DNA of 64,000 bases from Geobacter sp. Lineage in GTDB: Bacteria > Desulfobacterota > Desulfuromonadia > Geobacterales > Geobacteraceae. The notes beneath the pieces were generated by a model. It was not told the origin of the DNA and did not search any database. It saw only the letters and a list, made by a program, of their open reading frames with translations. The DNA lies in NCBI GenBank assembly GCA_003574885.1, contig PJFC01000001.1, positions 62,001 to 126,000 of the forward strand. Direction: 5' to 3'. Numbering within the stretch: the stretch's first letter is position 1; every line of letters starts with the position of its first letter. Of the stretch, positions 1 through 64,000 are shown piece by piece. The position numbers and the translations under genes are program-made.

Positions 1-1
1 A

Positions 2-514
2 CAGGGCTATCTCCACTGCGGACCCAATGGCGCCGGACACTTCGTCAAAATGGTACACAACGGTATCGAATACGGGCTGATGGCAGCTTATGCGGAGGGG
101 CTCAACATTCTCCACCATGCCAATGCCGGCAAGCAGGAGCGGGAAGTAGATGCCGAGACGACGCCGTTGCGTTATCCGGAGCATTATCAGTACGACTTCA
201 ATTTGTCTGATATCACGGAGGTCTGGCGACGCGGGAGCGTCATCGCTTCATGGCTGCTCGACCTTACGGTAAATGAGCTGCTGGCAAATCCCGACTTGGA
301 GAATTTCAAAGGAAGAGTATCCGATTCGGGCGAAGGACGTTGGACTACCATTGCCGCCATTGAAGAGGGAGTTCCAGCCCACGTCCTCAGCGCGGCACTT
401 TACGAACGGTTCAGTTCGCGAGGTGAGGCCGATTTTGCCGACCGGGTTCTGTCGGCAATGCGTTACGGGTTTGGCGGCCATCTTGAGAAGGCCGCTGGCG
501 GAAAAGGGAAATAA
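2..514 (+). CDS. gnd: 6-phosphogluconate dehydrogenase, C-terminal part (cut by window start)
   Basis: Oxidatively decarboxylates 6-phosphogluconate to ribulose 5-phosphate with reduction of NAD(P)+; cytosolic, third step of the oxidative pentose phosphate pathway. The frame is open from base 2 and begins inside the substrate-binding segment [19 protein letters not shown], the family signature with the catalytic Lys and the HNGIEY stretch. About 170 residues remain and the C-terminus is short, which fits the short (about 300-residue, YqeC-like) form rather than the 470-residue form. The first internal ATG (base 50) lies within this conserved motif and is not a start. zwf follows 59 bp downstream and pgl after that, so the three oxidative-branch enzymes are consecutive. 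Identity is firm; the short-form assignment is inferred from the C-terminal length. Confidence 0.93.
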
Positions 515-573
515 CACGGCGGGCTGTTCCAACGTAAAGCGTTCACATCACTTCGTCTGAAAGGCGCACTGCC

Positions 574-2103
574 ATGAGCATTCAACAATCCAAACCGATT
601 GTGATGATAATCTTCGGTGCTGGTGGAGACCTGACCTGGCGCAAACTGATTCCTGCACTCTACAACCTCTTTATCGACCACCATCTTCCCCATCAATTTG
701 CCGTAATAGGGATCGACCAGAAGGACACTGCTGAAGAGAAGTTCCGCCAGCACCTGCGGGAAGGAGTCGATGAATTTTCCCGTCGGGGCAAGTCTGAAGA
801 ACAAGCCTGGCAGCAATTTGCATCATGTATTTCCCTTATCTGCGGGGACCTTATCGGCCAGGAAACCGGGGCCGAGCTCAAGCGGCGACTGGATGACCTG
901 GACAGGGGGTGGCAAGCTGGCTCTGACCATATCTTCTATTTCGCCATTCCACCGACCATGGTAGGAGCAGTGGCCAGTCAACTGAAACAGCTTGAACTGT
1001 GCAAGGACTGTCAGCGGGACCGGCTGGTGGTGGAAAAGCCGTTCGGCCGTGATCTGCAGTCAGCCCGCGAACTGAACCAGCTCCTCACCGGCAAGTTCGA
1101 CGAGTCCCAGATCTACCGTATCGATCATTATCTCGGCAAGGAAACGGTACAGAACATCCTCGCCTTCCGCTTTGCCAACGCCCTCTTCGAGCCGCTCTGG
1201 AACCGGCGCTATATAGATTATGTCCAGATCACCGTGGCTGAAACGGTAGGGGTTGGGCATCGCGGTGGCTATTATGACCATGCCGGGGCTCTGCGCGACA
1301 TGGTGCAGAACCACCTCCTCCAGATCCTCTGCCTGATCGCCATGGAGCCGCCGGTCTCATTTGACGCCAACGAGGTCCGCAACAAGAAGGTTGACGTGCT
1401 GCGGGCTATCCGCCCCATCCTCCCGGAGAATGTTCACCACGTGGCAGTGCGCGGCCAGTACGGCTCCGGCTTGGTCGGCGGCAAGGAGATTTCTGCCTAC
1501 CGCGACGAGCCTGATGTCGCTGTTGACTCCCCCATCGAAACATTTGCCGCGCTCAAGCTCGTCATTGACAACTGGCGCTGGGAGGGAGTGCCGTTTTACC
1601 TGCGCACGGGAAAGTGCCTGCAACACAAGGTCTCCGAGGTTGCGATCATTTTCCGTCCGGCTCCCCACCATCCATTTCCTTCCTCCGCAGTGGAAAACTG
1701 GCAGCCTAATCGCCTCGTGATCCGCATCCAGCCTGAGGAGGGTATCGTGTCCCGGATCCAGGCAAAGCAACCGGGGACGCAGATGCTGCTCGGGCCGGTG
1801 GATATGCAGTTCCTCTACCGGGAAGCTTTTAAAGCCTCAACCCCCGAGGCTTACGAGACACTTCTCCTCGACATAATGCGCGGCGATGCCACGTTGTTCA
1901 TGCGCGCCGACCAGGTTGAAAGCGCCTGGTCCATCGTTACGCCGATCATTGAGGCGTGGGATGCGGTGCCCACGGCAGACTTCCCTAATTACCAGCCTGG
2001 AAGCTGGGGACCGGAGGCGGCCGACGTGCTGATTGCACGGGATGGCCATAGCTGGCTGCAACCCACTATCAAAAGGGATGAATTGGTGGTGGAAGTGCCA
2101 TGA
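574..2103 (+). CDS. zwf: Glucose-6-phosphate 1-dehydrogenase
   Basis: Oxidises glucose 6-phosphate to 6-phosphogluconolactone with NAD(P)+; entry step of the oxidative pentose phosphate pathway. The 509-residue length is normal for bacterial G6PDH. The N-terminal Rossmann motif reads [12 protein letters not shown] (usual form GASGDLxxRK). The catalytic signature RIDHYLGKE lies near residue 185, with the substrate Lys in EKPFGRD shortly before it. The stop codon overlaps the start of pgl by 4 bp (ATGA), so the two are probably translationally coupled. The substituted dinucleotide motif (GG for SG) is mild and does not suggest loss of function. Cofactor preference cannot be read from the sequence. 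Confidence 0.97.
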
Positions 2104-2831
2104 TCAGGATTTGCCATGATCTGGAGGCTTTGAGTCTCGCTGCGGCCGAACTTTTTGCTGCTGAGGCATGCCAGGCAGTGCGGGTCCATGGCAGATTCAC
2201 CGTCGCACTCTCCGGAGGAAGCACGCCGCGCCGTATGTATGAACTTCTGGCCCGAGAACCGTTCATTGAACAGGTTCCCTGGCAAAGCACGCATATTTTT
2301 TGGGGAGACGAACGTTGCGTTCCTGCAGACGATCCTCGCAACAATGCCCTGATGACACGCCAGACGCTTCTTGACCATGTTCCTGTACCTCCGGGACAGA
2401 TCCATCCAATGGTCTGCAACAGCTCTCCCCTGGAAGCTGCAGTGGAGTACGAAGCGCTGCTGCGAAGTTTTTTCGCCGGCGGTCGTCCCCGATTCGATCT
2501 GGTCTTGCTGGGGCTTGGGGAGAACGGCCACACTGCATCTCTTTTTCCCGGCACGTCCGTTCTGGACGATCAGCAACACTGGGTTGGCGAAGTCTATGTG
2601 GTCGAAGAAGGGCTGCAGCGGCTTACCCTGACTGCTGCAGCCATCAATCAGGCGGCACTCATCGTTTTCCTGGTCTCGGGACATGGCAAGGCGCCAATTT
2701 TGCGGGAAGTACTGAAAGGGACCCAGGACCCACACAGCATTCCTGCCCGGATGGTCAAGCCGGTAGACGGCGGATTGCTGTGGATGGTGGACCGGCATGC
2801 CGCCTGTCTATTGCGACAACGAAAGGAGTGA
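2100..2831 (+). CDS. pgl: 6-phosphogluconolactonase (DevB/SOL type)
   Basis: Hydrolyses 6-phosphogluconolactone to 6-phosphogluconate, between Zwf and Gnd. The protein is 243 residues, the usual length for the glucosamine-6-phosphate-isomerase-like lactonase family. Visible family motifs are [15 protein letters not shown] near residue 40, FWGDERCVP near residue 70 and [17 protein letters not shown] near residue 145, which carries the catalytic His. It overlaps zwf by 4 bp and is followed 6 bp later by pgi, so zwf-pgl-pgi reads as one operon. Confidence 0.96.
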
Positions 2832-2837
2832 TACTTC

Positions 2838-4481
<1,644 letters not shown>

Positions 4482-4582
4482 AAAAATATTCCTCTGATAC
4501 GCATAGATCCAATAGTGATGCATGTTATCGCAGCGGAACAAAAGAAGCTTTATTTTGATGAACCAACCAAACGGATAATTCC

Positions 4583-6232
4583 ATGAACGTAAGTCCCTAT
4601 GCCGGAAAACAGGCCGAAGCGTCAATGCTGGTAAACGTACCAAAACTTGTATCGGCCTACTACACGAAGGTGCCTGATCCTTCGGTCCCGGCTCAACGGG
4701 TGGCTTTTGGCACCTCGGGACATCGGGGGTCCGCATTTGATCTGGCATTCAATGAATGGCATATCCTCGCCATCAGTCAGGCCATTTGTTTGTACCGGAA
4801 ACAGCGACGGATCGATGGTCCGCTGTATCTGGGCATGGATACCCATGCTCTCTCGGTGCCGGCGCTAACAAGCGCGCTTGAGGTGCTGGCGGCAAACGAG
4901 GTGGAAGTCATGGTAGCTCAAGGGGATGAATATACCCCGACACCTGCCGTTTCCCACGCGATACTCACCTACAACCGCGGACGCACAACCGGTCTCGCGG
5001 ACGGTATCGTCATCACGCCGTCACACAACCCGCCCCATGACGGCGGCTTCAAATACAACCCACCGCACGGCGGACCGGCGGAATCGATCGTCACAGCATG
5101 GATCGAGGCGAAGGCCAACGAGTTCCTCGAAAACGGCCTTCTTGGTGTGAACAGGATTCCTGCCGAGAGAGCTCTTCGCGCCTCCACGACGCACCACCAC
5201 GACTATCTGAACGCCTATGTTGCCGATCTTGCCAAAGTAATCGACATGGACGTCGTCCGGGACGCACAGATCAGGATGGGAGTCGACCCGCTGGGCGGTG
5301 CCGGGGTCCACTATTGGGGGCCGATTGCCGATCGTTATGGTTTGGACCTCACCGTCGTCAACGAGGCCATCGATCCGACCTTCCGTTTCATGATGGTCGA
5401 TTGGGACGGACAGATCCGTATGGATCCTTCCTCAACCTATGCGATGCAGAGCTTAATCGGACTGAAGGATCGCTTCGAGATCGCCTTCGCCTGTGACACC
5501 GACCATGACCGGCATGGCATCGTCACCCGGAGCGCAGGACTGCTGCCCCCCAACCACTATCTTGCGGTCGCCGTATTCTACCTCTTGCAACACCGGCCGA
5601 TGTGGCACAAGGAAGCGGCGATCGGTAAAACCGTGGTGAGCAGTAGGATGATCGATCTCGTCACAGCGAAGTCCAGTCGGAAGCTCTACGAGGTGCCGGT
5701 TGGCTTCAAGTGGTTCGTAGATGGTTTGCTCGACGGATCGCTTTGCTTCGGGGGCGAAGAGAGTGCAGGAGCCTCCTTTGCTCGTATGGATGGCAGTGTC
5801 TGGACGACGGACAAGGATGGAATTGTTCCGGCGTTGCTGGCGGCTGAAATCACAGCCCGGATGGACCGCGATCCCGGTGAAATCTACCGCGAACTCACGC
5901 ACGAGTTCGGTGAGCCGGCCTATGACCGCGTTGAGGCACCAGCCACCCCGGAGCAAAAGGAACTGTTGGCGAAACTCTCTCCTCAACAGGTTAGGCTCAC
6001 CGAGCTGGCGGACGAAAAAATCCTGACTGTCCTCACTCGCGCGCCGGGTAACGATGCCCCCATCGGCGGGTTGAAGGTGATAGCTGAAAGCGGATGGTTT
6101 GCGGCACGTCCGTCGGGGACAGAAAATATCTATAAAATTTATGGTGAGAGCTTCAGGGGAGATGATCATCTGCGCAGAATTTTAAAGGAAGCCCAGATGA
6201 TCGTCGACGATGTTTTGGCAGAAGCTCCATAG
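4583..6232 (+). CDS. pgm: Phosphoglucomutase, alpha-D-glucose specific
   Basis: Interconverts glucose 1-phosphate and glucose 6-phosphate, connecting the glycogen phosphorylase product to central metabolism. The 549 residues match the bacterial alpha-PGM family. The phosphoserine loop reads TPSHNPPHDGG near residue 147, the metal-binding loop is DTDHDRHG near residue 307, the sugar-binding loop is GGEESAGASF near residue 394, and the phosphate-binding RPSGTEN lies near residue 514. The 101-bp gap before it holds no gene. It is followed 41 bp later by glgP, matching a glycogen to glucose-1-P to glucose-6-P route. Confidence 0.97.
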   Translation: MNVSPYAGKQAEASMLVNVPKLVSAYYTKVPDPSVPAQRVAFGTSGHRGSAFDLAFNEWHILAISQAICLYRKQRRIDGPLYLGMDTHALSVPALTSALEVLAANEVEVMVAQGDEYTPTPAVSHAILTYNRGRTTGLADGIVITPSHNPPHDGGFKYNPPHGGPAESIVTAWIEAKANEFLENGLLGVNRIPAERALRASTTHHHDYLNAYVADLAKVIDMDVVRDAQIRMGVDPLGGAGVHYWGPIADRYGLDLTVVNEAIDPTFRFMMVDWDGQIRMDPSSTYAMQSLIGLKDRFEIAFACDTDHDRHGIVTRSAGLLPPNHYLAVAVFYLLQHRPMWHKEAAIGKTVVSSRMIDLVTAKSSRKLYEVPVGFKWFVDGLLDGSLCFGGEESAGASFARMDGSVWTTDKDGIVPALLAAEITARMDRDPGEIYRELTHEFGEPAYDRVEAPATPEQKELLAKLSPQQVRLTELADEKILTVLTRAPGNDAPIGGLKVIAESGWFAARPSGTENIYKIYGESFRGDDHLRRILKEAQMIVDDVLAEAP

Positions 6233-6273
6233 CGGTCATGACATGCACGAAAAACTGACTTTGGAGAGGAAAA

Positions 6274-8820
6274 ATGAGGAAACCAACGCGTGTCAGCCAC
6301 CCAATATATAACATTCTACCCACGGAAATCGAGGGGTTCGATTCTCTGGCTGAGCTTGCCCTGGATATGCGTTCGTCGTGGAATCATGCCACCGACGAAG
6401 TGTGGAGAATCCTTGATCCCATACTTTGGGAACTCACGCAAAATCCCTGGGTGGTTCTGCAGACAGTCTCGCGTGATCAGATTGAGAGCGTGCTTGCTGA
6501 CTCTGCTTTTCGTAAAACTGTTGATGACCTGTTGCAAGCCAGGCGACAAACGGCAGTGGCTCCGGCGTGGTTTCAACAGCATCACCCACAGTCTCCCTTG
6601 AACTGCATCGCTTATTTCAGCATGGAATTCATGTTGAGCGAAGCTCTGCCGATCTACTCCGGAGGACTTGGCAATGTGGCCGGAGATCAGCTTAAAGCGG
6701 CCAACGATCTGGGTGTGCCGGTCGTCGGTGTGGGACTGCTCTACCAGCAAGGCTATTTTCGGCAGGTGATCGACAAGGACGGAGCGCAGCAGGCCCTTTT
6801 CCCCTATAACGATCCCGGACAGTTGCCGATCACGCCTTTGCGCCGTGCTAACGGCGAGTGGTTGCGGCTGGAGATTGATTTACCCGGTTACTCGGTCTGG
6901 CTGCGCGCCTGGCAGGCCCAGATCGGCAGAGTGAAGCTCTACCTGCTGGACTCGAATGACGCAGCGAACTTCCCTGCTCATCGGGGGATTACCAGCGAGC
7001 TGTACGGCGGTGGTCCGGAACTGCGTCTCAAGCAGGAAATACTCCTCGGGATCGGTGGATGGCTACTGCTCAGCGCGCTGGGCATCAAGCCGGAAGTTTG
7101 TCACTTGAATGAAGGGCATGCGGCCTTAGCTGTGTTGGAACGAACCCGGAGTTTCATGGAAGAAACAGGGCAGCCCTTTGATGTTGCACTGGCCGTAACC
7201 CGGGCGGGGAATCTTTTCACTACCCACACGGCAGTTGCCGCCGGCTTTGACCGGTTTGCTCCTGCCCTTATTGAACAATACCTTGGTGGTTATGCCGAGC
7301 AGAAGCTCGATATATCACGCCAGGATTTGCTGGCTCTTGGCCGCCGGAACCCGACCGATGAGTCGGAAAGCTTCAACATGGCATATCTGGCCGTCCACGG
7401 GAGCAGGGCAGTTAACGGCGTGAGCCGCTTGCACGGGAAAGTCAGCAGGGAAATCTTTTTGCCACTCTTTCCGCGTTGGCCACAGGACGAAATCCCGGTT
7501 GAGCATGTGACCAACGGAGTCCACGTGCCGAGTTGGGACTCAGCGCCCTCCGATGACCTTTGGACAGAAGCCTGTGGGAAGCAGCGCTGGTTGGGATCAA
7601 CGGAAACAATGGAGCATGATATTCGTTGTGTCTCTGACTCCAGGCTCTGGCAATTTCGCATAGCTGCCAGCAAGTCTCTTGTGGAATACGCCCGCGAAAG
7701 GGCGTCAAGGCAGCTAGCCTACTCTGGTGCGTCGCTCGACGAAGTGGACAGGGCAAAACACCTGTTTGATCCCAACGCTTTGACCCTGGGATTTGCACGT
7801 CGCTTCGCGACCTACAAGAGGCCAAACCTATTGCTGCATGATCCGGAGCGGCTGCTTCGTCTGTTAACCAATCCTGAGCATCCGGTGCAACTTCTCATTG
7901 CCGGCAAGGCTCATCCGGCAGATCAGGCAGGGCAGGCGCTGATTCAGGAATGGTCACGTTTCATTAACCTGCCAGAAGCCCGCCCTCACGTAATCTTCCT
8001 CAGCGATTACGACATGCTTTTGACCGAGCATCTGGTACAGGGAGTGGACGTCTGGATAAACACACCACGACGACCATGGGAGGCGTGTGGAACGAGCGGG
8101 ATGAAAGTGCTCGTCAACGGCGGAATAAATCTATCTGAATTGGATGGCTGGTGGGCTGAGGCCTACACACCAGAGGTGGGGTGGGCATTGGGCGATGGCC
8201 TTGAGCATGGCGATGACCCTTCCTTGGACGCTATTGAAGCTGAGGAACTCTATACGCTTCTTGAGCATCAGGTGATCCCCGAGTTTTATTCCCGCGACAA
8301 GCAAGGCATTCCCACGGCCTGGGTGGCGCGGATGCGGGAAAGCATGGCAAAACTGACTCCGCAGTTCTCCGCCAACCGGACGGTGCGTGAGTATGTCGAG
8401 CGATATTATATGCCTGCTGCTGCAGCTTACCTAGAACGCGCCTCCGAGAAAGGAAAGGAGGGTGTGCAGATTGTAGAGTGGCAACATACCTTGCGCAACA
8501 AATGGGCAAACGTGCGATTTGGTAACGTTAAAGTAGAGACAAGCACTGAATGGCACCTCTTCGAAGCCCAGGTTTATCTCAATGGCATTGGTCCTGATGC
8601 AGTACATGTTGAGTTATTTGCGGATAAATCAGATGGGGGGAGTCCAGTCAGGATTGAGATGATATGCGACCAGCAGCTGGTGGGTGCGGATAATGGATAT
8701 AGTTACAAAGGTCGGGTTCCGGCGACACGTCAGCCCGGCGATTTTACTGTACGTATAGTCCCTCACTTTACGGGGGTGGCGATTCCTCTCGAAGAGGGTC
8801 ATATTTTGTGGCAGCGATAG
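6274..8820 (+). CDS. glgP: Alpha-glucan (glycogen) phosphorylase with N-terminal DUF3417
   Basis: Releases glucose 1-phosphate from glycogen or maltodextrin by phosphorolysis (GT35 family, PLP-dependent). It is 848 residues, with an N-terminal about 110-residue segment (ELALDMRSSWNHATDEVWR) typical of the DUF3417 domain of the alpha-glucan phosphorylase subfamily, then the GT35 fold. The segment EACGTSGMKVLVNGGINLS near residue 608 contains the PLP-binding Lys. FARRFATYKRPNL near residue 510 is also characteristic. GGAGAGGAAA precedes the ATG. It is the last gene of the sugar-phosphate cluster. Confidence 0.95.
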   Translation: MRKPTRVSHPIYNILPTEIEGFDSLAELALDMRSSWNHATDEVWRILDPILWELTQNPWVVLQTVSRDQIESVLADSAFRKTVDDLLQARRQTAVAPAWFQQHHPQSPLNCIAYFSMEFMLSEALPIYSGGLGNVAGDQLKAANDLGVPVVGVGLLYQQGYFRQVIDKDGAQQALFPYNDPGQLPITPLRRANGEWLRLEIDLPGYSVWLRAWQAQIGRVKLYLLDSNDAANFPAHRGITSELYGGGPELRLKQEILLGIGGWLLLSALGIKPEVCHLNEGHAALAVLERTRSFMEETGQPFDVALAVTRAGNLFTTHTAVAAGFDRFAPALIEQYLGGYAEQKLDISRQDLLALGRRNPTDESESFNMAYLAVHGSRAVNGVSRLHGKVSREIFLPLFPRWPQDEIPVEHVTNGVHVPSWDSAPSDDLWTEACGKQRWLGSTETMEHDIRCVSDSRLWQFRIAASKSLVEYARERASRQLAYSGASLDEVDRAKHLFDPNALTLGFARRFATYKRPNLLLHDPERLLRLLTNPEHPVQLLIAGKAHPADQAGQALIQEWSRFINLPEARPHVIFLSDYDMLLTEHLVQGVDVWINTPRRPWEACGTSGMKVLVNGGINLSELDGWWAEAYTPEVGWALGDGLEHGDDPSLDAIEAEELYTLLEHQVIPEFYSRDKQGIPTAWVARMRESMAKLTPQFSANRTVREYVERYYMPAAAAYLERASEKGKEGVQIVEWQHTLRNKWANVRFGNVKVETSTEWHLFEAQVYLNGIGPDAVHVELFADKSDGGSPVRIEMICDQQLVGADNGYSYKGRVPATRQPGDFTVRIVPHFTGVAIPLEEGHILWQR

Positions 8821-8947
8821 GTAGTCAATGCTGGTTTCAGACTTATGCCGTAATAGATAAATGGAGTTTCCCCATACAGTTCGCAATAAACTGGATTTCT
8901 TGGCGTCTGCTAACAGCAAAAACCCCAGAATGTTATACATAGGTACC

Positions 8948-10210
8948 ATGGGCATATTTGACATAACAACCATCCTGATGGTGCTGACGGCGGTATTCAG
9001 CTACATCAACTACCGGACCCTAAAACTGCCGACCACTATCGGCGTGATGGGGGTGTCCCTGCTGGTGTCACTCGGTATCGCCGGTATGGGGGCATTCGGC
9101 GTCGAGGCACCACGACACCACGCTGAACGTATCATCTCGAACATCGATTTCAATAAAACACTCTTGCACGGCATGCTCGCATTTCTGCTCTTTGCCGGTG
9201 CGTTGCAGATCAAATTCAGTGACCTGACCCGACAGAAATATGTCATCACCATGCTCTCCACGGTTGGAGTAATAGTCTCTACGTTCGTCGTAGGGGGGTT
9301 GACCTGGCTGATGCTCGGGAAACTCGGTATGCAGGTAAGCTTCATTCATTGCCTGCTTTTTGGGGCACTGATTTCTCCCACCGATCCGGTAGCGGTCATG
9401 GCAATCCTGAAAACATCCGGCATTGACAAAAGTCTGGAGACTCAAATCTCCGGCGAATCGCTATTTAACGACGGCATCGGCGTCGTGGTATTCATGATCA
9501 TCATGGAGTTGGCCGCGGGTGGTGGTGATATTACGGCGGGGAAGATCATGCAGCTTTTCCTGCAAGAAGCGATCGGTGGTCTGGCTTTCGGTCTGGCCAT
9601 CGGGGCATTTGCCTACCTGATGCTCAAACGGGTTGATGATTATCAGTTGGAGGTGATCATAACCTTGGCGTTGGTTATGGGTGGCTATTCCTTGGCGGAC
9701 AGGTTGCACACTTCAGGACCGCTTGCCATGGTAGCGGCCGGCCTGCTAGTGGGCAATCACGGTCGAGCATTTGCTATGTCGGATAAGACCCGCGAACACC
9801 TGGACTCCTTTTGGGAACTGATTGACGAGATCCTGAACGCTGTCCTGTTCATGCTGATCGGGCTGGAGGTCCAGATAATGGATTTTTCCTGGCGCTATTT
9901 GACGGCAGGTATTGTAGCCATCGGCATTGCCCTTCTGGCACGCTGGGCAAGCGTGAGCATTGCCGTAAGCATCATGCGCCTATTCCGCAGTTTTAGCACC
10001 GGAGTTATCAGCATGCTGACTTGGGGGGGGCTTCGTGGCGGTATCTCAGTTGCACTGGCACTGTCGCTTCCACCGTGGCCGGGACGGAATGCAATTTTGG
10101 GTATAACCTACATCGTTGTGGTTTTTTCTATCCTTGTGCAGGGTCTTACCTTAGGGAAACTAGCGAAGCGGTATAATCCGAGAAGTAGTGATTATGACGC
10201 TGGTCTATAA
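8948..10210 (+). CDS. CPA1-family Na+/H+ (or K+/H+) antiporter
   Basis: Inner-membrane cation/proton antiporter with about 12 hydrophobic segments. The CPA1 hallmarks are present: SPTDPVAVMAIL in one helix and FNDGIGVVVF, with the ion-binding Asn-Asp pair, two helices later. A conserved GGLRGGISVALAL motif lies near the C-terminus. The frame is open from 8861, but residues before the Met at 8948 are polar and unlike the family; the hydrophobic first helix begins right at MGIFDITTIL, so I chose 8948 (an ATG at 8930 is the alternative). No strong ribosome site is visible. It lies 10 bp upstream of the next small gene. The ion cannot be told from the sequence. Confidence 0.9.
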   Translation: MGIFDITTILMVLTAVFSYINYRTLKLPTTIGVMGVSLLVSLGIAGMGAFGVEAPRHHAERIISNIDFNKTLLHGMLAFLLFAGALQIKFSDLTRQKYVITMLSTVGVIVSTFVVGGLTWLMLGKLGMQVSFIHCLLFGALISPTDPVAVMAILKTSGIDKSLETQISGESLFNDGIGVVVFMIIMELAAGGGDITAGKIMQLFLQEAIGGLAFGLAIGAFAYLMLKRVDDYQLEVIITLALVMGGYSLADRLHTSGPLAMVAAGLLVGNHGRAFAMSDKTREHLDSFWELIDEILNAVLFMLIGLEVQIMDFSWRYLTAGIVAIGIALLARWASVSIAVSIMRLFRSFSTGVISMLTWGGLRGGISVALALSLPPWPGRNAILGITYIVVVFSILVQGLTLGKLAKRYNPRSSDYDAGL

Positions 10211-10221
10211 AGGAGACGTGG

Positions 10222-10746
10222 GTGCTGAGCACTTACCTTAAGCTGCTTACCAATAACCTTGCGACATCGGTGGCAACTGCCGTTTCGCGCATCGACCATA
10301 ATGCCGCGATTAAGGATTTAGGAGGCTACCATAGCCTTGGGAGGCTTTCGCTGGAAAAGAAACTGGGAGAACCGTTGAACCTGGAACTGGGGACAGAGCC
10401 ATTCTTGCCCCCGGTTGTTTTCGGGAAAGACGGGGAGCCGGATGAAGCCAGCCGCACGGCACTTGCCAAACTCAAGCAGTTTGATGAAAATGGTCTTGAA
10501 CCGCATATCGTTATTAGCGCACCGCGGTCGACACGGGGAAATGATTACCTTATGAGGCGTGATATCGCCAATCTCAAGTCATACCTGGTTAATGAATTGG
10601 GAATCCCGCCGGCTACCATCAATCGTGGTCCCAATAACGGGAGCTGCGTGTGCGGGTTGCATCGACCAAGGAGTCCAAAAGCGGTGTCAAACACTAAATT
10701 TCCACTTGCTGTCCTAGTTCGACCACCTGTTCCGCCGGGATATTAA
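10222..10746 (+). CDS. Hypothetical protein, weakly OmpA-C-like segment
   Basis: Protein of 174 residues starting at GTG, with AAGGAG eight bases upstream; it follows the antiporter by 11 bp and is probably co-transcribed. I do not recognise a family with certainty. A stretch around residues 98-135 (ISAPRSTRGNDYLMRRDIAN, then LKSYLVNELGIPPATI) has the pattern of an OmpA-like peptidoglycan-binding helix, where a repeated sugar or adduct number is recalculated as a GI-P-A-I turn, but key residues are not clear. There is no signal peptide. The last 53 bases overlap the 3' end of the convergent kup gene, and the Pro-rich tail there may reflect a read-through past an older stop. Confidence 0.5.
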   Translation: MLSTYLKLLTNNLATSVATAVSRIDHNAAIKDLGGYHSLGRLSLEKKLGEPLNLELGTEPFLPPVVFGKDGEPDEASRTALAKLKQFDENGLEPHIVISAPRSTRGNDYLMRRDIANLKSYLVNELGIPPATINRGPNNGSCVCGLHRPRSPKAVSNTKFPLAVLVRPPVPPGY

Positions 10747-12637
10747 AGAAGGCAGTCGAAGCAAGGGAATTGCGGGACATAAAGGCAAATAACATTTCCT
10801 GCCACTGCATCATTCCTGACCACCTCGATGTGGAGATTATGGTCTCCCGGGCAAGGTAGTAGGTGGTATGCTCCAAGTCCACCGGGAGCCCCAGCAACCC
10901 GCATTCCCGTAGTGCCACTGGAACATTGGGGCTCTGCATGAAACCGTAATGCAAAATCACCCTGGAGAATCCCTCAGGCATCATGGTAATAGTCACCCTG
11001 TCTGCCGCAGGCACCCTGGGGACCTCTTCCGTCAGCACGGTGAGAACGATTACTTGCTCATGGAGCACCTGATTATGGGCCAGGTGGTGATGGAGTATCG
11101 GAGGGGTGCCGGAAGGGCGTCCTGTCATAAAGACTGCTGTTCCAGGCACCCGATGCGGTGGTACCGCATTCAGCTCGTCAATGAAATCCTCCAGTTGTTC
11201 TCTTGCCCCATGCAGTCTTTTCCCCAGTAGCTCCCTTCCCTGCCGCCAGGTTGTCATGAGGGTAAATACGGCAACGCCAACGGCAAATGGAAACCAGCCT
11301 CCATGGGCGATCTTGAGAAGGTTTGCCCCGAAAAATGACAGATCAACGACAAGAAAGAGCCCGGCAAGAAAACCGGCTGCGATGGCGTGCCAGCGCCAGC
11401 GGTGCACCATGAGGAAAAAAGCGAGAATGGTCGTGATGACCATTGTGGTGGTTACGGCAACACCATAGGCCCCAGCGAGGTTTGCCGATGAGCCGAAGCC
11501 AAGAACAAGGACAACTGTGGTAAGCATCAGTCCCCAGTTTACGGCAGGCAGGTAGACCTGCCCGATCTCTTCGGAAGAGGTCTGGACAAGCCTGAAACGG
11601 GGGCTGTAACCGAGCAGCATCGCCTGCCGGGTGAGGGAAAATGCGCCGGAAATCACCGCCTGAGAGGCGATTACCGTGGCGAGGGTGGCAAGGATGACCA
11701 GCGGATATAGTGCCCAGCCCGGGGCAAGGTTGTAGAAAGGTTCGCTCGTCTCTACTGGGCGAATGAGGAGGAGGGCTCCCTGGCCGAAATAGTTGAGAAT
11801 CAGTGAAGGAAGAACAAAAAAGAACCACGCCAACCGGATTGGGCGGGGACCGAAATGTCCCATGTCGGCATAGAGTGCCTCCCCGCCGGTGACAACGAGG
11901 AAAACCGACCCGAGAACAAGAAAGGCCAGCCAACCGTTCTCCCTGAAAAATAACGCGCCGTGGAGAGGATTCACCGCAGCGATGACCTCCGGCGCCCTCA
12001 TGATGCCACTGATGCCAAGCAGAGCTATGGTTGAGAACCAGATCGTCATTACCGGACCGAATATCGCTCCAACTCCAGCAGTCCCGCGACTCTGAAACAG
12101 GAATATTCCGATAAGAATCAGGATGGTGGTCGGCAGAACAAAGGCTTCAAGAGCAGGTGCTGCAACCTTAAGGCCTTCTACGGCGCTTAAAACCGAAATC
12201 GCGGGAGTAATCACCCCATCGCCATAGAGGAGAGCCGCCCCGAACAGACCGAGAGGAAGGAGAAACCGGCGCTGAACGGGAGAAAGATGCTGTCGCGGGA
12301 TGAGGAGGGCAAGCAGCGCCAGAATCCCTCCTTCGCCACGATTGTCCGCCCGCATTAAAAAGAGCAGGTATTTGACGGAGATTACAAGGGTGAGTGCCCA
12401 GAAAATGAGGGAGAGAATACCGAGAACGTTCGCTGGGGTCGCCGGCAGGGGATGGCTGCCGTGAAAGCACTCCCGTAAGGCATAAAGGGGGCTCGTTCCG
12501 ATGTCGCCATAAACGACTCCGAGCGCCATCAGACTTACGGTGAGGATCGGGCGGCCCAGTTTTCCCTCTGCCGATCCGTTGCCAGTCGTTGATGCCTTGC
12601 TCCTGTCAGAATCGACTTTTTTCAGCATAACTGTCAT
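10694..12637 (-). CDS. kup: Kup-type potassium uptake permease
   Basis: Low-affinity K+/H+ symporter of the KUP/HAK/KT family in the inner membrane. The 647 residues and the N-terminal signature VYGDIGTSPLYALRECFHG are diagnostic, followed by about 12 hydrophobic helices to residue 450 and a soluble C-terminal domain. The SD-like GGTGAG lies just upstream of the ATG. It converges with the small gene at 10222 (53-bp overlap). The next gene on the right is remote, so kup is transcribed alone, possibly after a short upstream reading frame. Confidence 0.96.
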   Translation of the reverse strand: MTVMLKKVDSDRSKASTTGNGSAEGKLGRPILTVSLMALGVVYGDIGTSPLYALRECFHGSHPLPATPANVLGILSLIFWALTLVISVKYLLFLMRADNRGEGGILALLALLIPRQHLSPVQRRFLLPLGLFGAALLYGDGVITPAISVLSAVEGLKVAAPALEAFVLPTTILILIGIFLFQSRGTAGVGAIFGPVMTIWFSTIALLGISGIMRAPEVIAAVNPLHGALFFRENGWLAFLVLGSVFLVVTGGEALYADMGHFGPRPIRLAWFFFVLPSLILNYFGQGALLLIRPVETSEPFYNLAPGWALYPLVILATLATVIASQAVISGAFSLTRQAMLLGYSPRFRLVQTSSEEIGQVYLPAVNWGLMLTTVVLVLGFGSSANLAGAYGVAVTTTMVITTILAFFLMVHRWRWHAIAAGFLAGLFLVVDLSFFGANLLKIAHGGWFPFAVGVAVFTLMTTWRQGRELLGKRLHGAREQLEDFIDELNAVPPHRVPGTAVFMTGRPSGTPPILHHHLAHNQVLHEQVIVLTVLTEEVPRVPAADRVTITMMPEGFSRVILHYGFMQSPNVPVALRECGLLGLPVDLEHTTYYLARETIISTSRWSGMMQWQEMLFAFMSRNSLASTAFFNIPAEQVVELGQQVEI

Positions 12638-12643
12638 GGCAAC

Positions 12644-12829
12644 TCACCAGTAGGCATATTGCTTATAAGTCCTTACCTGTAACCGGGTAACGATAGTGAG
12701 AGCCCGGGTATCGGTGTTGCCACTGTTGAAAATGCCACCTGGATTGAAGAGCCCGGAGTATGCCGATGAATTGACTTGCAACCTCTCATCGATTGCAGCG
12801 TTGCTACCCGGAAATTTTCTGAAATACAA
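12644..12829 (-). CDS. Possible 61-codon reading frame directly upstream of kup
   Basis: A 61-codon frame on the same strand ends 6 bp before the kup ATG, close enough for translational coupling or a leader peptide. The product has no signal peptide or known motif. Its sequence is Asn/Ser/Gly-rich in the middle (NSGNTDTRALTIVTRLQ) and could equally be the tail of a lost beta-strand-rich protein. I saw no convincing ribosome site. Treat as tentative. Confidence 0.22.
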   Translation of the reverse strand: MYFRKFPGSNAAIDERLQVNSSAYSGLFNPGGIFNSGNTDTRALTIVTRLQVRTYKQYAYW

Positions 12830-13050
12830 TTATACAGAGGAACCAGGAAAAGACAAAAAAGTTGGGTTGTGATCTTGTTCCATGAAATAGGAGAGCTAAA
12901 GAAATTGGGTAGGATTATGTGGGATATTAGCGAGACATCGGAACATGGCGAAAAAACAAGCGAGAGAATACCTTCAAATATTCTGATACCCAATAACGTC
13001 TGATACTGAAAATTGTACACTCGAATTCGTTTGGTTCGGACGGCATTCTA

Positions 13051-13161
13051 TCGACAGAATACCGAAAACCCTTTGATTTACTTGCAGTTACCAATCATGA
13101 CTACCAACAAAAAAAGGTCACTTTTCAGACGAAAAGTGACCTTTGTACGATTTGGCTCCCC
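13051..13161. repeat. 111-bp perfect direct repeat, left copy (candidate attachment junction)
   Basis: Identical to 47016-47126. It starts TCGACAGAATACC and ends TTTGGCTCCCC. The last bases TGGCTCCCC are the complement of a tRNA-Asn 3' end (GGGGAGCCA), but here they are followed by CTGGCGGAC rather than a tRNA. The copies are 33,965 bp apart. Confidence 0.95.
13113..13145. terminator. Bidirectional hairpin terminator inside the left repeat
   Basis: Perfect stem AAAGGTCACTTTTC / GAAAAGTGACCTTT with loop AGAC, flanked by A-rich sequence on the left. The same hairpin at the right copy sits between the recombinase 3' end and the tRNA-Asn 3' end, where it can serve both. Confidence 0.75.
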
Positions 13162-13251
13162 CTGGCGGACGAAATCAGGAACTTTTTCAGCGCTCCTTCT
13201 ATTCCCAGGTTGAAGTCATTGTGCGATCAGATCGAGGGAAGAAACCTTTAA

Positions 13252-13549
13252 CAACAGAAGTGCCAGAAACGCGGCAATAAGTGGGAAAATGGTACTGCTG
13301 CGGGATACATGAACTGCTAACGCCGACCCGCGAAGAGTCCCGCCACCACCCACCCCGCCCAATCGACGATGGCGCGGCGGTTCTGGTCCAGAGGGTGAGC
13401 CGGTTCAGGATAGATGCCGCCGGGGGGCAGGTCCTGGCAACCTTTCCCGACGTAGCGCGCGCAGATGTTACGGGCATCGGTAGCAACCTAAACAAGCTTT
13501 TGCTTGCGCCCGTCTCCTTATCCCACTCTCTGCCGGTGAATATATAGCT
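13252..13549. other. Decayed segment with an Rhs core fragment
   Basis: No intact gene is convincing here. On the minus strand, 13505-13545 encodes YIFTGREWDKETG, matching FAYTGREWDKETGLYYYR in the Rhs core of the 14089 gene (27 bases with 2 differences). The match ends at once after ETG, where an Rhs tip would begin. Another minus frame between 13317 and about 13490 reads smoothly (DLPPGGIYPEPAHPLDQNRR then a stop at 13317) and looks like the tail of an unidentified protein. I read this as an orphan Rhs tip region that has decayed. Confidence 0.5.
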
Positions 13550-14059
13550 CTATTTCGGGCCAGAGTTCGGTCTTTTCTCAACTTCTCTTAGACGGGGCAT
13601 TCGTTCAACATTAAGCGACCCAGAATACAGGCCCAGATGCCCGTGAGAATTCATATCAAAAACACCTTCTATCACAACATATTTTCCATTCATGCTTTCA
13701 AGACTCTTAACTTTAACCATAACCTTCTTAAGTTGTTCAGGGTCAGATGGTTTTGTTTCAGGGATTCCCAATTTTGGGTAGTTTACATCTACCCAGATTC
13801 CGTTCTTGGTAATATGCCTTTCTGCATCAGAGGCAGAAAGATATATAGCATCGCCTTCAAACTCCAAGGCCATGACTCCTGTAACTCGAACAAATTTGCC
13901 AGCAAAGCGTTCTGGTGTTGCAATCAGATTCACAATGGATGTGTCTTCTGCTCCATTGGTGGACTGTCCACTATTAACTTTACCGTCAGGTTTATTGCAT
14001 GACGTAAGAAATAACAATAACACTGAGATAATAGTGAATAATAGACTTTTGTTGTTCAT
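13550..14059 (-). CDS. Exported lipoprotein downstream of Rhs, candidate immunity protein
   Basis: Protein of 169 residues with a classic lipoprotein signal: hydrophobic SLLFTIISVLLLFLTSC, lipobox LTSC, Cys about residue 21. Residues 45-110 (TPERFAGKFVRVTGVMALEF, then AIYLSASDAE) have the look of a small beta-barrel (OB-like) fold, and a second similar segment GKYVVIEGVFD follows. It starts 29 bp after the Rhs stop on the same strand and lies between the Rhs tip and an orphan Rhs core fragment. This is where cognate immunity genes are normally found in rhs loci. The immunity role is inferred from position only. Base composition is AT-rich like the Rhs tip. Confidence 0.6.
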   Translation of the reverse strand: MNNKSLLFTIISVLLLFLTSCNKPDGKVNSGQSTNGAEDTSIVNLIATPERFAGKFVRVTGVMALEFEGDAIYLSASDAERHITKNGIWVDVNYPKLGIPETKPSDPEQLKKVMVKVKSLESMNGKYVVIEGVFDMNSHGHLGLYSGSLNVERMPRLREVEKRPNSGPK

Positions 14060-14088
14060 TTTTATAACCCCTCATATCTGAGAATGAA

Positions 14089-17000
14089 TTAATTGTTTGG
14101 ATAAAAAATGTATATGTTCCCTTCATAGCCAATATATCCCGTACTATGAGTATTGTTGCTTATATCCTGGTCGCTACCACTAGGTTTTGTTGGGTCTACT
14201 CTGACATAAAATGGAACTGGTAAATGAGTATGGTACCAGGCATCCGCAGCATTTGCAGGTTTATTATCAGGAAATGCAGGAATTTTACGAGGCTCGCCTT
14301 TTATCGGATAGTGATAGGTGTATTTGCAATCGTCAGTTTTAAGTATCCATCCTCCGTACTCGGAAAAATTTGCTTTACTCAGCGGCATTGCGAATTTCAG
14401 CGCATCAGTTACAGCAAGTTCAATAGTGTTGAATTTATCCCCTGGTTTCAACCCAGATGGGTCTCCATAGTTAATGGGATTTTGTCCGACATAACCATAT
14501 AGATTTATGCCTCCATTGTGTCCAGCAGGGTCCTTGCTGATAAACCGTCCCTCCATCGGGTCATAGTATCTGGCCCGGTAATAGTAGAGCCCGGTCTCCT
14601 TATCCCACTCCCTGCCGGTATAAGCAAAGCTGTTGCGGAAGTCGGTCGATGCCGTCACATTGCCAAAGGAGCTGTACAAGTAGCTTTGCACTACGTTTGC
14701 GCTCTGGTCGCTGATGGCGGCGATGCTGCCCAATCCGTCGGCGTGGTAGTAATAATAGAGCCCGCTTCTCTCCAGGGCAAGCGGTTCGTCGATGTTGAGG
14801 CCGTGGGTGTAGAAGGTCTTGCTGGTGCCGCTGTCGTCGGTGAGCATTTCCATCGCAATGGCGTCGTTGTCGTACAGGTAGCTGTAAGTGCTGGTGGAGG
14901 TCCCGGCTGTTACCTTCTTCTCGATCCTTCGCCCCATCGGGTCGTATTTGAAGGTTAAGGTCTGCTGTGTGGCCGTGTTGTCCATCCTGACCAGGCGGTT
15001 CTCGTAGTCCCAGGTCAGTGTCCAGCTTTTGTTCGGATCGCTGGGGTTGACCCTGGCGGTCTGGTTGCCGTTGTTGTCGTAGCTGTATTGGTACTTGCTG
15101 TCCTGGGTTGTCTGGTTACCTGCATTGTAGAGGTAGCCGGTGTCGGTCGCAGCGGGGCCGGTAACCCGGTTGCCGACCGGGTCGTAGGTGAAGGCTTCGG
15201 TCGTGCTTGATGTTACCGTGATGAGGCGGTAGATCAGATCGTAGATGTAGTTCTCTGTTACGGTGCCGCTTTTGGCGGTACGGTTACCGACGTTGTCCAG
15301 GGTATAGCTGAAGCTCGCTATCGGCTGGCCGGTCCCTTGATGCACCAGGCTGGTGAGGCGGCCGGCTTCATCGTAGCCATAGGCTGCGGTTACCAGGTTC
15401 GGGTAGTTCAAGGAGGAGCGCCTGCCAGCAGCATCGTAGCCGAAGGTGAAGAGGCCGGCGGTGCTGGTGATGCTCTGGAGGCGGCCGGCCTTGTCGTAGC
15501 TGTAGCTGGTGATCCGTTGATCAGCCGTGTTGGCAAGGACGTTCATCTGGGTCCGGTTGCCGAGGGTATCGTACTGGTAGGTTATGGTGTAACCTCTGCT
15601 GTCGCTGACGCTGGTTATGCGGTTTGCGGCATCGTAGCCGTAGGTGTAGGTGATGTTGCCGTTGGCGGCACTCTGAATGCGGCCGGCGGGGTCGTAGGTG
15701 TAGGTGACGGTGGAGCCGTCGGGATAGGTGATGCCGGTGAGCCTTTTCAGGGAGTCGTGGATGTAGGCGAGGCTTGCGCCGTTGGCATCGGCCTTGGCGG
15801 CCAGGTTCCCGGCAGTATCATAGGCGTAGCTGGTCACTTTCTGCAGGGGGTCGCTTTCCTGGGTGAGACGGTTCATAAAGTCATACTGGAAGCTGGTGGT
15901 CTGCCCCTTGGCGTCGGTGAGGCCGATCAGGTTGTTCCCGCCACTGCCGCCGCAGGAGGGACAGCCGGTGCCGCTGCTGCCGCCGTAGGTGTAGGTGGTG
16001 ATGTTGTCAAGGGCGTCTTTGACTGTGACTACCTGTCCCTGGTCGTTGTAGCTGTAGATGGTACTGTTGCCGTTGGCGTCGGTGACGGCACTGCGGTTGC
16101 CGTTGGCATCGTAGCTGTAGGTGGTGATATGGTTTAACGGGTCGGTGACTTTTACGAGGCGATTCATGGTGTCGTAGCTGTTGGTTGTGGTCTTGCCTGT
16201 TGCATCGGTTATGGTCAGCAGGTTGCCGTTAATGTCATAGGTGTAGCTGGTTTTGACGCCGGTTGGGTCGGTGACGGAGGCGAGGTTGTCGTTGGCGTCG
16301 TAGGTGTTGGTGGTGGTCTGGTTGTTGGCGTTGGTGATCGTGGCCAGGTTGCCGTTGGCGTCGTAGCCGTAGGTGGTCGTGCCCCCGGCCGGGTCGGTGG
16401 CGGTGACAAGGTTGCCGTTAGCGTCGTAACTGTTGCTGACGGTCCCCTGCGGGCCGGTCATGGTCAGGAGCTGGTTGGCGCTGTTGTAGGTGTAGCTGCT
16501 GGTCTGGTTGAGAGGATTGGCCATGGTGAGGATGTTGCCGGCAACGTCATAGGTGTAGGTGGTGATGCCGTTGGGCTCAGTCTGGGTGAGGATGTTCCCC
16601 TTGGCATCGTAGGTGTAGTCGATGGCATGGTCGAGAACCAGGTTCGGGGTGGCTACGGTGCCGGTGTTCTGCCACCACTCTTTCCGGGTGATCCAGGTCT
16701 GGCTGTTTCTGGTGTACTTTATCTGGTTCCCCTGTGTGTCGGTATCGCTTATGACCTGTCGCAAGCTGTCGAAGGCGACGGTGCGGGTGTCGGTGGTGAG
16801 GACATGGCCGCTTGCGTCCGTTACGGTGGTGGTGACGGTGGTCAGCTGGCCGGGGGTGGTGTAAGCTACAGCGATGGTGGTGTTGCCGTGCACCTGCTGG
16901 GTCACCCTCCCCACGCTGTCGTAGGTGTTGACGAAGGTGCCGTGCCCTTCATCGATGCTGGTCATGAGGTGCTTGTTGTTGGGGTCGCTGTAGCCGTAGG

Positions 17001-17766
17001 TGGCGGCAATGCCCGGGCCGGTTACCGAGGTGAGGTTGCCGATGGCGTCGTGGGTGAAGGTGATAGTCCTGCCCAGGCTGTCTGAGAGGGTGGCAAGCAT
17101 GCCGCTCGTGGCATCGTAGCCGAAGGTGATCCATTTGCCGGTGGCTGTGCCGGCGGCGTTCATTTCGTCGATCCTGCTCAGGTGGTAGGCGTAGGCGACT
17201 ACCGTCGGGTTGGTCTGGTCGACGTTCCAGGGAAGAAGACCGGTGATGGGAGATTTGCTGGCGGATTCGTAGGTGAAGACAAGGGAGGTCCCCTTCGGGT
17301 CGGTGATGCTCGCCAGCCGGCCCCTGGTATCGTAGTGTTCCCGCGTCCCGTCCAGCGCGGTGTAGGTATACGTTCCGTCGGTGTTGAGCGTCAGGGTGCC
17401 GGTATCGGTGAGCGGAGAGGTGAAGCCGCCGGCCGCGGCAGGGAATTTGCTCCTTCTGCCGGCGCTGGCACGGATGATAACGCTGCCGTCGGGGTAGGTG
17501 TAGAGCTGTTTGTCATACGTAAGCGCCCAGCCGTGACCCATGGGGCCGACAAAGCCGGATTTGCTGTTGTACTGGCGCGTGATGGCTATGGGAAATGTCT
17601 TGCCGAGGGTGAGGTCGGTTCGCCATATGGTCGACGCCCCGGAGGCGGAATTGAGCGGGTTGTCAGCGAAGCTGGCCCAGGCAGGGGCGTGGCCGAGCAG
17701 AAGGACGGCCAGTGTCAGGAGGATAGCCATGCAGTGTTTGATTGAGTTATAGCTCATTCTGCCCAT
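14089..17766 (-). CDS. Rhs/YD-repeat protein with DUF4329-like C-terminal tip
   Basis: Protein of 1225 residues with an N-terminal hydrophobic signal sequence (AILLTLAVLLLGHAPAWA), a DUF6531-like start (NPLNSASGASTIWRTDLTLG), then some 30 YD repeats (YDANGNL, YDAAGR) that build a hollow shell. The Rhs core ends YTGREWDKETGLYYYRARYY and NPINYGDPSG near residue 1108. The last about 116 residues are a different, AT-rich module with WYHTHLPVPFYVR near residue 1177, resembling the DUF4329 tips of other Rhs proteins (a His-x-His motif reminiscent of JAB-type metal sites). Toxin function is inferred. A linker CPSCGGSGG near residue 600 carries two Cys. Codon use changes at the tip, as expected for shuffled tips. 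The lipoprotein gene follows directly. Confidence 0.9.
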   Translation of the reverse strand: MGRMSYNSIKHCMAILLTLAVLLLGHAPAWASFADNPLNSASGASTIWRTDLTLGKTFPIAITRQYNSKSGFVGPMGHGWALTYDKQLYTYPDGSVIIRASAGRRSKFPAAAGGFTSPLTDTGTLTLNTDGTYTYTALDGTREHYDTRGRLASITDPKGTSLVFTYESASKSPITGLLPWNVDQTNPTVVAYAYHLSRIDEMNAAGTATGKWITFGYDATSGMLATLSDSLGRTITFTHDAIGNLTSVTGPGIAATYGYSDPNNKHLMTSIDEGHGTFVNTYDSVGRVTQQVHGNTTIAVAYTTPGQLTTVTTTVTDASGHVLTTDTRTVAFDSLRQVISDTDTQGNQIKYTRNSQTWITRKEWWQNTGTVATPNLVLDHAIDYTYDAKGNILTQTEPNGITTYTYDVAGNILTMANPLNQTSSYTYNSANQLLTMTGPQGTVSNSYDANGNLVTATDPAGGTTTYGYDANGNLATITNANNQTTTNTYDANDNLASVTDPTGVKTSYTYDINGNLLTITDATGKTTTNSYDTMNRLVKVTDPLNHITTYSYDANGNRSAVTDANGNSTIYSYNDQGQVVTVKDALDNITTYTYGGSSGTGCPSCGGSGGNNLIGLTDAKGQTTSFQYDFMNRLTQESDPLQKVTSYAYDTAGNLAAKADANGASLAYIHDSLKRLTGITYPDGSTVTYTYDPAGRIQSAANGNITYTYGYDAANRITSVSDSRGYTITYQYDTLGNRTQMNVLANTADQRITSYSYDKAGRLQSITSTAGLFTFGYDAAGRRSSLNYPNLVTAAYGYDEAGRLTSLVHQGTGQPIASFSYTLDNVGNRTAKSGTVTENYIYDLIYRLITVTSSTTEAFTYDPVGNRVTGPAATDTGYLYNAGNQTTQDSKYQYSYDNNGNQTARVNPSDPNKSWTLTWDYENRLVRMDNTATQQTLTFKYDPMGRRIEKKVTAGTSTSTYSYLYDNDAIAMEMLTDDSGTSKTFYTHGLNIDEPLALERSGLYYYYHADGLGSIAAISDQSANVVQSYLYSSFGNVTASTDFRNSFAYTGREWDKETGLYYYRARYYDPMEGRFISKDPAGHNGGINLYGYVGQNPINYGDPSGLKPGDKFNTIELAVTDALKFAMPLSKANFSEYGGWILKTDDCKYTYHYPIKGEPRKIPAFPDNKPANAADAWYHTHLPVPFYVRVDPTKPSGSDQDISNNTHSTGYIGYEGNIYIFYPNN

Positions 17767-17847
17767 GTGTTGCAGCCTCCACGGAGGTGTGTCGTCAAAT
17801 ATTTGTTACCGGCACTGAAGTTCTTCTCTATCTTTGTCATTTCAGCA

Positions 17848-18558
17848 TCACCTGAGGCAGCATTGATCGGCGGGGGTGCCGCAGCAGGGGTCCGGGTCAC
17901 CACAGCATTCGTCATCCGGGTTGATGCAGCATTTGTCGGTTGGGTCGAGGCAGTTACATTCAGATGGAATGGGAATAGTGGTATAAAGTGTGTGTGTGAC
18001 ATAGTGCGAACAATCTATGTCTTGTGGTACAACCACCGGTGTAAGGTCGCAGCTGCCAGAACCACCGCATGCTCCTTGCGTACACCTGAAATGCTTAGGG
18101 GGAAATGGAGCATAAGCCGTAGTTCCGTAATTCATTACAGTTGTCTCAAAATGTCCGTCACAGTACTCTGCTTTAATATTTTCTTTATAGTAGGTATCTG
18201 TATAGCTTTCGCTATACCAAGTATCAGGAATAAGAACACCATTCCAATAGCAGATAGTATTCTGATTACAACAGATTCTTGTTCCGCTTTGGGTGAAATC
18301 AATACTGCCTACTGAATATGTACGAGCCACAATGATCGTTGAACGATAATCGCAATCCCTCCAGATTGTTACTTCTGACTCTCCAATTTCAGGTGTGTAT
18401 TTGCAATACTGACCTAGATTAGCATTTACATACAAATCTACCGTCTGCTGAACGCCCTGACAGGGAGTAATGGCATAGGAAGGCATGACAGAATTAAAAA
18501 TTGTAAAAGTCGCCAAGACCAGAATAAATAAATTTATCTTGATTCCAGTTATCCTCAT
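17848..18558 (-). CDS. Exported cysteine-rich protein
   Basis: Protein of 236 residues with a signal peptide (INLFILVLATFTIFNSVMPSYA). The mature part has about 24 Cys. The last 36 residues are a run of double-Cys units separated by Asp/Pro (CCINPDDECC, CCGTPADQCC), a pattern suited to metal binding or dense disulphides. I do not recognise the family. It lies between the beta-helix gene and the Rhs gene on the same strand (52 bp after the beta-helix stop region, 81 bp before Rhs), so it may be exported with them. Its AT content is higher than that of the neighbours. Confidence 0.7.
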   Translation of the reverse strand: MRITGIKINLFILVLATFTIFNSVMPSYAITPCQGVQQTVDLYVNANLGQYCKYTPEIGESEVTIWRDCDYRSTIIVARTYSVGSIDFTQSGTRICCNQNTICYWNGVLIPDTWYSESYTDTYYKENIKAEYCDGHFETTVMNYGTTAYAPFPPKHFRCTQGACGGSGSCDLTPVVVPQDIDCSHYVTHTLYTTIPIPSECNCLDPTDKCCINPDDECCGDPDPCCGTPADQCCLR

Positions 18559-18610
18559 TCAATATCTCCCCGATTTTATATCAATAATATGGTTATAGTA
18601 TTATTTCGAT

Positions 18611-21600
18611 TCAAAGCTTTACCTTAAGGTTACCTTTTGTAATTGAGTAACTGCCGGTACCTGGATTGGTCGCCTGTATGCTGACAGCATAGTCCCCTTC
18701 TTCCGATACAGCAAAATTCTTCCCGAATGCATCATTCAGATCTGCAAGTGTCCATTCCATTTCATAATCGCCCGCCGCCTGAAGCAGATTATCTTGCAGA
18801 ATTGCCGCCACACCACTTGGGGAGACAACCTTGATGGTTACATTGGACTGCCTGGAGACTGTGTATTTAATTCTGGTGAATTGCCCATATGACAATGAGA
18901 TCTGGTAAGGGTCTGTTTTCAACATTGTCACCTTGGGCGTATCGCCGGTTGTGATCAGAAAGTTCTCCGGCAGAAGCGAAGCTATGGTACATGTTGCCAA
19001 GGCCCCCTTCGCCAGTACAGTCTGCGAAGGGTCCATACCAAACCAGTCGTAGGTACCGGTTGCAGCCAAAGTTGGTACTGCATCCATTACCTTATATCTC
19101 TGGGTTCCCCAGGAAATATTAATGTTTATCCGAGATGGCAGCGTCGGGACATAGGTAATAGTCATAGGTATGTTTTTTATGGGATTATATTCACTCTGCG
19201 TACAGGTGACGCTCCCGGAGCCAAGGGGCACAGGCGGGGTATAGCCGTCGGTTCTCGTCCCGTCGGATGCATTCAGGATATAGATGTATGCTTCGTCAGG
19301 GACAACCCTGCCGGACAAATCGGTGCCATTCCAGTTAAATGCATAATTACCGGCAGCCACACAGTTGACCGAGGTCTGATACACCGGCGTGCCATTGGCT
19401 CCCAGTTTTTCGGGAATAATGCTGAGGGTCACCGTGCCGGAGCGGTTGATAGTATAGGAGATGCTGATTGATTCCCCCGTACTGGTGTTCAAATTGTTCT
19501 TACTGACTGATATGGCGGAAAGGATGAGATTGTCCACAGTTAACTGAATGCTGGACACTGAGCTGTTTCCTGCCTTGTCAACGGCGCTCAGCCTGAGCTG
19601 GTAATCGCCATTCTGCCGTATGAGTACGTTCCTCAAGTCATTGGTGATCCAGACTGCCAGAGTACCTGAGGAGACTGGCGTGCTAGAAGAGGCCAGAAGA
19701 GTCCACGGACCTGCGCCGGTCGCCGGGCCATATTCCACCTTGTAGTTATCCAGGGTAGCATCCGTTGCTGTTCCGGTGATAGACACCGTGTTCAGTACCA
19801 TTCCGCCTGCAGCAGGTGCGGTTATAGAAACACTGGGCAATGTGTTATCCACATTTATGGTGCCTGTTTTAGGAGGAGCTGGCAATAACGAAACGGGGTC
19901 CAGGGCGTTGACTGTATATGTGTAAGCCCCATCAGGTACGAGCGTCCCCGATGAGTCTATGCCGTTCCAAGTCTGACTGAACGTAGAACTTCCGCTTGCG
20001 GTAAAAGTCTTGACGATGGTACCGACTGAGTTACTTATAGTCACCGACCAATCCACAGGATAGCTAGCGGTCGCGCTGATTGTAGTTGCATCCTTGATGC
20101 CGTCCATATTAGGGGAGATATACGCCTCCGACGACGAGGCTGTTTGAATCCAGAGGAGCCGGATGCGGACTGCCTTTACCGTTGAATTTCCGGCATTGTC
20201 GGTAACGGTAAGCCTCAGGGTGTAGACTCCCCCACTGGCGTTAGTAAGGTCCCAGGCATAAAATAGAGCATTTTGCACTTGAGTAGTTGCGGTCTTAAGC
20301 TGCGTCCAGGAAGTAGGGTTATCCCCTGTCCCGTAGGCTAAGGTGTAATTTTTGAAATCAGCTGCATCGGAAGCAGTGCCGGTCACATTGACAACGGTTC
20401 CGCCGGAGAAGATCTGATCGTCAGTCGGTGCCTCAAGAATAGCTATGGGAACCTGACGCAAGACCGTTAAAGTCCCCTGGAGAGGCGAGGCTGTTTCCAA
20501 TGTCGTGGGATTGACCGCCTCTATCTTGTAGGTATAACTCCCATCATCAACTTTTTCTGACTGGCTGTCTTCGCCGAACCATTTCTGGCTTATGGTAATA
20601 CCGGTGCCGGTAAAGCTTCTGACCACGTTATTGCTGCTGTCGGTGATGGATATGGTCCAGTTGGCATTGGCGGATATGTTGGCGGTGAAGGAGAGGTAAT
20701 CTCCGTCCGGGTTAAACGCTGTTGGCGTTACTTTAACGTTGCCGAAGAGTAGACTGCTTGTTGGAGACTGGCCGCTCCACGGGTTGAACAGCACTTTGTC
20801 GCTTACACTATTGCCGCTTCCGGACGGGTTAGTTGTTGCGTGGTACGGGCCTGAGGTTGCCCCCCACCAGTTATCTCGGGCATCAACATCTATCGATGTC
20901 GAGTTGTTCCAGACTCCGGCGGTGGTATTGCCATAGATCTGGGAATTGGCAACATACGGGTTGGAGTTAGTGGCGTAGATCCCCCATTTATTCCCGGTGA
21001 TTACGCTGTTGCGCACTTGGGGAATCTGGGTGGCGCCGGACATATAGATGCCGCTCCCCGCACTGTTTCTGATGATCGAGTTACGGATGACTGGAGAGGA
21101 GGAAATGAGGAGTAGGTTTGCATCATTATACAACCCGCCTGCGCCTCCATATTCGACGACAATGTTGTTCAAGATGCTGGCGGTAGCAGCGCCACCGGAA
21201 AGGGTAACGCCCGACCAGTTTCCGGGGGCAGGTACTGCCTGACTGGAGGTGAAAGTTATGGGTGCAAGTCCGCCATCGGCAATAATTACTCCCTTGGAGG
21301 TTCCCGACCCAACCTGCAATGCGGCACCTGAATTAAACCGAACCACCACCCCAGGCTCTATGGTCAGGGTGGAGGCTGTAACGGTATCGTTGTATACACT
21401 GATGGTTCCCGAAACAACATAAGGGGCTGCCCACTTCTTCCAAAGTGCATTCTGCTTTACTAACTCGCCAACAACCTCGATCTTGCCGGCTGAGGTGAGC
21501 CCGCTGAAGTTGTTGTTTGACAAGAGCTGGTTGATCAAACCAGCCCCGGCATGGGGCGGCGAGTTGTCTCCGTTGGTGAAGGTGTTGCCGGTGATGGTTG

Positions 21601-24016
21601 GTGTGATGCCTGTGGAGCTTATGTAAAGACCATTTGAGATGGTGGAGTTGGTAACGGAGAGGGCAGAAGTTGTTGTGCTCAAGTTAAGGCCGTACTTTCC
21701 TGGACTGTTGGCGATGGAGACGCTGTAGTTACTGATTATTGGAGAACCGCTGCCATAAATGCCGTAGCCGGTGATACTGGAATTGGTGAGACTACCGCCG
21801 GTTATGATGGGAGATGAGAAGGAGAGGTAGATGCCGTAGCTGTCGTTATTGGTGATGGTAACGTTTTCCAGTACAGGATTGCTGTATGAGAAACTGAGAT
21901 AGCCCGTCATGTCAGTCATGGTACAGTTTCTAAAAACAGGCGAAGCATTTAGCATGTAGATGCCGGCGGTATATTGAATGTCGGTGTTTTCAACTACTGA
22001 TGTTTCATCCACAGTGCCATTATAATAATCAAGTCCTGACCATGTACCGGTTGTGCCACTTCGGGTCAGGACGATCCTTTCTGTTGCCGTCCCCTTGGCG
22101 ATAAGTGCCCCCAGATTGCCATTAGAGTTTCCTATCACTAGGCTTCCTCCAAACTTAATCGTGGTTGCGGGTTCAATGGTCAGGGTAGCGGGGGAAATGG
22201 TATCCTTATAAATGCTAATATTTCCCGAAACCACATAAGGTGCTATCTGTTTCCGCCATAGGGTGTCCCTGTTTATCAACTCGCCTGCAACCTCAATCTT
22301 GCCTGCGGAGGAAAGGCCGGTGAGGGTGTTGTTGGCAATGAGCGGGGCGATGATGTTCGCTCCCGCGTGGAGTGGCGAGTTATCCAGGTTGGTGAAGGTG
22401 TTGCCGGCAATGGTCGGAATGATGCCAATGGTGGCGAGGTAAAGACCGTTGGCTATGGTGGAGTTGGTGACGGAGAGCGCCGAGGTTGTTGTGCTGAAAT
22501 ACAGGCCGTACTTGCCGGCACTGTTCACTACGGAGACGTTGTAGTTGGAGATTATCGGCGAGCCGCTGCCGTAAATGCCGTAGCCGGTGGCACTGGTATT
22601 GGTGAGGCTGCCACCGGTGATGGTCGGCGATGAGGCGGAGAGGTAAATGCCGTAGCTGCCGTTATTGCCGACGGTCACGGTGTCGATAGTCGGATTGGCG
22701 GAAGTGAGGTAAAGACCGTTGCCGGTCACGTTGGTGATAGTGGAGTTCCTGATTGTAGGGGAAGCAGAGGTGACCTTCACCCCGGTGCTGTACTGGATGT
22801 CGGTGTTCTCGATAACCGCCGTCCCGTCCACCGTACCGTCCTGAAAGTTGATGCCAGTCCACGTACCGCTTGCGGCGCTGCGGGTGAAGACAATTCTATC
22901 GGTTGTTGTGCCTTGGGCGATGAGGCTTCCCTGGCTGGTGCCATTGCCTACCTGAAGCCCGGCACCCGAGGCGAACTTAACTTCGGTTCCGGGGGCGATG
23001 GTCAGGGTGGAGGGTGTTGTCGTATTATAGACCGAGACGGTGCCCGAAACCACGACGTAGGGGGCAACCAGCTGATTCCACGTCGCGTTCTGGCTTACCT
23101 GCTCGCCGACTACCTCGACTCTGCCGGCGGAAGAAAAACCGGTGAGGGTGTTGTTGGCAATGAGCTGTGCGATGATGTTCGCTCCCGCGTGGAGGGGGGA
23201 GTTATCCAGGTTAGTGAAGGTGTTGCCGGTAATGGTCGGGATGATGCCGGTGGAGCCGAGGTAAAGGCCGTTTGAGATGGTGGAGTTGGTGACGGAGAGG
23301 GCCGAGGTTGTTGTGCTGAAATACAGGCCGTATTTGCCGGCACTATTCACGATGGAGACGTTGTAATTGGAGATAACCGGCGAGCCGCTGCCGTAAATGC
23401 CGGAGCCTGTTGTGCTGGTATTGCTGAGGCTGCCGCCAGTGATGGTCGGCGATGAGGCGGAGAGATAAATGCCGTAGCTGCCGTTATTGCCGACGGTAAC
23501 GGTGTCGATAGTCGGATTGGCGGAAGTGAGGTACAGACCGTTGCCGGTCACGTTGGTGATAGTGGAGTTCCTGATTGTGGGGGAGGCAGAGGTGACCTTC
23601 ACCCCGGTGCTGTACTGGATGTCGGCGTTCTCGATAACCGCCGTCCCGTCCACCGTGCCGTCCTGGAAGTTGATGCCAGTCCACGTTCCGCTTGCGGCGC
23701 TGCGGGTGAAGACGATTCTATCGGTCGTCGTGCCTTGGGCGATGAGGCTTCCCTGGCTGGTGCCACTGCCGATCTGAAGGCCGTTGTTCGAGGCGAAATT
23801 AACCACTACCCCAGGCTGTATGGTAAGGGTGACCGGAGTCGTGCTCGTGCCGTATACCTGCACAGTCGATGTGACATTATATGGGCTGCCAGCGAGTGTC
23901 CAGGTAGTGTCCGTGGAAATGACCCCTCCGACTGCGGTATCGGCCCGAGAAGGCATGACGTCTGAAAATACAATGAACAGGCAAAACAGAATACCCCAAA
24001 AATATTTTTTAAGCAT
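18611..24016 (-). CDS. Giant exported right-handed beta-helix protein with Ig-like domains
   Basis: Starts at ATG 24016 with AGGAGAGGG upstream and a clean signal peptide (YFWGILFCLFIVFSDVMPSRA); the frame is open further upstream to 24148, but that extension is not signal-like. Mature protein about 1775 residues. Residues about 30-900 hold three tandem modules of about 274 residues, each a chain of NGSYGIYLSASSPTI-type coils typical of NosD/pectate-lyase-like parallel beta-helices. A fourth partial beta-helix runs to about residue 1120. Then come FlgD-type Ig domains (FNPDGDYLSFTANISANANW; ISPNMDGIKDATTI) and a C-terminal Ig-like part. Likely a surface or secreted polysaccharide-binding or adhesive protein. 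No catalytic residues could be assigned. First of three exported-protein genes on this strand. Confidence 0.85.
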   Translation of the reverse strand: MLKKYFWGILFCLFIVFSDVMPSRADTAVGGVISTDTTWTLAGSPYNVTSTVQVYGTSTTPVTLTIQPGVVVNFASNNGLQIGSGTSQGSLIAQGTTTDRIVFTRSAASGTWTGINFQDGTVDGTAVIENADIQYSTGVKVTSASPTIRNSTITNVTGNGLYLTSANPTIDTVTVGNNGSYGIYLSASSPTITGGSLSNTSTTGSGIYGSGSPVISNYNVSIVNSAGKYGLYFSTTTSALSVTNSTISNGLYLGSTGIIPTITGNTFTNLDNSPLHAGANIIAQLIANNTLTGFSSAGRVEVVGEQVSQNATWNQLVAPYVVVSGTVSVYNTTTPSTLTIAPGTEVKFASGAGLQVGNGTSQGSLIAQGTTTDRIVFTRSAASGTWTGINFQDGTVDGTAVIENTDIQYSTGVKVTSASPTIRNSTITNVTGNGLYLTSANPTIDTVTVGNNGSYGIYLSASSPTITGGSLTNTSATGYGIYGSGSPIISNYNVSVVNSAGKYGLYFSTTTSALSVTNSTIANGLYLATIGIIPTIAGNTFTNLDNSPLHAGANIIAPLIANNTLTGLSSAGKIEVAGELINRDTLWRKQIAPYVVSGNISIYKDTISPATLTIEPATTIKFGGSLVIGNSNGNLGALIAKGTATERIVLTRSGTTGTWSGLDYYNGTVDETSVVENTDIQYTAGIYMLNASPVFRNCTMTDMTGYLSFSYSNPVLENVTITNNDSYGIYLSFSSPIITGGSLTNSSITGYGIYGSGSPIISNYSVSIANSPGKYGLNLSTTTSALSVTNSTISNGLYISSTGITPTITGNTFTNGDNSPPHAGAGLINQLLSNNNFSGLTSAGKIEVVGELVKQNALWKKWAAPYVVSGTISVYNDTVTASTLTIEPGVVVRFNSGAALQVGSGTSKGVIIADGGLAPITFTSSQAVPAPGNWSGVTLSGGAATASILNNIVVEYGGAGGLYNDANLLLISSSPVIRNSIIRNSAGSGIYMSGATQIPQVRNSVITGNKWGIYATNSNPYVANSQIYGNTTAGVWNNSTSIDVDARDNWWGATSGPYHATTNPSGSGNSVSDKVLFNPWSGQSPTSSLLFGNVKVTPTAFNPDGDYLSFTANISANANWTISITDSSNNVVRSFTGTGITISQKWFGEDSQSEKVDDGSYTYKIEAVNPTTLETASPLQGTLTVLRQVPIAILEAPTDDQIFSGGTVVNVTGTASDAADFKNYTLAYGTGDNPTSWTQLKTATTQVQNALFYAWDLTNASGGVYTLRLTVTDNAGNSTVKAVRIRLLWIQTASSSEAYISPNMDGIKDATTISATASYPVDWSVTISNSVGTIVKTFTASGSSTFSQTWNGIDSSGTLVPDGAYTYTVNALDPVSLLPAPPKTGTINVDNTLPSVSITAPAAGGMVLNTVSITGTATDATLDNYKVEYGPATGAGPWTLLASSSTPVSSGTLAVWITNDLRNVLIRQNGDYQLRLSAVDKAGNSSVSSIQLTVDNLILSAISVSKNNLNTSTGESISISYTINRSGTVTLSIIPEKLGANGTPVYQTSVNCVAAGNYAFNWNGTDLSGRVVPDEAYIYILNASDGTRTDGYTPPVPLGSGSVTCTQSEYNPIKNIPMTITYVPTLPSRININISWGTQRYKVMDAVPTLAATGTYDWFGMDPSQTVLAKGALATCTIASLLPENFLITTGDTPKVTMLKTDPYQISLSYGQFTRIKYTVSRQSNVTIKVVSPSGVAAILQDNLLQAAGDYEMEWTLADLNDAFGKNFAVSEEGDYAVSIQATNPGTGSYSITKGNLKVKL
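21840..23800. repeat. Tandem 822-bp repeats within the beta-helix gene
   Basis: The segment around 22660-22930 recurs 822 bp downstream at 23482-23752 with few changes; for example the stretch beginning GTTCTCGATAACCGCCG is at both places exactly 822 bp apart. A third, more diverged copy lies around 21840-22110. The repeats correspond to 274-residue protein modules. Confidence 0.85.
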
Positions 24017-24141
24017 CTCGCCCTCTCCTAATAATCCAATCTCTGATGTATATAATTCCCCCCAACTTGCTACGTTGAGAGGAAAATGATTGTCCAAGAT
24101 ACCCAGATGCTCGCGGCAGCGGGAGTCATTGATAAAACTAA

Positions 24142-24171
24142 AGCCCATTTCTGAATAATCAGAAATGGGCT
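24142..24171. terminator. 12-bp stem hairpin upstream of the beta-helix gene
   Basis: Perfect inverted repeat AGCCCATTTCTG / CAGAAATGGGCT with loop AATAAT, 126 bp upstream of the chosen start at 24016. It has no long T-run on either side, so it may be a weak terminator or an attenuator in the leader. Confidence 0.45.
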
Positions 24172-24719
24172 ACATTGCACCGTCAGCTTGCCTCCATGGC
24201 AAGAATAGAGACTGAAAAATCCACGCTCGCCTCCCCTCACAAAAAAATATCAATAAGTAATTAAATCACTCGATAGTATTTGCCAACCAAGCATTTGTCA
24301 ATAGTAATTAACAACAACTCAATTAAAATTATCCAAGTTTCCTTTTTCTGATACCAACCTAATCTCTTCGTGATACAAACCACATGCAAGGCTTTTGGAG
24401 TAAGGCACCACATCTGACGACTAATCCGTGTTGAGCACGTTTCCCTTGATTTGCGTACTGCTGTGTTCTCTTTAAGCATTAGCCCACCACCTAACCCACC
24501 AAGCATCTATTGATGCCATCGCAGATCAGAGGCAAAGTATCGTAGGTCTGCTGGCTCTGGTCCAACTCGATCATGCCGCAAGGATCCTGTTCCTTCCACA
24601 TTTTCTTTCTGCCACCTGTAGACATTATCAAGCAATAAGGTTCCGGAGCTAACCGCTCGTCACCATTTATCGCCGTTACCTGCACCATGAACTGCGAGTG
24701 ATGGCTTGCATGGAAAAGC

Positions 24720-24735
24720 TGTCAGATTGTCGACA
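24720..24735. promoter_or_regulatory. TGTC-N8-GACA palindrome, copy 1
   Basis: TGTCAGATTGTCGACA. Same spacing and half-sites as 24844, 29040 and 29180. About 200 bp upstream of the TGGCACG promoter element at 24934. Confidence 0.5.
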
Positions 24736-24843
24736 CCGGGAGGAATCTCTATGAGTATGGCTTGAGAGAAATAGCAGCATTTAGCAAATGCCCTAACATA
24801 CTGTTTTGACGTGTTTTTAGAGGACGTCAAAAAATATAGGGAT

Positions 24844-24859
24844 TGTCAAAAAGTCGACA
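24844..24859. promoter_or_regulatory. TGTC-N8-GACA palindrome, copy 2 (candidate activator site)
   Basis: TGTCAAAAAGTCGACA. Its reverse complement, TGTCGACTTTTTGACA, closely matches the sites at 29040 and 29180. The centre is about 82 bp upstream of the sigma-54-like element at 24934, a typical enhancer-binding-protein distance. Confidence 0.6.
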
Positions 24860-24933
24860 GGCAACCTCTTCTTGGCAAAATAAATACTCTAATAAATTAA
24901 GCATGTTACCTGACACGCAAATTTTTTCTCCTT

Positions 24934-24949
24934 TGGCACGACTCTGGTA
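24934..24949 (+). promoter_or_regulatory. Sigma-54-like promoter for the adenine methyltransferase gene
   Basis: TGGCACGACTCTGGTA: the -24 element TGGCAC is perfect; the -12 element reads TGGT instead of TTGC. It lies 75 bp before the start codon at 25024. Support comes from the two similar elements at 29118 and 29259. Confidence 0.5.
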
Positions 24950-25023
24950 ATTACTGGATCCATCGAGCTTGAGCGCACCGGCGGCACGCGCTCACTCACA
25001 CCACGAGGCGAGAGGAGATGTAG

Positions 25024-25521
25024 ATGAAAAAAGGCTTTACCCACGAGGACAGCGGCAGTACTAATGTTGAGTGGTACACGCCACCGGCCGTTTTTACCGG
25101 GCTTGGCGAATTCGCCCTCGATCCCTGCCAGCCCCCGAACGGAATCGACTGGATACCGGCAAAGCGGTTTTACTCCGTTTTAGACGACGGGCTCAAACAG
25201 CCCTGGGAGGGGAGGGTTTGGCTGAATCCGCCCTATGGCAAGCACACGCACGCGTGGCTTGGGAAGATGCACAACCACCGGCAGGGGATTGCCCTGGTTT
25301 TCTCCCGAACGGACTGCGCCTGGTATCACGATTATGTCGCAGCTGCCGATGCGATCCTGTATTTGAGGGGTCGGGTAAAGTTTGTCGATGGTCGGGGGAA
25401 GTCGAAAGGGGGCGGGGCCGGGTGCGGATCGATACTGATCGCATGGGGTGCCGAGAATGTTGACGCATTGAAGCGAATTAGCGACCGTGGTCACCTCGTC
25501 ATAAATAAGCGACTCTCGTGA
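25024..25521 (+). CDS. Phage-type DNA N-6-adenine methyltransferase
   Basis: Small orphan methyltransferase (165 residues) of the phage Dam-like family. It has the opening STNVEWYTPPAVFTGLGEFA, DPCQPPN and the catalytic motif WLNPPYG near residue 67, in the order usual for this family (product N6-methyladenine). GGCGAGAGGAG precedes the ATG. A strong terminator follows. Such methyltransferases occur on phages and plasmids, where they protect against host restriction; that role is plausible here because a type I restriction operon sits in the same island, but this is inference. Confidence 0.88.
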   Translation: MKKGFTHEDSGSTNVEWYTPPAVFTGLGEFALDPCQPPNGIDWIPAKRFYSVLDDGLKQPWEGRVWLNPPYGKHTHAWLGKMHNHRQGIALVFSRTDCAWYHDYVAAADAILYLRGRVKFVDGRGKSKGGGAGCGSILIAWGAENVDALKRISDRGHLVINKRLS

Positions 25522-25530
25522 ATAGTCGCA

Positions 25531-25557
25531 AAACGGACGCGAAAACGTCCGTTTTTT
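25531..25557 (+). terminator. Rho-independent terminator after the methyltransferase gene
   Basis: Stem AAACGGACG / CGTCCGTTT with loop CGAAAA, followed by a run of T. It begins 10 bp after the stop codon. Confidence 0.85.
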
Positions 25558-25594
25558 GTTGACAGCAAACGTCGGTTAAATTCATGTGTTTTTG

Positions 25595-25623
25595 TTTACG
25601 CATAGTGTAAAAAATGATATAAT
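25595..25623 (+). promoter_or_regulatory. Sigma-70-type promoter for the resolvase gene
   Basis: TTTACG, 17-bp spacer, TATAAT (perfect -10), 41 bp upstream of the ATG at 25664. Confidence 0.6.
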
Positions 25624-25663
25624 TAAGTATCTTTTCACCTACAGAGTAACCTGAGGGTTAATA

Positions 25664-26266
25664 ATGGCAGTTTACGGATACATTCGCGTGTCGACCAACC
25701 GGCAGGACGGCGACAACCAGAGATACTCGATCCTTGAGTTCGCCAATGGGAAAAAACTCGGGACCATCGACTTCGTTGATGAGGTTGTCTCCGGGACGGT
25801 GGGATGGCAGAAACGGCAACTGGCAGACCTCATGGACAGGCTAAAAAAGGGAGACACTCTGATTGTAGCTGAATTGTCCAGGCTGGGCCGCTCCATGCTG
25901 GAAATTATGGAACTGTTGTCAATCATGACAAAGAAAGGAGTGCGGATCCACGCTATCAAGGGCAACTATGAGCTGGGGGACAATATCCAGTCCAAGGTTC
26001 TGGCCTTTGCCTTTGCACTCGCTGCCGAGGTAGAAAGGGAGCTGATATCATCGCGGACCAAGGAAGCACTCAGCAGGCGGCGCGCCGAAGGCAAACCACT
26101 GGGTCGCCCAAAAGGCAGCACTGGCCGATCAAAATTGGATGGACGGGAGGAGCAGATACGGGAGCTATTGCGCCACCGGGTTGCAAAAGCGGCTATCGCA
26201 CGGATACTCAATATTTCCAGGCCTGCGCTTCTTGACTTTATCAAGTCCCGCAGCTTGAATGTCTAA
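25664..26266 (+). CDS. Small serine recombinase (resolvase/invertase family)
   Basis: Protein of 200 residues. The N-terminal catalytic domain begins YGYIRVSTNRQDGDNQ with the nucleophile Ser at about residue 10; the ELSRLGRSMLEIM arginine motif lies near residue 68. The C-terminal part is a short helix-turn-helix (VAKAAIARILNISRPALLDF). It resembles plasmid and transposon resolvases and invertases of the Pin/Hin size class. No terminal inverted repeats of a transposon were seen around it. It has its own promoter and is followed 32 bp later by an unknown gene. Confidence 0.92.
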   Translation: MAVYGYIRVSTNRQDGDNQRYSILEFANGKKLGTIDFVDEVVSGTVGWQKRQLADLMDRLKKGDTLIVAELSRLGRSMLEIMELLSIMTKKGVRIHAIKGNYELGDNIQSKVLAFAFALAAEVERELISSRTKEALSRRRAEGKPLGRPKGSTGRSKLDGREEQIRELLRHRVAKAAIARILNISRPALLDFIKSRSLNV

Positions 26267-26298
26267 CAAACTCCGTCAAAGAAGAGGAGGAGCTGGGT

Positions 26299-26685
26299 AT
26301 GACAGACAACGCAAATGCGCGCTGGCGCTTGACGGAACTACCCGGCCGGACGCTTGTCCTGGTTAAAAATTTTGCTCATCACAATAAAGTCCGCCTCCCT
26401 TTTGTGGGGACGACAGTTGCTGTCGCTATCCGGGCAAACGGGATTGCGATCTACGCCATGCCAACCATTGACAAATTGCCGCCTGACAGCGAGAATCTGC
26501 TGCTGGTTATTCCCGCTGGAGCCATCACTATGGAGAATCTCGAAGACCTTTTCCCTGTCCAGGCCGCCGCCGAAATCTTTCTTTCCTACCGCTTGAATCG
26601 CAGACATCTACTGCAGCTGATTATTGGCAACGTCAGCACCGGCGACGACAGAGAGCCTGGCAACCACAAAAGAAAGGAGGTTTGA
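26299..26685 (+). CDS. Hypothetical protein (128 residues)
   Basis: The ATG is preceded by GAGGAGGAG at a suitable distance. It has no signal peptide or membrane segment; it is predicted to be soluble and mixed alpha/beta. There is no recognisable family motif. The C-terminus is charged (DDREPGNHKRKEV). It sits between the resolvase and a small membrane-protein gene on the same strand, within the phage/plasmid-like block. Confidence 0.6.
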   Translation: MTDNANARWRLTELPGRTLVLVKNFAHHNKVRLPFVGTTVAVAIRANGIAIYAMPTIDKLPPDSENLLLVIPAGAITMENLEDLFPVQAAAEIFLSYRLNRRHLLQLIIGNVSTGDDREPGNHKRKEV

Positions 26686-26725
26686 CTACCAACCGGCAAC
26701 CGGCTGCATTTCTCAAGGAGGGTCT

Positions 26726-26935
26726 ATGGGCGGACCAGCCCAACAAAACGAAAAACTGCACCACTACCACCGGATGGCAACATGCGCGACCGAGTTTCTC
26801 GCCATAAGCCTACACTTCCTGTCCACTTTGCATATCAACATCACCCCTTTAGGCACGTCGTTGTTCGCAGCCTATTCGCTCGCAACGGCAACATATCTTC
26901 GTTTCAGCCTGGTTCAACTAAAAAAAGACAATTGA
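26726..26935 (+). CDS. Small hypothetical membrane protein (69 residues)
   Basis: The ATG at 26726 has an excellent AAGGAGG six bases upstream. The frame is open from 26624, but that part overlaps the previous gene and has no ribosome site. Residues 20-60 are hydrophobic (ATEFLAISLHFLSTLHINI, TSLFAAYSLATATYLRF), suggesting two short membrane helices. No family is recognised. Confidence 0.5.
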   Translation: MGGPAQQNEKLHHYHRMATCATEFLAISLHFLSTLHINITPLGTSLFAAYSLATATYLRFSLVQLKKDN

Positions 26936-27013
26936 CGATTGAGCATGGGCGCCGGCAACGGCTGCGCCCATGCATACTATCAATTCTTGCAACATCGCAT
27001 GGAGGCAATATCT

Positions 27014-27871
27014 ATGACATGGAGTGTCCCAACAGCAAAACACGATGCCCTCAGAGCACGTTATCACACCTGCACTTGTCCATCTGGCGCCGAAATCACA
27101 TACAATTGGCGAGATATGAATGTGGTCGATGCTGATTTCGAGCAGGCCGCTGTCAGTTCGAGTGATCGTTACATCTGGTACACCATCCGCTGTTTTGATT
27201 GCGGTAATTATGTGTTGGACAACATGCCGTTTGGTATCCAAGAAACTGGCTATGCCTTGTTTTGTGAGGCGAAAGCTCTGGCAACTGAGTACGCCATTGA
27301 TGTAAACGGGGCGCATCTTGATCCGGACTACGAATTGGCAATTCGCGTTGTTATCGCGGAGGCAGTCAGAGACATTTGGCACAGGTATTGTCAAGGCAAT
27401 GAAACCAGCACCTGCTCTCACCTACTGATGCATCATGGAGAGTATAAATTGCTCTATGACTGCATCAGATGTGTGCTGACGGATTTCGCTCAACTGAAGC
27501 CCGTTAGCGTAAGTCCTGGTTCCGATTTATCCAGGGCCATCGATTGTATGGGGATTGCATGTCTGGAAAAACTGGCCGAAGAGATGATTTTTCGGTTTCG
27601 CACGGCCACTCCAAGGATACTCTATGGCAAGAACTATCATTACCTGCATCTGCCTCTTCACATGGCACAGCCGGCAACTCACTGCATTACCTATGCAGCC
27701 GGCAACGCGGACAAGATGGCGCATTACATGTTTGCTACATACGGAAAGACTGTAGCACGAGGGCTGAGCGAGGCTGACTACATCCGTAGTTTTGAGTCAT
27801 CGCGCGAATCTATCGCTCCCTACTACAGGCTTCTTTTGGCAAATTTGACCCATTTCCACTGGCTCGCTTAA
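27014..27871 (+). CDS. Hypothetical protein with Cys pairs (285 residues)
   Basis: The chosen start at 27014 has GGAGGCAAT upstream; the frame is open from 26939. The product is rich in Cys, His and Tyr. Cys-x-Cys and Cys-x2-Cys pairs occur at HTCTCPSG near residue 20 and CFDCGNY near residue 60, which could bind one zinc, and a further YDCIRC lies near residue 155. The rest appears helical. I recognise no family. A terminator follows 30 bp downstream. Confidence 0.6.
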   Translation: MTWSVPTAKHDALRARYHTCTCPSGAEITYNWRDMNVVDADFEQAAVSSSDRYIWYTIRCFDCGNYVLDNMPFGIQETGYALFCEAKALATEYAIDVNGAHLDPDYELAIRVVIAEAVRDIWHRYCQGNETSTCSHLLMHHGEYKLLYDCIRCVLTDFAQLKPVSVSPGSDLSRAIDCMGIACLEKLAEEMIFRFRTATPRILYGKNYHYLHLPLHMAQPATHCITYAAGNADKMAHYMFATYGKTVARGLSEADYIRSFESSRESIAPYYRLLLANLTHFHWLA

Positions 27872-27900
27872 TAGCCTCTGACACCTGATAAGCCGGCATG

Positions 27901-27944
27901 AAAGAAACGCCGCCAACCTGTAAAGATTTGCGGCGTTTCTTTTT
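27901..27944 (+). terminator. Rho-independent terminator
   Basis: Stem AAAGAAACGCCGC / GCGGCGTTTCTTT, 13 bp perfect, with a 16-nt loop and a T-run. It ends the transcript of the preceding unknown genes. Confidence 0.85.
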
Positions 27945-28019
27945 GCCCTTACTTTTTCTTGCCTGCCGTTCGATTTCCTCTGTAAATGCAGCCACCGCTC
28001 ACAAGAAAGGAACTTATTT

Positions 28020-28910
28020 ATGGACGAATTCGTTGCTGAACCACCGAAAGGCATCCCAAAACCATTGCAGCGCAGGGTCATGATTGAGGGAGCCTATACC
28101 GAGGAACTGGCAAATGACACGAAAAAAATGGCGGAACATCTGAGGCTGCCGGTCAAGTTGCTCCGGCGCTGGCGGCGGCGGGAAGACTTTGGCGGGGTGA
28201 CAGGGTGGCTGTCTCACCCCATTACGCGCGAGGAGTATCTGACACTGCTCATCATCGTCAATTTTGTCTGGGAACTCGATGAAACCTTGCGCATGCAGCT
28301 GTCCCGTAAGACAAGCGCTGCTCGCGAGCGGCTGGTAAACGAATGCGATATGACGTGGATAGAAAGGACCGTCTACCACGACGTTCTCCGGCACAAGCTA
28401 CTGGGGGGCCGGAGACATATGAAATTCAGCATCTACCGGAAGGAGTTGGAAGCTCGTTACAAAAACGGTTACCAACAGCTCAACAGTAAAATCCTCATAG
28501 CCATGAAAAAGAAAGCTGGCAACCAGATCCAGAAAGCACGTGAAGATGGGGCGCTTGAGCTGCTCGCGAAGTCGGTCGATTTGGAAATGCGGGATGGCCA
28601 GTTTGTCAGGCCCCGTCCGGCAACACCTGTCCAGCCGCCGATAGTGCGTGGCGACCACAACGTACCGGAGGAAGTACTGCTCCGCGCCGAAATTGATACG
28701 GCAGTTAAGGAGGAAGCAGCCTCTACCTGCACTGCTCCTCCGGAGGAGTCGGAACCGGACGATGACTTGGCCGAGCAGATCCGGGAATGGGAATTCCTGG
28801 CTTTCTACTCGGATTTGATGCAGGTAAAGCGTGAAAGGGAAAAGAAGAAGAAAAAGAAAAAGGAGAAGGAGAAGGAGAAGGAGAAGGACGACCCTCCTCC
28901 CGCCACATAA
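28020..28910 (+). CDS. Hypothetical protein with charged Lys/Glu tail (296 residues)
   Basis: The ATG follows GAAAGGAAC. Residues 30-60 (NDTKKMAEHLRLPVKLLRRW) look like a helix-turn-helix, so DNA binding is possible. The middle is helical. The C-terminus is acidic (EESEPDDD), then a run of Lys and Glu (KKKEKEKEKEKDD) encoded by simple AAG/GAG repeats, then Pro-rich to the stop. The low-complexity tail may have grown by slippage. No homologous family is recognised. The last codons overlap the left copy of a 49-bp direct repeat. Confidence 0.6.
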   Translation: MDEFVAEPPKGIPKPLQRRVMIEGAYTEELANDTKKMAEHLRLPVKLLRRWRRREDFGGVTGWLSHPITREEYLTLLIIVNFVWELDETLRMQLSRKTSAARERLVNECDMTWIERTVYHDVLRHKLLGGRRHMKFSIYRKELEARYKNGYQQLNSKILIAMKKKAGNQIQKAREDGALELLAKSVDLEMRDGQFVRPRPATPVQPPIVRGDHNVPEEVLLRAEIDTAVKEEAASTCTAPPEESEPDDDLAEQIREWEFLAFYSDLMQVKREREKKKKKKKEKEKEKEKDDPPPAT

Positions 28911-28949
28911 ATAACACAGTTATTTAAATAGTAGCAGATTAGGCAGATT
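28901..28949. repeat. 49-bp direct repeat, left copy
   Basis: Matches 29855-29903 with 4 differences. It contains the palindrome AAATAACACAGTTATTT. It overlaps the stop of the 28020 gene. Confidence 0.8.
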
Positions 28950-29039
28950 GGGGCAGGAGGCATACCGACATCCAACGGTGTCGTCTCCTGCCCGCAATCT
29001 GTTTCTGTTGTGGAACTGTTGTCGGAAGAATAACGCGGC

Positions 29040-29055
29040 TGTCGAAAAATTGACA
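29040..29055. promoter_or_regulatory. TGTC-N8-GACA palindrome, copy 3
   Basis: TGTCGAAAAATTGACA, centre about 70 bp upstream of the promoter element at 29118. Confidence 0.6.
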
Positions 29056-29117
29056 AACATGAGGGTCTGCGCTCAGGCATATCAATAATTGCAGACTGTT
29101 AGCATCCTGTTATGACC

Positions 29118-29133
29118 TGGCACGACTTTTGAG
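29118..29133 (+). promoter_or_regulatory. Sigma-54-like promoter, first duplicate
   Basis: TGGCACGACTTTTGAG: perfect -24 element, -12 element TTGA for TTGC. It leads to the orphan start codon at 29170. Confidence 0.5.
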
Positions 29134-29179
29134 CTACCTCTCAGCAAATTCACTCTTGGGGAGGCAGAGATGATCTACC

Positions 29180-29195
29180 TGTCGAGAAATTGACA
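29180..29195. promoter_or_regulatory. TGTC-N8-GACA palindrome, copy 4
   Basis: TGTCGAGAAATTGACA, centre about 71 bp upstream of the promoter element at 29259, the same spacing as in the first duplicate. Confidence 0.6.
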
Positions 29196-29258
29196 GACAG
29201 GAGGGCCCTTGGCTCGGGTCATATCAATAACTAACGGGGTTAGCTGCTTGTCATGGCT

Positions 29259-29274
29259 TGGCACAACCTTTGAG
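29259..29274 (+). promoter_or_regulatory. Sigma-54-like promoter, second duplicate
   Basis: TGGCACAACCTTTGAG, 37 bp upstream of the 29311 start codon. Confidence 0.5.
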
Positions 29275-29310
29275 ATACCTCCCTGCAAATAATCTCTCAG
29301 GGAGGCAACA

Positions 29311-29754
29311 ATGATTTACAGGATTATGAGGCAGATGTTCTCCATCGACGCAAAGCGCGCCGGGCTCGAGGTCCTCGAGTTCTCCTCCAAATTCTGGCAC
29401 ATGATCGGCGTGTCGGTTTTGGGTGTGCTCGTCGCCAACGTCCACGATCTGGAAACCGGCATGGTCGTCAACATCATCAAGGAGGAAGCCGGCTTCTTTG
29501 TGCACGTTGCGCCGCTGGCGCTGCTGACGGCTGACGTGGAGCTGAACCAGGGTGCGCTGACCATGAACCAGCGGCTGTTCATCGAGGATGCTGAGAAAGC
29601 TGGGCTCACCATCGACTACGACTATAGCGGCAAATTCATGAACGGATACCGCTGCCCAGCGGTTTATGTCGACAGCTACCATCAGGTGGAAACCGATGCC
29701 TATGTCTGCATGGACAATTGGGGGAAACGCTTCGTGGTCTACGCGATGATTTAA
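29311..29754 (+). CDS. Hypothetical protein (147 residues) behind duplicated promoters
   Basis: ATG with GGGAGGCA upstream. It starts MIYRIMRQMF and is predicted soluble. A moderately hydrophobic stretch at residues 28-45 (FWHMIGVSVLGVLVANVHD) could be a buried strand-helix. There is no recognised domain. It sits alone between the two copies of a 49-bp direct repeat, next to the 3' end of hsdR, and is the only gene served by the duplicated control region. That makes regulated expression likely, although the function is unknown. Confidence 0.65.
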   Translation: MIYRIMRQMFSIDAKRAGLEVLEFSSKFWHMIGVSVLGVLVANVHDLETGMVVNIIKEEAGFFVHVAPLALLTADVELNQGALTMNQRLFIEDAEKAGLTIDYDYSGKFMNGYRCPAVYVDSYHQVETDAYVCMDNWGKRFVVYAMI

Positions 29755-29854
29755 CGGGGAAAAATCAGAAAAGGGATAGGCCGTCGGAGAATCACGAAAA
29801 GGGGTTCACGACGGCTCTGTCCGAGGACCTGCTCGGAACGAGAGGAGAACCCTT

Positions 29855-29903
29855 CGCCACATAAATAACACAGTTATTTAAACGGTCGCAGTTTAGGCAG
29901 ATT
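29855..29903. repeat. 49-bp direct repeat, right copy
   Basis: Matches 28901-28949 with 4 differences, including the identical palindrome AAATAACACAGTTATTT. It ends 13 bp from the hsdR stop codon. Confidence 0.8.
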
Positions 29904-29916
29904 TGCCTGGTCGTGG

Positions 29917-32900
29917 TCAGGCCGCAAAGGGCCAATCGGCGAAGAGCGCTTCCGCCTGCTGGATGATGCGGCTGAGGAACGGCTCGAAGTCCTCCTGCCG
30001 TACCCCCCGCCGGCGCAGGACGCGCCGGACCGCCGCACGCACTGCCGCCTTGACGTCTTCACGATGGGGCTCGGTCCAGTCCACCTTCAGGTTCCCCTTG
30101 ATGGTCTGCACCACATCGTGGATGAGGTTGCAGAGGAACTGCTGGTCGTAGATGCTTTCGCCACTCGCGGCCACGGCGTCATAGAAGGCGAGCTCGTCGT
30201 CGGTCATGCCGAGCTGTTCGGCCCGCTGCCGGTCAGCCTGCATCTGCTTACGGATCTCGACCATCTGCTGGATGACTGCCGCGGCCGTGACCAGCCGATT
30301 GTGGTATTTCTTGAGGGTCTCCTCCAGCATCTGCCGGAACGACTTGGCCTTGAGCGGGTTCTTCTTCAGGTAGGTGTGGATGGCGTCGTCCATCAGCCGC
30401 TCCAGGAGCTTGAGCCGCAGGTCCTCGTGCGACTTGTTCTTGAAGGTCTGCAGGAAATCGTCGTCGAGGATGGAGATGTCCGCCTGCTCAATGCCGGCCA
30501 CCCGGAAGATGTCCACCACCCCCTCCGATTCCACGTTGTCGTCCACGAGGTCCCGCACCGCCCTGTCCAGCTCGTGGCCCTTCTTCTTGCCGCCGGGGCG
30601 CAGCTTGCGTAGTTGCTTCCGGACCCGCTGACAGAAGATCACCTCATCGGCAAATCCCCTGCAGTCGTCCAGATGTTTGACGAGCAGATATGCCGATGAC
30701 AGGCGCAGTTCGGCCTGGAGGAACTGCTCGGTGCGCTCGTCGTCTTCGGTGAGGCCGCCATAGACCAGGGAGTAGAGGTCCTCCATCTCGATCTGTGTCA
30801 TGCGCCGCCAGCCGCCGTAGTCCTGCTCTTCGGGGAGGAGCAACCGTATCTCCTCGAGGCAGGAGAGGAAGAGCGGCCGCGCCGACTCCTCGATACCGGG
30901 GGCGGGTTCGCCGCGGCCGCCTCCCTGGGTGTACTTGGCCGTTGCCTCCCGCAGCTCGTCGCCAACACCGATATAGTCGACGATCAGCCCGTGGGGTTTG
31001 TCGCGGAAGACCCGGTTTACGCGGGAAATGGCCTGGATCATGGTATGGCCCTGCATCGGCTTGTCGATGTAGAGGGTATGGAGACAGGGGATGTCAGTGC
31101 CGGTGAGCCACATGTCGCAGACGATGACGATCTTCAGCGGATCGTCCGGGGCAACCATTCGCTTCTTGATGATGTCCCGCTGCCCCTTGGTGGTGAGGTG
31201 GCCCGCCGCGTTCCATTCGGGGGGATCGTCCGACAGGTTGCCGGTCATGACCACCTTCACCTCAGGACAGCCCGGCAGTGCGGTCAGTTCGTCATAGAGC
31301 CTGACACAGTTCGCCCGGGTCATGCAGACCACCAACGCCTTGCCGTCCAGGGTAGTAGTCCGGTCAGTGAAATGAGTCAGCAGGTCCTCTGCCAGTTGCT
31401 CCACACGCTCCTTGGCGCCGGCCGCGGCCGCCAGGGCCGCCCAGCGGCTCTTGCGCCGCTCCAGCTCGGTGGTGTCGCCAGCCCCCTCGGCCAGTTCCTT
31501 GAGGGAGGCGTCAATGTCCGCCTGGGAGAGATGCAGCCGGACCTGGCGTGGGGCGTAATAGATGGGGACCGTGGCGCGGTCTTCCTGGGACTGGCGGATG
31601 TCGTAGATGTGGATGACGTCGCCGAACACCTCGACCGTGTCGGCGCCGCCAAAGCTGACCGGTGTGCCGGTGAAGCCGATGCGCCGGGCGTTGGGAAGCG
31701 CCTCGGCAAGATAGCGGGCATATCCTTCGGAAAAACCGTACTGGGAACGGTGGGCCTCGTCGGCGATAATGATGACATTGGAGCGTGGGGAGAGGACCGG
31801 GTGCTCCAACTCCCCGTTTTCTTTCTTCAGGCGGAACTTCTCGATGGTGGTGAAGATAACTTCGCCCCCTTCGGTCTGCAGGAGAGTGCGAAGGTCGTCC
31901 ACGCTCTCAGCGTGCTGCACCTCGCCCACCAGCGACCGGGCCACCACGAACTGGTCGTGGAGTTGGTCGTCCAGGTCGGTCCGATCCACCTGGATGACGA
32001 AGGAGGGGTTCTCCAACTCCGGCGTGCGGCGGAGGATGCCGACCAGGAACGCCATGGAAAGGGACTTGCCCGAGCCGGTGGTATGCCAGATGACGCCGAT
32101 CCGCTTGTCGGCGCCAGCTGTGACCGTTTCCACGGTCTTACGGGCCGCCAGCCTCACGGCGAAGAACTGGTGGTACTTGGCTCCCTTCTTCGTGATCTTG
32201 TCGTTCGCCACCTCGAAGAGGACGAAGTCCCGCAGGTACTGGAGGAGCCGCTCCTTGGGGAAGAGCCCCTCCACCAGGGCTTTCATGCTGCCGGTTGTGT
32301 TCGGCTCCACATCGAAGCCGTTGATGGATTTCCACGGCGCGAACCACTCCATGTCGGCGGTCCACATGCCATGGAGGGTGGTTCTGCCGTCGGAGATGAC
32401 CGTAAAGGCGTTGTAGTCGAAGAGCTGGCTGATGTCGTGGACGTAGTGCTGGATCTGGTTGTGGGCATCGTCCACGGTCGGCTTGATGGCATAGGGGTTT
32501 TTCAGTTCGAAAACAACGAGGGGGAGGCCGTTGATGTAGATGATGATGTCGGGGCGGCGGTCGTTCTTGCCGTGGATGGGGAGCTGGTTGCAGACGTGGA
32601 AGTCGTTGGCGGTTGGGGTGTCCCACTGGATGGGGTGGATGTGCCGGTGCTCGACCCGGCCGTCGGGATGCTCCACCTTCAACTCGAAGCCCCGGGTCAG
32701 CAGCTGGTGAAAGGCCATGTTACGCCGGATGGTGTCCACGCCGTCGGGCCGGCTGATGCGGGCCACGGCCTCGTCCAGGGCCGCCGGCGGCAGATCGGAG
32801 TAGCGAGCGGCCAGGTTGGCCCGAAGCAGGTCCTTCATCACCACCTCGTCGTGCGGTCGTTCCAGCTCAAGGCCGAGCAGGTGCCCGTAGCCCTGCTGTT

Positions 32901-32958
32901 CCAGGCGCTCGATAGTGGTCAGCTCGAAGGTGGTTTCCGTGCCCCGGTGATTACTCAT
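29917..32958 (-). CDS. hsdR: Type I restriction enzyme, HsdR subunit
   Basis: ATP-dependent translocase and nuclease of a type I restriction-modification complex (HsdR2-HsdM2-HsdS). Start at ATG 32958 (MSNHRGTETTF), giving 1013 residues; the longer frame to 33048 lies wholly within the upstream gene. The nuclease motif is PDIIIYINGLPLVVFELK at residues 136-153 (PD...ExK), with a Q-rich segment after it. Helicase motif I is HTTGSGKS near residue 292, motif II is DEAH near residue 400, and motif III-like GFTGTPV follows. A SGxxD-like C-terminal helical region binds HsdM in the family. It overlaps the ABC ATPase gene by 8 bp and is the last gene of the operon. Confidence 0.95.
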   Translation of the reverse strand: MSNHRGTETTFELTTIERLEQQGYGHLLGLELERPHDEVVMKDLLRANLAARYSDLPPAALDEAVARISRPDGVDTIRRNMAFHQLLTRGFELKVEHPDGRVEHRHIHPIQWDTPTANDFHVCNQLPIHGKNDRRPDIIIYINGLPLVVFELKNPYAIKPTVDDAHNQIQHYVHDISQLFDYNAFTVISDGRTTLHGMWTADMEWFAPWKSINGFDVEPNTTGSMKALVEGLFPKERLLQYLRDFVLFEVANDKITKKGAKYHQFFAVRLAARKTVETVTAGADKRIGVIWHTTGSGKSLSMAFLVGILRRTPELENPSFVIQVDRTDLDDQLHDQFVVARSLVGEVQHAESVDDLRTLLQTEGGEVIFTTIEKFRLKKENGELEHPVLSPRSNVIIIADEAHRSQYGFSEGYARYLAEALPNARRIGFTGTPVSFGGADTVEVFGDVIHIYDIRQSQEDRATVPIYYAPRQVRLHLSQADIDASLKELAEGAGDTTELERRKSRWAALAAAAGAKERVEQLAEDLLTHFTDRTTTLDGKALVVCMTRANCVRLYDELTALPGCPEVKVVMTGNLSDDPPEWNAAGHLTTKGQRDIIKKRMVAPDDPLKIVIVCDMWLTGTDIPCLHTLYIDKPMQGHTMIQAISRVNRVFRDKPHGLIVDYIGVGDELREATAKYTQGGGRGEPAPGIEESARPLFLSCLEEIRLLLPEEQDYGGWRRMTQIEMEDLYSLVYGGLTEDDERTEQFLQAELRLSSAYLLVKHLDDCRGFADEVIFCQRVRKQLRKLRPGGKKKGHELDRAVRDLVDDNVESEGVVDIFRVAGIEQADISILDDDFLQTFKNKSHEDLRLKLLERLMDDAIHTYLKKNPLKAKSFRQMLEETLKKYHNRLVTAAAVIQQMVEIRKQMQADRQRAEQLGMTDDELAFYDAVAASGESIYDQQFLCNLIHDVVQTIKGNLKVDWTEPHREDVKAAVRAAVRRVLRRRGVRQEDFEPFLSRIIQQAEALFADWPFAA

Positions 32959-34891
32959 TTCTCGGCCAATCCTCCGGCACCAGCTTAAGGCCACCTCTCC
33001 ATCGCTCGACAACAGCTGCTTGATACCAGTCCTTATCGAGATCCGCATGCTCAGTGACGATCACCTGCATCCCAGGCTCCACCTCGCTGACAGCACGTAG
33101 CACAAGGTTGAACATTCGCGATACGGCGAGCCGGTCATCTTCAGTAACGAGCGCCATTGAACCATCGATATCATTCTCGGGAGGGAAGTAGACCTGGGAA
33201 GGTTGGTCGAGAAAAAGGAATCTCGGTACCGGCCTGTTTTTCTGCACGAACCATTGGTGCAGAGCCAAGTGGGCTATCAGATGGTATCCAACCCAGTTTT
33301 CCCCGCTTCCCATTCTGGCCATTGGCACGGGTCCATCTTCGGTATCTGCAACTATCGTTAGCTTCTTGAAGTCGAGACGCAGTGGGAATTTCGAATGCTC
33401 GAGCTCTAGGAGTCGTGCCCATTCTGTCAACTTCTGCCCCAGAATTGAAACGATTGAATCAAGACGCTCTTGAGTCCGCTCATCGCTTAGATCGGTCTCA
33501 AGCGCAACTATCTGTGCGCGAAGACTTTCGGCCTTCGTTTCCAGGGCCGTTGTGTCGGGTAACTCTGGAAGGCTCTCAAGATAAAGGCTTATACGGCCAA
33601 GGATATGGGCACGCTTGGTTGCATCGTCCTGAACATTTGCCAAACTGTCACTCGCGGACCTAACTGCCTCCATCTCTAGGCGGTTCTTGGCGAGCCCGCG
33701 TTGAACTGTCTGGAGCTTTGCATCGAGGTCGGCGATTGCCTTCTCGACTCGAGGCTCTGCACGAGAGACGGAATCGAGCCGTGTCGATACCGCAGATAAT
33801 GCCGCCTTGATAGCGCTTTGTGAAGGCGTTGATGCTCTGTCGGAAAGTTCGTGCGCACATAGAGGACATACTTCGGCCGCATCGGCCCCGGCAAAGATGC
33901 CAATAGTCGTGAGCCTGGCTTGCTGCTCCTTGGCTTCTTTGGAAAAGGCTCGCCCGTCCTGCTCAAAATCTCTCACCAGAGCAATCTCATCGCGAAAGCG
34001 CCGTTGCTCTTCGAGAAGCAGCCTGCGTTCACTCGAAAGTCGCTCGAACTCGGCATTGTCAGGGATGTCGGGGTTCTGGTCTGTTAATGGAGTCGAAGCC
34101 ACATCTCTAAGTGCGCCGACAACACCTTCCCACGTTTCTGACGTCACTTTTGCCAGTCCTGCGTCGCGCGCTTGAGCCAATAACCCTGCACCCTTGCTGA
34201 TGCCATCGCCACTCAGTGCTGCGAGTTCATTGAGGCGCCGGTCACAAAGACGAAGTTCATCTTTCAGACGCCGCAGTTCCTCGCGTTTTCGAACGTACTC
34301 ATCATCTACGGCACCGAGAAAAAAAGGAAGTGTGTCCTTGATAGACTGGGCGACGAAGTTGTCCGCAGTCCCATGAAATAGTTGCTGCCGCCGGATGATT
34401 TCATCTTGTGGCTGAAAGCAAAAAGCAAGCGCATGGCGGATAGTTGCCGTTAAAGGAGAACGCGTTTGTCCGGCAGGCGGTTCGTGGATGTTATCCCGGA
34501 TGCCAGTCCAGCCAGCGAGAAGGGCTCCTAGCCCCTTAGTGTTGGTGGTCTGTCTCACATCGGGCGCAAGGGGCACCTGGACTGAATCACCAACATCAAC
34601 AAAGCACTCTTCGCTTGATGCTGCCCGTGGCCCCGGACAACGTCGCGCAACAAATGCTTGGCCATCGGCAAGTTGCAGGCGCAGGCCAAACCAGGCTACA
34701 CAGCGTCTAATGGGGCCTTCCGGCACCCGGCATTCCCCGCTCCCAAAACAGTAGTCTACGATGTCGATAAGCGCTGACTTACCGGTTTTAGACGCTCCTG
34801 TAATGACATTGAATTTCCCTGGTTGCAACGTGAGCACACGATGCCGGCCATCATGGCTGTAAAGCACAATTTCAAGAATTTGCACACTCAT
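32951..34891 (-). CDS. Rad50/SMC-like ABC ATPase (DUF3732, ABC-3C system ATPase)
   Basis: Protein of 646 residues starting at 34891 (MSVQILEIVLYS). Walker A is GASKTGKS at residues 32-39. Long coiled-coil arms flank a zinc-hook-like CPLC at residues 342-345. The ABC signature SGENW lies near residue 529 and Walker B FLFLD at residues 558-562. This arrangement is that of the DUF3732 ATPase in ABC three-component conflict systems (a class proposed from comparative genomics), where it is thought to sense or process nucleic acid ends and control a partner effector. It overlaps the upstream gene by 4 bp and hsdR by 8 bp, so it is embedded in the restriction operon. The biochemical role is inferred. 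Confidence 0.82.
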   Translation of the reverse strand: MSVQILEIVLYSHDGRHRVLTLQPGKFNVITGASKTGKSALIDIVDYCFGSGECRVPEGPIRRCVAWFGLRLQLADGQAFVARRCPGPRAASSEECFVDVGDSVQVPLAPDVRQTTNTKGLGALLAGWTGIRDNIHEPPAGQTRSPLTATIRHALAFCFQPQDEIIRRQQLFHGTADNFVAQSIKDTLPFFLGAVDDEYVRKREELRRLKDELRLCDRRLNELAALSGDGISKGAGLLAQARDAGLAKVTSETWEGVVGALRDVASTPLTDQNPDIPDNAEFERLSSERRLLLEEQRRFRDEIALVRDFEQDGRAFSKEAKEQQARLTTIGIFAGADAAEVCPLCAHELSDRASTPSQSAIKAALSAVSTRLDSVSRAEPRVEKAIADLDAKLQTVQRGLAKNRLEMEAVRSASDSLANVQDDATKRAHILGRISLYLESLPELPDTTALETKAESLRAQIVALETDLSDERTQERLDSIVSILGQKLTEWARLLELEHSKFPLRLDFKKLTIVADTEDGPVPMARMGSGENWVGYHLIAHLALHQWFVQKNRPVPRFLFLDQPSQVYFPPENDIDGSMALVTEDDRLAVSRMFNLVLRAVSEVEPGMQVIVTEHADLDKDWYQAAVVERWRGGLKLVPEDWPRNE

Positions 34892-35385
34892 GGCCGCACC
34901 CCCAGTAATGCCATAACAGTTCGGCAACTGCCTGTCTTGGCGAACCACCTCCCAACAAACTCAGCCCGCTTGGCACACGCCTTGACCTCGTCACTTGTAT
35001 TTTTAAGGCCTGCGGCAACCTGCCGCTTCCAGTCCGGATTGGCTACCACCTCATGGCCAGTGACACGTATTAGTCCATGGATGCCGCCGAATACTATTGC
35101 TTCCTTGGTAAAGGGGACTATCACTTGAGCACGGTCCGCTATGCGTGCCCGAACCAATGGATGCTCATCGAGCCAAACGGCAAGCGACGTGGCGACTGTC
35201 TTCGGGAGCAACTCCCTTGTTTCACGATGCAGCACGATCGGCAGTACCAGAAAGGATGCGTCAAAGGGCAGGCCGCTCTCAGCCTCGGTCTGGTGACCGA
35301 CCGCCGCATACCAAATAAGTACCGACGAAAAACTCGGCACGAGAAGCGCCCGCTCTTCAAAGGCACGTTCATTCCATGCGCTCAT
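34888..35385 (-). CDS. ABC-3C middle component
   Basis: Protein of 165 residues starting at 35385 (MSAWNERAFEER). It is compact and mostly helical, with a central LVLPIVLHRETRELLPKT and a DEVKACAKRAEFVGRWF helix near the end. This matches what I know of the small middle components of ABC three-component systems (DUF6521-like): they sit between effector and ATPase genes, and a PxxxH..TRxxLP pattern is common. It overlaps both neighbours by 4 bp. It has no enzymatic motif and probably links the ATPase to the effector. Confidence 0.72.
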   Translation of the reverse strand: MSAWNERAFEERALLVPSFSSVLIWYAAVGHQTEAESGLPFDASFLVLPIVLHRETRELLPKTVATSLAVWLDEHPLVRARIADRAQVIVPFTKEAIVFGGIHGLIRVTGHEVVANPDWKRQVAAGLKNTSDEVKACAKRAEFVGRWFAKTGSCRTVMALLGVRP

Positions 35386-36602
35386 GCGACTGCCCCCTGC
35401 GCTTTCAGCAGAGCAGAAAGGCGCTCGCGGAACTCGGGATGCCATCCAACCACTAGCTTATCGGCCAGCATGTGCAACGACCCACGAGTAACGAACGGCT
35501 CAGTTACCCGCGGACGAATCTGGACCCTCGTGGGAGCGGCTTGCTCAGCCCACTCGAGCAGTTCACGGGCAAGTCGTTCTTTTGTCTCCTCTGTTGCAGC
35601 CTCGCCACACCTGTCCGTCATGGCTGCAAATGCGAGCTCCCACTCTTCGAGAAGCCTTCGCTCGTACTTTGTGAGCTCTCCCACGAGGAGTAGATCCTCG
35701 CGAATCCAACGGGAACGCTGAACGAACGCACGGTAATAATCGCGTACTGCCGCGAAAATACGTGTCTTTGCTGCCTTCGTCAGCTCAATTTGCCGAACAA
35801 AGGGAGAATCAGCGTGGGCAGCTTGATTCGCCTCGTCCAAGGTAAAATTAAGAAGATCATCATCGATGGGCAAAGACTCCTGCTTGAACTGCTCCCGGAG
35901 GTCAGACATTTGCGACTCGAGCTCGTCAGCGAGAATACGATCGCCTGATGTAGTCAACTGCTGCAACACTCTGCGAAACCACCAACCCTCAAGCCGCACA
36001 AGAAACGATTCCAGATGTTTTCGCTCGACGGCGGAGAACACCACGGTACGTAACTCCTGATCCAGGGCCGTTATGCTGGGTGACGAGTCGATAACAACGA
36101 CATCATTAAGGATGCTTCGCAGTGTGGCAGCTTGTGTCTTCAGGAAAACGGCGTAAGCACTGGCATTCGTCTGATTGGTGGACGACTGGGCTGTCGCTTC
36201 GAGCGCCGCCAAAGCCACTTCCACATCACGACCTGCAGTTCGGAGGTAGGAAGCAGCCGACCCGCTGGGAGATTGTGCAGTGGTGAGTAGGTAGAGAGCT
36301 GTCCCGGCTACGATTTGGCCTGCATGATATGCCTCCAGCCAAATGCGGAGCGTTTTCCAGAGGTCAGGACTAGCGTCGGTTAGCATCGCCTCCCGTTGGC
36401 GGTGATGTTTCGTTTGCAGAAGTTCCTGTGGAGTGCCGCCCAAGGTTTCGAACGTGACATCATCAAGCGTTTCAACCGATACTAGGAAGTCGGCACCAGC
36501 TGGAAGTCGGCGCAGAGACAGAAGCAGAGCGATGCGCACTTGATACAAATACCCCGTGATGCTATCTGCCGCTGTGAATTGACTAGCGCCCGACGTCGTC
36601 AT
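35382..36602 (-). CDS. ABC-3C effector with Cap4-like nuclease N-terminus
   Basis: Protein of 406 residues. The first about 180 residues resemble a PD-(D/E)xK nuclease of the Cap4/dsDNA-endonuclease type: GYLYQVRIALLLSL, then VETLDDVTFE with the acidic residues near 44-48, then LLQTKHH near residue 62 giving the QxK catalytic pair. The remainder is helical and carries the ABC-3C C-terminal region (DLLNFTLDEANQAAH; LVVGWHPEF near the end). It overlaps hsdS and the middle component by 4 bp each. Nuclease activity is inferred from the motif set; no substrate is known. Confidence 0.78.
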   Translation of the reverse strand: MTTSGASQFTAADSITGYLYQVRIALLLSLRRLPAGADFLVSVETLDDVTFETLGGTPQELLQTKHHRQREAMLTDASPDLWKTLRIWLEAYHAGQIVAGTALYLLTTAQSPSGSAASYLRTAGRDVEVALAALEATAQSSTNQTNASAYAVFLKTQAATLRSILNDVVVIDSSPSITALDQELRTVVFSAVERKHLESFLVRLEGWWFRRVLQQLTTSGDRILADELESQMSDLREQFKQESLPIDDDLLNFTLDEANQAAHADSPFVRQIELTKAAKTRIFAAVRDYYRAFVQRSRWIREDLLLVGELTKYERRLLEEWELAFAAMTDRCGEAATEETKERLARELLEWAEQAAPTRVQIRPRVTEPFVTRGSLHMLADKLVVGWHPEFRERLSALLKAQGAVA

Positions 36603-37909
36603 GGAACTGACTCCAGAAGCTTCTTAGCGCTTTTCACCCGTAGTTCACCGGAAAGAAGCTTGGTAAGCAGGGCATCGCGCAGGTTGGCAAGGGCCAACGC
36701 CTGTCGTTCGCTCTTAAGAAGTCTAGTGTAAATCGGCTGAATGATTTTGCCTGCAGCAACGAGTATTTCAACAGGCGGGAGAGCAACATCGGGCTGCGAT
36801 AAATGCTCACGCTTGATGTGGCCCATTGTTGTTGCCTTGTCGGCAGCCACACCTTGAAAGAATGCCATAGCTTCCCTCAGGTGCTGGTGTACGAACCATA
36901 GAGGATATTCGTCGCATACCACCTTGAAGATGTGCTGGTTCACCAAAGCTTCGTCCCGATGCCACCGATAGACGTCGAGTGAACCAGACCATGAGAACAG
37001 CAAGTCACCAGGAAATGCTGTATTTTCCGGTCCTGACTCGATTTCGTTGTAGATGGTCGAACTCCCAGGCCCAGAGTTTAGTTCTGCTATCCTTATAACC
37101 ATTCGACCTGAGCCTGTTGCATTCTTTGTGAAGTTTCTTCCGTTGACGTAGCGGGCGATATCAGCCGTGCTGCCCTTTCTCCACCCCGCCGGAACCGGCC
37201 CCATCTCGGTATCCTGGAAATGCTCCGGGAACAGGGCAGTTGTGGCATCGTCCATGCCAGCGGGCTTGCGGCCGTCGCGCTTGGCGCTGACCGGTTCGAA
37301 GTCCACAAACCACGCCCGGAAGATGGCCTGCGCCATTGCCTCCAGCGTGCGGTTCATTCGGCGGTTAAGCTCGACCTTGTCGTCCAGCACGCCGAGGATG
37401 CGGGCGATGGCGCGTTGTTCGTCAATGGGGGGAAGGGTAAAACGGAACGCCTCGATCCGGGTCGGCGCCGTGTGAACTATTTTCGTCCCCGATGAAGAGG
37501 CCACCAATTCCTGATTGAACTCTTTCCCGAGAAACACCCAGTAAAGGAAATCGTCACATACCAAGTCAGGTCGAGTCACCACCACTTTGCCCATTCGTTG
37601 GTTATGGAGATACTGTCGCCCATCGTCAGGCACGCGGCCGGGTATGCCAAGGATCTCTCCTCCCGGCGTCTGGCAAGTCATGACCAGCAATGTGTCGCCG
37701 GGCAACAACTTGTACTCCTTTGGATAATCGCCCTCATATCCTTTGAGTTGAGTGCTTTCGAACCGAAAACCACCAGAGTATTGGAAGTTGCCGATGCTTA
37801 CCACTATCGGCAGGCCAGGACTCCACTCGCGAAAGCACTCACTCTTGAAGGGCCAGCCATGCTTTATCCGCATCACGTCGCCGAGGCGTATTTCCTGCCA
37901 CTCAGTCAT
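36599..37909 (-). CDS. hsdS: Type I restriction-modification specificity subunit HsdS
   Basis: Protein of 436 residues that determines the target DNA sequence for HsdM and HsdR. It has two target-recognition domains. The first starts at residue 1 (WQEIRLGDVMRIKHGWPFKS) and ends in the conserved helix LPPIDEQRAIARILGVLDDK near residue 165. The second starts around residue 240 and ends KSERQALALANLRDALLTKL near the C-terminus. It follows the coiled-coil membrane protein gene by 11 bp and overlaps the effector gene by 4 bp, placing the ABC-3C genes between hsdS and hsdR. Confidence 0.95.
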   Translation of the reverse strand: MTEWQEIRLGDVMRIKHGWPFKSECFREWSPGLPIVVSIGNFQYSGGFRFESTQLKGYEGDYPKEYKLLPGDTLLVMTCQTPGGEILGIPGRVPDDGRQYLHNQRMGKVVVTRPDLVCDDFLYWVFLGKEFNQELVASSSGTKIVHTAPTRIEAFRFTLPPIDEQRAIARILGVLDDKVELNRRMNRTLEAMAQAIFRAWFVDFEPVSAKRDGRKPAGMDDATTALFPEHFQDTEMGPVPAGWRKGSTADIARYVNGRNFTKNATGSGRMVIRIAELNSGPGSSTIYNEIESGPENTAFPGDLLFSWSGSLDVYRWHRDEALVNQHIFKVVCDEYPLWFVHQHLREAMAFFQGVAADKATTMGHIKREHLSQPDVALPPVEILVAAGKIIQPIYTRLLKSERQALALANLRDALLTKLLSGELRVKSAKKLLESVP

Positions 37910-37920
37910 AGCTGCCCTTA

Positions 37921-39225
37921 TTATTTCACGGCCTTAATGATTTCCGTCAGCAACGAGCGAAACTCCTTGGATTCTTTCGACTGCAACAGCACATCGACGA
38001 GCGTTGCAGGACTCTTTGCGTCGGGAATCCCGTGTGCTCCGTCGCCATGACCAAAAGACCTCTCACCAATGGTAATACGGAACTCTTCTCGCTTTTCCTT
38101 TGGCAAAGGTGCTATGAAAGGTCCGATTGCTTCCAACTCCAAGGCCAGCCGCCGGTTCTGTCTCTCGACCTTTTGGTACTTGTCTGCCTGGCTGGCGGCA
38201 TAGGCTGCGAGAATGCCAAACGTCAAGGAAATGAACACTCTTCCTGCAAAGCTGCTCCATGAGAAGCCACCGCTGACAACAGGCAAAAATGCCACAATCG
38301 CGATCACTATCAAGCCTACCATTGCGGCGACAGTAACCCTTTGCCAAATCCTGACGGCACCTTTCGCCTCGTTCGCTGTGTTGAGATATCCTGATGTCAC
38401 CCCAAGGTTGCCAATCACGCCAACGAGTTCTTCAATTTCTTTCTTCCGCTCGAGCATCTCTTCGCGGAGCTTCGTTGATTCATCAACGAATTGCTTCTTG
38501 AGGGTTTCTAGCTCGCTTTGATGAAGACGGGCAATGTCTTCTCGTTGCTTTGTGAAGTCGGTGTTTTGTGCCCCCAGCTTCTGAGTAAAATCGGTAAATA
38601 GAGTGCTGGAACGATCCTGTTGCTCTTTCTGAGCGGCAGCAAAATCGCGGGTTCGCGACTCTTGAGCCGTTGAGAATTGTGTCTGAAAATCTGAGCTAAG
38701 GGTTGAAAGTTTTGACTTTTCAGCTGTCATTCCCTCTGACAGCTCGTCGAGGCGCCTTGCTAAAGAAACAATATCAGTGGAGAGCTTCGACGCTCCGGCT
38801 GTAACCTCTGTTAGCGCTTTATCAAGACCACGCCGGTATGTTTCGGCGGCTTCTCTTGCGGCCAGGAAGTCCTCTGTGGTCAATGGGACGTTAAGCTGGG
38901 ACAGGTAGGTAAGAGCCGAATCTGCCTGTGCGTTAGCATTTGTTATATGGCCAGCATTACCATTTGCGATGAAGTTTTGAACTTCTTGCAGCGCTGCTTG
39001 AAGGGCATTATTCAAGCTGTCGAGCGACCCTGTCTGGATAAGGAAAGGGTCAGCACCTGCAAGCCGTCGCCCGGTGAAAGCGAGAACTGACTTAAGCCGA
39101 GACAACGCTTCTGTCGACTGAGCGTCTACCCCTTCTCTCGCAAGCGCATTATCGATAGCAGGCCCGAGATTCTCCAGAATTTGCCATATTGGGTGGCCTT
39201 GAATCCGTTCAGTTATTTGAGCCAT
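37921..39225 (-). CDS. Membrane-anchored coiled-coil protein within the restriction operon
   Basis: Protein of 434 residues not assigned to a family by me. Residues 1-130 are helical and soluble. Residues 135-275 form a long coiled coil rich in Gln, Glu and Lys (TKQREDIARLHQSELETLKK). Two membrane helices follow at about 297-316 (VTVAAMVGLIVIAIVAFLPV) and 326-345, with a short loop. The C-terminal 85 residues are soluble (PFIAPLPKEKREEFRITIGE). The topology predicts both ends in the cytoplasm. It lies between fic and hsdS, 36 bp after fic and 11 bp before hsdS, so it is co-transcribed with the defence genes. A membrane-tethering or sensing role is only a guess. Confidence 0.7.
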   Translation of the reverse strand: MAQITERIQGHPIWQILENLGPAIDNALAREGVDAQSTEALSRLKSVLAFTGRRLAGADPFLIQTGSLDSLNNALQAALQEVQNFIANGNAGHITNANAQADSALTYLSQLNVPLTTEDFLAAREAAETYRRGLDKALTEVTAGASKLSTDIVSLARRLDELSEGMTAEKSKLSTLSSDFQTQFSTAQESRTRDFAAAQKEQQDRSSTLFTDFTQKLGAQNTDFTKQREDIARLHQSELETLKKQFVDESTKLREEMLERKKEIEELVGVIGNLGVTSGYLNTANEAKGAVRIWQRVTVAAMVGLIVIAIVAFLPVVSGGFSWSSFAGRVFISLTFGILAAYAASQADKYQKVERQNRRLALELEAIGPFIAPLPKEKREEFRITIGERSFGHGDGAHGIPDAKSPATLVDVLLQSKESKEFRSLLTEIIKAVK

Positions 39226-39261
39226 TTCTGCCTCCTCCCATCACACAGAACCGTTTGCAAG

Positions 39262-40479
39262 CTATTTCATCTGCTCCGGATACAGGTCTGGGAACAAGTA
39301 TCCCGCCACAAAGGTCGGAAAGGCCAGTCTGACCGGCCCCTTCGGCATATCTGAAACCAGCAGCCCTTCATCCAGCAACTGCCCCAAAACCATTCGGCCG
39401 GTCCGTTCCGCCATGCCCGAAACCCGAATCATGTCCCCACGGGTCACCTCGCCCCGCAGCAAGGCCTCTTGCAGCATATAGGCCGCCTCCGGCTTGAGGG
39501 TCGGCTGATCCGGCTTCGGCGCTGGCGCGACTTTGGCCCCACGCAGTTGAACATACCCCCGTATCCGGTTGAGGAGGACATCCAGCCTCAGCAGACCGTT
39601 CATGTAGTCGATCTGGTCAAGACAGACCTCGAGGAAGAACCGGCAGAACTTCACCAGCCCCTCGTTGGAGAGGTCCCCCCGGCCGTCGAAATCGTTGCGC
39701 CGCGGTGCGTCGCCTTGCGTCAGGGCCACCATGTAGTCGTCGCGGCGTCGGGCCAGGCCACGGCTTACATTCCAGAGTCCGTACCCGAGGAGCGGCAATT
39801 TGCGGAAGCAGGCGTCTGTGTAGAGTCTCGTCACCCGGCCATTGCCGTCGAGGAAGGGGTGAATCCACATGAGGCGATGGTGGGAGGCGGCAGCGGCAAT
39901 GATGGGCGTGACACCGTGGTGGTCGTCGCTCCGGTAGAACCCTGCAAAGCGCTCGAAAAAAGCCGGCAGCGCGTCGGCGAGCGGTCCGATGTGGCGGCCG
40001 ACCTGAATCTCCCGCTGCCGTGGCTCCCCGCCGACCACTTCCAGCACCTCGCCGCTCTGCTCATCCTTCACCCGTCGCAGTTCGGGGGGAAGTTGGTCGT
40101 AGAAGGTCTTGTGCACCCAGCAGAGAAAGTCGGCGCCCGCCACGTTCAGGTCGGGTTCCCGCTGGAGACGCTCCTCGATCCGGCGCTGGCAGTCGATGTG
40201 GGCGAGGCTTTCCTGCTGCAGGTCGCGCTTTGCGGGGTCAGCGGCGTAGTCGTGGCGCATGGCCCGCTCGATGTCAACGGGGTTGGTGCTGTGTCCCTCA
40301 ATGAGGTTCGAGTAGTAGCTGTTGATGAGCCGCAAGAGCTCGACGACAGGGCGCTGGCTTATGGGATGCAACTGGCCGCCGAGGGCTGCGGAGCGGCCGA
40401 CGGTCTCCCGGGCCATGTCCTCAAGGCCGAAGTCTCCGGTGGGGAGCAGAGGCTCCATATGGGATATCTTATTGTACAT
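39262..40479 (-). CDS. Fic-domain AMP-transferase-like protein
   Basis: Protein of 405 residues with the Fic active-site motif HPFLDGNGRVTR at residues 207-218 (catalytic His 207). An N-terminal inhibitory helix SNLIEG lies at residues 57-62, the class II layout in which a Glu blocks the ATP site. The C-terminal part contains a winged-helix-like segment (LLRGEVTRGDMIRVSGMAER) used by many Fic proteins for DNA binding. AMPylation is the family activity; the target is unknown. It sits 101 bp after hsdM and 36 bp before the coiled-coil gene in the restriction operon. Fic proteins are often found in such loci, but their role there is unsettled. Confidence 0.9.
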   Translation of the reverse strand: MYNKISHMEPLLPTGDFGLEDMARETVGRSAALGGQLHPISQRPVVELLRLINSYYSNLIEGHSTNPVDIERAMRHDYAADPAKRDLQQESLAHIDCQRRIEERLQREPDLNVAGADFLCWVHKTFYDQLPPELRRVKDEQSGEVLEVVGGEPRQREIQVGRHIGPLADALPAFFERFAGFYRSDDHHGVTPIIAAAASHHRLMWIHPFLDGNGRVTRLYTDACFRKLPLLGYGLWNVSRGLARRRDDYMVALTQGDAPRRNDFDGRGDLSNEGLVKFCRFFLEVCLDQIDYMNGLLRLDVLLNRIRGYVQLRGAKVAPAPKPDQPTLKPEAAYMLQEALLRGEVTRGDMIRVSGMAERTGRMVLGQLLDEGLLVSDMPKGPVRLAFPTFVAGYLFPDLYPEQMK

Positions 40480-40580
40480 ATTGCCGATGTTAATGCATAA
40501 TTAATGTGATGCATAACTCTTTATCACAAAAGACAATAACTGTCAAAATAATGTAACTTAACAGGCATAAATGCCGATTA

Positions 40581-42230
40581 TCATGCCGATTGTTTTGCCG
40601 GCAATGTCCAGAGTCCAATTTCCTCCAGGTTCGCCCTGATCTCCTTGTCCAACCGCTCCGACTCGGTCATCTGTTCCGCCAGGTGGCCGACCAGCCGCGC
40701 CATCTTTTCATCGAACGCCTCGTCGTCCTCTTCCGCCTCTTCCGCCCCCACGTAGCGCCCCGGTGTCAGGGCATACTTATGCTCGCGCACTTCGTCCAGA
40801 GTTGCCACCCGGCAGAAGCCCGGTATTTCGGCTGGGATGACGGTGCGCCGGTACTCGCGATAGACGGCGGCGATCCGCTCCACTTCCTCGGCGGAGAGCT
40901 GCTTCTGCTTGCGGGAACCGGGGATGAGGGCGCCGAGCTTGCGAGCGTCGATGAAGAGGATTTCGCCGATGCGCTTGCGGAAGCCGCCGCCACCGTTTCG
41001 GCTTTTGGAGAGGAACCAGAGGGCGCAGGGGATCTGGGTATTGGCGAACAACTGGCCTGAGAGCTGGACGATGCAGTCGACGTAGTTTTGCTCCACCAAG
41101 GTCTTTCGCACCTCCAGCCGGGCAGTCTCGCTATTGGACAATTCGCCTGTGGCCATGACGAATCCGGCAGTGCCCCCGTCCTTTAGGTGGTAGAGGAAGT
41201 GCATGATCCACATGGTGTTGGCGTTGCGGGGTGACAAGGCCATTGGCAAACGTCTGCCAGCTTCATCCCGCATATCGGATATGCGGATTCTGGGGTCATC
41301 AACAGGAATGTTATGCGCACCCCATCCGTCATCCGACTTCGAGCCATCGTTGAAGGGAGGATTGGCAATGATGTAGTCGGCCTTGACGGTGGCGTGCTGG
41401 TCGTTGTTGTAGGAGCTGCCCAGCTTGATGTTGCCGTCGATGCCGTGGATGAAGAGGTTCATCCGGCAGAGCCGGTAGGTAAAGTCCTTTGCCTCCTGGC
41501 CCACGAAGGAGAGTTTTTGGCTGTGTCGGGTGAACAGGTCGGACTGGACAAACATTCCCCCCGAGCCGCTACAAGGGTCGAAGACAACACCTTCTTGGGG
41601 CTCCAGCATGGCAACAAGAGTCCGCACAATGCTGGACGGCGTGAAGTACTCGCCGCCCCGCTTCCCCTCGGAGGAGGCGAACTCGCCGATGAAGTACTCA
41701 TAGACCCGGCCGATGAGGTCCTCCCCGCCGTGGTCCTGGCGGAAGATGTCCTTGGAGAAGAGATTGATGAGTCCGGTGACGTTCTCCCGCCCCAGGTTCG
41801 AGCCTGCGTAGATGCGGGGCAGGAGCCCACGCAGTTTGTCCGGGTAGGTCTTCTCCAGCAGTTCCAGGATGTTGTCGAGACGCACCTTGATGTCGTCGGC
41901 CTGGGCCTGTTTGCGGATATTGTCCCAGCGGGCCTCTTCCGGAACAATGAAGGCGCCGGCAGCGCGGTACTCGTCCGGGTCGTTGATGGCTTTATTATCG
42001 CCGTAATACTCACTCGCTGGTTCAGCCACCATGGTTTCCAACTCCGCCCGGCGTCGTTCATAGCGGAGTGACAAGAAGCGGAGGAAGATGATCGGCAGGA
42101 CGTACCGTTTGTAATCAGCCGGCTCGATGGAGCCGCGCAGATTGACGGCCGCCTGCCAGAGTTCCTTGGTCAGATCCATGATGCCATTGCCATTGGCAGC
42201 AGTCTTTGTTTTCTTCGGTCCACGGGCCAT
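40581..42230 (-). CDS. hsdM: Type I restriction-modification methyltransferase HsdM
   Basis: N6-adenine methyltransferase subunit, first gene of the operon. It is 549 residues, with an N-terminal helical HsdM domain (WQAAVNLRGSIEPADYKRYV) and the Rossmann fold with motif I DPCSGSGGMF at residues 218-227, and the catalytic motif IV NPPF at residues 290-293. The ATG has AGAGGAAA upstream. The C-terminal LDKEIRANLEEIGL helix contacts HsdS in the family. Modification by HsdM protects host DNA; restriction requires hsdR, eight genes downstream in the operon. Confidence 0.96.
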   Translation of the reverse strand: MARGPKKTKTAANGNGIMDLTKELWQAAVNLRGSIEPADYKRYVLPIIFLRFLSLRYERRRAELETMVAEPASEYYGDNKAINDPDEYRAAGAFIVPEEARWDNIRKQAQADDIKVRLDNILELLEKTYPDKLRGLLPRIYAGSNLGRENVTGLINLFSKDIFRQDHGGEDLIGRVYEYFIGEFASSEGKRGGEYFTPSSIVRTLVAMLEPQEGVVFDPCSGSGGMFVQSDLFTRHSQKLSFVGQEAKDFTYRLCRMNLFIHGIDGNIKLGSSYNNDQHATVKADYIIANPPFNDGSKSDDGWGAHNIPVDDPRIRISDMRDEAGRRLPMALSPRNANTMWIMHFLYHLKDGGTAGFVMATGELSNSETARLEVRKTLVEQNYVDCIVQLSGQLFANTQIPCALWFLSKSRNGGGGFRKRIGEILFIDARKLGALIPGSRKQKQLSAEEVERIAAVYREYRRTVIPAEIPGFCRVATLDEVREHKYALTPGRYVGAEEAEEDDEAFDEKMARLVGHLAEQMTESERLDKEIRANLEEIGLWTLPAKQSA

Positions 42231-42657
42231 TTATTTCCTCTTTCAGTGTAAACAGCTTGCAGGGCAACCGATTCCGGCGACCACTGCAACAAGACCCTCC
42301 TCTTTTACCAAAAAACCTTAGCCAATACTATAAAAACCCAAAAAATGGCCCGGTAAATCCCAAGACACAATTATTTCCTACTAAGAAATCCACCTTCCTG
42401 GCGGGGTAACAGATCTAACCCCCAAAAAAACGCCCCTGATTCATATCAACACCTTATGAGATAGTGTTAATGTCAACCATATTAATCCTCTAATAAAGCT
42501 TGCCGTACCAATAGGGAAAATCGGCGTAAATCGGGCTTGGAGGCTGGTCTGGCGGATTTGACTCAGAGCCAGGCGGTGTGCTCTAATCAAATAAAGCGAA
42601 CAACGCCGGCGGAGGATTCGCGCACCGAAGCACGATCTACCGAAAGGACACCACCCG
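42231..42657. promoter_or_regulatory. Control region of the restriction operon
   Basis: About 430 bp with no clear gene. On the minus strand a -35-like TTGACA lies at 42471-42476, followed by an imperfect inverted repeat AACAC...GTGTT (42448-42468), which is a possible operator; the -10 element is not clear. A leftward transcript would have a long leader of about 220 nt. The rest shows no structure I can name. Confidence 0.35.
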
Positions 42658-42837
42658 ATGCTGGATCACCGACAGAGTCGAACCGACAACCAACATGCTG
42701 CGTGTTCAACTCCAGTGGCACACATGGCAGACCATGTCGAGCTTACACTCCTGGCTGACGACTACGAAGCGGAGCAGAACGTCGCCGGCCTTTTTCTGAC
42801 TCTCAACGACTGGCTCAGCTCGTCCACGACCCACTGA
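42658..42837 (+). CDS. Small hypothetical protein (59 residues)
   Basis: ATG preceded by AAAGGA, open for 59 codons and ending 14 bp before the next gene. It starts MLDHRQSRTDN and its C-terminal half is more protein-like (VELTLLADDYEAEQNVAGLF). No family is recognised. It may be a cofactor of the recombinase that follows, or chance. Confidence 0.35.
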   Translation: MLDHRQSRTDNQHAACSTPVAHMADHVELTLLADDYEAEQNVAGLFLTLNDWLSSSTTH

Positions 42838-42851
42838 CTGAGGAACAGTAC

Positions 42852-44372
42852 ATGGCCCACCCGCGCGGGATACAACCGTTAACAGAAAAAGAGATTGCCA
42901 AGGGAGTAATACTGGTCATCATCTACATCCGCGTTTCGTCGAAGGAACAGGAACAGGGCTACTCCATAGACGCCCAACTGTCAGCCCTCCGCGACTATGC
43001 TGCCAGACATAACATGATCGTCGTGGAAACGATAATCGAAATCGCGTCCGCCCGCCGGCCTGGACGGGACAAATTCGACGATATGGTCGTTTTCTTTAAG
43101 CGGGAAAAGCGGAAGACTGGTAAGCGGTGTGAAACCATTCTGACCGAAAAGACCGACCGCTTGGTCCGAAACCATCAGGACAAGGAAGCCCTTCTCGACC
43201 TCGGGGTAACCATGCATATGGTAAAGGAGCGCCTCGTCGTTAGTAAGCATTCCCGATCAGACGTACTCTACATGTTCGATCAGCACGTTTCCAATGCCTC
43301 ACGCTATAGCCGGAACCTCGGTGAAGAAACGGTCAAGGGGATGCTGCAGAAGGCGGAAGAAGGCATCTATCCGTCAAATGCGCCTTTCGGCTACCAGAAC
43401 ATCACAGAGGCCAGTGGGAGGAAAATCATAGCGCCCGATCCCATGTTCGCACCGATTGTCAAGGAGATGTTCATGGCGTACGCCACAGGCCGACACTCCC
43501 TGCAGTCGATTACCGATATGGCCAACAAACGTATGTCCTCACTTGGGGTGAACAGGCGACTCGTCAAGAGCACGGTGGGAGACATCCTCTCCAACACAAT
43601 CTACTATGGTGAATTTGTCTGGAAGCGTCGTCTCTATAAGGGGATACATCAACCAATTATCGATAAAGAGCTGTTCGAGCAGGCACACGGTACAGTAACA
43701 ACGATAAATGCTCACAAGCGGCAGCAGCAAAAACACAAGTGGCTCTTCCAGGGGCTGCTTAGTTGTGGTCATTGCGGTTGCGCCATGGTGGCTGAACTGA
43801 AAAAAGGGAAATACGTCTACTATCACTGCACGGGCAACAAAGTGAAAAACTGCCCGAATTTTACGAGGTACATTCGCCAGGAGAGGCTGGAGGAACAGTT
43901 TCTCGGTGCCGTCAAGAGGCTCCGTGTCCCTGAAGAATCACTGGGCAAGTTCGTCACCATTGTCCAGAACGCTCAGAACGACGACAGAGTCAAGCTGCAG
44001 AATACCACCATGCTGCTCAGCAATAAGATTGAGACTCTCAAGAGGCGCAGGCAAGAACTGTTAAACCGACTGCTTGACGGGAAGATCGACGAGGAACGTT
44101 ACCAGGAAGTGGAGACCTGCATCATTCAGGAAAGGGAAGAGCTGGAACAGAAGCTCGAGACGCTGGTCCAACGGAACGGCACGTTTGTTGAAAATGCTGA
44201 ACAGCTACAGCGGCTCGTGACAATAATGCCCGCTCTGTACGTTAATCAATCGGACACGGAGAAACGTCGGCTCCTTGCCTTCATGTTCTCCGAATGCAGA
44301 TGGAGTGATGGCCAATTGTCGCCGTCTTACAGGCGCCCCTTCGACGCTCTGGTGACACCGAAAGCAGCCTGA
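42852..44372 (+). CDS. Large serine recombinase
   Basis: Site-specific DNA recombinase (506 residues). The catalytic domain begins VIIYIRVSSKEQEQGYS with the nucleophile Ser about residue 29. A recombinase domain follows (APFGYQNI, ADLSNTIYYGEFVWKRR-like segment near residue 250). The zinc beta-ribbon has CGHCGCAMVAE and YYHCTGN near residue 310. A coiled coil lies at about 390-460. It is of the phiC31/Tn-type used by integrative elements. It is close in sequence to the gene at 45570 and probably served a related element. No catalytic residue is missing. Confidence 0.93.
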   Translation: MAHPRGIQPLTEKEIAKGVILVIIYIRVSSKEQEQGYSIDAQLSALRDYAARHNMIVVETIIEIASARRPGRDKFDDMVVFFKREKRKTGKRCETILTEKTDRLVRNHQDKEALLDLGVTMHMVKERLVVSKHSRSDVLYMFDQHVSNASRYSRNLGEETVKGMLQKAEEGIYPSNAPFGYQNITEASGRKIIAPDPMFAPIVKEMFMAYATGRHSLQSITDMANKRMSSLGVNRRLVKSTVGDILSNTIYYGEFVWKRRLYKGIHQPIIDKELFEQAHGTVTTINAHKRQQQKHKWLFQGLLSCGHCGCAMVAELKKGKYVYYHCTGNKVKNCPNFTRYIRQERLEEQFLGAVKRLRVPEESLGKFVTIVQNAQNDDRVKLQNTTMLLSNKIETLKRRRQELLNRLLDGKIDEERYQEVETCIIQEREELEQKLETLVQRNGTFVENAEQLQRLVTIMPALYVNQSDTEKRRLLAFMFSECRWSDGQLSPSYRRPFDALVTPKAA

Positions 44373-44407
44373 CGCCATGGCCGCCGTCACCACGAAATAA
44401 AAGACAG

Positions 44408-44458
44408 GGTAATGATAATGGTAACGGATAACGGAATAACGATACCAGTATCATTACC
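44408..44458. promoter_or_regulatory. Inverted repeats upstream of the KfrA-like gene (candidate operator)
   Basis: GGTAATGATA (44408-44417) pairs with TATCATTACC (44449-44458), and a smaller palindrome GATACCAGTATC lies inside (44441-44452). KfrA-type proteins bind such operators in front of their own gene. Confidence 0.5.
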
Positions 44459-44482
44459 GATACCATGTGAAAGGAGATGATT

Positions 44483-45133
44483 ATGCCGGAAGAAAAGCGA
44501 TGCATTGGCAAGGAGGACATCTTTGCCGCAGCCGACAGGCTGGTGGAGGCGGGAGAAAAGCCATCGGTGACCAAGGTACGGATCTATCTGGGGCAGACGC
44601 TTGGGGTTAAAGGGTCACCCAACAAGGTTGCTGCTCTCCTGCGTGAGTGGAGGGCAGAGCGGGCCGCCCAGCAGCCGATCGAGCAGGCACCGCTTGGGCT
44701 GCTGCCCGAAGAAGCCGATCAGATCCTCAAAAAGGCTGCAAACGGTTTTAATAACATCCTTGGGGAGTTGAATGTCTCCTTCTGTCACACCATCGCAGAG
44801 ATAAGGCACAAAGTGGCTCGCGATCACGCCGCTATTCTCGAGATCTCAATCGCGGCTGAACGGGAAAAAGCCGAAATGGCGGCCGATGGGGAAGCCGAAG
44901 CGCTCCAGGAGATTGAGCGCCTGGAGACGGAAATCGAGGAGAAAGCTGCGCGGATCAGCGGACTTGAAGCGGCTCTCACCACGATGAACATCGAACTTGC
45001 CGTCGCCAGGGCAACCTGCGACAGGCTGGCACGCGAGAACCGCGAGCAGTTCGACAAACTCCTCACGGCTATCAGCGAGAAGCCAGCGGCTCCGAAGCCG
45101 CGCAAAAAGGGCCAGCCCAGCTGCACGGTGTAG
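44483..45133 (+). CDS. KfrA-like DNA-binding coiled-coil protein
   Basis: Protein of 216 residues. The N-terminal 60 residues (IGKEDIFAAADRLVEAGEKP, VTKVRIYLGQ, SPNKVAALLREW) match the KfrA N-terminal DNA-binding domain of plasmid proteins. Most of the rest is a long coiled coil (EIERLETEIEEKAARISGLE), and the end is basic. ATG 44483 is preferred because AAAGGAG lies six bases before it. KfrA proteins repress their own promoter and help plasmid or element maintenance. It lies between two large serine recombinase genes, consistent with a mobile element that keeps plasmid-like functions. Confidence 0.85.
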   Translation: MPEEKRCIGKEDIFAAADRLVEAGEKPSVTKVRIYLGQTLGVKGSPNKVAALLREWRAERAAQQPIEQAPLGLLPEEADQILKKAANGFNNILGELNVSFCHTIAEIRHKVARDHAAILEISIAAEREKAEMAADGEAEALQEIERLETEIEEKAARISGLEAALTTMNIELAVARATCDRLARENREQFDKLLTAISEKPAAPKPRKKGQPSCTV

Positions 45134-45191
45134 CAGCTCTCTAACCGGCAAATTTTGCCGAACTTAAACACAAGGGACAGGAGGATTCACA

Positions 45192-45395
45192 ATGAAAATT
45201 TGTAACGCATGCGGCAAGCCGCGACAAGGTGGTATATGGATTGGCACAGCAATGCTCTGCTTCTGCTGCGCCGGGGACTACCTGCTGCGCGACGTGCCTG
45301 AGGACCTGATGGCCGCCACCAACCACAAGGCCCTAGATGAGGGGGTCTCAGCCCGGGAGCTGGTTCTCAAGGCTCTCCACACATATCTCGCCTAA
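45192..45395 (+). CDS. Small zinc-ribbon protein
   Basis: Protein of 67 residues. CNACGKPRQGG near residue 4 and CFCCAGDYLLR near residue 22 give two Cys pairs that could hold one zinc. The C-terminus is helical (SARELVLKALHTYLA). ATG with ACAGGAGGA upstream. Function unknown; probably a small nucleic-acid-binding or accessory factor of the element. Confidence 0.65.
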   Translation: MKICNACGKPRQGGIWIGTAMLCFCCAGDYLLRDVPEDLMAATNHKALDEGVSARELVLKALHTYLA

Positions 45396-45456
45396 CCGCT
45401 TTGGCGTTACCACAAGGTGGCACTGAAGTGGCCCGATTCTGTCCCACCTCCTTTAC

Positions 45457-45489
45457 AGGGGGCCCGTCTCACGACGCGGCCCCCTTGTT
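45457..45489 (+). terminator. Rho-independent terminator
   Basis: Stem GGGGGCC / GGCCCCC with a 13-nt loop, followed by TTGTTTTG. It closes the kfrA-like and small zinc-protein transcript. Confidence 0.7.
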
Positions 45490-45569
45490 TTGTTGGGGGT
45501 AAAATCCTCAAATTCTGGTACCTCGCGTCTACTGAGGTATAATTGTGATCCCACATCAGGAGGGTGCAC

Positions 45570-47159
45570 ATGAAAAAGACGACAGAACTGTCGGAAATCA
45601 GCGGCAGGAAGGCGGTCCTCTACGCACGGGTATCGTCAAAAGAGCAGGAAAAAGAGGGATACTCCATACCCGCCCAGCAGAAGCTGATTCGCGAGTATGC
45701 TGCCCAGCAAGGTCTTTCGATCGTCCACGAATATGTTGATGTCGAGACGGCAAAACGGACGGGCCGGCCCGGTTTCGCTGAAATGGTTTCGTATTTCAAA
45801 CAGGACAGTCAGAAAGCGTCATCGGCTGGGGAATGCAGGGTCCTGCTCGTCGAGAAGACCGACCGGTTGTACCGGAACCTCAAAGACTGGGTAGTCATCG
45901 ACGATCTCGATATTGAGATCCATTTGGTAAAGGAAAATGTTATCCTCTCCGCAGACTCCCGTTCGTCAGAGAAGTTCATGCATGGCATCAAGGTTTTGAT
46001 GGCCAAAAACTACATCGACAACCTCTCCGAGGAGACCTCAAAGGGGATGCTTGAGAAGGCGCAACAGGGCATCTGGCCGTCGTTTGCACCGTTCGGCTAC
46101 CTCAACATCGCTACTCCCACCGGCCGGAGGATTATTGTCCCCCACCCTCACCATGGACCTCTGGTGAAACTTATTTTCGAATGGTACGCAACGGGCGACT
46201 ACTCGATCCAGGACATCAACGAAAAGCTGAATAGCCAGCATGCTGTCGCCCTGGACGGTAAAAGACTGTCAAGAAGCACCATCCACAAGCTGCTATCCAA
46301 CCCGATCTACAACGGAGAGTTCGTCTGGGACGGGGTAACCTACCAGGGGACCCATGAGCCGATTGTCGTCAGAGACTTGTTCGACGAGGTCCAGGAAGTG
46401 CTTGTCAATAACGGGCAGAACCGAAAAACGCAGCAGAAGCAGCACTTTCTCTTCCAGGGGCTCATCACGTGTGGGCACTGCGGTTGCGCCATGGTCGCAG
46501 AAATCAAGAAGGGAAAATATGTCTATTACCACTGCACCCAGAATAAGGGGAAATGCGGGAAGACTTACGTACGCGAGGAAGAGCTCGAGCGGCAGTTCCA
46601 TGCGTCGCTACGGGCAATTCATCTGGACCTGGATTCGCGTGAGTGCCTGCTGGCAGCGCTCAGGGAAAGCCACGCAGACAAGATGCGGTACCACAACCAG
46701 ATACTCGCATCGCTCCAGGACGAAATCAAGCGGTTACAGCACCGCCTCGACGCCATGTATATTGACCATCTCGACGGCAAGGTCGACCCGGTTTTCTATG
46801 AGAAAAAAAAGCGGGAATGGCGACGGGAACAGGATGCATTGCAACGCAAAATGACTCGACATCACAATGCCGACACCTCTTATATCGATGAAGGCGTCCG
46901 TTTACTAGAACTCACCCAAGATGCTGTAATCACTTACAAAAATCAAAACATGAACGAAAAGCGCTCGCTCCTGAAAATCGTGCACTCGAACTCGATTTGG
47001 AAAGACGGAACTCTGTCGACAGAATACCGAAAACCCTTTGATTTACTTGCAGTTACCAATCATGACTACCAACAAAAAAAGGTCACTTTTCAGACGAAAA
47101 GTGACCTTTGTACGATTTGGCTCCCCAGCGCGGACTCGAACCACGGACATGGTGATTAA
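45570..47159 (+). CDS. Large serine recombinase whose 3' end runs into tRNA-Asn
   Basis: Protein of 529 residues starting at ATG 45570 with AGGAGGG upstream; a perfect TATAAT lies at 45538. The catalytic domain is VLYARVSSKEQEKEGYS with nucleophile Ser 22. A recombinase domain (APFGYLNI; YNGEFVWDGVTY) and the zinc ribbon CGHCGCAMVAE follow. A coiled coil lies around residue 390. The reading frame crosses the terminator hairpin and ends inside the antisense of tRNA-Asn (stop at 47157-47159). The last about 15 residues (CTIWLPSADSNHG) therefore depend on the tRNA sequence. In the left copy of the repeat the same frame ends differently, LPLADEIRNFF. The likely integrase of the island. Confidence 0.93.
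   Translation: MKKTTELSEISGRKAVLYARVSSKEQEKEGYSIPAQQKLIREYAAQQGLSIVHEYVDVETAKRTGRPGFAEMVSYFKQDSQKASSAGECRVLLVEKTDRLYRNLKDWVVIDDLDIEIHLVKENVILSADSRSSEKFMHGIKVLMAKNYIDNLSEETSKGMLEKAQQGIWPSFAPFGYLNIATPTGRRIIVPHPHHGPLVKLIFEWYATGDYSIQDINEKLNSQHAVALDGKRLSRSTIHKLLSNPIYNGEFVWDGVTYQGTHEPIVVRDLFDEVQEVLVNNGQNRKTQQKQHFLFQGLITCGHCGCAMVAEIKKGKYVYYHCTQNKGKCGKTYVREEELERQFHASLRAIHLDLDSRECLLAALRESHADKMRYHNQILASLQDEIKRLQHRLDAMYIDHLDGKVDPVFYEKKKREWRREQDALQRKMTRHHNADTSYIDEGVRLLELTQDAVITYKNQNMNEKRSLLKIVHSNSIWKDGTLSTEYRKPFDLLAVTNHDYQQKKVTFQTKSDLCTIWLPSADSNHGHGD
47016..47126. repeat. 111-bp perfect direct repeat, right copy (candidate attachment junction)
   Basis: Identical to 13051-13161. It covers the last codons of the recombinase, the hairpin terminator (47078-47110) and the 3' nine bases of tRNA-Asn. 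Confidence 0.95.
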
Positions 47160-47193
47160 CAGTCACCCGCTCTACCGACTGAGCTACTGGGGA
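47118..47193 (-). tRNA. tRNA-Asn (GTT)
   Basis: 76 nt including CCA. Acceptor stem TCCCCAG / CTGGGGA, discriminator G, anticodon loop CTGTTAA with GTT, T-loop GGTTCGAGTCC. It is the integration site for the neighbouring element; the gene remains intact. Confidence 0.97.
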
Positions 47194-47207
47194 ATAAAAG
47201 AAACGTT

Positions 47208-47236
47208 TATTTAACATGCATCACAATTTATGTCAA
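47208..47236 (-). promoter_or_regulatory. Promoter of tRNA-Asn
   Basis: On the minus strand TTGACA, 17-bp spacer, TAAATA; it ends 15 bp before the tRNA 5' end. Confidence 0.7.
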
Positions 47237-47286
47237 GACGAAAAATGCGCAAACGAAATCCGGCTACATTATGAAGTGCAAAGACC

Positions 47287-48228
47287 CTATTTTAGGCCAG
47301 GGATCGTTTCATTTCCGGCAATGCGCCGGGACGAAACGAGAGCACTCCAGGAATAGAGCGCCAACCCTCCCCAGATGCAGCTGAATGCGATGAGGTGGGT
47401 CGGCGTAAACTTCTCACCGAACGCCCAGACCGCCAGGATGAACTGGATGCTCGGCGTAATATACTGGAGAAACCCCATGGTGGCAAGGCGCAGGCGGCGG
47501 GCGGCGGCGGTGAACCAGAGGAGCGGCACCGCCGTCACAACCCCGGCCAGGGGAAGGATCAGATCGTCATGAAGGGAGCCGGCAAGAAAGGCCCCCTTCC
47601 CTGCCATTCCGAGCCAGCACAGGAAGGCAAGTGCCGCCGGTGCCGCCAGGAATGTCTCGATGGAAAGCCCCACGAGGGAGTCGACGACGGCGGTCTTGCG
47701 GAGCAGGCCGTAAAGTCCGAATGTTACTGCCAGGAGCAGGGCTATCCAGGGAATCTGCCCGACACGGAGCGACATGATCAGTACCCCTGAGGCCGCCAGC
47801 ACCAGGCTCACCGTCTGCCAGCGACGGAGCCGTTCGCCGAGGAGGGCAAAACCGAGAAACACGTTCACGAGCGGATTCATGAAGTAGCCGAGGCTCGATT
47901 GCAGAACCTCACCTTTTTCAACGGCGAAAATAAAGATCAGCCAGTTTGCAGCGATAAGGAGCGTGGTCCCGCTCAGAGTCAGAATGGTCTTCGGCGTCCG
48001 GAAAGCGGCACCGATTTCCCGCCACCGCCGTGTCCCTGTCACGAGCAGGGCGAGAAACAGCATGGACCAGACGATCCGGTGGGAAACCACTTCCAGCGGC
48101 GGAACATGCTGGACCGCCTTGAAGTAGAGGGGGAAGAACCCCCAAACCAGGTAGGCGGCCAGGCCATACATCACCCCCTTGCGGGTGGCCGCGGCTTCGG
48201 TTGCGGTAGGAGACGGACCGTGGCTCAC
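47287..48228 (-). CDS. rarD: EamA-family transporter RarD
   Basis: Inner-membrane permease of about 10 helices in the drug/metabolite transporter superfamily. Starts at GTG 48228 (VSHGPSPT), overlapping the putA stop by 4 bases (GTGA); the 313 residues fit the RarD subfamily (about 300). Signature segments are GLAAYLVWGFFPLYFK near the N-terminus and GFLQYITPSIQFILA near residue 255. The longer frame to 48513 lies within putA and is rejected. The substrate is not known in this family (chloramphenicol sensitivity phenotypes were reported for RarD). Coupled to putA, so probably expressed with it. Confidence 0.88.
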   Translation of the reverse strand: MSHGPSPTATEAAATRKGVMYGLAAYLVWGFFPLYFKAVQHVPPLEVVSHRIVWSMLFLALLVTGTRRWREIGAAFRTPKTILTLSGTTLLIAANWLIFIFAVEKGEVLQSSLGYFMNPLVNVFLGFALLGERLRRWQTVSLVLAASGVLIMSLRVGQIPWIALLLAVTFGLYGLLRKTAVVDSLVGLSIETFLAAPAALAFLCWLGMAGKGAFLAGSLHDDLILPLAGVVTAVPLLWFTAAARRLRLATMGFLQYITPSIQFILAVWAFGEKFTPTHLIAFSCIWGGLALYSWSALVSSRRIAGNETIPGLK

Positions 48229-51200
48229 GCCACTCCCCCCACCGTGTCGGCTGGCGAAAACCCCCGCCTCATCGTGTTTTCCGTAACAACCCTCGGGTCC
48301 ATGAAGTGGAGGAGGTAATCGGGGCCCCCTGCCTTGGTTCCCACACCCGACATGCGCGAGCCGCCGAAGGGCTGTCGTTCCACCAGGGCGCCGGTGATGT
48401 TCCGGTTGATATAAAGGTTTCCCACGCGGAATTCCCGGCGAGCCCTCTCCAGGTGCCCGGGGCTGCGGCTGAAGATGCCGCCGGTGAGGGCGAATCTGGT
48501 AGAATTGGCCCACTGGATCGCCTGATCGAAATCCTTCACCCGCATGACTGCCAGCACCGGACCGAAGATCTCCTCCTGTGCGATGCGGTGATCCGGCCTG
48601 ATCCCGCCGATGATGGTCATGGGGACGTAGTACCCCTCCCCGGCCGGCACCTGGCTCTCATAGAGGAGGTGTCCCTCCTTCTTGCCGATCTCCGCATACT
48701 CCCGGATACTCTTCTGCGCCCTTTCGTCAGCCACGGCCCCCATGTAGAAAGCGGGGTCCTCCGCAGGGCCGATCCTGGTCGCTTCGGCCATGGAGACGAG
48801 CCGTGCAACGAACTTGTCGTAGACCCCATCGAGAACGATGACACGTGAGCATGCGGAGCACTTCTGCCCCTGAAATCCGAAGGCGGATCCGAGCACGTGC
48901 GGGACGGCTTCGTCCAGGTCCGCATCATCGTCGATGATAATGGCGTTCTTTCCTCCCATCTCGGCGATGACTTTCTTCACGTTGGCCTGCCCCGGATGAA
49001 CCCTCGCCGCCCGCTCGATGATCCTTGTTCCCGTTTCCATGGAACCGGTGAAGGCAATGAGGCTTACATCAGGATGGTCGACCAGGTAGTCCCCCATGGT
49101 CGAACCGCGCCCCGGGATGTAGTTGAACACCCCTGCGGGGAGTCCTGCCTCCCGGAAGATCTCCACCAGATGCCAGCCAATGAGACAGGTGAGACCCGAC
49201 GGCTTGAAGACCACGCAGTTACCGGTGACGATAGCGGCGGAGACCATACCTATGCTGATGGCAAGGGGGAAGTTCCAGGGAGCGATGACCGCGGCCACCC
49301 CCTTCGGCTCGTAGAAGTAGTGGTTCAGCTCGCCCGGTGCATGCCCGGCCCGCCGGGGTTCACCCAGACGGATCATTTCCCGGGCATAGTATTCCAGGAA
49401 GTCGATCGCCTCGGTCACATCGGCGTAGGCCTGATCCCACTGCTTGCCTATCTCCAGCACCTGCCAGGCGGAGAATTCGAAGATGCGCCGGCGGGCCGCC
49501 TGGGCCGCCTTGATGAGATATTCCGCCCTTGTCCGGGGGCCGGTATCACGCCAGGCAGGGAAGGCCGCTTTCGCTGCTGCCACGGCGTCTCCCACCTCCC
49601 TGGTACCCGCCTGGCATATCTGACCCAGGATTTCTGACGGGCGGTTAGGGTTGACCGTCGGGACAAAGTCGTCAGTCCATACTTCCCGACCGTTGATAAA
49701 GAGCGGATAGTTCTTTCCGAATTCTCTCCGCACTTGGGCTATCTGCTCCGGGAAAGCCTGCCGGTGATCTGCACGGGTAAAGTCCACCGCCGGCTCGTTA
49801 CAAAAGCCTTTGAGATCGCCGGAATCAGTTCTTTCCTTTTCCGGCTCGTGCTGCAGGGCCGCCCGCTCCCGCGCGGCTACCATGTCCGGGTCCTCCAGGA
49901 GCTTCTCGACCCGGGCATCCCCGGCAAAGCTCTGGCGGAGAAACGATTCGTTGGAGGTGTTCTCCAGGAGCCTGCGCACCAGGTATCCCATCCCCGGCAC
50001 CATGGGACCGTAGGGACAATAGAGGCGGATACGGCCGACGATCTTCAGTATCGCCTTCCTGACCGGTTCGGCCATGCCGTAGAGCATCTGGAACTCGTAA
50101 CGTTCCTCGGGAACTCCCAGCTCCTTGGCCATCTCCATCACCGCAGACACCGTCCTGATGTTGTGGGACCCACAGGCAAAGTGACAGATCCCGTGGTTCT
50201 CCAGGATTTTTTGTGCCTGACGCTCGAAGGCAGCGTCGCTTTCCGCCTTGATGGTCCAGACAGGAATTGCCCAGTTGTTCTGCCTGGCCTTGACCACTTC
50301 GTAATCCCAGTAGGCACCCTTGACGAGACGGATCGAAATCTGCACGCCGTTTTCTCGCGTCCAGACGAGCAACTCCTCCAGATCTCTGTCCGTATCCCTT
50401 AGGTAAGCCTGGAGCGCGATCCCCAGATGGGGGAACTCCCTGTACTCCAGCTTCAGGCGACGGAACACCTCGAGGGTGATCTCCTTGTGCCGATAGGACT
50501 CCATGTCGATGCAGAGGAACCCGTTCAGCTCAACGACCTTCTCCATGATCCGCCGCATCCGATTCAGGATCGCCACAACCGACCCCTCGAAATCCTGGGG
50601 ATTTGCCAGACAGTAGAGAGCTGTCGGCTTTACCGCCACGCTTACCTTGGGAGCATGCCCCCAGTCAAGGTTCGGGTCACCATTATTCCCCGGCAGTCCC
50701 GGCCACTCAGCCTGCTCCTTATTCAGTGCGTCGAGAAGCTCCAGATAGGTAGTCGTATACTCTTCAGCCTCTTTCTCCGAGAGTGTCGCCTCACCCAGCA
50801 CGTCCATCACAGCGGCAAATCCTTCCTTCCTGAGATTCGCAAGGGTATTCACCGTTTCCTTCGTGGTCTCTCCCGCAATGAACTGCCGCGCCATCTCCGT
50901 TATCTTTGCGGTCAGCACCTTGTTGAGCACCTCTCCCCCGAGCGGGCCAAGCACCCCCGCCATTCTGGCACCGGCAGACATGACCGCAGGCATCTCCAGC
51001 TCATCGCCGAAATACTCGCGGATGTGCTCTGTCAGGAGTTTGCTGTCGGAAAGTGCCGGAAAGACATCTACGAACCGGAACAGCTGGGTCTTGAATTGTT
51101 CGTTCTGCATGCACCAGTTCAGCACCTTCCCCATCCAGGCTCCCTGATCGAAAAGTGAGGGCTTCTCGCCCGAAATCGCGGAGAACAGCTCCCTTCCACG

Positions 51201-51233
51201 TGCCACTACTCTGCTGTTCAGTTCCCGTTCCAT
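48225..51233 (-). CDS. putA: Bifunctional proline dehydrogenase / delta-1-pyrroline-5-carboxylate dehydrogenase
   Basis: Oxidises proline to glutamate in two steps (FAD-dependent PRODH, then NAD+-dependent P5C dehydrogenase). Start at ATG 51233 (MERELNSRVVARG) with GGGAG upstream, giving 1002 residues; the frame extends upstream but without a plausible start. The PRODH part occupies about residues 90-470 (VSVAVKPTALYC; RLVKGAYWDYEVV). The aldehyde dehydrogenase part follows with GFTGSMETG-like AFTGSMETGTRI near residue 715, and the catalytic Cys in GQKCSACSRV near residue 790. There is no N-terminal ribbon-helix-helix repressor domain, so it is the non-regulatory type. rarD follows with a 4-bp overlap. 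Confidence 0.93.
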   Translation of the reverse strand: MERELNSRVVARGRELFSAISGEKPSLFDQGAWMGKVLNWCMQNEQFKTQLFRFVDVFPALSDSKLLTEHIREYFGDELEMPAVMSAGARMAGVLGPLGGEVLNKVLTAKITEMARQFIAGETTKETVNTLANLRKEGFAAVMDVLGEATLSEKEAEEYTTTYLELLDALNKEQAEWPGLPGNNGDPNLDWGHAPKVSVAVKPTALYCLANPQDFEGSVVAILNRMRRIMEKVVELNGFLCIDMESYRHKEITLEVFRRLKLEYREFPHLGIALQAYLRDTDRDLEELLVWTRENGVQISIRLVKGAYWDYEVVKARQNNWAIPVWTIKAESDAAFERQAQKILENHGICHFACGSHNIRTVSAVMEMAKELGVPEERYEFQMLYGMAEPVRKAILKIVGRIRLYCPYGPMVPGMGYLVRRLLENTSNESFLRQSFAGDARVEKLLEDPDMVAARERAALQHEPEKERTDSGDLKGFCNEPAVDFTRADHRQAFPEQIAQVRREFGKNYPLFINGREVWTDDFVPTVNPNRPSEILGQICQAGTREVGDAVAAAKAAFPAWRDTGPRTRAEYLIKAAQAARRRIFEFSAWQVLEIGKQWDQAYADVTEAIDFLEYYAREMIRLGEPRRAGHAPGELNHYFYEPKGVAAVIAPWNFPLAISIGMVSAAIVTGNCVVFKPSGLTCLIGWHLVEIFREAGLPAGVFNYIPGRGSTMGDYLVDHPDVSLIAFTGSMETGTRIIERAARVHPGQANVKKVIAEMGGKNAIIIDDDADLDEAVPHVLGSAFGFQGQKCSACSRVIVLDGVYDKFVARLVSMAEATRIGPAEDPAFYMGAVADERAQKSIREYAEIGKKEGHLLYESQVPAGEGYYVPMTIIGGIRPDHRIAQEEIFGPVLAVMRVKDFDQAIQWANSTRFALTGGIFSRSPGHLERARREFRVGNLYINRNITGALVERQPFGGSRMSGVGTKAGGPDYLLHFMDPRVVTENTMRRGFSPADTVGGVA

Positions 51234-51390
51234 GGAATGACTCCCGTCCGTATAATGGGCTCCCCCATTACGGCATTGGTTCTTTACCCTGCCATCACCT
51301 GGATAAAAGTGTACCAAGGTTTGGACAAATGTTTTGCTCGCTGGGCAGAATCGGGCATTCCCGGAAAGGATTGCAACTCTGCATGAACGC

Positions 51391-51421
51391 AAAAAAGCCC
51401 GTGACTATTCTCACGGGCTTT
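51391..51421 (-). terminator. Terminator of the mglA operon
   Basis: On the minus strand AAAGCCCGTGA / TCACGGGCTTT with a 5-nt loop, followed by TTT. It starts 30 bp after the mglA stop. Confidence 0.85.
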
Positions 51422-51451
51422 CAAATCAGGCGGCAAAACCGGCAGTGACCG

Positions 51452-52039
51452 CTATTTCCCTTTCTTGAGATCGACCAGAATCAGCTTGGCCACCGCCTTG
51501 AGGGTTTCGAAAACCCCTTCACCCGTGGAGGCACACGCCTCGAACTCGGGGACGTCGGTCGGGTTCAGCTCCCTGCGGAGTTCCTCAACCGATACGACGT
51601 TCGGCAGGTCACGCTTGTTGTACTGGACAACGTAGGGAATCTTGTCCAGATTGTACCCCTGCTCTTCCAGGTTGATACGCAGGTTCTCCAGCGACTCGAT
51701 GTTTGCGTCCATCCGCTCTTCCTGGGAGTCGGCCACGAAGACGACACCATCAACCCCCTTGAGAATAAGCTTACGGGATGCATCGTAGAACACCTGCCCC
51801 GGCACGGTATAGAGGTGAAAGCGGGTCTTGAATCCCCTGATCTCCCCCAGTGCAAGCGGCAGGAAGTCGAAGAAAAGCGTTCTCTCCGTTTCCGTCGCCA
51901 GGCTTATCATCTTTCCCTTGGCATCGGGGGCGGTCTTCTGGTAGACGAATTGCAGGTTTGTGGTTTTGCCACACAGCCCCGGTCCGTAATAAACAATCTT
52001 GCAGTTTATTTCCCGGGAGGCGTAGTTGATAAAGGACAT
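51452..52039 (-). CDS. mglA: Ras-like GTPase MglA
   Basis: Small GTPase of 195 residues that controls cell polarity and motility in myxobacteria and their relatives. The G1 loop is GPGLCGKTT near residue 19. G3 is atypical: [14 protein letters not shown], with TVPGQ replacing DxxGQ, as is usual in MglA. The G4 motif NKRDLPN lies near residue 140. It is encoded 18 bp after the roadblock-domain gene, which probably is its GTPase-activating partner. A terminator follows. Confidence 0.93.
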
Positions 52040-52057
52040 CTGCCGTTACCTCAAGTC

Positions 52058-52549
52058 TCAGCTGAAGAGATTGTCTATATCGTCATCGGTGATTTCAGCA
52101 AAGGGGAAATCGGTTTCACCGCTCTTTTCCTTCTCCTCGGCCTTCTCGAGAAGTCGGTTGAAGATGGTTGTCAATTCATCGGACGCCTTTTTCACCCGGA
52201 GCCGGACCAGTCCGAGGGACGAGCGATTGTCGAACAGCACCACAAGGATCACACGCCCACCGACGATGGATATGTGGAGGTTGTCCTTCTCTCCTTCATG
52301 AAAGAGGATGGAGAATTCTTTTTCGCCGATCAGCTTGGCCATGCCGCCGGTGGCGGCGATATTGCCGGCCGTCAGGGACGCCAGTGACGTGGTGTCGAAC
52401 TGCTCTATGTCTCCAACGCCGGAGATCAGCTGACCGTTCTTGTCCACCAGAAAAATTACCTTGGAATTGGCTTCCCGCAGAAGTTTTTCAATGACGACAT
52501 TTATCTGCTTGAATTCCTCATCATACATCACCATCTGAGGATTCGACAT
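52058..52549 (-). CDS. Roadblock/LC7-domain protein, MglB-like
   Basis: Protein of 163 residues starting at ATG 52549 (MSNPQMVMYDEEF) with AAGGGG upstream. The roadblock fold covers about residues 12-125 (LREANSKVIFLVDKNGQLIS; then SLTAGNIAATGGMAKLIGE). The C-terminal helix is acidic (DDDIDNLFS). It is the partner of the MglA GTPase encoded 18 bp downstream. The longer frame to 52651 lacks a ribosome site. Confidence 0.9.
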   Translation of the reverse strand: MSNPQMVMYDEEFKQINVVIEKLLREANSKVIFLVDKNGQLISGVGDIEQFDTTSLASLTAGNIAATGGMAKLIGEKEFSILFHEGEKDNLHISIVGGRVILVVLFDNRSSLGLVRLRVKKASDELTTIFNRLLEKAEEKEKSGETDFPFAEITDDDIDNLFS

Positions 52550-52657
52550 GGAGCACCCCTTGTGTGCGGTGAGTAAATTTACTGTCAGCGGTAAGATATA
52601 ACAGAAAGAGTCTGCTCTTTCAAGGTTTTTTGACCTTTTACCCGCTCGCATGGAAAA

Positions 52658-52682
52658 GCCCCGGCAGTTTCCTGCCGGGGCT
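52658..52682 (-). terminator. Terminator of por
   Basis: Stem AGCCCCGGCAG / CTGCCGGGGCT with loop GAAA (minus strand), followed by TTTT. It lies 24 bp downstream of the por stop. Confidence 0.85.
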
Positions 52683-52705
52683 CTCGTACCTCACGGGAGA
52701 ATTAA

Positions 52706-55700
52706 TTACTTCTCGCCGCTCTCCTCGAAGTTCAGCGCCGCCAGCTTCTGGTAGTAGGCGAAATGTGCCTTGGCCCACTGGCCGGCCTTTCTCATCAGCT
52801 CATCGGCTTCCTTCGGATTGGCCTTCTTGAGCATGCGGTAGCGGTTTTCGTTATTGGTGTACTCTTCGAAGCTGATAGTTGCCGCCTTGCTGTCCAGCTG
52901 AAGAGGGTTCTTGTTCTCGGCCGCCAGGGCCGGATTGTAACGATACAACGGCCAATAGCCCGATTGTACGGCCTTTCTCTGAGCATCCACCCCTTCCGTC
53001 ATGTTGATCCCGTGTGCGATGCAGTGGGCATAGGCAATGATCAGGGACGGACCGTTGTAAGCCTCGGCCTCCAACATGGCCTTGGCGCACTGGGCGGGAT
53101 TGGAAAGGGAAACGGCAGCCACGTAGACCGTACCGTAGGACATGGCAATCATGCCCAGGTCCTTCTTGCTTACGGGCTTGCCACCGGCTGCAAAAAGTCC
53201 GACTGCGCCCATCGGTGTCGATTTGGATGCCTGACCACCGGTGTTGGAATAAACCTCGGTATCCAGTACGAACAGGTTGATGTTCTTGCCGCTCGCAATG
53301 ACATGGTCCAGACCGCCGAACCCGATGTCGTAGGCCCAGCCATCACCACCGATACACCAGACCGATTTTTTGACCAGGTAATCGGCAATCGGCATAAGCT
53401 GTTTGGCTACCTTTTCCTTGCTTCCCTTCAGGGCCGCCTTCAGCTTTTCGACGCGGCCACGCTGGGCCTCGATGCCGGCCTGACCGGACTGATCGGCGGA
53501 AAGGATTTCCTTCGCAAGTTTGGCATTGGCAGCAAACGCCTTGCTATCGGCCAACTCGGCCAAATTTCCCCGAGCCGACTTGGTGAACTGGTCTACGGTC
53601 AGCCGCATGCCGTACCCGAACTCGGCGTTGTCCTCGAACAGGGAGTTGGACCAGGCCGGGCCACGGCCGTCGGCACGCTGTGCGTAGGGAGTGGTGGGGA
53701 GGTTGCCGCCGTAGATCGACGAGCAGCCGGTTGCGTTGGCAACAAGCATCCGATCGCCAAACAGCTGAGTTAACAGCTTCAGATACGGAGTTTCGCCACA
53801 GCCTGCACAGGCACCGGAGTATTCGAACAGCGGCCGTACCAGCTGGTTGCCGCGCAGCGCCTCCAGCTTGACCTGAGTGGCATCCACATCGGGCAGCGAC
53901 AGGAAGAAGTCGTAGTTGTCGGCTTCCTGGGCACGCAGTGGCGGCTGGAAAGCCATATCCAGCGCCTTGTGGTTCGGATTCTGCTTGTCCTTGGCCGGGC
54001 AGTTGTGGGCGCAGGCGCCACAGCCGGTACAATCTTCCGGGGCCACCTGGACGGTCAGCTTCTTCCCCTTCATCTCGGGGATGTTGCAATCAATCGACTT
54101 GAAGGTCTTGGGGGCATCCTTCAGGAGCTTGGCGTCGTAGGCCTTCATGCGCACCGATGCGTGGGGGCAGACGAAGGAGCAGATGCCGCACTGGATGCAG
54201 AGCTTCTCGTCCCAGACCGGGATTTCAGTGGCGATATTACGCTTCTCGTACTGGGAAGTGGCCGTGGGGAATGTGCCATCGGCCGGCATTTTGGAGACCG
54301 GCAGATTGTCCCCCAGACCGGCCACGATGACACCGGTTACATCCTTGACGAACTTCGGTGCCTTGCTGGAGACGGCAGAGGCCATCTTCAGCTTGCTGGT
54401 GGCCTTGGCCGGCACCTTGACCTCGTAGAAGTTGTTCAACCCGGCTTCGACAGCCTTGTAGTTCATTTCCAGCACCTTCTCGCCAGCCTTGCCGTAGGAC
54501 TTCTTGATGGCACCCTTGATGGAAGCCACGGCGTCCTTCAGTGGGATGATGTTGGAGATCTTGAAGAACGCTGTCTGCATGATCACGTTGATGCGGGGCC
54601 CGAGGCCAATCTCGTTCCCCAGCTTGACCCCGTCGATCACGTAGAATTTCATTTTCTTGTCGATTATCTGCTGCTGCACTTCCTTCGGCATGGTGTCCCA
54701 AACTTCCGTGGGTCCGAAAGGGGCGTTCAGCAGGAACGTAGCGCCAGGCTTGGCCTTGCTCAGCATGTCGTACTTCTCAAGGAATGAGAAGTTGTGGCAG
54801 GCCACGAAGTCGGCCTCCTGCACCAGGTACGGAGCACGGATGTATTTTTTGCCGAAACGGAGGTGGGAGGTGGTCATGGAACCGGCCTTCTTGGAATCGT
54901 ACACAAAATAGGCCTGAGCGTTGTTGCTGGTCTCCTCACCGATGATTTTGATGGAGTTCTTGTTGGCACCGACGGTGCCGTCAGAACCAAGGCCGTAGAA
55001 CATGGCCTGGAATGCACCTTCCATCGGGTTCTTGTAGGAGTAGTCCACCTTCAGGCTGCAACCGGTCACATCCTCCTCGATACCGACCACAAAATTCTTT
55101 TTGGGCTTGGCGCTCTTGAGGTTGTCCAGCACTGCCTTGGCCATGGCCGGATTGAACTCCTTGGAGCCGAGACCGTAGCGGCCGCCGACGATGACCGGAT
55201 AGCCGTCCAGCTTGCACTTCCCGCTGGCCATACCTTCGCCGATCGCAGTACGTACGTCCAAATAGATGGGCTCTCCCAGGGAGCCCGGCTCCTTGGTCCG
55301 GTCAAGGACGGCAATCTTCTTGACCGTCTTGGGCAGCGCCTTGAGGAAGGCGTCCAGCGGGAAAGGACGATAGAGGCGGATCTTGACCACTCCGACCTTT
55401 TCACCCTTCTTGACCATATTATCGACCGTGTCCTGAACGACATCAGCGCCGGAACCCATCACCACCACCACGCGCTCGGCATCCTTGGCACCGACATAAT
55501 CAACCAGTTTGTACTTACGGCCGGTCAGCTTGCCGAACTTGTCCATCTCTTCCTGGACGATCTTTTCGCAGATCGGGTAGTGAGCGTTGACGGTTTCGCG
55601 CCCCTGGAAATAGACGTCCGGGTTCTGGGCGGTACCGCGCATAAACGGGCGGTCGGGGTTCAGGCCACGCCCCTTGTGCTCGGCGATCAGTTTGTCATCG

Positions 55701-56284
55701 AGCATAGCACGCATATCGTCAAAGGAGAGCTCCTCTACCTTCTGAATCTCATGGGAAGTGCGAAAACCGTCAAAGTAGTGCAGGAACGGTATACGGCTGC
55801 GCAGGGTAGAGGACTGGGAAATCAGGGCAAAGTCCATAACCTCCTGCACGTTGTTGGAACAGAGGAAGGCCCAGCCGGTGGAGCGACAGGACATGACGTC
55901 GGAGTGGTCACCGAAGATGGACAACGCCTGGGCAGCAATAGCACGGGCCGAGACGTGAAAAACGGTGGAGGTCAGCTCACCGGCGATTTTGAACATGTTG
56001 GGGATCATCAGCAGGAGCCCCTGGCTGGCGGTGAAGGTAGTGGTCAGTGCGCCGGCCTGCAGGGCGCCGTGTACGGCACCGGAGGCGCCCCCTTCAGACT
56101 GCATCTCGACGACAGAGGGGACGTTACCCCAGATGTTCGTCTCGCCGACCGCGCTCTTGGCGTCTGAAATCTCCCCCATAACCGATGACGGCGTGATGGG
56201 ATAGATGGCGATCACCTCATTGGTTGCATGGGCCACATGGGCTGCCGCAGTGTTGCCGTCAATGGTTACCATTTTGCGACTCAT
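52706..56284 (-). CDS. por: Pyruvate:ferredoxin (flavodoxin) oxidoreductase
   Basis: Single-chain POR of 1192 residues. It converts pyruvate and CoA to acetyl-CoA, CO2 and reduced ferredoxin (reversible); cytosolic. Domain order is: alpha (YPITPSSVMGEISD near residue 30), gamma and EKR regions, a ferredoxin domain with two 4Fe-4S motifs (CIQCGICSFVCP and CTGCGACAHNCP, residues about 690-760), then the thiamine-pyrophosphate domain (GDGWAYDIGFGGLDHVIASG, then NTGGQASKSTP). AAGGAGGAG precedes the ATG. It is a central enzyme of anaerobes that oxidise acetate or fix CO2. Confidence 0.96.
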   Translation of the reverse strand: MSRKMVTIDGNTAAAHVAHATNEVIAIYPITPSSVMGEISDAKSAVGETNIWGNVPSVVEMQSEGGASGAVHGALQAGALTTTFTASQGLLLMIPNMFKIAGELTSTVFHVSARAIAAQALSIFGDHSDVMSCRSTGWAFLCSNNVQEVMDFALISQSSTLRSRIPFLHYFDGFRTSHEIQKVEELSFDDMRAMLDDKLIAEHKGRGLNPDRPFMRGTAQNPDVYFQGRETVNAHYPICEKIVQEEMDKFGKLTGRKYKLVDYVGAKDAERVVVVMGSGADVVQDTVDNMVKKGEKVGVVKIRLYRPFPLDAFLKALPKTVKKIAVLDRTKEPGSLGEPIYLDVRTAIGEGMASGKCKLDGYPVIVGGRYGLGSKEFNPAMAKAVLDNLKSAKPKKNFVVGIEEDVTGCSLKVDYSYKNPMEGAFQAMFYGLGSDGTVGANKNSIKIIGEETSNNAQAYFVYDSKKAGSMTTSHLRFGKKYIRAPYLVQEADFVACHNFSFLEKYDMLSKAKPGATFLLNAPFGPTEVWDTMPKEVQQQIIDKKMKFYVIDGVKLGNEIGLGPRINVIMQTAFFKISNIIPLKDAVASIKGAIKKSYGKAGEKVLEMNYKAVEAGLNNFYEVKVPAKATSKLKMASAVSSKAPKFVKDVTGVIVAGLGDNLPVSKMPADGTFPTATSQYEKRNIATEIPVWDEKLCIQCGICSFVCPHASVRMKAYDAKLLKDAPKTFKSIDCNIPEMKGKKLTVQVAPEDCTGCGACAHNCPAKDKQNPNHKALDMAFQPPLRAQEADNYDFFLSLPDVDATQVKLEALRGNQLVRPLFEYSGACAGCGETPYLKLLTQLFGDRMLVANATGCSSIYGGNLPTTPYAQRADGRGPAWSNSLFEDNAEFGYGMRLTVDQFTKSARGNLAELADSKAFAANAKLAKEILSADQSGQAGIEAQRGRVEKLKAALKGSKEKVAKQLMPIADYLVKKSVWCIGGDGWAYDIGFGGLDHVIASGKNINLFVLDTEVYSNTGGQASKSTPMGAVGLFAAGGKPVSKKDLGMIAMSYGTVYVAAVSLSNPAQCAKAMLEAEAYNGPSLIIAYAHCIAHGINMTEGVDAQRKAVQSGYWPLYRYNPALAAENKNPLQLDSKAATISFEEYTNNENRYRMLKKANPKEADELMRKAGQWAKAHFAYYQKLAALNFEESGEK

Positions 56285-56364
56285 AAAAAACTCCTCCTTC
56301 TGATTTCTTGGATTATTCGAAACGCAATCCTATCTGCTTCGTCTATCTACCGGTCAATCAAATG

Positions 56365-56958
56365 TCAAAGCTCGGACCGCCCCTCCATGGCCCGCTGCAC
56401 TGTTGCAAGATCCACATACTCAAGGTCGGAACCAAGGGGAATGCCATGGGCAAGACGGGTGATCCGTATTCCCGTGGGCTTGATGAGGTGGGTCAGATAG
56501 AGGGCTGTTGCCTCACCTTCAACGGTAAAATTAGTTGCCAGTACAACCTCTTTGCACTCACCCTTTTCCAGGCGCTCCATAAGTTCCCGGATTCTCAACT
56601 GGGCCGGCGTGACACCATTCAGCGGCGAGAGCGCCCCCTGAAGCACGTGATAGCGCCCCTTGAAGGAGTGACTCCGTTCGATCGCCAGCATATCCTGAGG
56701 TTCTTCCACAACACAGAGAAGCGAAACATCCCGGTTTCCCGTGCAAATTGCACAGGGGTCCGCCTCGGTAATACCGAAACAGGTGGAGCAGAAGCGAACC
56801 CTGCTTCCAACCTCCATAAGACTTTCCGCCAGAGCATGAACGTTTGCAGGGGATTTTAAAAGGTGCAGGGCGAGCCGTAACGCGGTTTTTTCCCCAACTC
56901 CCGGCAATTTCTTCAATTCACCAATCAACTTCGTCAGTGATGCAGAAAAATGTAGCAT
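56365..56958 (-). CDS. recR: Recombination protein RecR
   Basis: DNA-repair factor acting with RecO (and RecF). It is 197 residues with the helix-hairpin-helix (LKKLPGVGEKTALRLALHLL), Cys4 zinc finger CSTCFGITEADPC near residue 60, and Toprim domain (CVVEEPQDMLAIE; EVVLATNFTVEGEATALYL). It is in the usual dnaX-ybaB-recR order, although the 196-bp gap before it suggests a promoter of its own. Confidence 0.96.
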   Translation of the reverse strand: MLHFSASLTKLIGELKKLPGVGEKTALRLALHLLKSPANVHALAESLMEVGSRVRFCSTCFGITEADPCAICTGNRDVSLLCVVEEPQDMLAIERSHSFKGRYHVLQGALSPLNGVTPAQLRIRELMERLEKGECKEVVLATNFTVEGEATALYLTHLIKPTGIRITRLAHGIPLGSDLEYVDLATVQRAMEGRSEL

Positions 56959-57007
56959 ATTTTTCCTATAATATAAAACATTTTTTTATTATGCTTTAAA
57001 TAAAAAA

Positions 57008-57040
57008 ATTTATTATGCGTAAAAAATTCGCATAATAAAT
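57008..57040. promoter_or_regulatory. AT-rich 12-bp inverted repeat upstream of recR
   Basis: ATTTATTATGCG and CGCATAATAAAT separated by 9 nt. It lies 50 bp upstream of the recR start; it could be an operator, or part of a terminator or promoter switch between ybaB and recR. Confidence 0.35.
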
Positions 57041-57062
57041 AGTAGTTTCAATGGGTTAAAGT

Positions 57063-57086
57063 CGGGCAGGCATTTCGCCCTGCCCG
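57063..57086 (-). terminator. Probable terminator of ybaB
   Basis: Stem CGGGCAGG / CCTGCCCG with an 8-nt loop, about 70 bp after the ybaB stop. The T-run is weak (GACTTT). Confidence 0.5.
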
Positions 57087-57154
57087 TTCTATTTCAGCGG
57101 TATCCCTTCCCCGTCGGGAGGAGAAAATAAACTGGTATTGCCGCGGTGATCGTC

Positions 57155-57469
57155 TTAAAACAACCCGGGGATGCTGAGTCCGCCCGTTATCTTTCCCATC
57201 TGCTCGGAAAGCTCGCCCTGCACTTTGGTCAGGGCCTCGTTAACCGCCGCAACGACGAGATCCTGAAGCATCTCGACATCTTCCGGATCAACCGCCTCTT
57301 TTTTTATCGTGAGAGAAAGCAGCTGGTTCTTTCCGTTGACCACTGCCGTCACCATGCCCCCCCCCACCGTAGCCTCGGCGGTTTTCTGGGCTGCATCTTC
57401 CTGCAATTTCGCCATCTTCTGCTGCATCATCTGGGCCTGCTTCATGATCTGCGCCAAACCTTTCGACAT
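57155..57469 (-). CDS. ybaB: YbaB/EbfC-family nucleoid-associated protein
   Basis: Small dimeric DNA-binding protein of 104 residues; N-terminal helix MKQAQMMQQKMAKLQ, then GGGMVTAVVNGKNQLLSLTI strands, and EDVEMLQDLVVAAVNEAL helix. It sits between dnaX and recR in the conserved order. GGGAGGTTCC precedes the ATG. Confidence 0.95.
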   Translation of the reverse strand: MSKGLAQIMKQAQMMQQKMAKLQEDAAQKTAEATVGGGMVTAVVNGKNQLLSLTIKKEAVDPEDVEMLQDLVVAAVNEALTKVQGELSEQMGKITGGLSIPGLF

Positions 57470-57540
57470 CCGGAACCTCCCTCAGACTTCATGTATTTTT
57501 TTTACTCACGCTTAACAAATTTTATATTACTAAAACATGG

Positions 57541-59292
57541 TTATACCTTTTCGGGTTCATCTCCTCCACGAACCGATTCGATCACACCGTCAAAAATTTC
57601 CAGCGCGGCCGCTACCACTGGATGACTTGCTGCCACTTCCCTCAACTCCACGTCGCGCGCGGACTGATCAAGACTTTTTTTTTCCAGGAGCGTGGGGGGA
57701 AGTCCCTCCGTATTCCCGCTCAAAGGCTTGAGCTGAAACACCGTGGCAACGTGAAAATATGCTTGGGCCAGACCGGACAGGTCAGTCATGACTTCAGTGT
57801 CTTTCAGCCTGTTATACTGGAACGAACCGGACTCGTACGCCAGTTCCACAAGCCGGGGAGAAACCTGCAGTGGTCTGCCATGCTCAAGCAGTGCTGCCAG
57901 CAGCGGCTTCTTCCCCCGTACGAACATGACAAACCCTTCCCAGTCCCCGCTTGTTTCAGTGACTTCGTTCAGGGAACCAGCGTTCATTTCAGCAGGTGCC
58001 TCCCGTGGAGTGTCACTCTCCGGCACTTTTCCGGCAGACGACGCTTTGGCGACGGGTGTCACTGCAGGACGGGGCTTTTCGACAGATGCCCCTTCCGGTC
58101 GGCGGCGGGGGGCCTCCCACACCGGTACGCCGGAAGCAACAACACCTCTCCCCGATTTCTCCAAAGACTGGAGACGGGCCAGAATCTCATCTACCGGGAT
58201 GACCGGCACCAGGTTCGCCATTTTCAACAGCACCATTTCCAGAACCAGTCGGGGAAAACTGCTCTGGGCCATCTCGGTATCGGCCCGCAGCAGCAGGGTC
58301 AGGTGGCGCTGGAGGTCGTCCAGTGCGACGCCACCGGACAGCTCCTGCAATTCAGCAAGTTCGCCAGGGGAGAGCTCGGCCAGTTCGGCAGCATCACCGA
58401 CTGCCTTGAGTATGACGAGGGTGCGGAACTGGTCTATCAGCTCCTGCCCAAAATGGCGCATGCTGTAACCGAAACCGTCTACCTGGCGCACAATGTCCAG
58501 AACACCCCTGCAATCCCTGGCAAAGATCGCCCGTGTCGCGTCCTGCAGCAGGCGGCGGTCAACGACACCGAGAAGGGCAACCACATCGTCGTCCTTTACC
58601 TGTTCCCCGCAGAATGCCAGCACCTGATCCAGGGTGGAAAGGGAATCCCGCATGCTGCCGTCCCCTTTGCGCGCGATCATTGCCAGCGCACCGTCGCTTA
58701 TCCCGACCTGCTCCTGGTCGACGATGAAGCGGAGACGGTCGACGATCTTCGGCAGCGGTATCCGCTTGAAATCGAAACGCTGGCAGCGCGAGAGGATGGT
58801 GATGGGGAGTTTGTGGGGTTCGGTGGTGGCGAAGATGAACTTTACGTGGGGAGGAGGTTCTTCCAGTGTCTTCAGGAGAGCGTTGAAGGCACTGGTTGAA
58901 AGCATGTGCACTTCGTCAATGATGAATATCTTGTAGCGGCTCCGTGACGGGAGGTATTTGACATTCTCCCGCAGCTCACGGATGTCGTCCACGCTGGTGT
59001 TGGACGCCCCGTCGATCTCGAAGACATCCACCGACGTCCCCGCAGTAATCTCCGTACAGGTGGAGCAGCTGTTGCACGGCTCAGTAGAGGTCCCCTGTTC
59101 GCAATTGAGTGCCTTGGCCAGGATCCGGGCGGAGCTGGTTTTCCCTACCCCCCGTGCCCCGGTAAAGAGAAAGGCATGGGCTATACGGCCTGAATCAATG
59201 GCATTCTGAAGGGTCTGACTGACATGCTCCTGTCCGATCAAATCACGGAAAGTCTGGGGACGCCATTTTCTCGCTAACACAAGATATGACAA
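57541..59292 (-). CDS. dnaX: DNA polymerase III subunit gamma/tau
   Basis: Clamp-loader ATPase of the replicative polymerase. It is 583 residues starting at TTG 59292 (no ATG in frame before the conserved SYLVLARKWRP). The AAA+ Walker A is GARGVGKTSS near residue 46, the zinc-binding Cys cluster CEQGTSTEPCNSCSTC lies near residue 70, and the DEVHMLS Walker B-type motif near residue 125. The C-terminal third is a tau-like domain. The slippery sequence used for the short gamma form in E. coli is not obvious. Confidence 0.96.
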   Translation of the reverse strand: MSYLVLARKWRPQTFRDLIGQEHVSQTLQNAIDSGRIAHAFLFTGARGVGKTSSARILAKALNCEQGTSTEPCNSCSTCTEITAGTSVDVFEIDGASNTSVDDIRELRENVKYLPSRSRYKIFIIDEVHMLSTSAFNALLKTLEEPPPHVKFIFATTEPHKLPITILSRCQRFDFKRIPLPKIVDRLRFIVDQEQVGISDGALAMIARKGDGSMRDSLSTLDQVLAFCGEQVKDDDVVALLGVVDRRLLQDATRAIFARDCRGVLDIVRQVDGFGYSMRHFGQELIDQFRTLVILKAVGDAAELAELSPGELAELQELSGGVALDDLQRHLTLLLRADTEMAQSSFPRLVLEMVLLKMANLVPVIPVDEILARLQSLEKSGRGVVASGVPVWEAPRRRPEGASVEKPRPAVTPVAKASSAGKVPESDTPREAPAEMNAGSLNEVTETSGDWEGFVMFVRGKKPLLAALLEHGRPLQVSPRLVELAYESGSFQYNRLKDTEVMTDLSGLAQAYFHVATVFQLKPLSGNTEGLPPTLLEKKSLDQSARDVELREVAASHPVVAAALEIFDGVIESVRGGDEPEKV

Positions 59293-59363
59293 GGGATGAT
59301 AACCTCATATGCAGTTTAAGGATTGTGGGAGGGGGGGTTGGTTTCGCGGGTTTGCGGGCAGAA

Positions 59364-59469
59364 CTGATAGCTGGGCACCCCCGCGGCACACGGAGCCGGT
59401 TACTGCCGCTGCTTCCTTCCGGACCTGACGGGGTTCATAACCTTCCGTTGCGCGGGACCCAGCTATCAG
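59364..59469 (-). ncRNA. ffs: Signal recognition particle RNA (4.5S type)
   Basis: The minus strand contains the universal Ffh-binding loop GTCAGGTCCGGAAGGAAGCA, and the two ends pair through CTGATAGCTGGG / CCCAGCTATCAG to close a single long hairpin of about 106 nt. Genomic position between dnaX and a tRNA-Ser is common. Confidence 0.93.
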
Positions 59470-59537
59470 CTCTATCCGCAATCTTTGCCGTCGGCGGGGC
59501 GCTGAAAAGCGGGCCAGTGGCAGTGCTGAAAAATTAA

Positions 59538-59628
59538 TGGCGGAGAGAGAGGGATTCGAACCCTCGGTACGCTATTAACGTACACACGCTTTCCAGGCGT
59601 GCTCCTTCAACCTCTCGGACATCTCTCC
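59538..59628 (-). tRNA. tRNA-Ser (GGA)
   Basis: 91 nt with CCA, acceptor GGAGAGA / TCTCTCC, long variable arm, anticodon loop CTGGAAA. First of four serine tRNAs in this region. Confidence 0.96.
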
Positions 59629-59675
59629 GCGAAGGGGAACTATAGTATAAACGATGCTGGTTTGTAAAGGTTTTA

Positions 59676-59765
59676 TGGCGGAGAGATAGGGATTCGAACC
59701 CTAGGTGGAGTCACCCCCACACCTGATTTCGAGTCAGGCGCCTTCGACCACTCGGCCATCTCTCC
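59676..59765 (-). tRNA. tRNA-Ser (CGA)
   Basis: 90 nt with CCA, acceptor GGAGAGA / TCTCTCC with one A-T mismatch in the 3' strand (TATCTCC), long variable arm, anticodon loop CTCGAAA. Confidence 0.95.
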
Positions 59766-59767
59766 AT

Positions 59768-60250
59768 TCAGTCTGCCGCAACTTTTTTATGGCGCTTCCG
59801 CTCGCGCAAGCCCGCAAAGAAGGAACTGATAGTTGCGGCGCACTCCGCACTCCGCACGCCGGCGGTCAGCATAACGCGATGATTGAGCCGGGGATCAGCG
59901 GAAAGATCATAGAGAGATCCCGCCGCACCCGCCTTCGGATCATGACAGCCGAAAACAACCCGCTCTATCCGAGCCAGGAGTATCCCCCCCATGCACATGA
60001 CACAGGGTTCTACGGTCACGTAAAGGGTCGCGCCGGACAGCCGCCAGTTGCCAGATCTGCGGGCCGCCTGACGGATAGCGATAATTTCGGCATGGGCCGT
60101 GGGATCATGGCGGGCCTCGCGAAGATTGTAGCCCCGACCGATGACCTTATCGTCCCTTACCACCAGAGCGCCGATGGGGACCTCACCCAGGTCAGCGGCC
60201 TTGTTGGCCTCGCGGAGCGCGATCCCCATCCAGTACACATCGTCTTTCAT
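59768..60250 (-). CDS. tadA: tRNA-specific adenosine deaminase TadA
   Basis: Deaminates A34 to inosine in tRNA-Arg(ACG). It is 160 residues with the cytidine-deaminase-like zinc site: HAEIIAIRQAARR near residue 55 (His and the proton-shuttling Glu), then EPCVMC near residue 85 (Cys pair). Its substrate tRNA-Arg(ACG) is encoded 10 bp upstream on the same strand, and it ends 3 bp from a tRNA-Ser. Confidence 0.96.
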   Translation of the reverse strand: MKDDVYWMGIALREANKAADLGEVPIGALVVRDDKVIGRGYNLREARHDPTAHAEIIAIRQAARRSGNWRLSGATLYVTVEPCVMCMGGILLARIERVVFGCHDPKAGAAGSLYDLSADPRLNHRVMLTAGVRSAECAATISSFFAGLRERKRHKKVAAD

Positions 60251-60259
60251 CTGATTAAA

Positions 60260-60336
60260 TGGCGCGCTTGGAGAGATTCGAACTCCCGACCTACGGATTC
60301 GTAGTCCGTTGCTCTATCCAGCTGAGCTACAAGCGC
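60260..60336 (-). tRNA. tRNA-Arg (ACG)
   Basis: 77 nt with CCA, acceptor GCGCTTG / CAAGCGC, anticodon ACG (the TadA substrate), T-loop GAGTTCGAATCTC. Confidence 0.97.
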
Positions 60337-60344
60337 GTGCAATC

Positions 60345-60827
60345 CTAACTGGCAGGTACGAAATCGACCAGTGTAAAACCATACTTGGGGTGTTGAAACG
60401 CATGGGTCGTCGGATAAAGAGAGAACAACCATCCCTTGAAGACCTCTTTCCCGCCTTCCATGATCCGGACCTGGGCCGCAGGGTTTTTCGGTTCATTGGA
60501 CTGGGATGTAAGGGTCGTACCCTCCATACTGAAGTGGGGAAGGAAATTCTCAACCCTGACGACGATGTTACTGCCGGGAAGGGGAAAATCAGCGCCCAGC
60601 GGCATGACATAGACCGTCTCTTTGTTGGCTGTCTTGTCGGTCACCGCGATCTTGACAGCCTTCCATTTCCCCTTGACCGTATCAGGTACAACGACTACTG
60701 ATTCTTTGCGTTGGGTCTGTCCATGGGGCGAACCGACCCCCTCTGCCTTTTGTTCTTCCTTTTTGCTGCAACCGGCCGCCACAATCACCAGCAGGGCGAA
60801 CAGCATGAATCTCAGCGTGTACTTCAC
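60345..60827 (-). CDS. DUF2155-like lipoprotein
   Basis: Protein of 160 residues with lipoprotein signal (FMLFALLVIVAAGC). GTG start at 60827 chosen because AAGGAGG lies nine bases before it; the frame extends to 60851. The mature part GKWKAVKIAVTDKTANKETV and VRIMEGGKEVFKGWLFSLY are typical of the DUF2155 family of exported proteins (role unknown). It lies alone between tRNA-Arg and tRNA-Ser. Confidence 0.82.
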   Translation of the reverse strand: MKYTLRFMLFALLVIVAAGCSKKEEQKAEGVGSPHGQTQRKESVVVVPDTVKGKWKAVKIAVTDKTANKETVYVMPLGADFPLPGSNIVVRVENFLPHFSMEGTTLTSQSNEPKNPAAQVRIMEGGKEVFKGWLFSLYPTTHAFQHPKYGFTLVDFVPAS

Positions 60828-60871
60828 CAGATCCTCCTTGGCAAACGGCAAGGCCGCAGAGCCTTAATAAA

Positions 60872-60964
60872 TGGCGGAGAGAGAGGGATTCGAACCCTCG
60901 ATACCGGTTTCCCAGTATACTCGCTTAGCAGGCGAGCGCCTTCGACCTACTCGGCCATCTCTCC
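60872..60964 (-). tRNA. tRNA-Ser (GCT)
   Basis: 93 nt with CCA, acceptor GGAGAGA / TCTCTCC, extended variable arm, anticodon loop CTGCTAA. Confidence 0.96.
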
Positions 60965-60985
60965 AGGAATCTGTTCTGTTATAAA

Positions 60986-61071
60986 TGGCGGAGGGAGTAG
61001 GATTCGAACCCACGGAACTTTCGTTCAACGGTTTTCAAGACCGCCGCCTTCAACCACTCGGCCATCCCTCC
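60986..61071 (-). tRNA. tRNA-Ser (TGA)
   Basis: 86 nt with CCA, acceptor GGAGGGA / TCCCTCC, extended variable arm, anticodon loop CTTGAAA. It begins 6 bp after the serS stop. Confidence 0.96.
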
Positions 61072-61077
61072 GGAATA

Positions 61078-62358
<1,281 letters not shown>

Positions 62359-62446
62359 TTACTTTCTGATTAATAAAGCTATATTTTGTAGCATTTGCAC
62401 GGCCGGCCGTCAACAATTTTATCCGGCCGCTCGATGGGACCCGCTT

Positions 62447-63496
62447 ATGCTGCGTAAACTTGTGCTGTTGACCTGCCTCTGTCTCTGCACTCCGACCCAC
62501 CCCGCCAGGGGAGGAGAGATCGTGATCAATGCCGTCGGCGATATCATGCTGGCTGGGAGCGGCACGCCTGTCTATTCCCGGCTCGGTTACGACTACCCCT
62601 TCGCCGCTACCCGCAAATACCTGCAAAGGGGGGACCTTGCCATCGGCAACCTGGAGTCTCCCATCACCAGCCGCGGCGATGAGTTCAGGGACAAACGGTT
62701 CCGCTTCCGGGCAGAACCGGCAGCCGCAGCAGCCCTCCGGGAGGCGGGATTCTCCGTGCTGACTCTGGCCAACAATCATGTGCTTGATTACGGCTCCGTC
62801 GGTCTCCAGGACACCGCTGACCTCCTGGACCGGTACGGCATCCTCCACTCCGGAGCAGGCAAAAATCTTGGGGAGGCCCGCCAGGCGGTCACCATCACCA
62901 TCAAGGGGAAACGACTCGCCTTTCTTGCCTATTCCCTCACCTTCCCCGATAAATTCTACGCCTCGGACAGCACCCCCGGAACAGCACCGGGATATCCCTC
63001 ATTCTTCGCAGACGACATTGCCAAAGCCCGACAGACAGCGGACTACGTCATTGTCTCCTTCCACTGGGGTACGGAGCGTGCGGAGCGTCCCCACTCCCGC
63101 CAGGTCGCTGCCGCCCATCAGGCCATCGACGCCGGCGCCGACGTAGTGCTCGGCCACCACCCCCACGTCCTCCAGGGAATCGAACGCTACAAGGGCGGTG
63201 TAATCCTGTACAGCCTTGGAAACTTCGCCTTCGGCAGCCTGAGCCCTTCGTCACGACAGAGCGTCATCGCCCGGATCACGCTGGGAGAGGGGGTGAGGGA
63301 AGTGGAATTCATTCCTCTCAACGTATTGAACCGAACGGTCCGCTTCCAGCCACGGGTCATGGAGGCCGGCAGAGGAGACGCGGTGATCGCCCACCTCAAC
63401 CGCATTTCCGCTCACCTAGGGACAGCCATCGTCTCTGACGGCGGGCGTCATCTGCTTGACATGGGAAAGGACAACCAGCGGGTTGCCGCACGGTAA
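62447..63496 (+). CDS. CapA-family (PGA_cap) metallophosphatase-like protein
   Basis: Protein of 349 residues with a probable signal peptide (MLRKLVLLTCLCLC). It is the CapA/PgsA fold, calcineurin-like: AVGDIMLAG near residue 31, NLESPIT, LANNHVLDYG near residue 110 and the VVSFHWGTE and VLGHHPHVLQG motifs for metal binding. Family members act in capsule polyglutamate synthesis or as exported phosphodiesterases. No other capsule genes are near, so the role here is uncertain. ATG 62447 is chosen because the frame extends further only through serS antisense. Confidence 0.85.
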   Translation: MLRKLVLLTCLCLCTPTHPARGGEIVINAVGDIMLAGSGTPVYSRLGYDYPFAATRKYLQRGDLAIGNLESPITSRGDEFRDKRFRFRAEPAAAAALREAGFSVLTLANNHVLDYGSVGLQDTADLLDRYGILHSGAGKNLGEARQAVTITIKGKRLAFLAYSLTFPDKFYASDSTPGTAPGYPSFFADDIAKARQTADYVIVSFHWGTERAERPHSRQVAAAHQAIDAGADVVLGHHPHVLQGIERYKGGVILYSLGNFAFGSLSPSSRQSVIARITLGEGVREVEFIPLNVLNRTVRFQPRVMEAGRGDAVIAHLNRISAHLGTAIVSDGGRHLLDMGKDNQRVAAR

Positions 63497-63511
63497 ATGG
63501 AGGGAATGGCC

Positions 63512-64000
63512 ATGCCACGACTGTTCGTCGCCATTGATCTGCCGGAAAAAATCAGGAGTGAGCTTGCAAACTTGCGGGAGGAGCTGCCGGGAGCACGGTG
63601 GGTTGCAGGGGACCAGCTGCACCTCACCCTCCGGTTCATCGGGGAAGTCGAGGCGCGACAGCAGGGAGACATTGACGAGGCATTGCGGCACGTCCATGAC
63701 GAACCCTTCAGTCTGACTCTCCGCCAGGTGGGCCATTTCGGCAGACCGGGGCGGGTTCTCTGGGTCGGCATGGATCGCCCCCCCACACTCCTCGCCCTGC
63801 AGCAGAAGGTGGAAGCGGCCCTCGCCCTGACGGGAACACCGCCTGAAGAGCGCCCCTTTTCTCCCCACATCACCCTTGCACGCATAATTGGAACGCCGGC
63901 ACACCTGCTTTCCAATTATGAAGAAAAGCACCGCGGCTTCGCCTCCACAACTTTTCCTGTCACGGAGTTCCACCTCTACTCCAGCACTCTCACCTCCACC
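63512..64000 (+). CDS. thpR: RNA 2',3'-cyclic phosphodiesterase ThpR (partial, cut by window end)
   Basis: 2H phosphoesterase with the two HxTx motifs HLTL (near residue 38) and HITL (near residue 120), start PRLFVAIDLPEKIR. GGAGGG precedes the ATG at 63512. It opens 2',3'-cyclic phosphate ends of RNA and can act on tRNA half-molecules. 163 codons are visible and the stop lies beyond the window. Confidence 0.9.
   Translation, partial: MPRLFVAIDLPEKIRSELANLREELPGARWVAGDQLHLTLRFIGEVEARQQGDIDEALRHVHDEPFSLTLRQVGHFGRPGRVLWVGMDRPPTLLALQQKVEAALALTGTPPEERPFSPHITLARIIGTPAHLLSNYEEKHRGFASTTFPVTEFHLYSSTLTST

Follow-up and report, generated by a model that had tools for sequence, protein, structure and literature searches.

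Sigma-54 activators of the NifA type recognize an upstream activator sequence, TGT-N10-ACA. The palindrome TGTC-N8-GACA described here fits this sequence letter for letter and is likewise located about 100 bp before a -24/-12 promoter; it additionally keeps the C/G and an inner RR/TY. In contrast to the NifA system, it does not precede nitrogen-fixation genes but those of a methyltransferase and of a small protein of the island, and the host has no identified NifA. Within the same order, the TGTCC-N6-GGACA pairs of family f2 (G001, G002 and G004) share the TGTC-N8-GACA core and are followed by a sigma-54 box 52–63 nt after the nearer site, similar to the arrangement reported below. They differ from it in consisting of two sites 19 bp apart, in the CC/GG inside and in the genes downstream, and one of the pairs overlaps the start of an open frame. 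The host pilA promoter also carries TGTC half-sites before a sigma-54 promoter. However, the half-sites of this PilR site, TGACA-N5-TGTCA, are oppositely oriented and closer, so that the architecture does not match, and PilR was rejected as the binder on account of this different site. The same 16-bp core consensus is also given for the CooA operator (PMC7306483) and is shared by the CooA sites of Desulfovibrio (PMC545781). The Desulfovibrio form, TGTCGGCNNGCCGACA, has inner bases unlike those of the sites studied here, which keep a constant distance to a sigma-54 box and precede genes unrelated to CO use.

The window, a stretch of 64 kb (64,000 nucleotides) that was analysed as a whole, contains a mobile defence island inserted at tRNA-Asn of a Geobacter-type host. 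The island ends in a 165-bp direct repeat; the left copy (13006–13170) is 91% identical to the right copy (46971–47135), which extends into the tRNA-Asn gene (47118–47193). Exactly four TGTC-N8-GACA sites are present in the window, at 24720, 24844, 29040 and 29180, where the earlier note had located them. The shuffle mean for this pattern is 0.86, and four sites were reached in one of 100 shuffles. All four, in forward or reversed reading, also fit the longer pattern TGTCRR-N4-TYGACA, for which Markov-shuffling the window 300 times gave a mean of 0.04 and a maximum of 1, a contrast that is inflated because the form was defined post hoc from the sites themselves. A further fit to the longer form, at C1:512625, was rejected because it lies inside a kinase gene. 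The host genome contains 40 TGTC-N8-GACA sites in all. Open frames of 100 or more codons hold 32 of the 36 sites outside the island versus none of the four island sites (Fisher, 8e-4). The palindromes of the window are far more clustered than chance predicts.

The gene of a phage-type DNA N-6-adenine methyltransferase (25024–25521, forward strand; Pfam Dam, 1e-14) is preceded by the distal palindrome TGTCAGATTGTCGACA (24720–24735, centre at about -232), the proximal palindrome TGTCAAAAAGTCGACA (24844–24859) and the sigma-54-like box TGGCACGACTCTGGTA (24934–24949, forward strand). Two promoter copies on the forward strand precede the gene starting at 29311. Copy 1 (29040–29179) comprises the palindrome TGTCGAAAAATTGACA (29040–29055) and the box TGGCACGACTTTTGAG (29118–29133), and copy 2 (29180–29319) the palindrome TGTCGAGAAATTGACA (29180–29195) and the box TGGCACAACCTTTGAG (29259–29274). 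The genes lie beside type I restriction and Lamassu-like genes. The three TGGCAC boxes (24934, 29118 and 29259) stand where the earlier note had placed them, 70–82 bp past palindromes; measured from the palindrome centre to the leading G of the GG at -24, the distances are 83.5, 71.5 and 72.5 bp, respectively. Relative to the predicted start, the centres fall at about -108.5 in the methyltransferase promoter and at -96.5 and -97.5 in the two copies before the 29311 gene, the former differing from the latter by approximately one helical turn. This kept distance lies in the range of about 80–150 bp before the start that characterizes the upstream activator site of an enhancer-binding protein. 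The probability of finding TGGCAC 50–80 nt downstream of a random window position is 0.0127, and it was seen at three of the four palindromes (binomial 8e-6; 5e-4 with the duplicated copies collapsed). All three boxes have the GG at -24 within TGGCAC. The -12 elements, already noted to be non-canonical, indeed lack the GC ten bases after the GG, reading GT at 24934 and GA at both 29118 and 29259. The boxes score 24, 23 and 23, and 15 other sites in the window score at least 24.5. Of the three promoters claimed before the two genes, all stand at their positions, but their independence does not hold: a stretch of about 140 bp is duplicated in tandem here, with the 29040 and 29180 promoters as its two copies and 108 of 145 alignment columns identical. 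As they are copies of one promoter, the window contains two independent promoters and not three.

In the sister species G025, a related island, likewise at tRNA-Asn, carries, at the syntenic position, the palindrome TGTCAATGGATTGACA of the same form, followed by the canonical sigma-54 promoter TGGCACGAAGGGTGCT with GC at -12. The palindrome centre is at -97.5, and another small gene is located downstream. TGGCACGAAGGGTGCT closely resembles the published Geobacter RpoN consensus (PMC2725144). The host also encodes a paralog of the 29311 protein, beside Tn7-type transposition genes, and its gene too has a canonical sigma-54 promoter with GC at -12. No palindrome, with one mismatch allowed, starts 40–160 bp upstream of this promoter; the only two TGTC-N8-GACA sites of the locus form a tandem pair about 460 bp downstream. 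Because both the G025 island and the paralog have canonical sigma-54 promoters, sigma-54 control is likely for this element family. The same comparison raises the possibility that the promoters were formerly functional, as the G025 version may still be, and have decayed in the window, the palindrome and the -24 element being left and the -12 element lost. Where G025 and the paralog have GC at -12, the window has GA, GA and GT, which is consistent with such a loss, as is the fact that the only frame served by promoter copy 1 is one of 7 codons (29170–29193). Yet the diverged copies have kept 15 of 16 palindrome bases and all six bases of both TGGCAC and TTTGAG, which looks like constraint, and we regard decay as decidedly improbable.

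The island of G012 contains the palindromes without a sigma-54-like box nearby. In the host genome, no other promoter with the palindrome–TGGCAC pairing was found outside open frames. Five promoters in four other genomes of the order have same-core sites 52–68 nt before sigma-54 boxes. Across 138 genomes of the order the pairing gave 38 matches versus 26 for the backward control, a weak excess. The sites of the island are nearly restricted to this element family. A search of viral_contigs for TGTCN8GACA-N45-75-TGGCAC returned at least 120 stretches, which were taken as chance background.

On balance we favour, by a modest preference, the view that the boxes and palindromes of the window are element-carried sigma-54 promoters with an upstream site for an enhancer-binding protein of the host. 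A dimer of this protein would bind TGTCRR-N4-TYGACA, centred at about -97 for the 29311 gene and -108 for the methyltransferase gene, probably assisted by the second palindrome at about -237 or -232, respectively, and would loop onto the RpoN-polymerase waiting at TGGCAC. Transcripts are predicted to start near 24960 for the methyltransferase, near 29144 for promoter copy 1 and near 29285 for the 29311 gene. The genes switched on would be those of the phage-type methyltransferase and the small 29311 protein. We infer that the binder is an enhancer-binding protein, that the second site contributes, and that the promoters work even with non-consensus -12 elements. In favour of this explanation we count the G025 module, the shared spacing, the pairing beyond chance, the paralog promoter, the conservation between copies, the same-core sites before sigma-54 boxes in other genomes of the order and the single RpoN gene of the host. 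Against it we count the off-consensus -12 elements, the better-scoring window sites, the weak order-wide excess, the lack of the pairing at other host promoters outside open frames, the palindrome-free paralog promoter, the box-free island of G012 and the different sites used by host enhancer-binding proteins. The host genome has 22 Sigma54_activat matches, corresponding to about 20 candidate enhancer-binding proteins, and none falls in the window, in agreement with the earlier note. Four of the candidates are related to a G111 protein (42–46% identity). Of the promoters directly 3′ of these four, one carries GTGCGACA-TT-TGTCGCAC, two carry repeats of the GTATAACC type, and in one the script's test detected no repeat; the four are therefore not obvious binders. 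Host enhancer-binding proteins with readable sites use sites other than the window palindrome. The proposal of an island regulon under an outside enhancer-binding protein is upheld in part, as regards an element-borne palindrome/sigma-54 module, found in G025, and a regulator encoded outside the window, while the type of binder is deduced. The promoters share the module, but "regulon" is a generous term when the window has two independent promoters and G025 one. The kind of promoter is already known; this instance is new.

Since TGTC-N8-GACA is the published CooA consensus, a CooA-like regulator of the CRP/FNR family has to be considered as the binder, TGGCAC then being incidental or a co-regulated promoter. 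The island sites also match TGTCR-N6-YGACA, which agrees with such an operator. However, just two HTH_Crp_2 proteins of the host exceed the cut-off, and neither reaches a curated NCBIfam cut-off, although that library may hold no CooA model. Among the delta-proteobacteria then sequenced, CooA was seen solely in Desulfovibrio (PMC545781), though a study of Geobacter growth on CO (PMC4703632) reportedly mentions CooA. A CooA-like operator, which we consider unlikely, would also leave the constant spacing to the canonical -24/-12 promoter in G025 unexplained.

Another candidate binder, acting as a repressor or an activator, is a DNA-binding protein of the island itself, for example the 296-aa protein encoded at 28020–28910 on the forward strand. 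Its N-terminal stretch looks like a helix-turn-helix. Its G025 homologue is 43% identical, and in both islands the gene is located directly 5′ of a palindrome; the near-specificity of the sites to this element family would also suit an island-borne binder. Nevertheless, family searches with the 28020 protein gave no match, its distant relatives occur in G103 and G109, where the stretches examined contain no TGTC-N8-GACA, and G012 has palindromes yet no match to the protein. This makes an island-encoded binder rather improbable. In viral_contigs no relatives of the 28020 and 26939 proteins were found, and searches of plasmids and phages gave no match to the 26939 protein.

The 29311 gene (29311–29754, forward strand) encodes a 147-aa protein built from a rare 66-aa domain that is present twice. 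Its predicted structure has a mean pLDDT of 54, with residues 1–81 below 50, and Foldseek searches against the PDB and viral libraries returned nothing at E<=0.001. No relatives of the protein were found in genome_contigs or viral_contigs. The profile of the 66-aa domain detected two loci in genome_contigs (the G053 locus and a Lentisphaeria MAG), none in viral_contigs and, in a sample of 395 genomes of the phylum, no genome other than that of the host. A possible hairpin (29278–29305, forward strand) covers the ribosome site of the gene. With a z of -1.75, and with 8 of 200 shuffles folding equally well, the hairpin is weak; promoter copy 1 forms none, and it is therefore offered only as a suggestion. 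A transcript starting at about 29285 would miss most of its 5′ arm, whereas in read-through RNA the hairpin may hide the ribosome site.

A broader and more tentative proposal, which we hold possible but doubtful, is a small sigma-54 regulon common to two unrelated mobile elements of one cell, in which a host enhancer-binding protein acts through TGTC-N8-GACA, located upstream in the island and as the tandem pair downstream in the transposon. It would control the rare small-protein family of the tRNA-Asn island and the Tn7-like transposon together with the adenine methyltransferase, and the sigma-54 start would possibly remove the 5′ arm of the ribosome-site hairpin at 29311. If the favoured explanation of the window promoters is right, accessory genes of the island answer a host signal through RpoN and are neither constitutive nor controlled by the element, which would say something about the timing of DNA modification or self-protection by the element. 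The precise site and the predicted transcript starts make this explanation testable. Nothing on the regulation of this island family was found in the literature searched, in which most subscription journals are not covered. The promoter and the 29311 gene are bracketed by a 49-bp repeat on the forward strand, with the first copy at 28901–28949 and the second at 29855–29903.

The earlier note had described TGTC-N8-GACA palindromes ahead of sigma-54-like promoters; they lie in a mobile defence island. A pattern search of the window returned all four palindromes (24720, 24844, 29040, 29180) and the three associated TGGCAC boxes (24934, 29118, 29259) at the positions reported there. Over 100 dinucleotide shuffles the palindrome averaged 0.86 occurrences, and a count of four came up once. 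TGGCAC is expected 50-80 nt downstream of a random window position with a chance of 0.0127. The first G of the -24 GG lies 83.5, 71.5 and 72.5 bp from the palindrome centre, so that the palindromes are centred near -108.5, -96.5 and -97.5. All four sites match the longer form TGTCRR-N4-TYGACA. In 300 Markov-shuffled windows this form or its reverse had a mean of 0.04 and a maximum of 1, a window significance that is inflated because the form was drawn up after the sites were known.

A tandem duplication of about 140 bp accounts for the stretches beginning at 29040 and 29180; 108 of 145 alignment columns are identical, and copy 1 leads into a 7-codon frame (29170-29193) and then into copy 2. 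Conserved above the rest are the palindrome (15/16), CATATCAATAA, TGGCAC, TTTGAG and the ribosome site. Three promoters had been claimed, and all three boxes are present, but those at 29118 and 29259 sit in duplicated copies and the independent promoters in the window are therefore two. The copy 1 palindrome lies at about -237 relative to the copy 2 promoter, and the distal palindrome ahead of the methyltransferase gene is similarly placed, at -232.5. The -12 elements are non-canonical, as had been noted: GT, GA and GA replace the expected GC. A simple consensus score gives the boxes 23, 24 and 23, and 15 sites elsewhere in the window reach at least 24.5 on it.

The host genome (3.47 Mb, 23 contigs) contains 40 TGTC-N8-GACA sites, including the island's four. 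Outside the island, 32 of 36 sites fall within open frames of 100 codons or more, versus none of the four inside it (Fisher 8e-4). The longer form, in either orientation, is found at seven of the 40, namely the four in the island plus three more, each of these three within a long open frame. The genome-wide search proposed in the earlier note, run with TGGCAC 45-75 nt after the plain pattern, turned up five places, of which the island accounts for three. Each of the two remaining palindromes falls within an open frame, of 273 codons at L268 and of 371-375 codons at L265, and no further host promoter with the pairing was found in the whole genome.

Among 138 genomes of the order, 38 palindromes are followed 50-80 nt downstream by a sigma-54-type box, versus 26 in a backward control, a weak excess. 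The pattern lies outside open frames of at least 120 codons in 8 of the 30 loci inspected for the pairing. One of the 38 matches belongs to G025, a sister species of the same genus, within an island related to the window's; as it came up with the plain pattern, it matches the longer form independently. There a homologue of the 28020 gene (43% identity) is followed by a repeat, TGTCAATGGATTGACA, TGGCACGAAGGGTGCT and a 59-codon Cys-rich gene unlike the gene at the corresponding place in the window, with the palindrome centre at -97.5. The box TGGCACGAAGGGTGCT is close to the RpoN consensus published for G. sulfurreducens, TTGGCACGGTTTTTGCT (PMC2725144). By blastn, the G025 island is 85% identical to 45457-47135, 89% over the end repeat, 72% over 25504-28073 and 80-83% over the 49-bp repeat together with the restriction gene's 3′ end; the promoter stretch of the window gave no alignment to it. 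Spot, palindrome form and spacing are shared, the promoter is canonical and the gene different; together these points make the strongest case for a real module. The 49-bp repeat (window 28901-28949 and 29855-29903; G025 island, L221 about 6682-6733 and 7602-7653) brackets the promoter and a small gene in both islands, the enclosed gene differing, and could be a cassette boundary. Between the G025 island end and the tRNA, a different element seems to be present.

In 277 genomes of the class, the longer form with TGGCAC gave 15 matches (control 5): three own, one in G025 and 11 elsewhere, of which those in G573, G575 and G579 are near-copies of a single sequence. Because of these counts the module looks near-specific to this island family. 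A more distant island relative in G012 (26939-type protein 49% identical) carries TGTCGGAAAAATGACA, with a one-mismatch copy of it 20 bp beyond; no sigma-54-like box was found close to these palindromes.

The observation is thus confirmed, and its sigma-54/activator interpretation is partly supported: the proposed regulon gains from the recurrence in G025 and loses from the off-consensus -12 boxes and the want of further host promoters. Promoters of this activator-dependent kind, with palindromes upstream, are already known; no description of the present instance, borne on a defence island and recurring in a sister species, was found in the literature searched. IHF commonly bends promoters of the sigma-54 type. 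We propose that an activator dimer most likely sits on the proximal palindrome, and perhaps on the distal one too, from where it would contact the RpoN-polymerase at TGGCAC. The predicted sigma-54 promoters would then switch on the phage-type adenine methyltransferase gene (25024-25521, +) and the 29311 gene (29311-29754, +). Kept in both copies, CATATCAATAA looks like the first half of WATCAR-N4-TTR, the IHF consensus (PMC7962754), a resemblance only. As a suggestion, transcripts reading through from upstream could fold into a hairpin that covers the ribosome site of the 29311 gene; most of the hairpin's 5′ arm would be missing from RNA that begins at about 29285.

The host has one RpoN gene and 22 Sigma54_activat matches, some of which are not enhancer-binding proteins; none lies in the window, in agreement with the earlier note. 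Alternatively, the palindrome may be bound by a CRP/FNR protein of the CooA type, whose consensus is TGTC-N8-GACA itself (PMC7306483, PMC545781). Two HTH_Crp_2 proteins of the host are over the cut-off, neither of them reaching a curated family cut-off. The same core ahead of a sigma-54 box recurs in other genomes of the order. In family f2, four promoters in three genomes have two TGTCC-N6-GGACA-type sites 19 bp apart and the box 52-63 nt past the nearer site. These appear to form a separate regulon. At L273, L274, L275 and L276 (G001, G004 and G002), another such site lies downstream of the box besides the upstream pair. In G111, one same-core site stands 68 nt upstream of a box in front of an enhancer-binding-protein gene. 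The host relatives of this protein appear to use other sites, and PilR appears to use a different one. Four related host enhancer-binding protein genes (L233 18554, L269 4303, L270 2483 (-), L271 4981) each have a sigma-54-like promoter directly downstream, and clear inverted repeats, GTGCGACA-TT-TGTCGCAC or of the GTATAACC type, precede three of the four.

The 29311 protein contains the same rare 66-aa domain twice in tandem; single-domain relatives were found in few genomes, namely the host's own, G053 and one Lentisphaeria MAG. The host paralog (L226 9819-10031; 70 aa, single domain) has the canonical sigma-54 promoter TGGCACGAATGGTGCT directly upstream. No palindrome starts 40-160 bp upstream of that box, one mismatch allowed. 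About 460 bp downstream from the box come two TGTC-N8-GACA sites 20 bp apart; no other close pair occurs among the 36 sites that the host has outside the island. Genes near the paralog (L226, G000:C11:224000-243999) match TnsD/TniQ and TniB, Tn7-like transposon genes, and repeats upstream of its promoter look to us like Tn7-type end sites.

The island is bounded by 165-bp direct repeats (13006-13170 and 46971-47135, 91% identical), with tRNA-Asn at 47118-47193, and encodes two integrase-type recombinases. Its defence cluster (29917-42230, -) holds type I restriction R, S and M genes and, between them, matches to Lamassu-like LmuA/LmuB/LmuC and a Fic-like gene.
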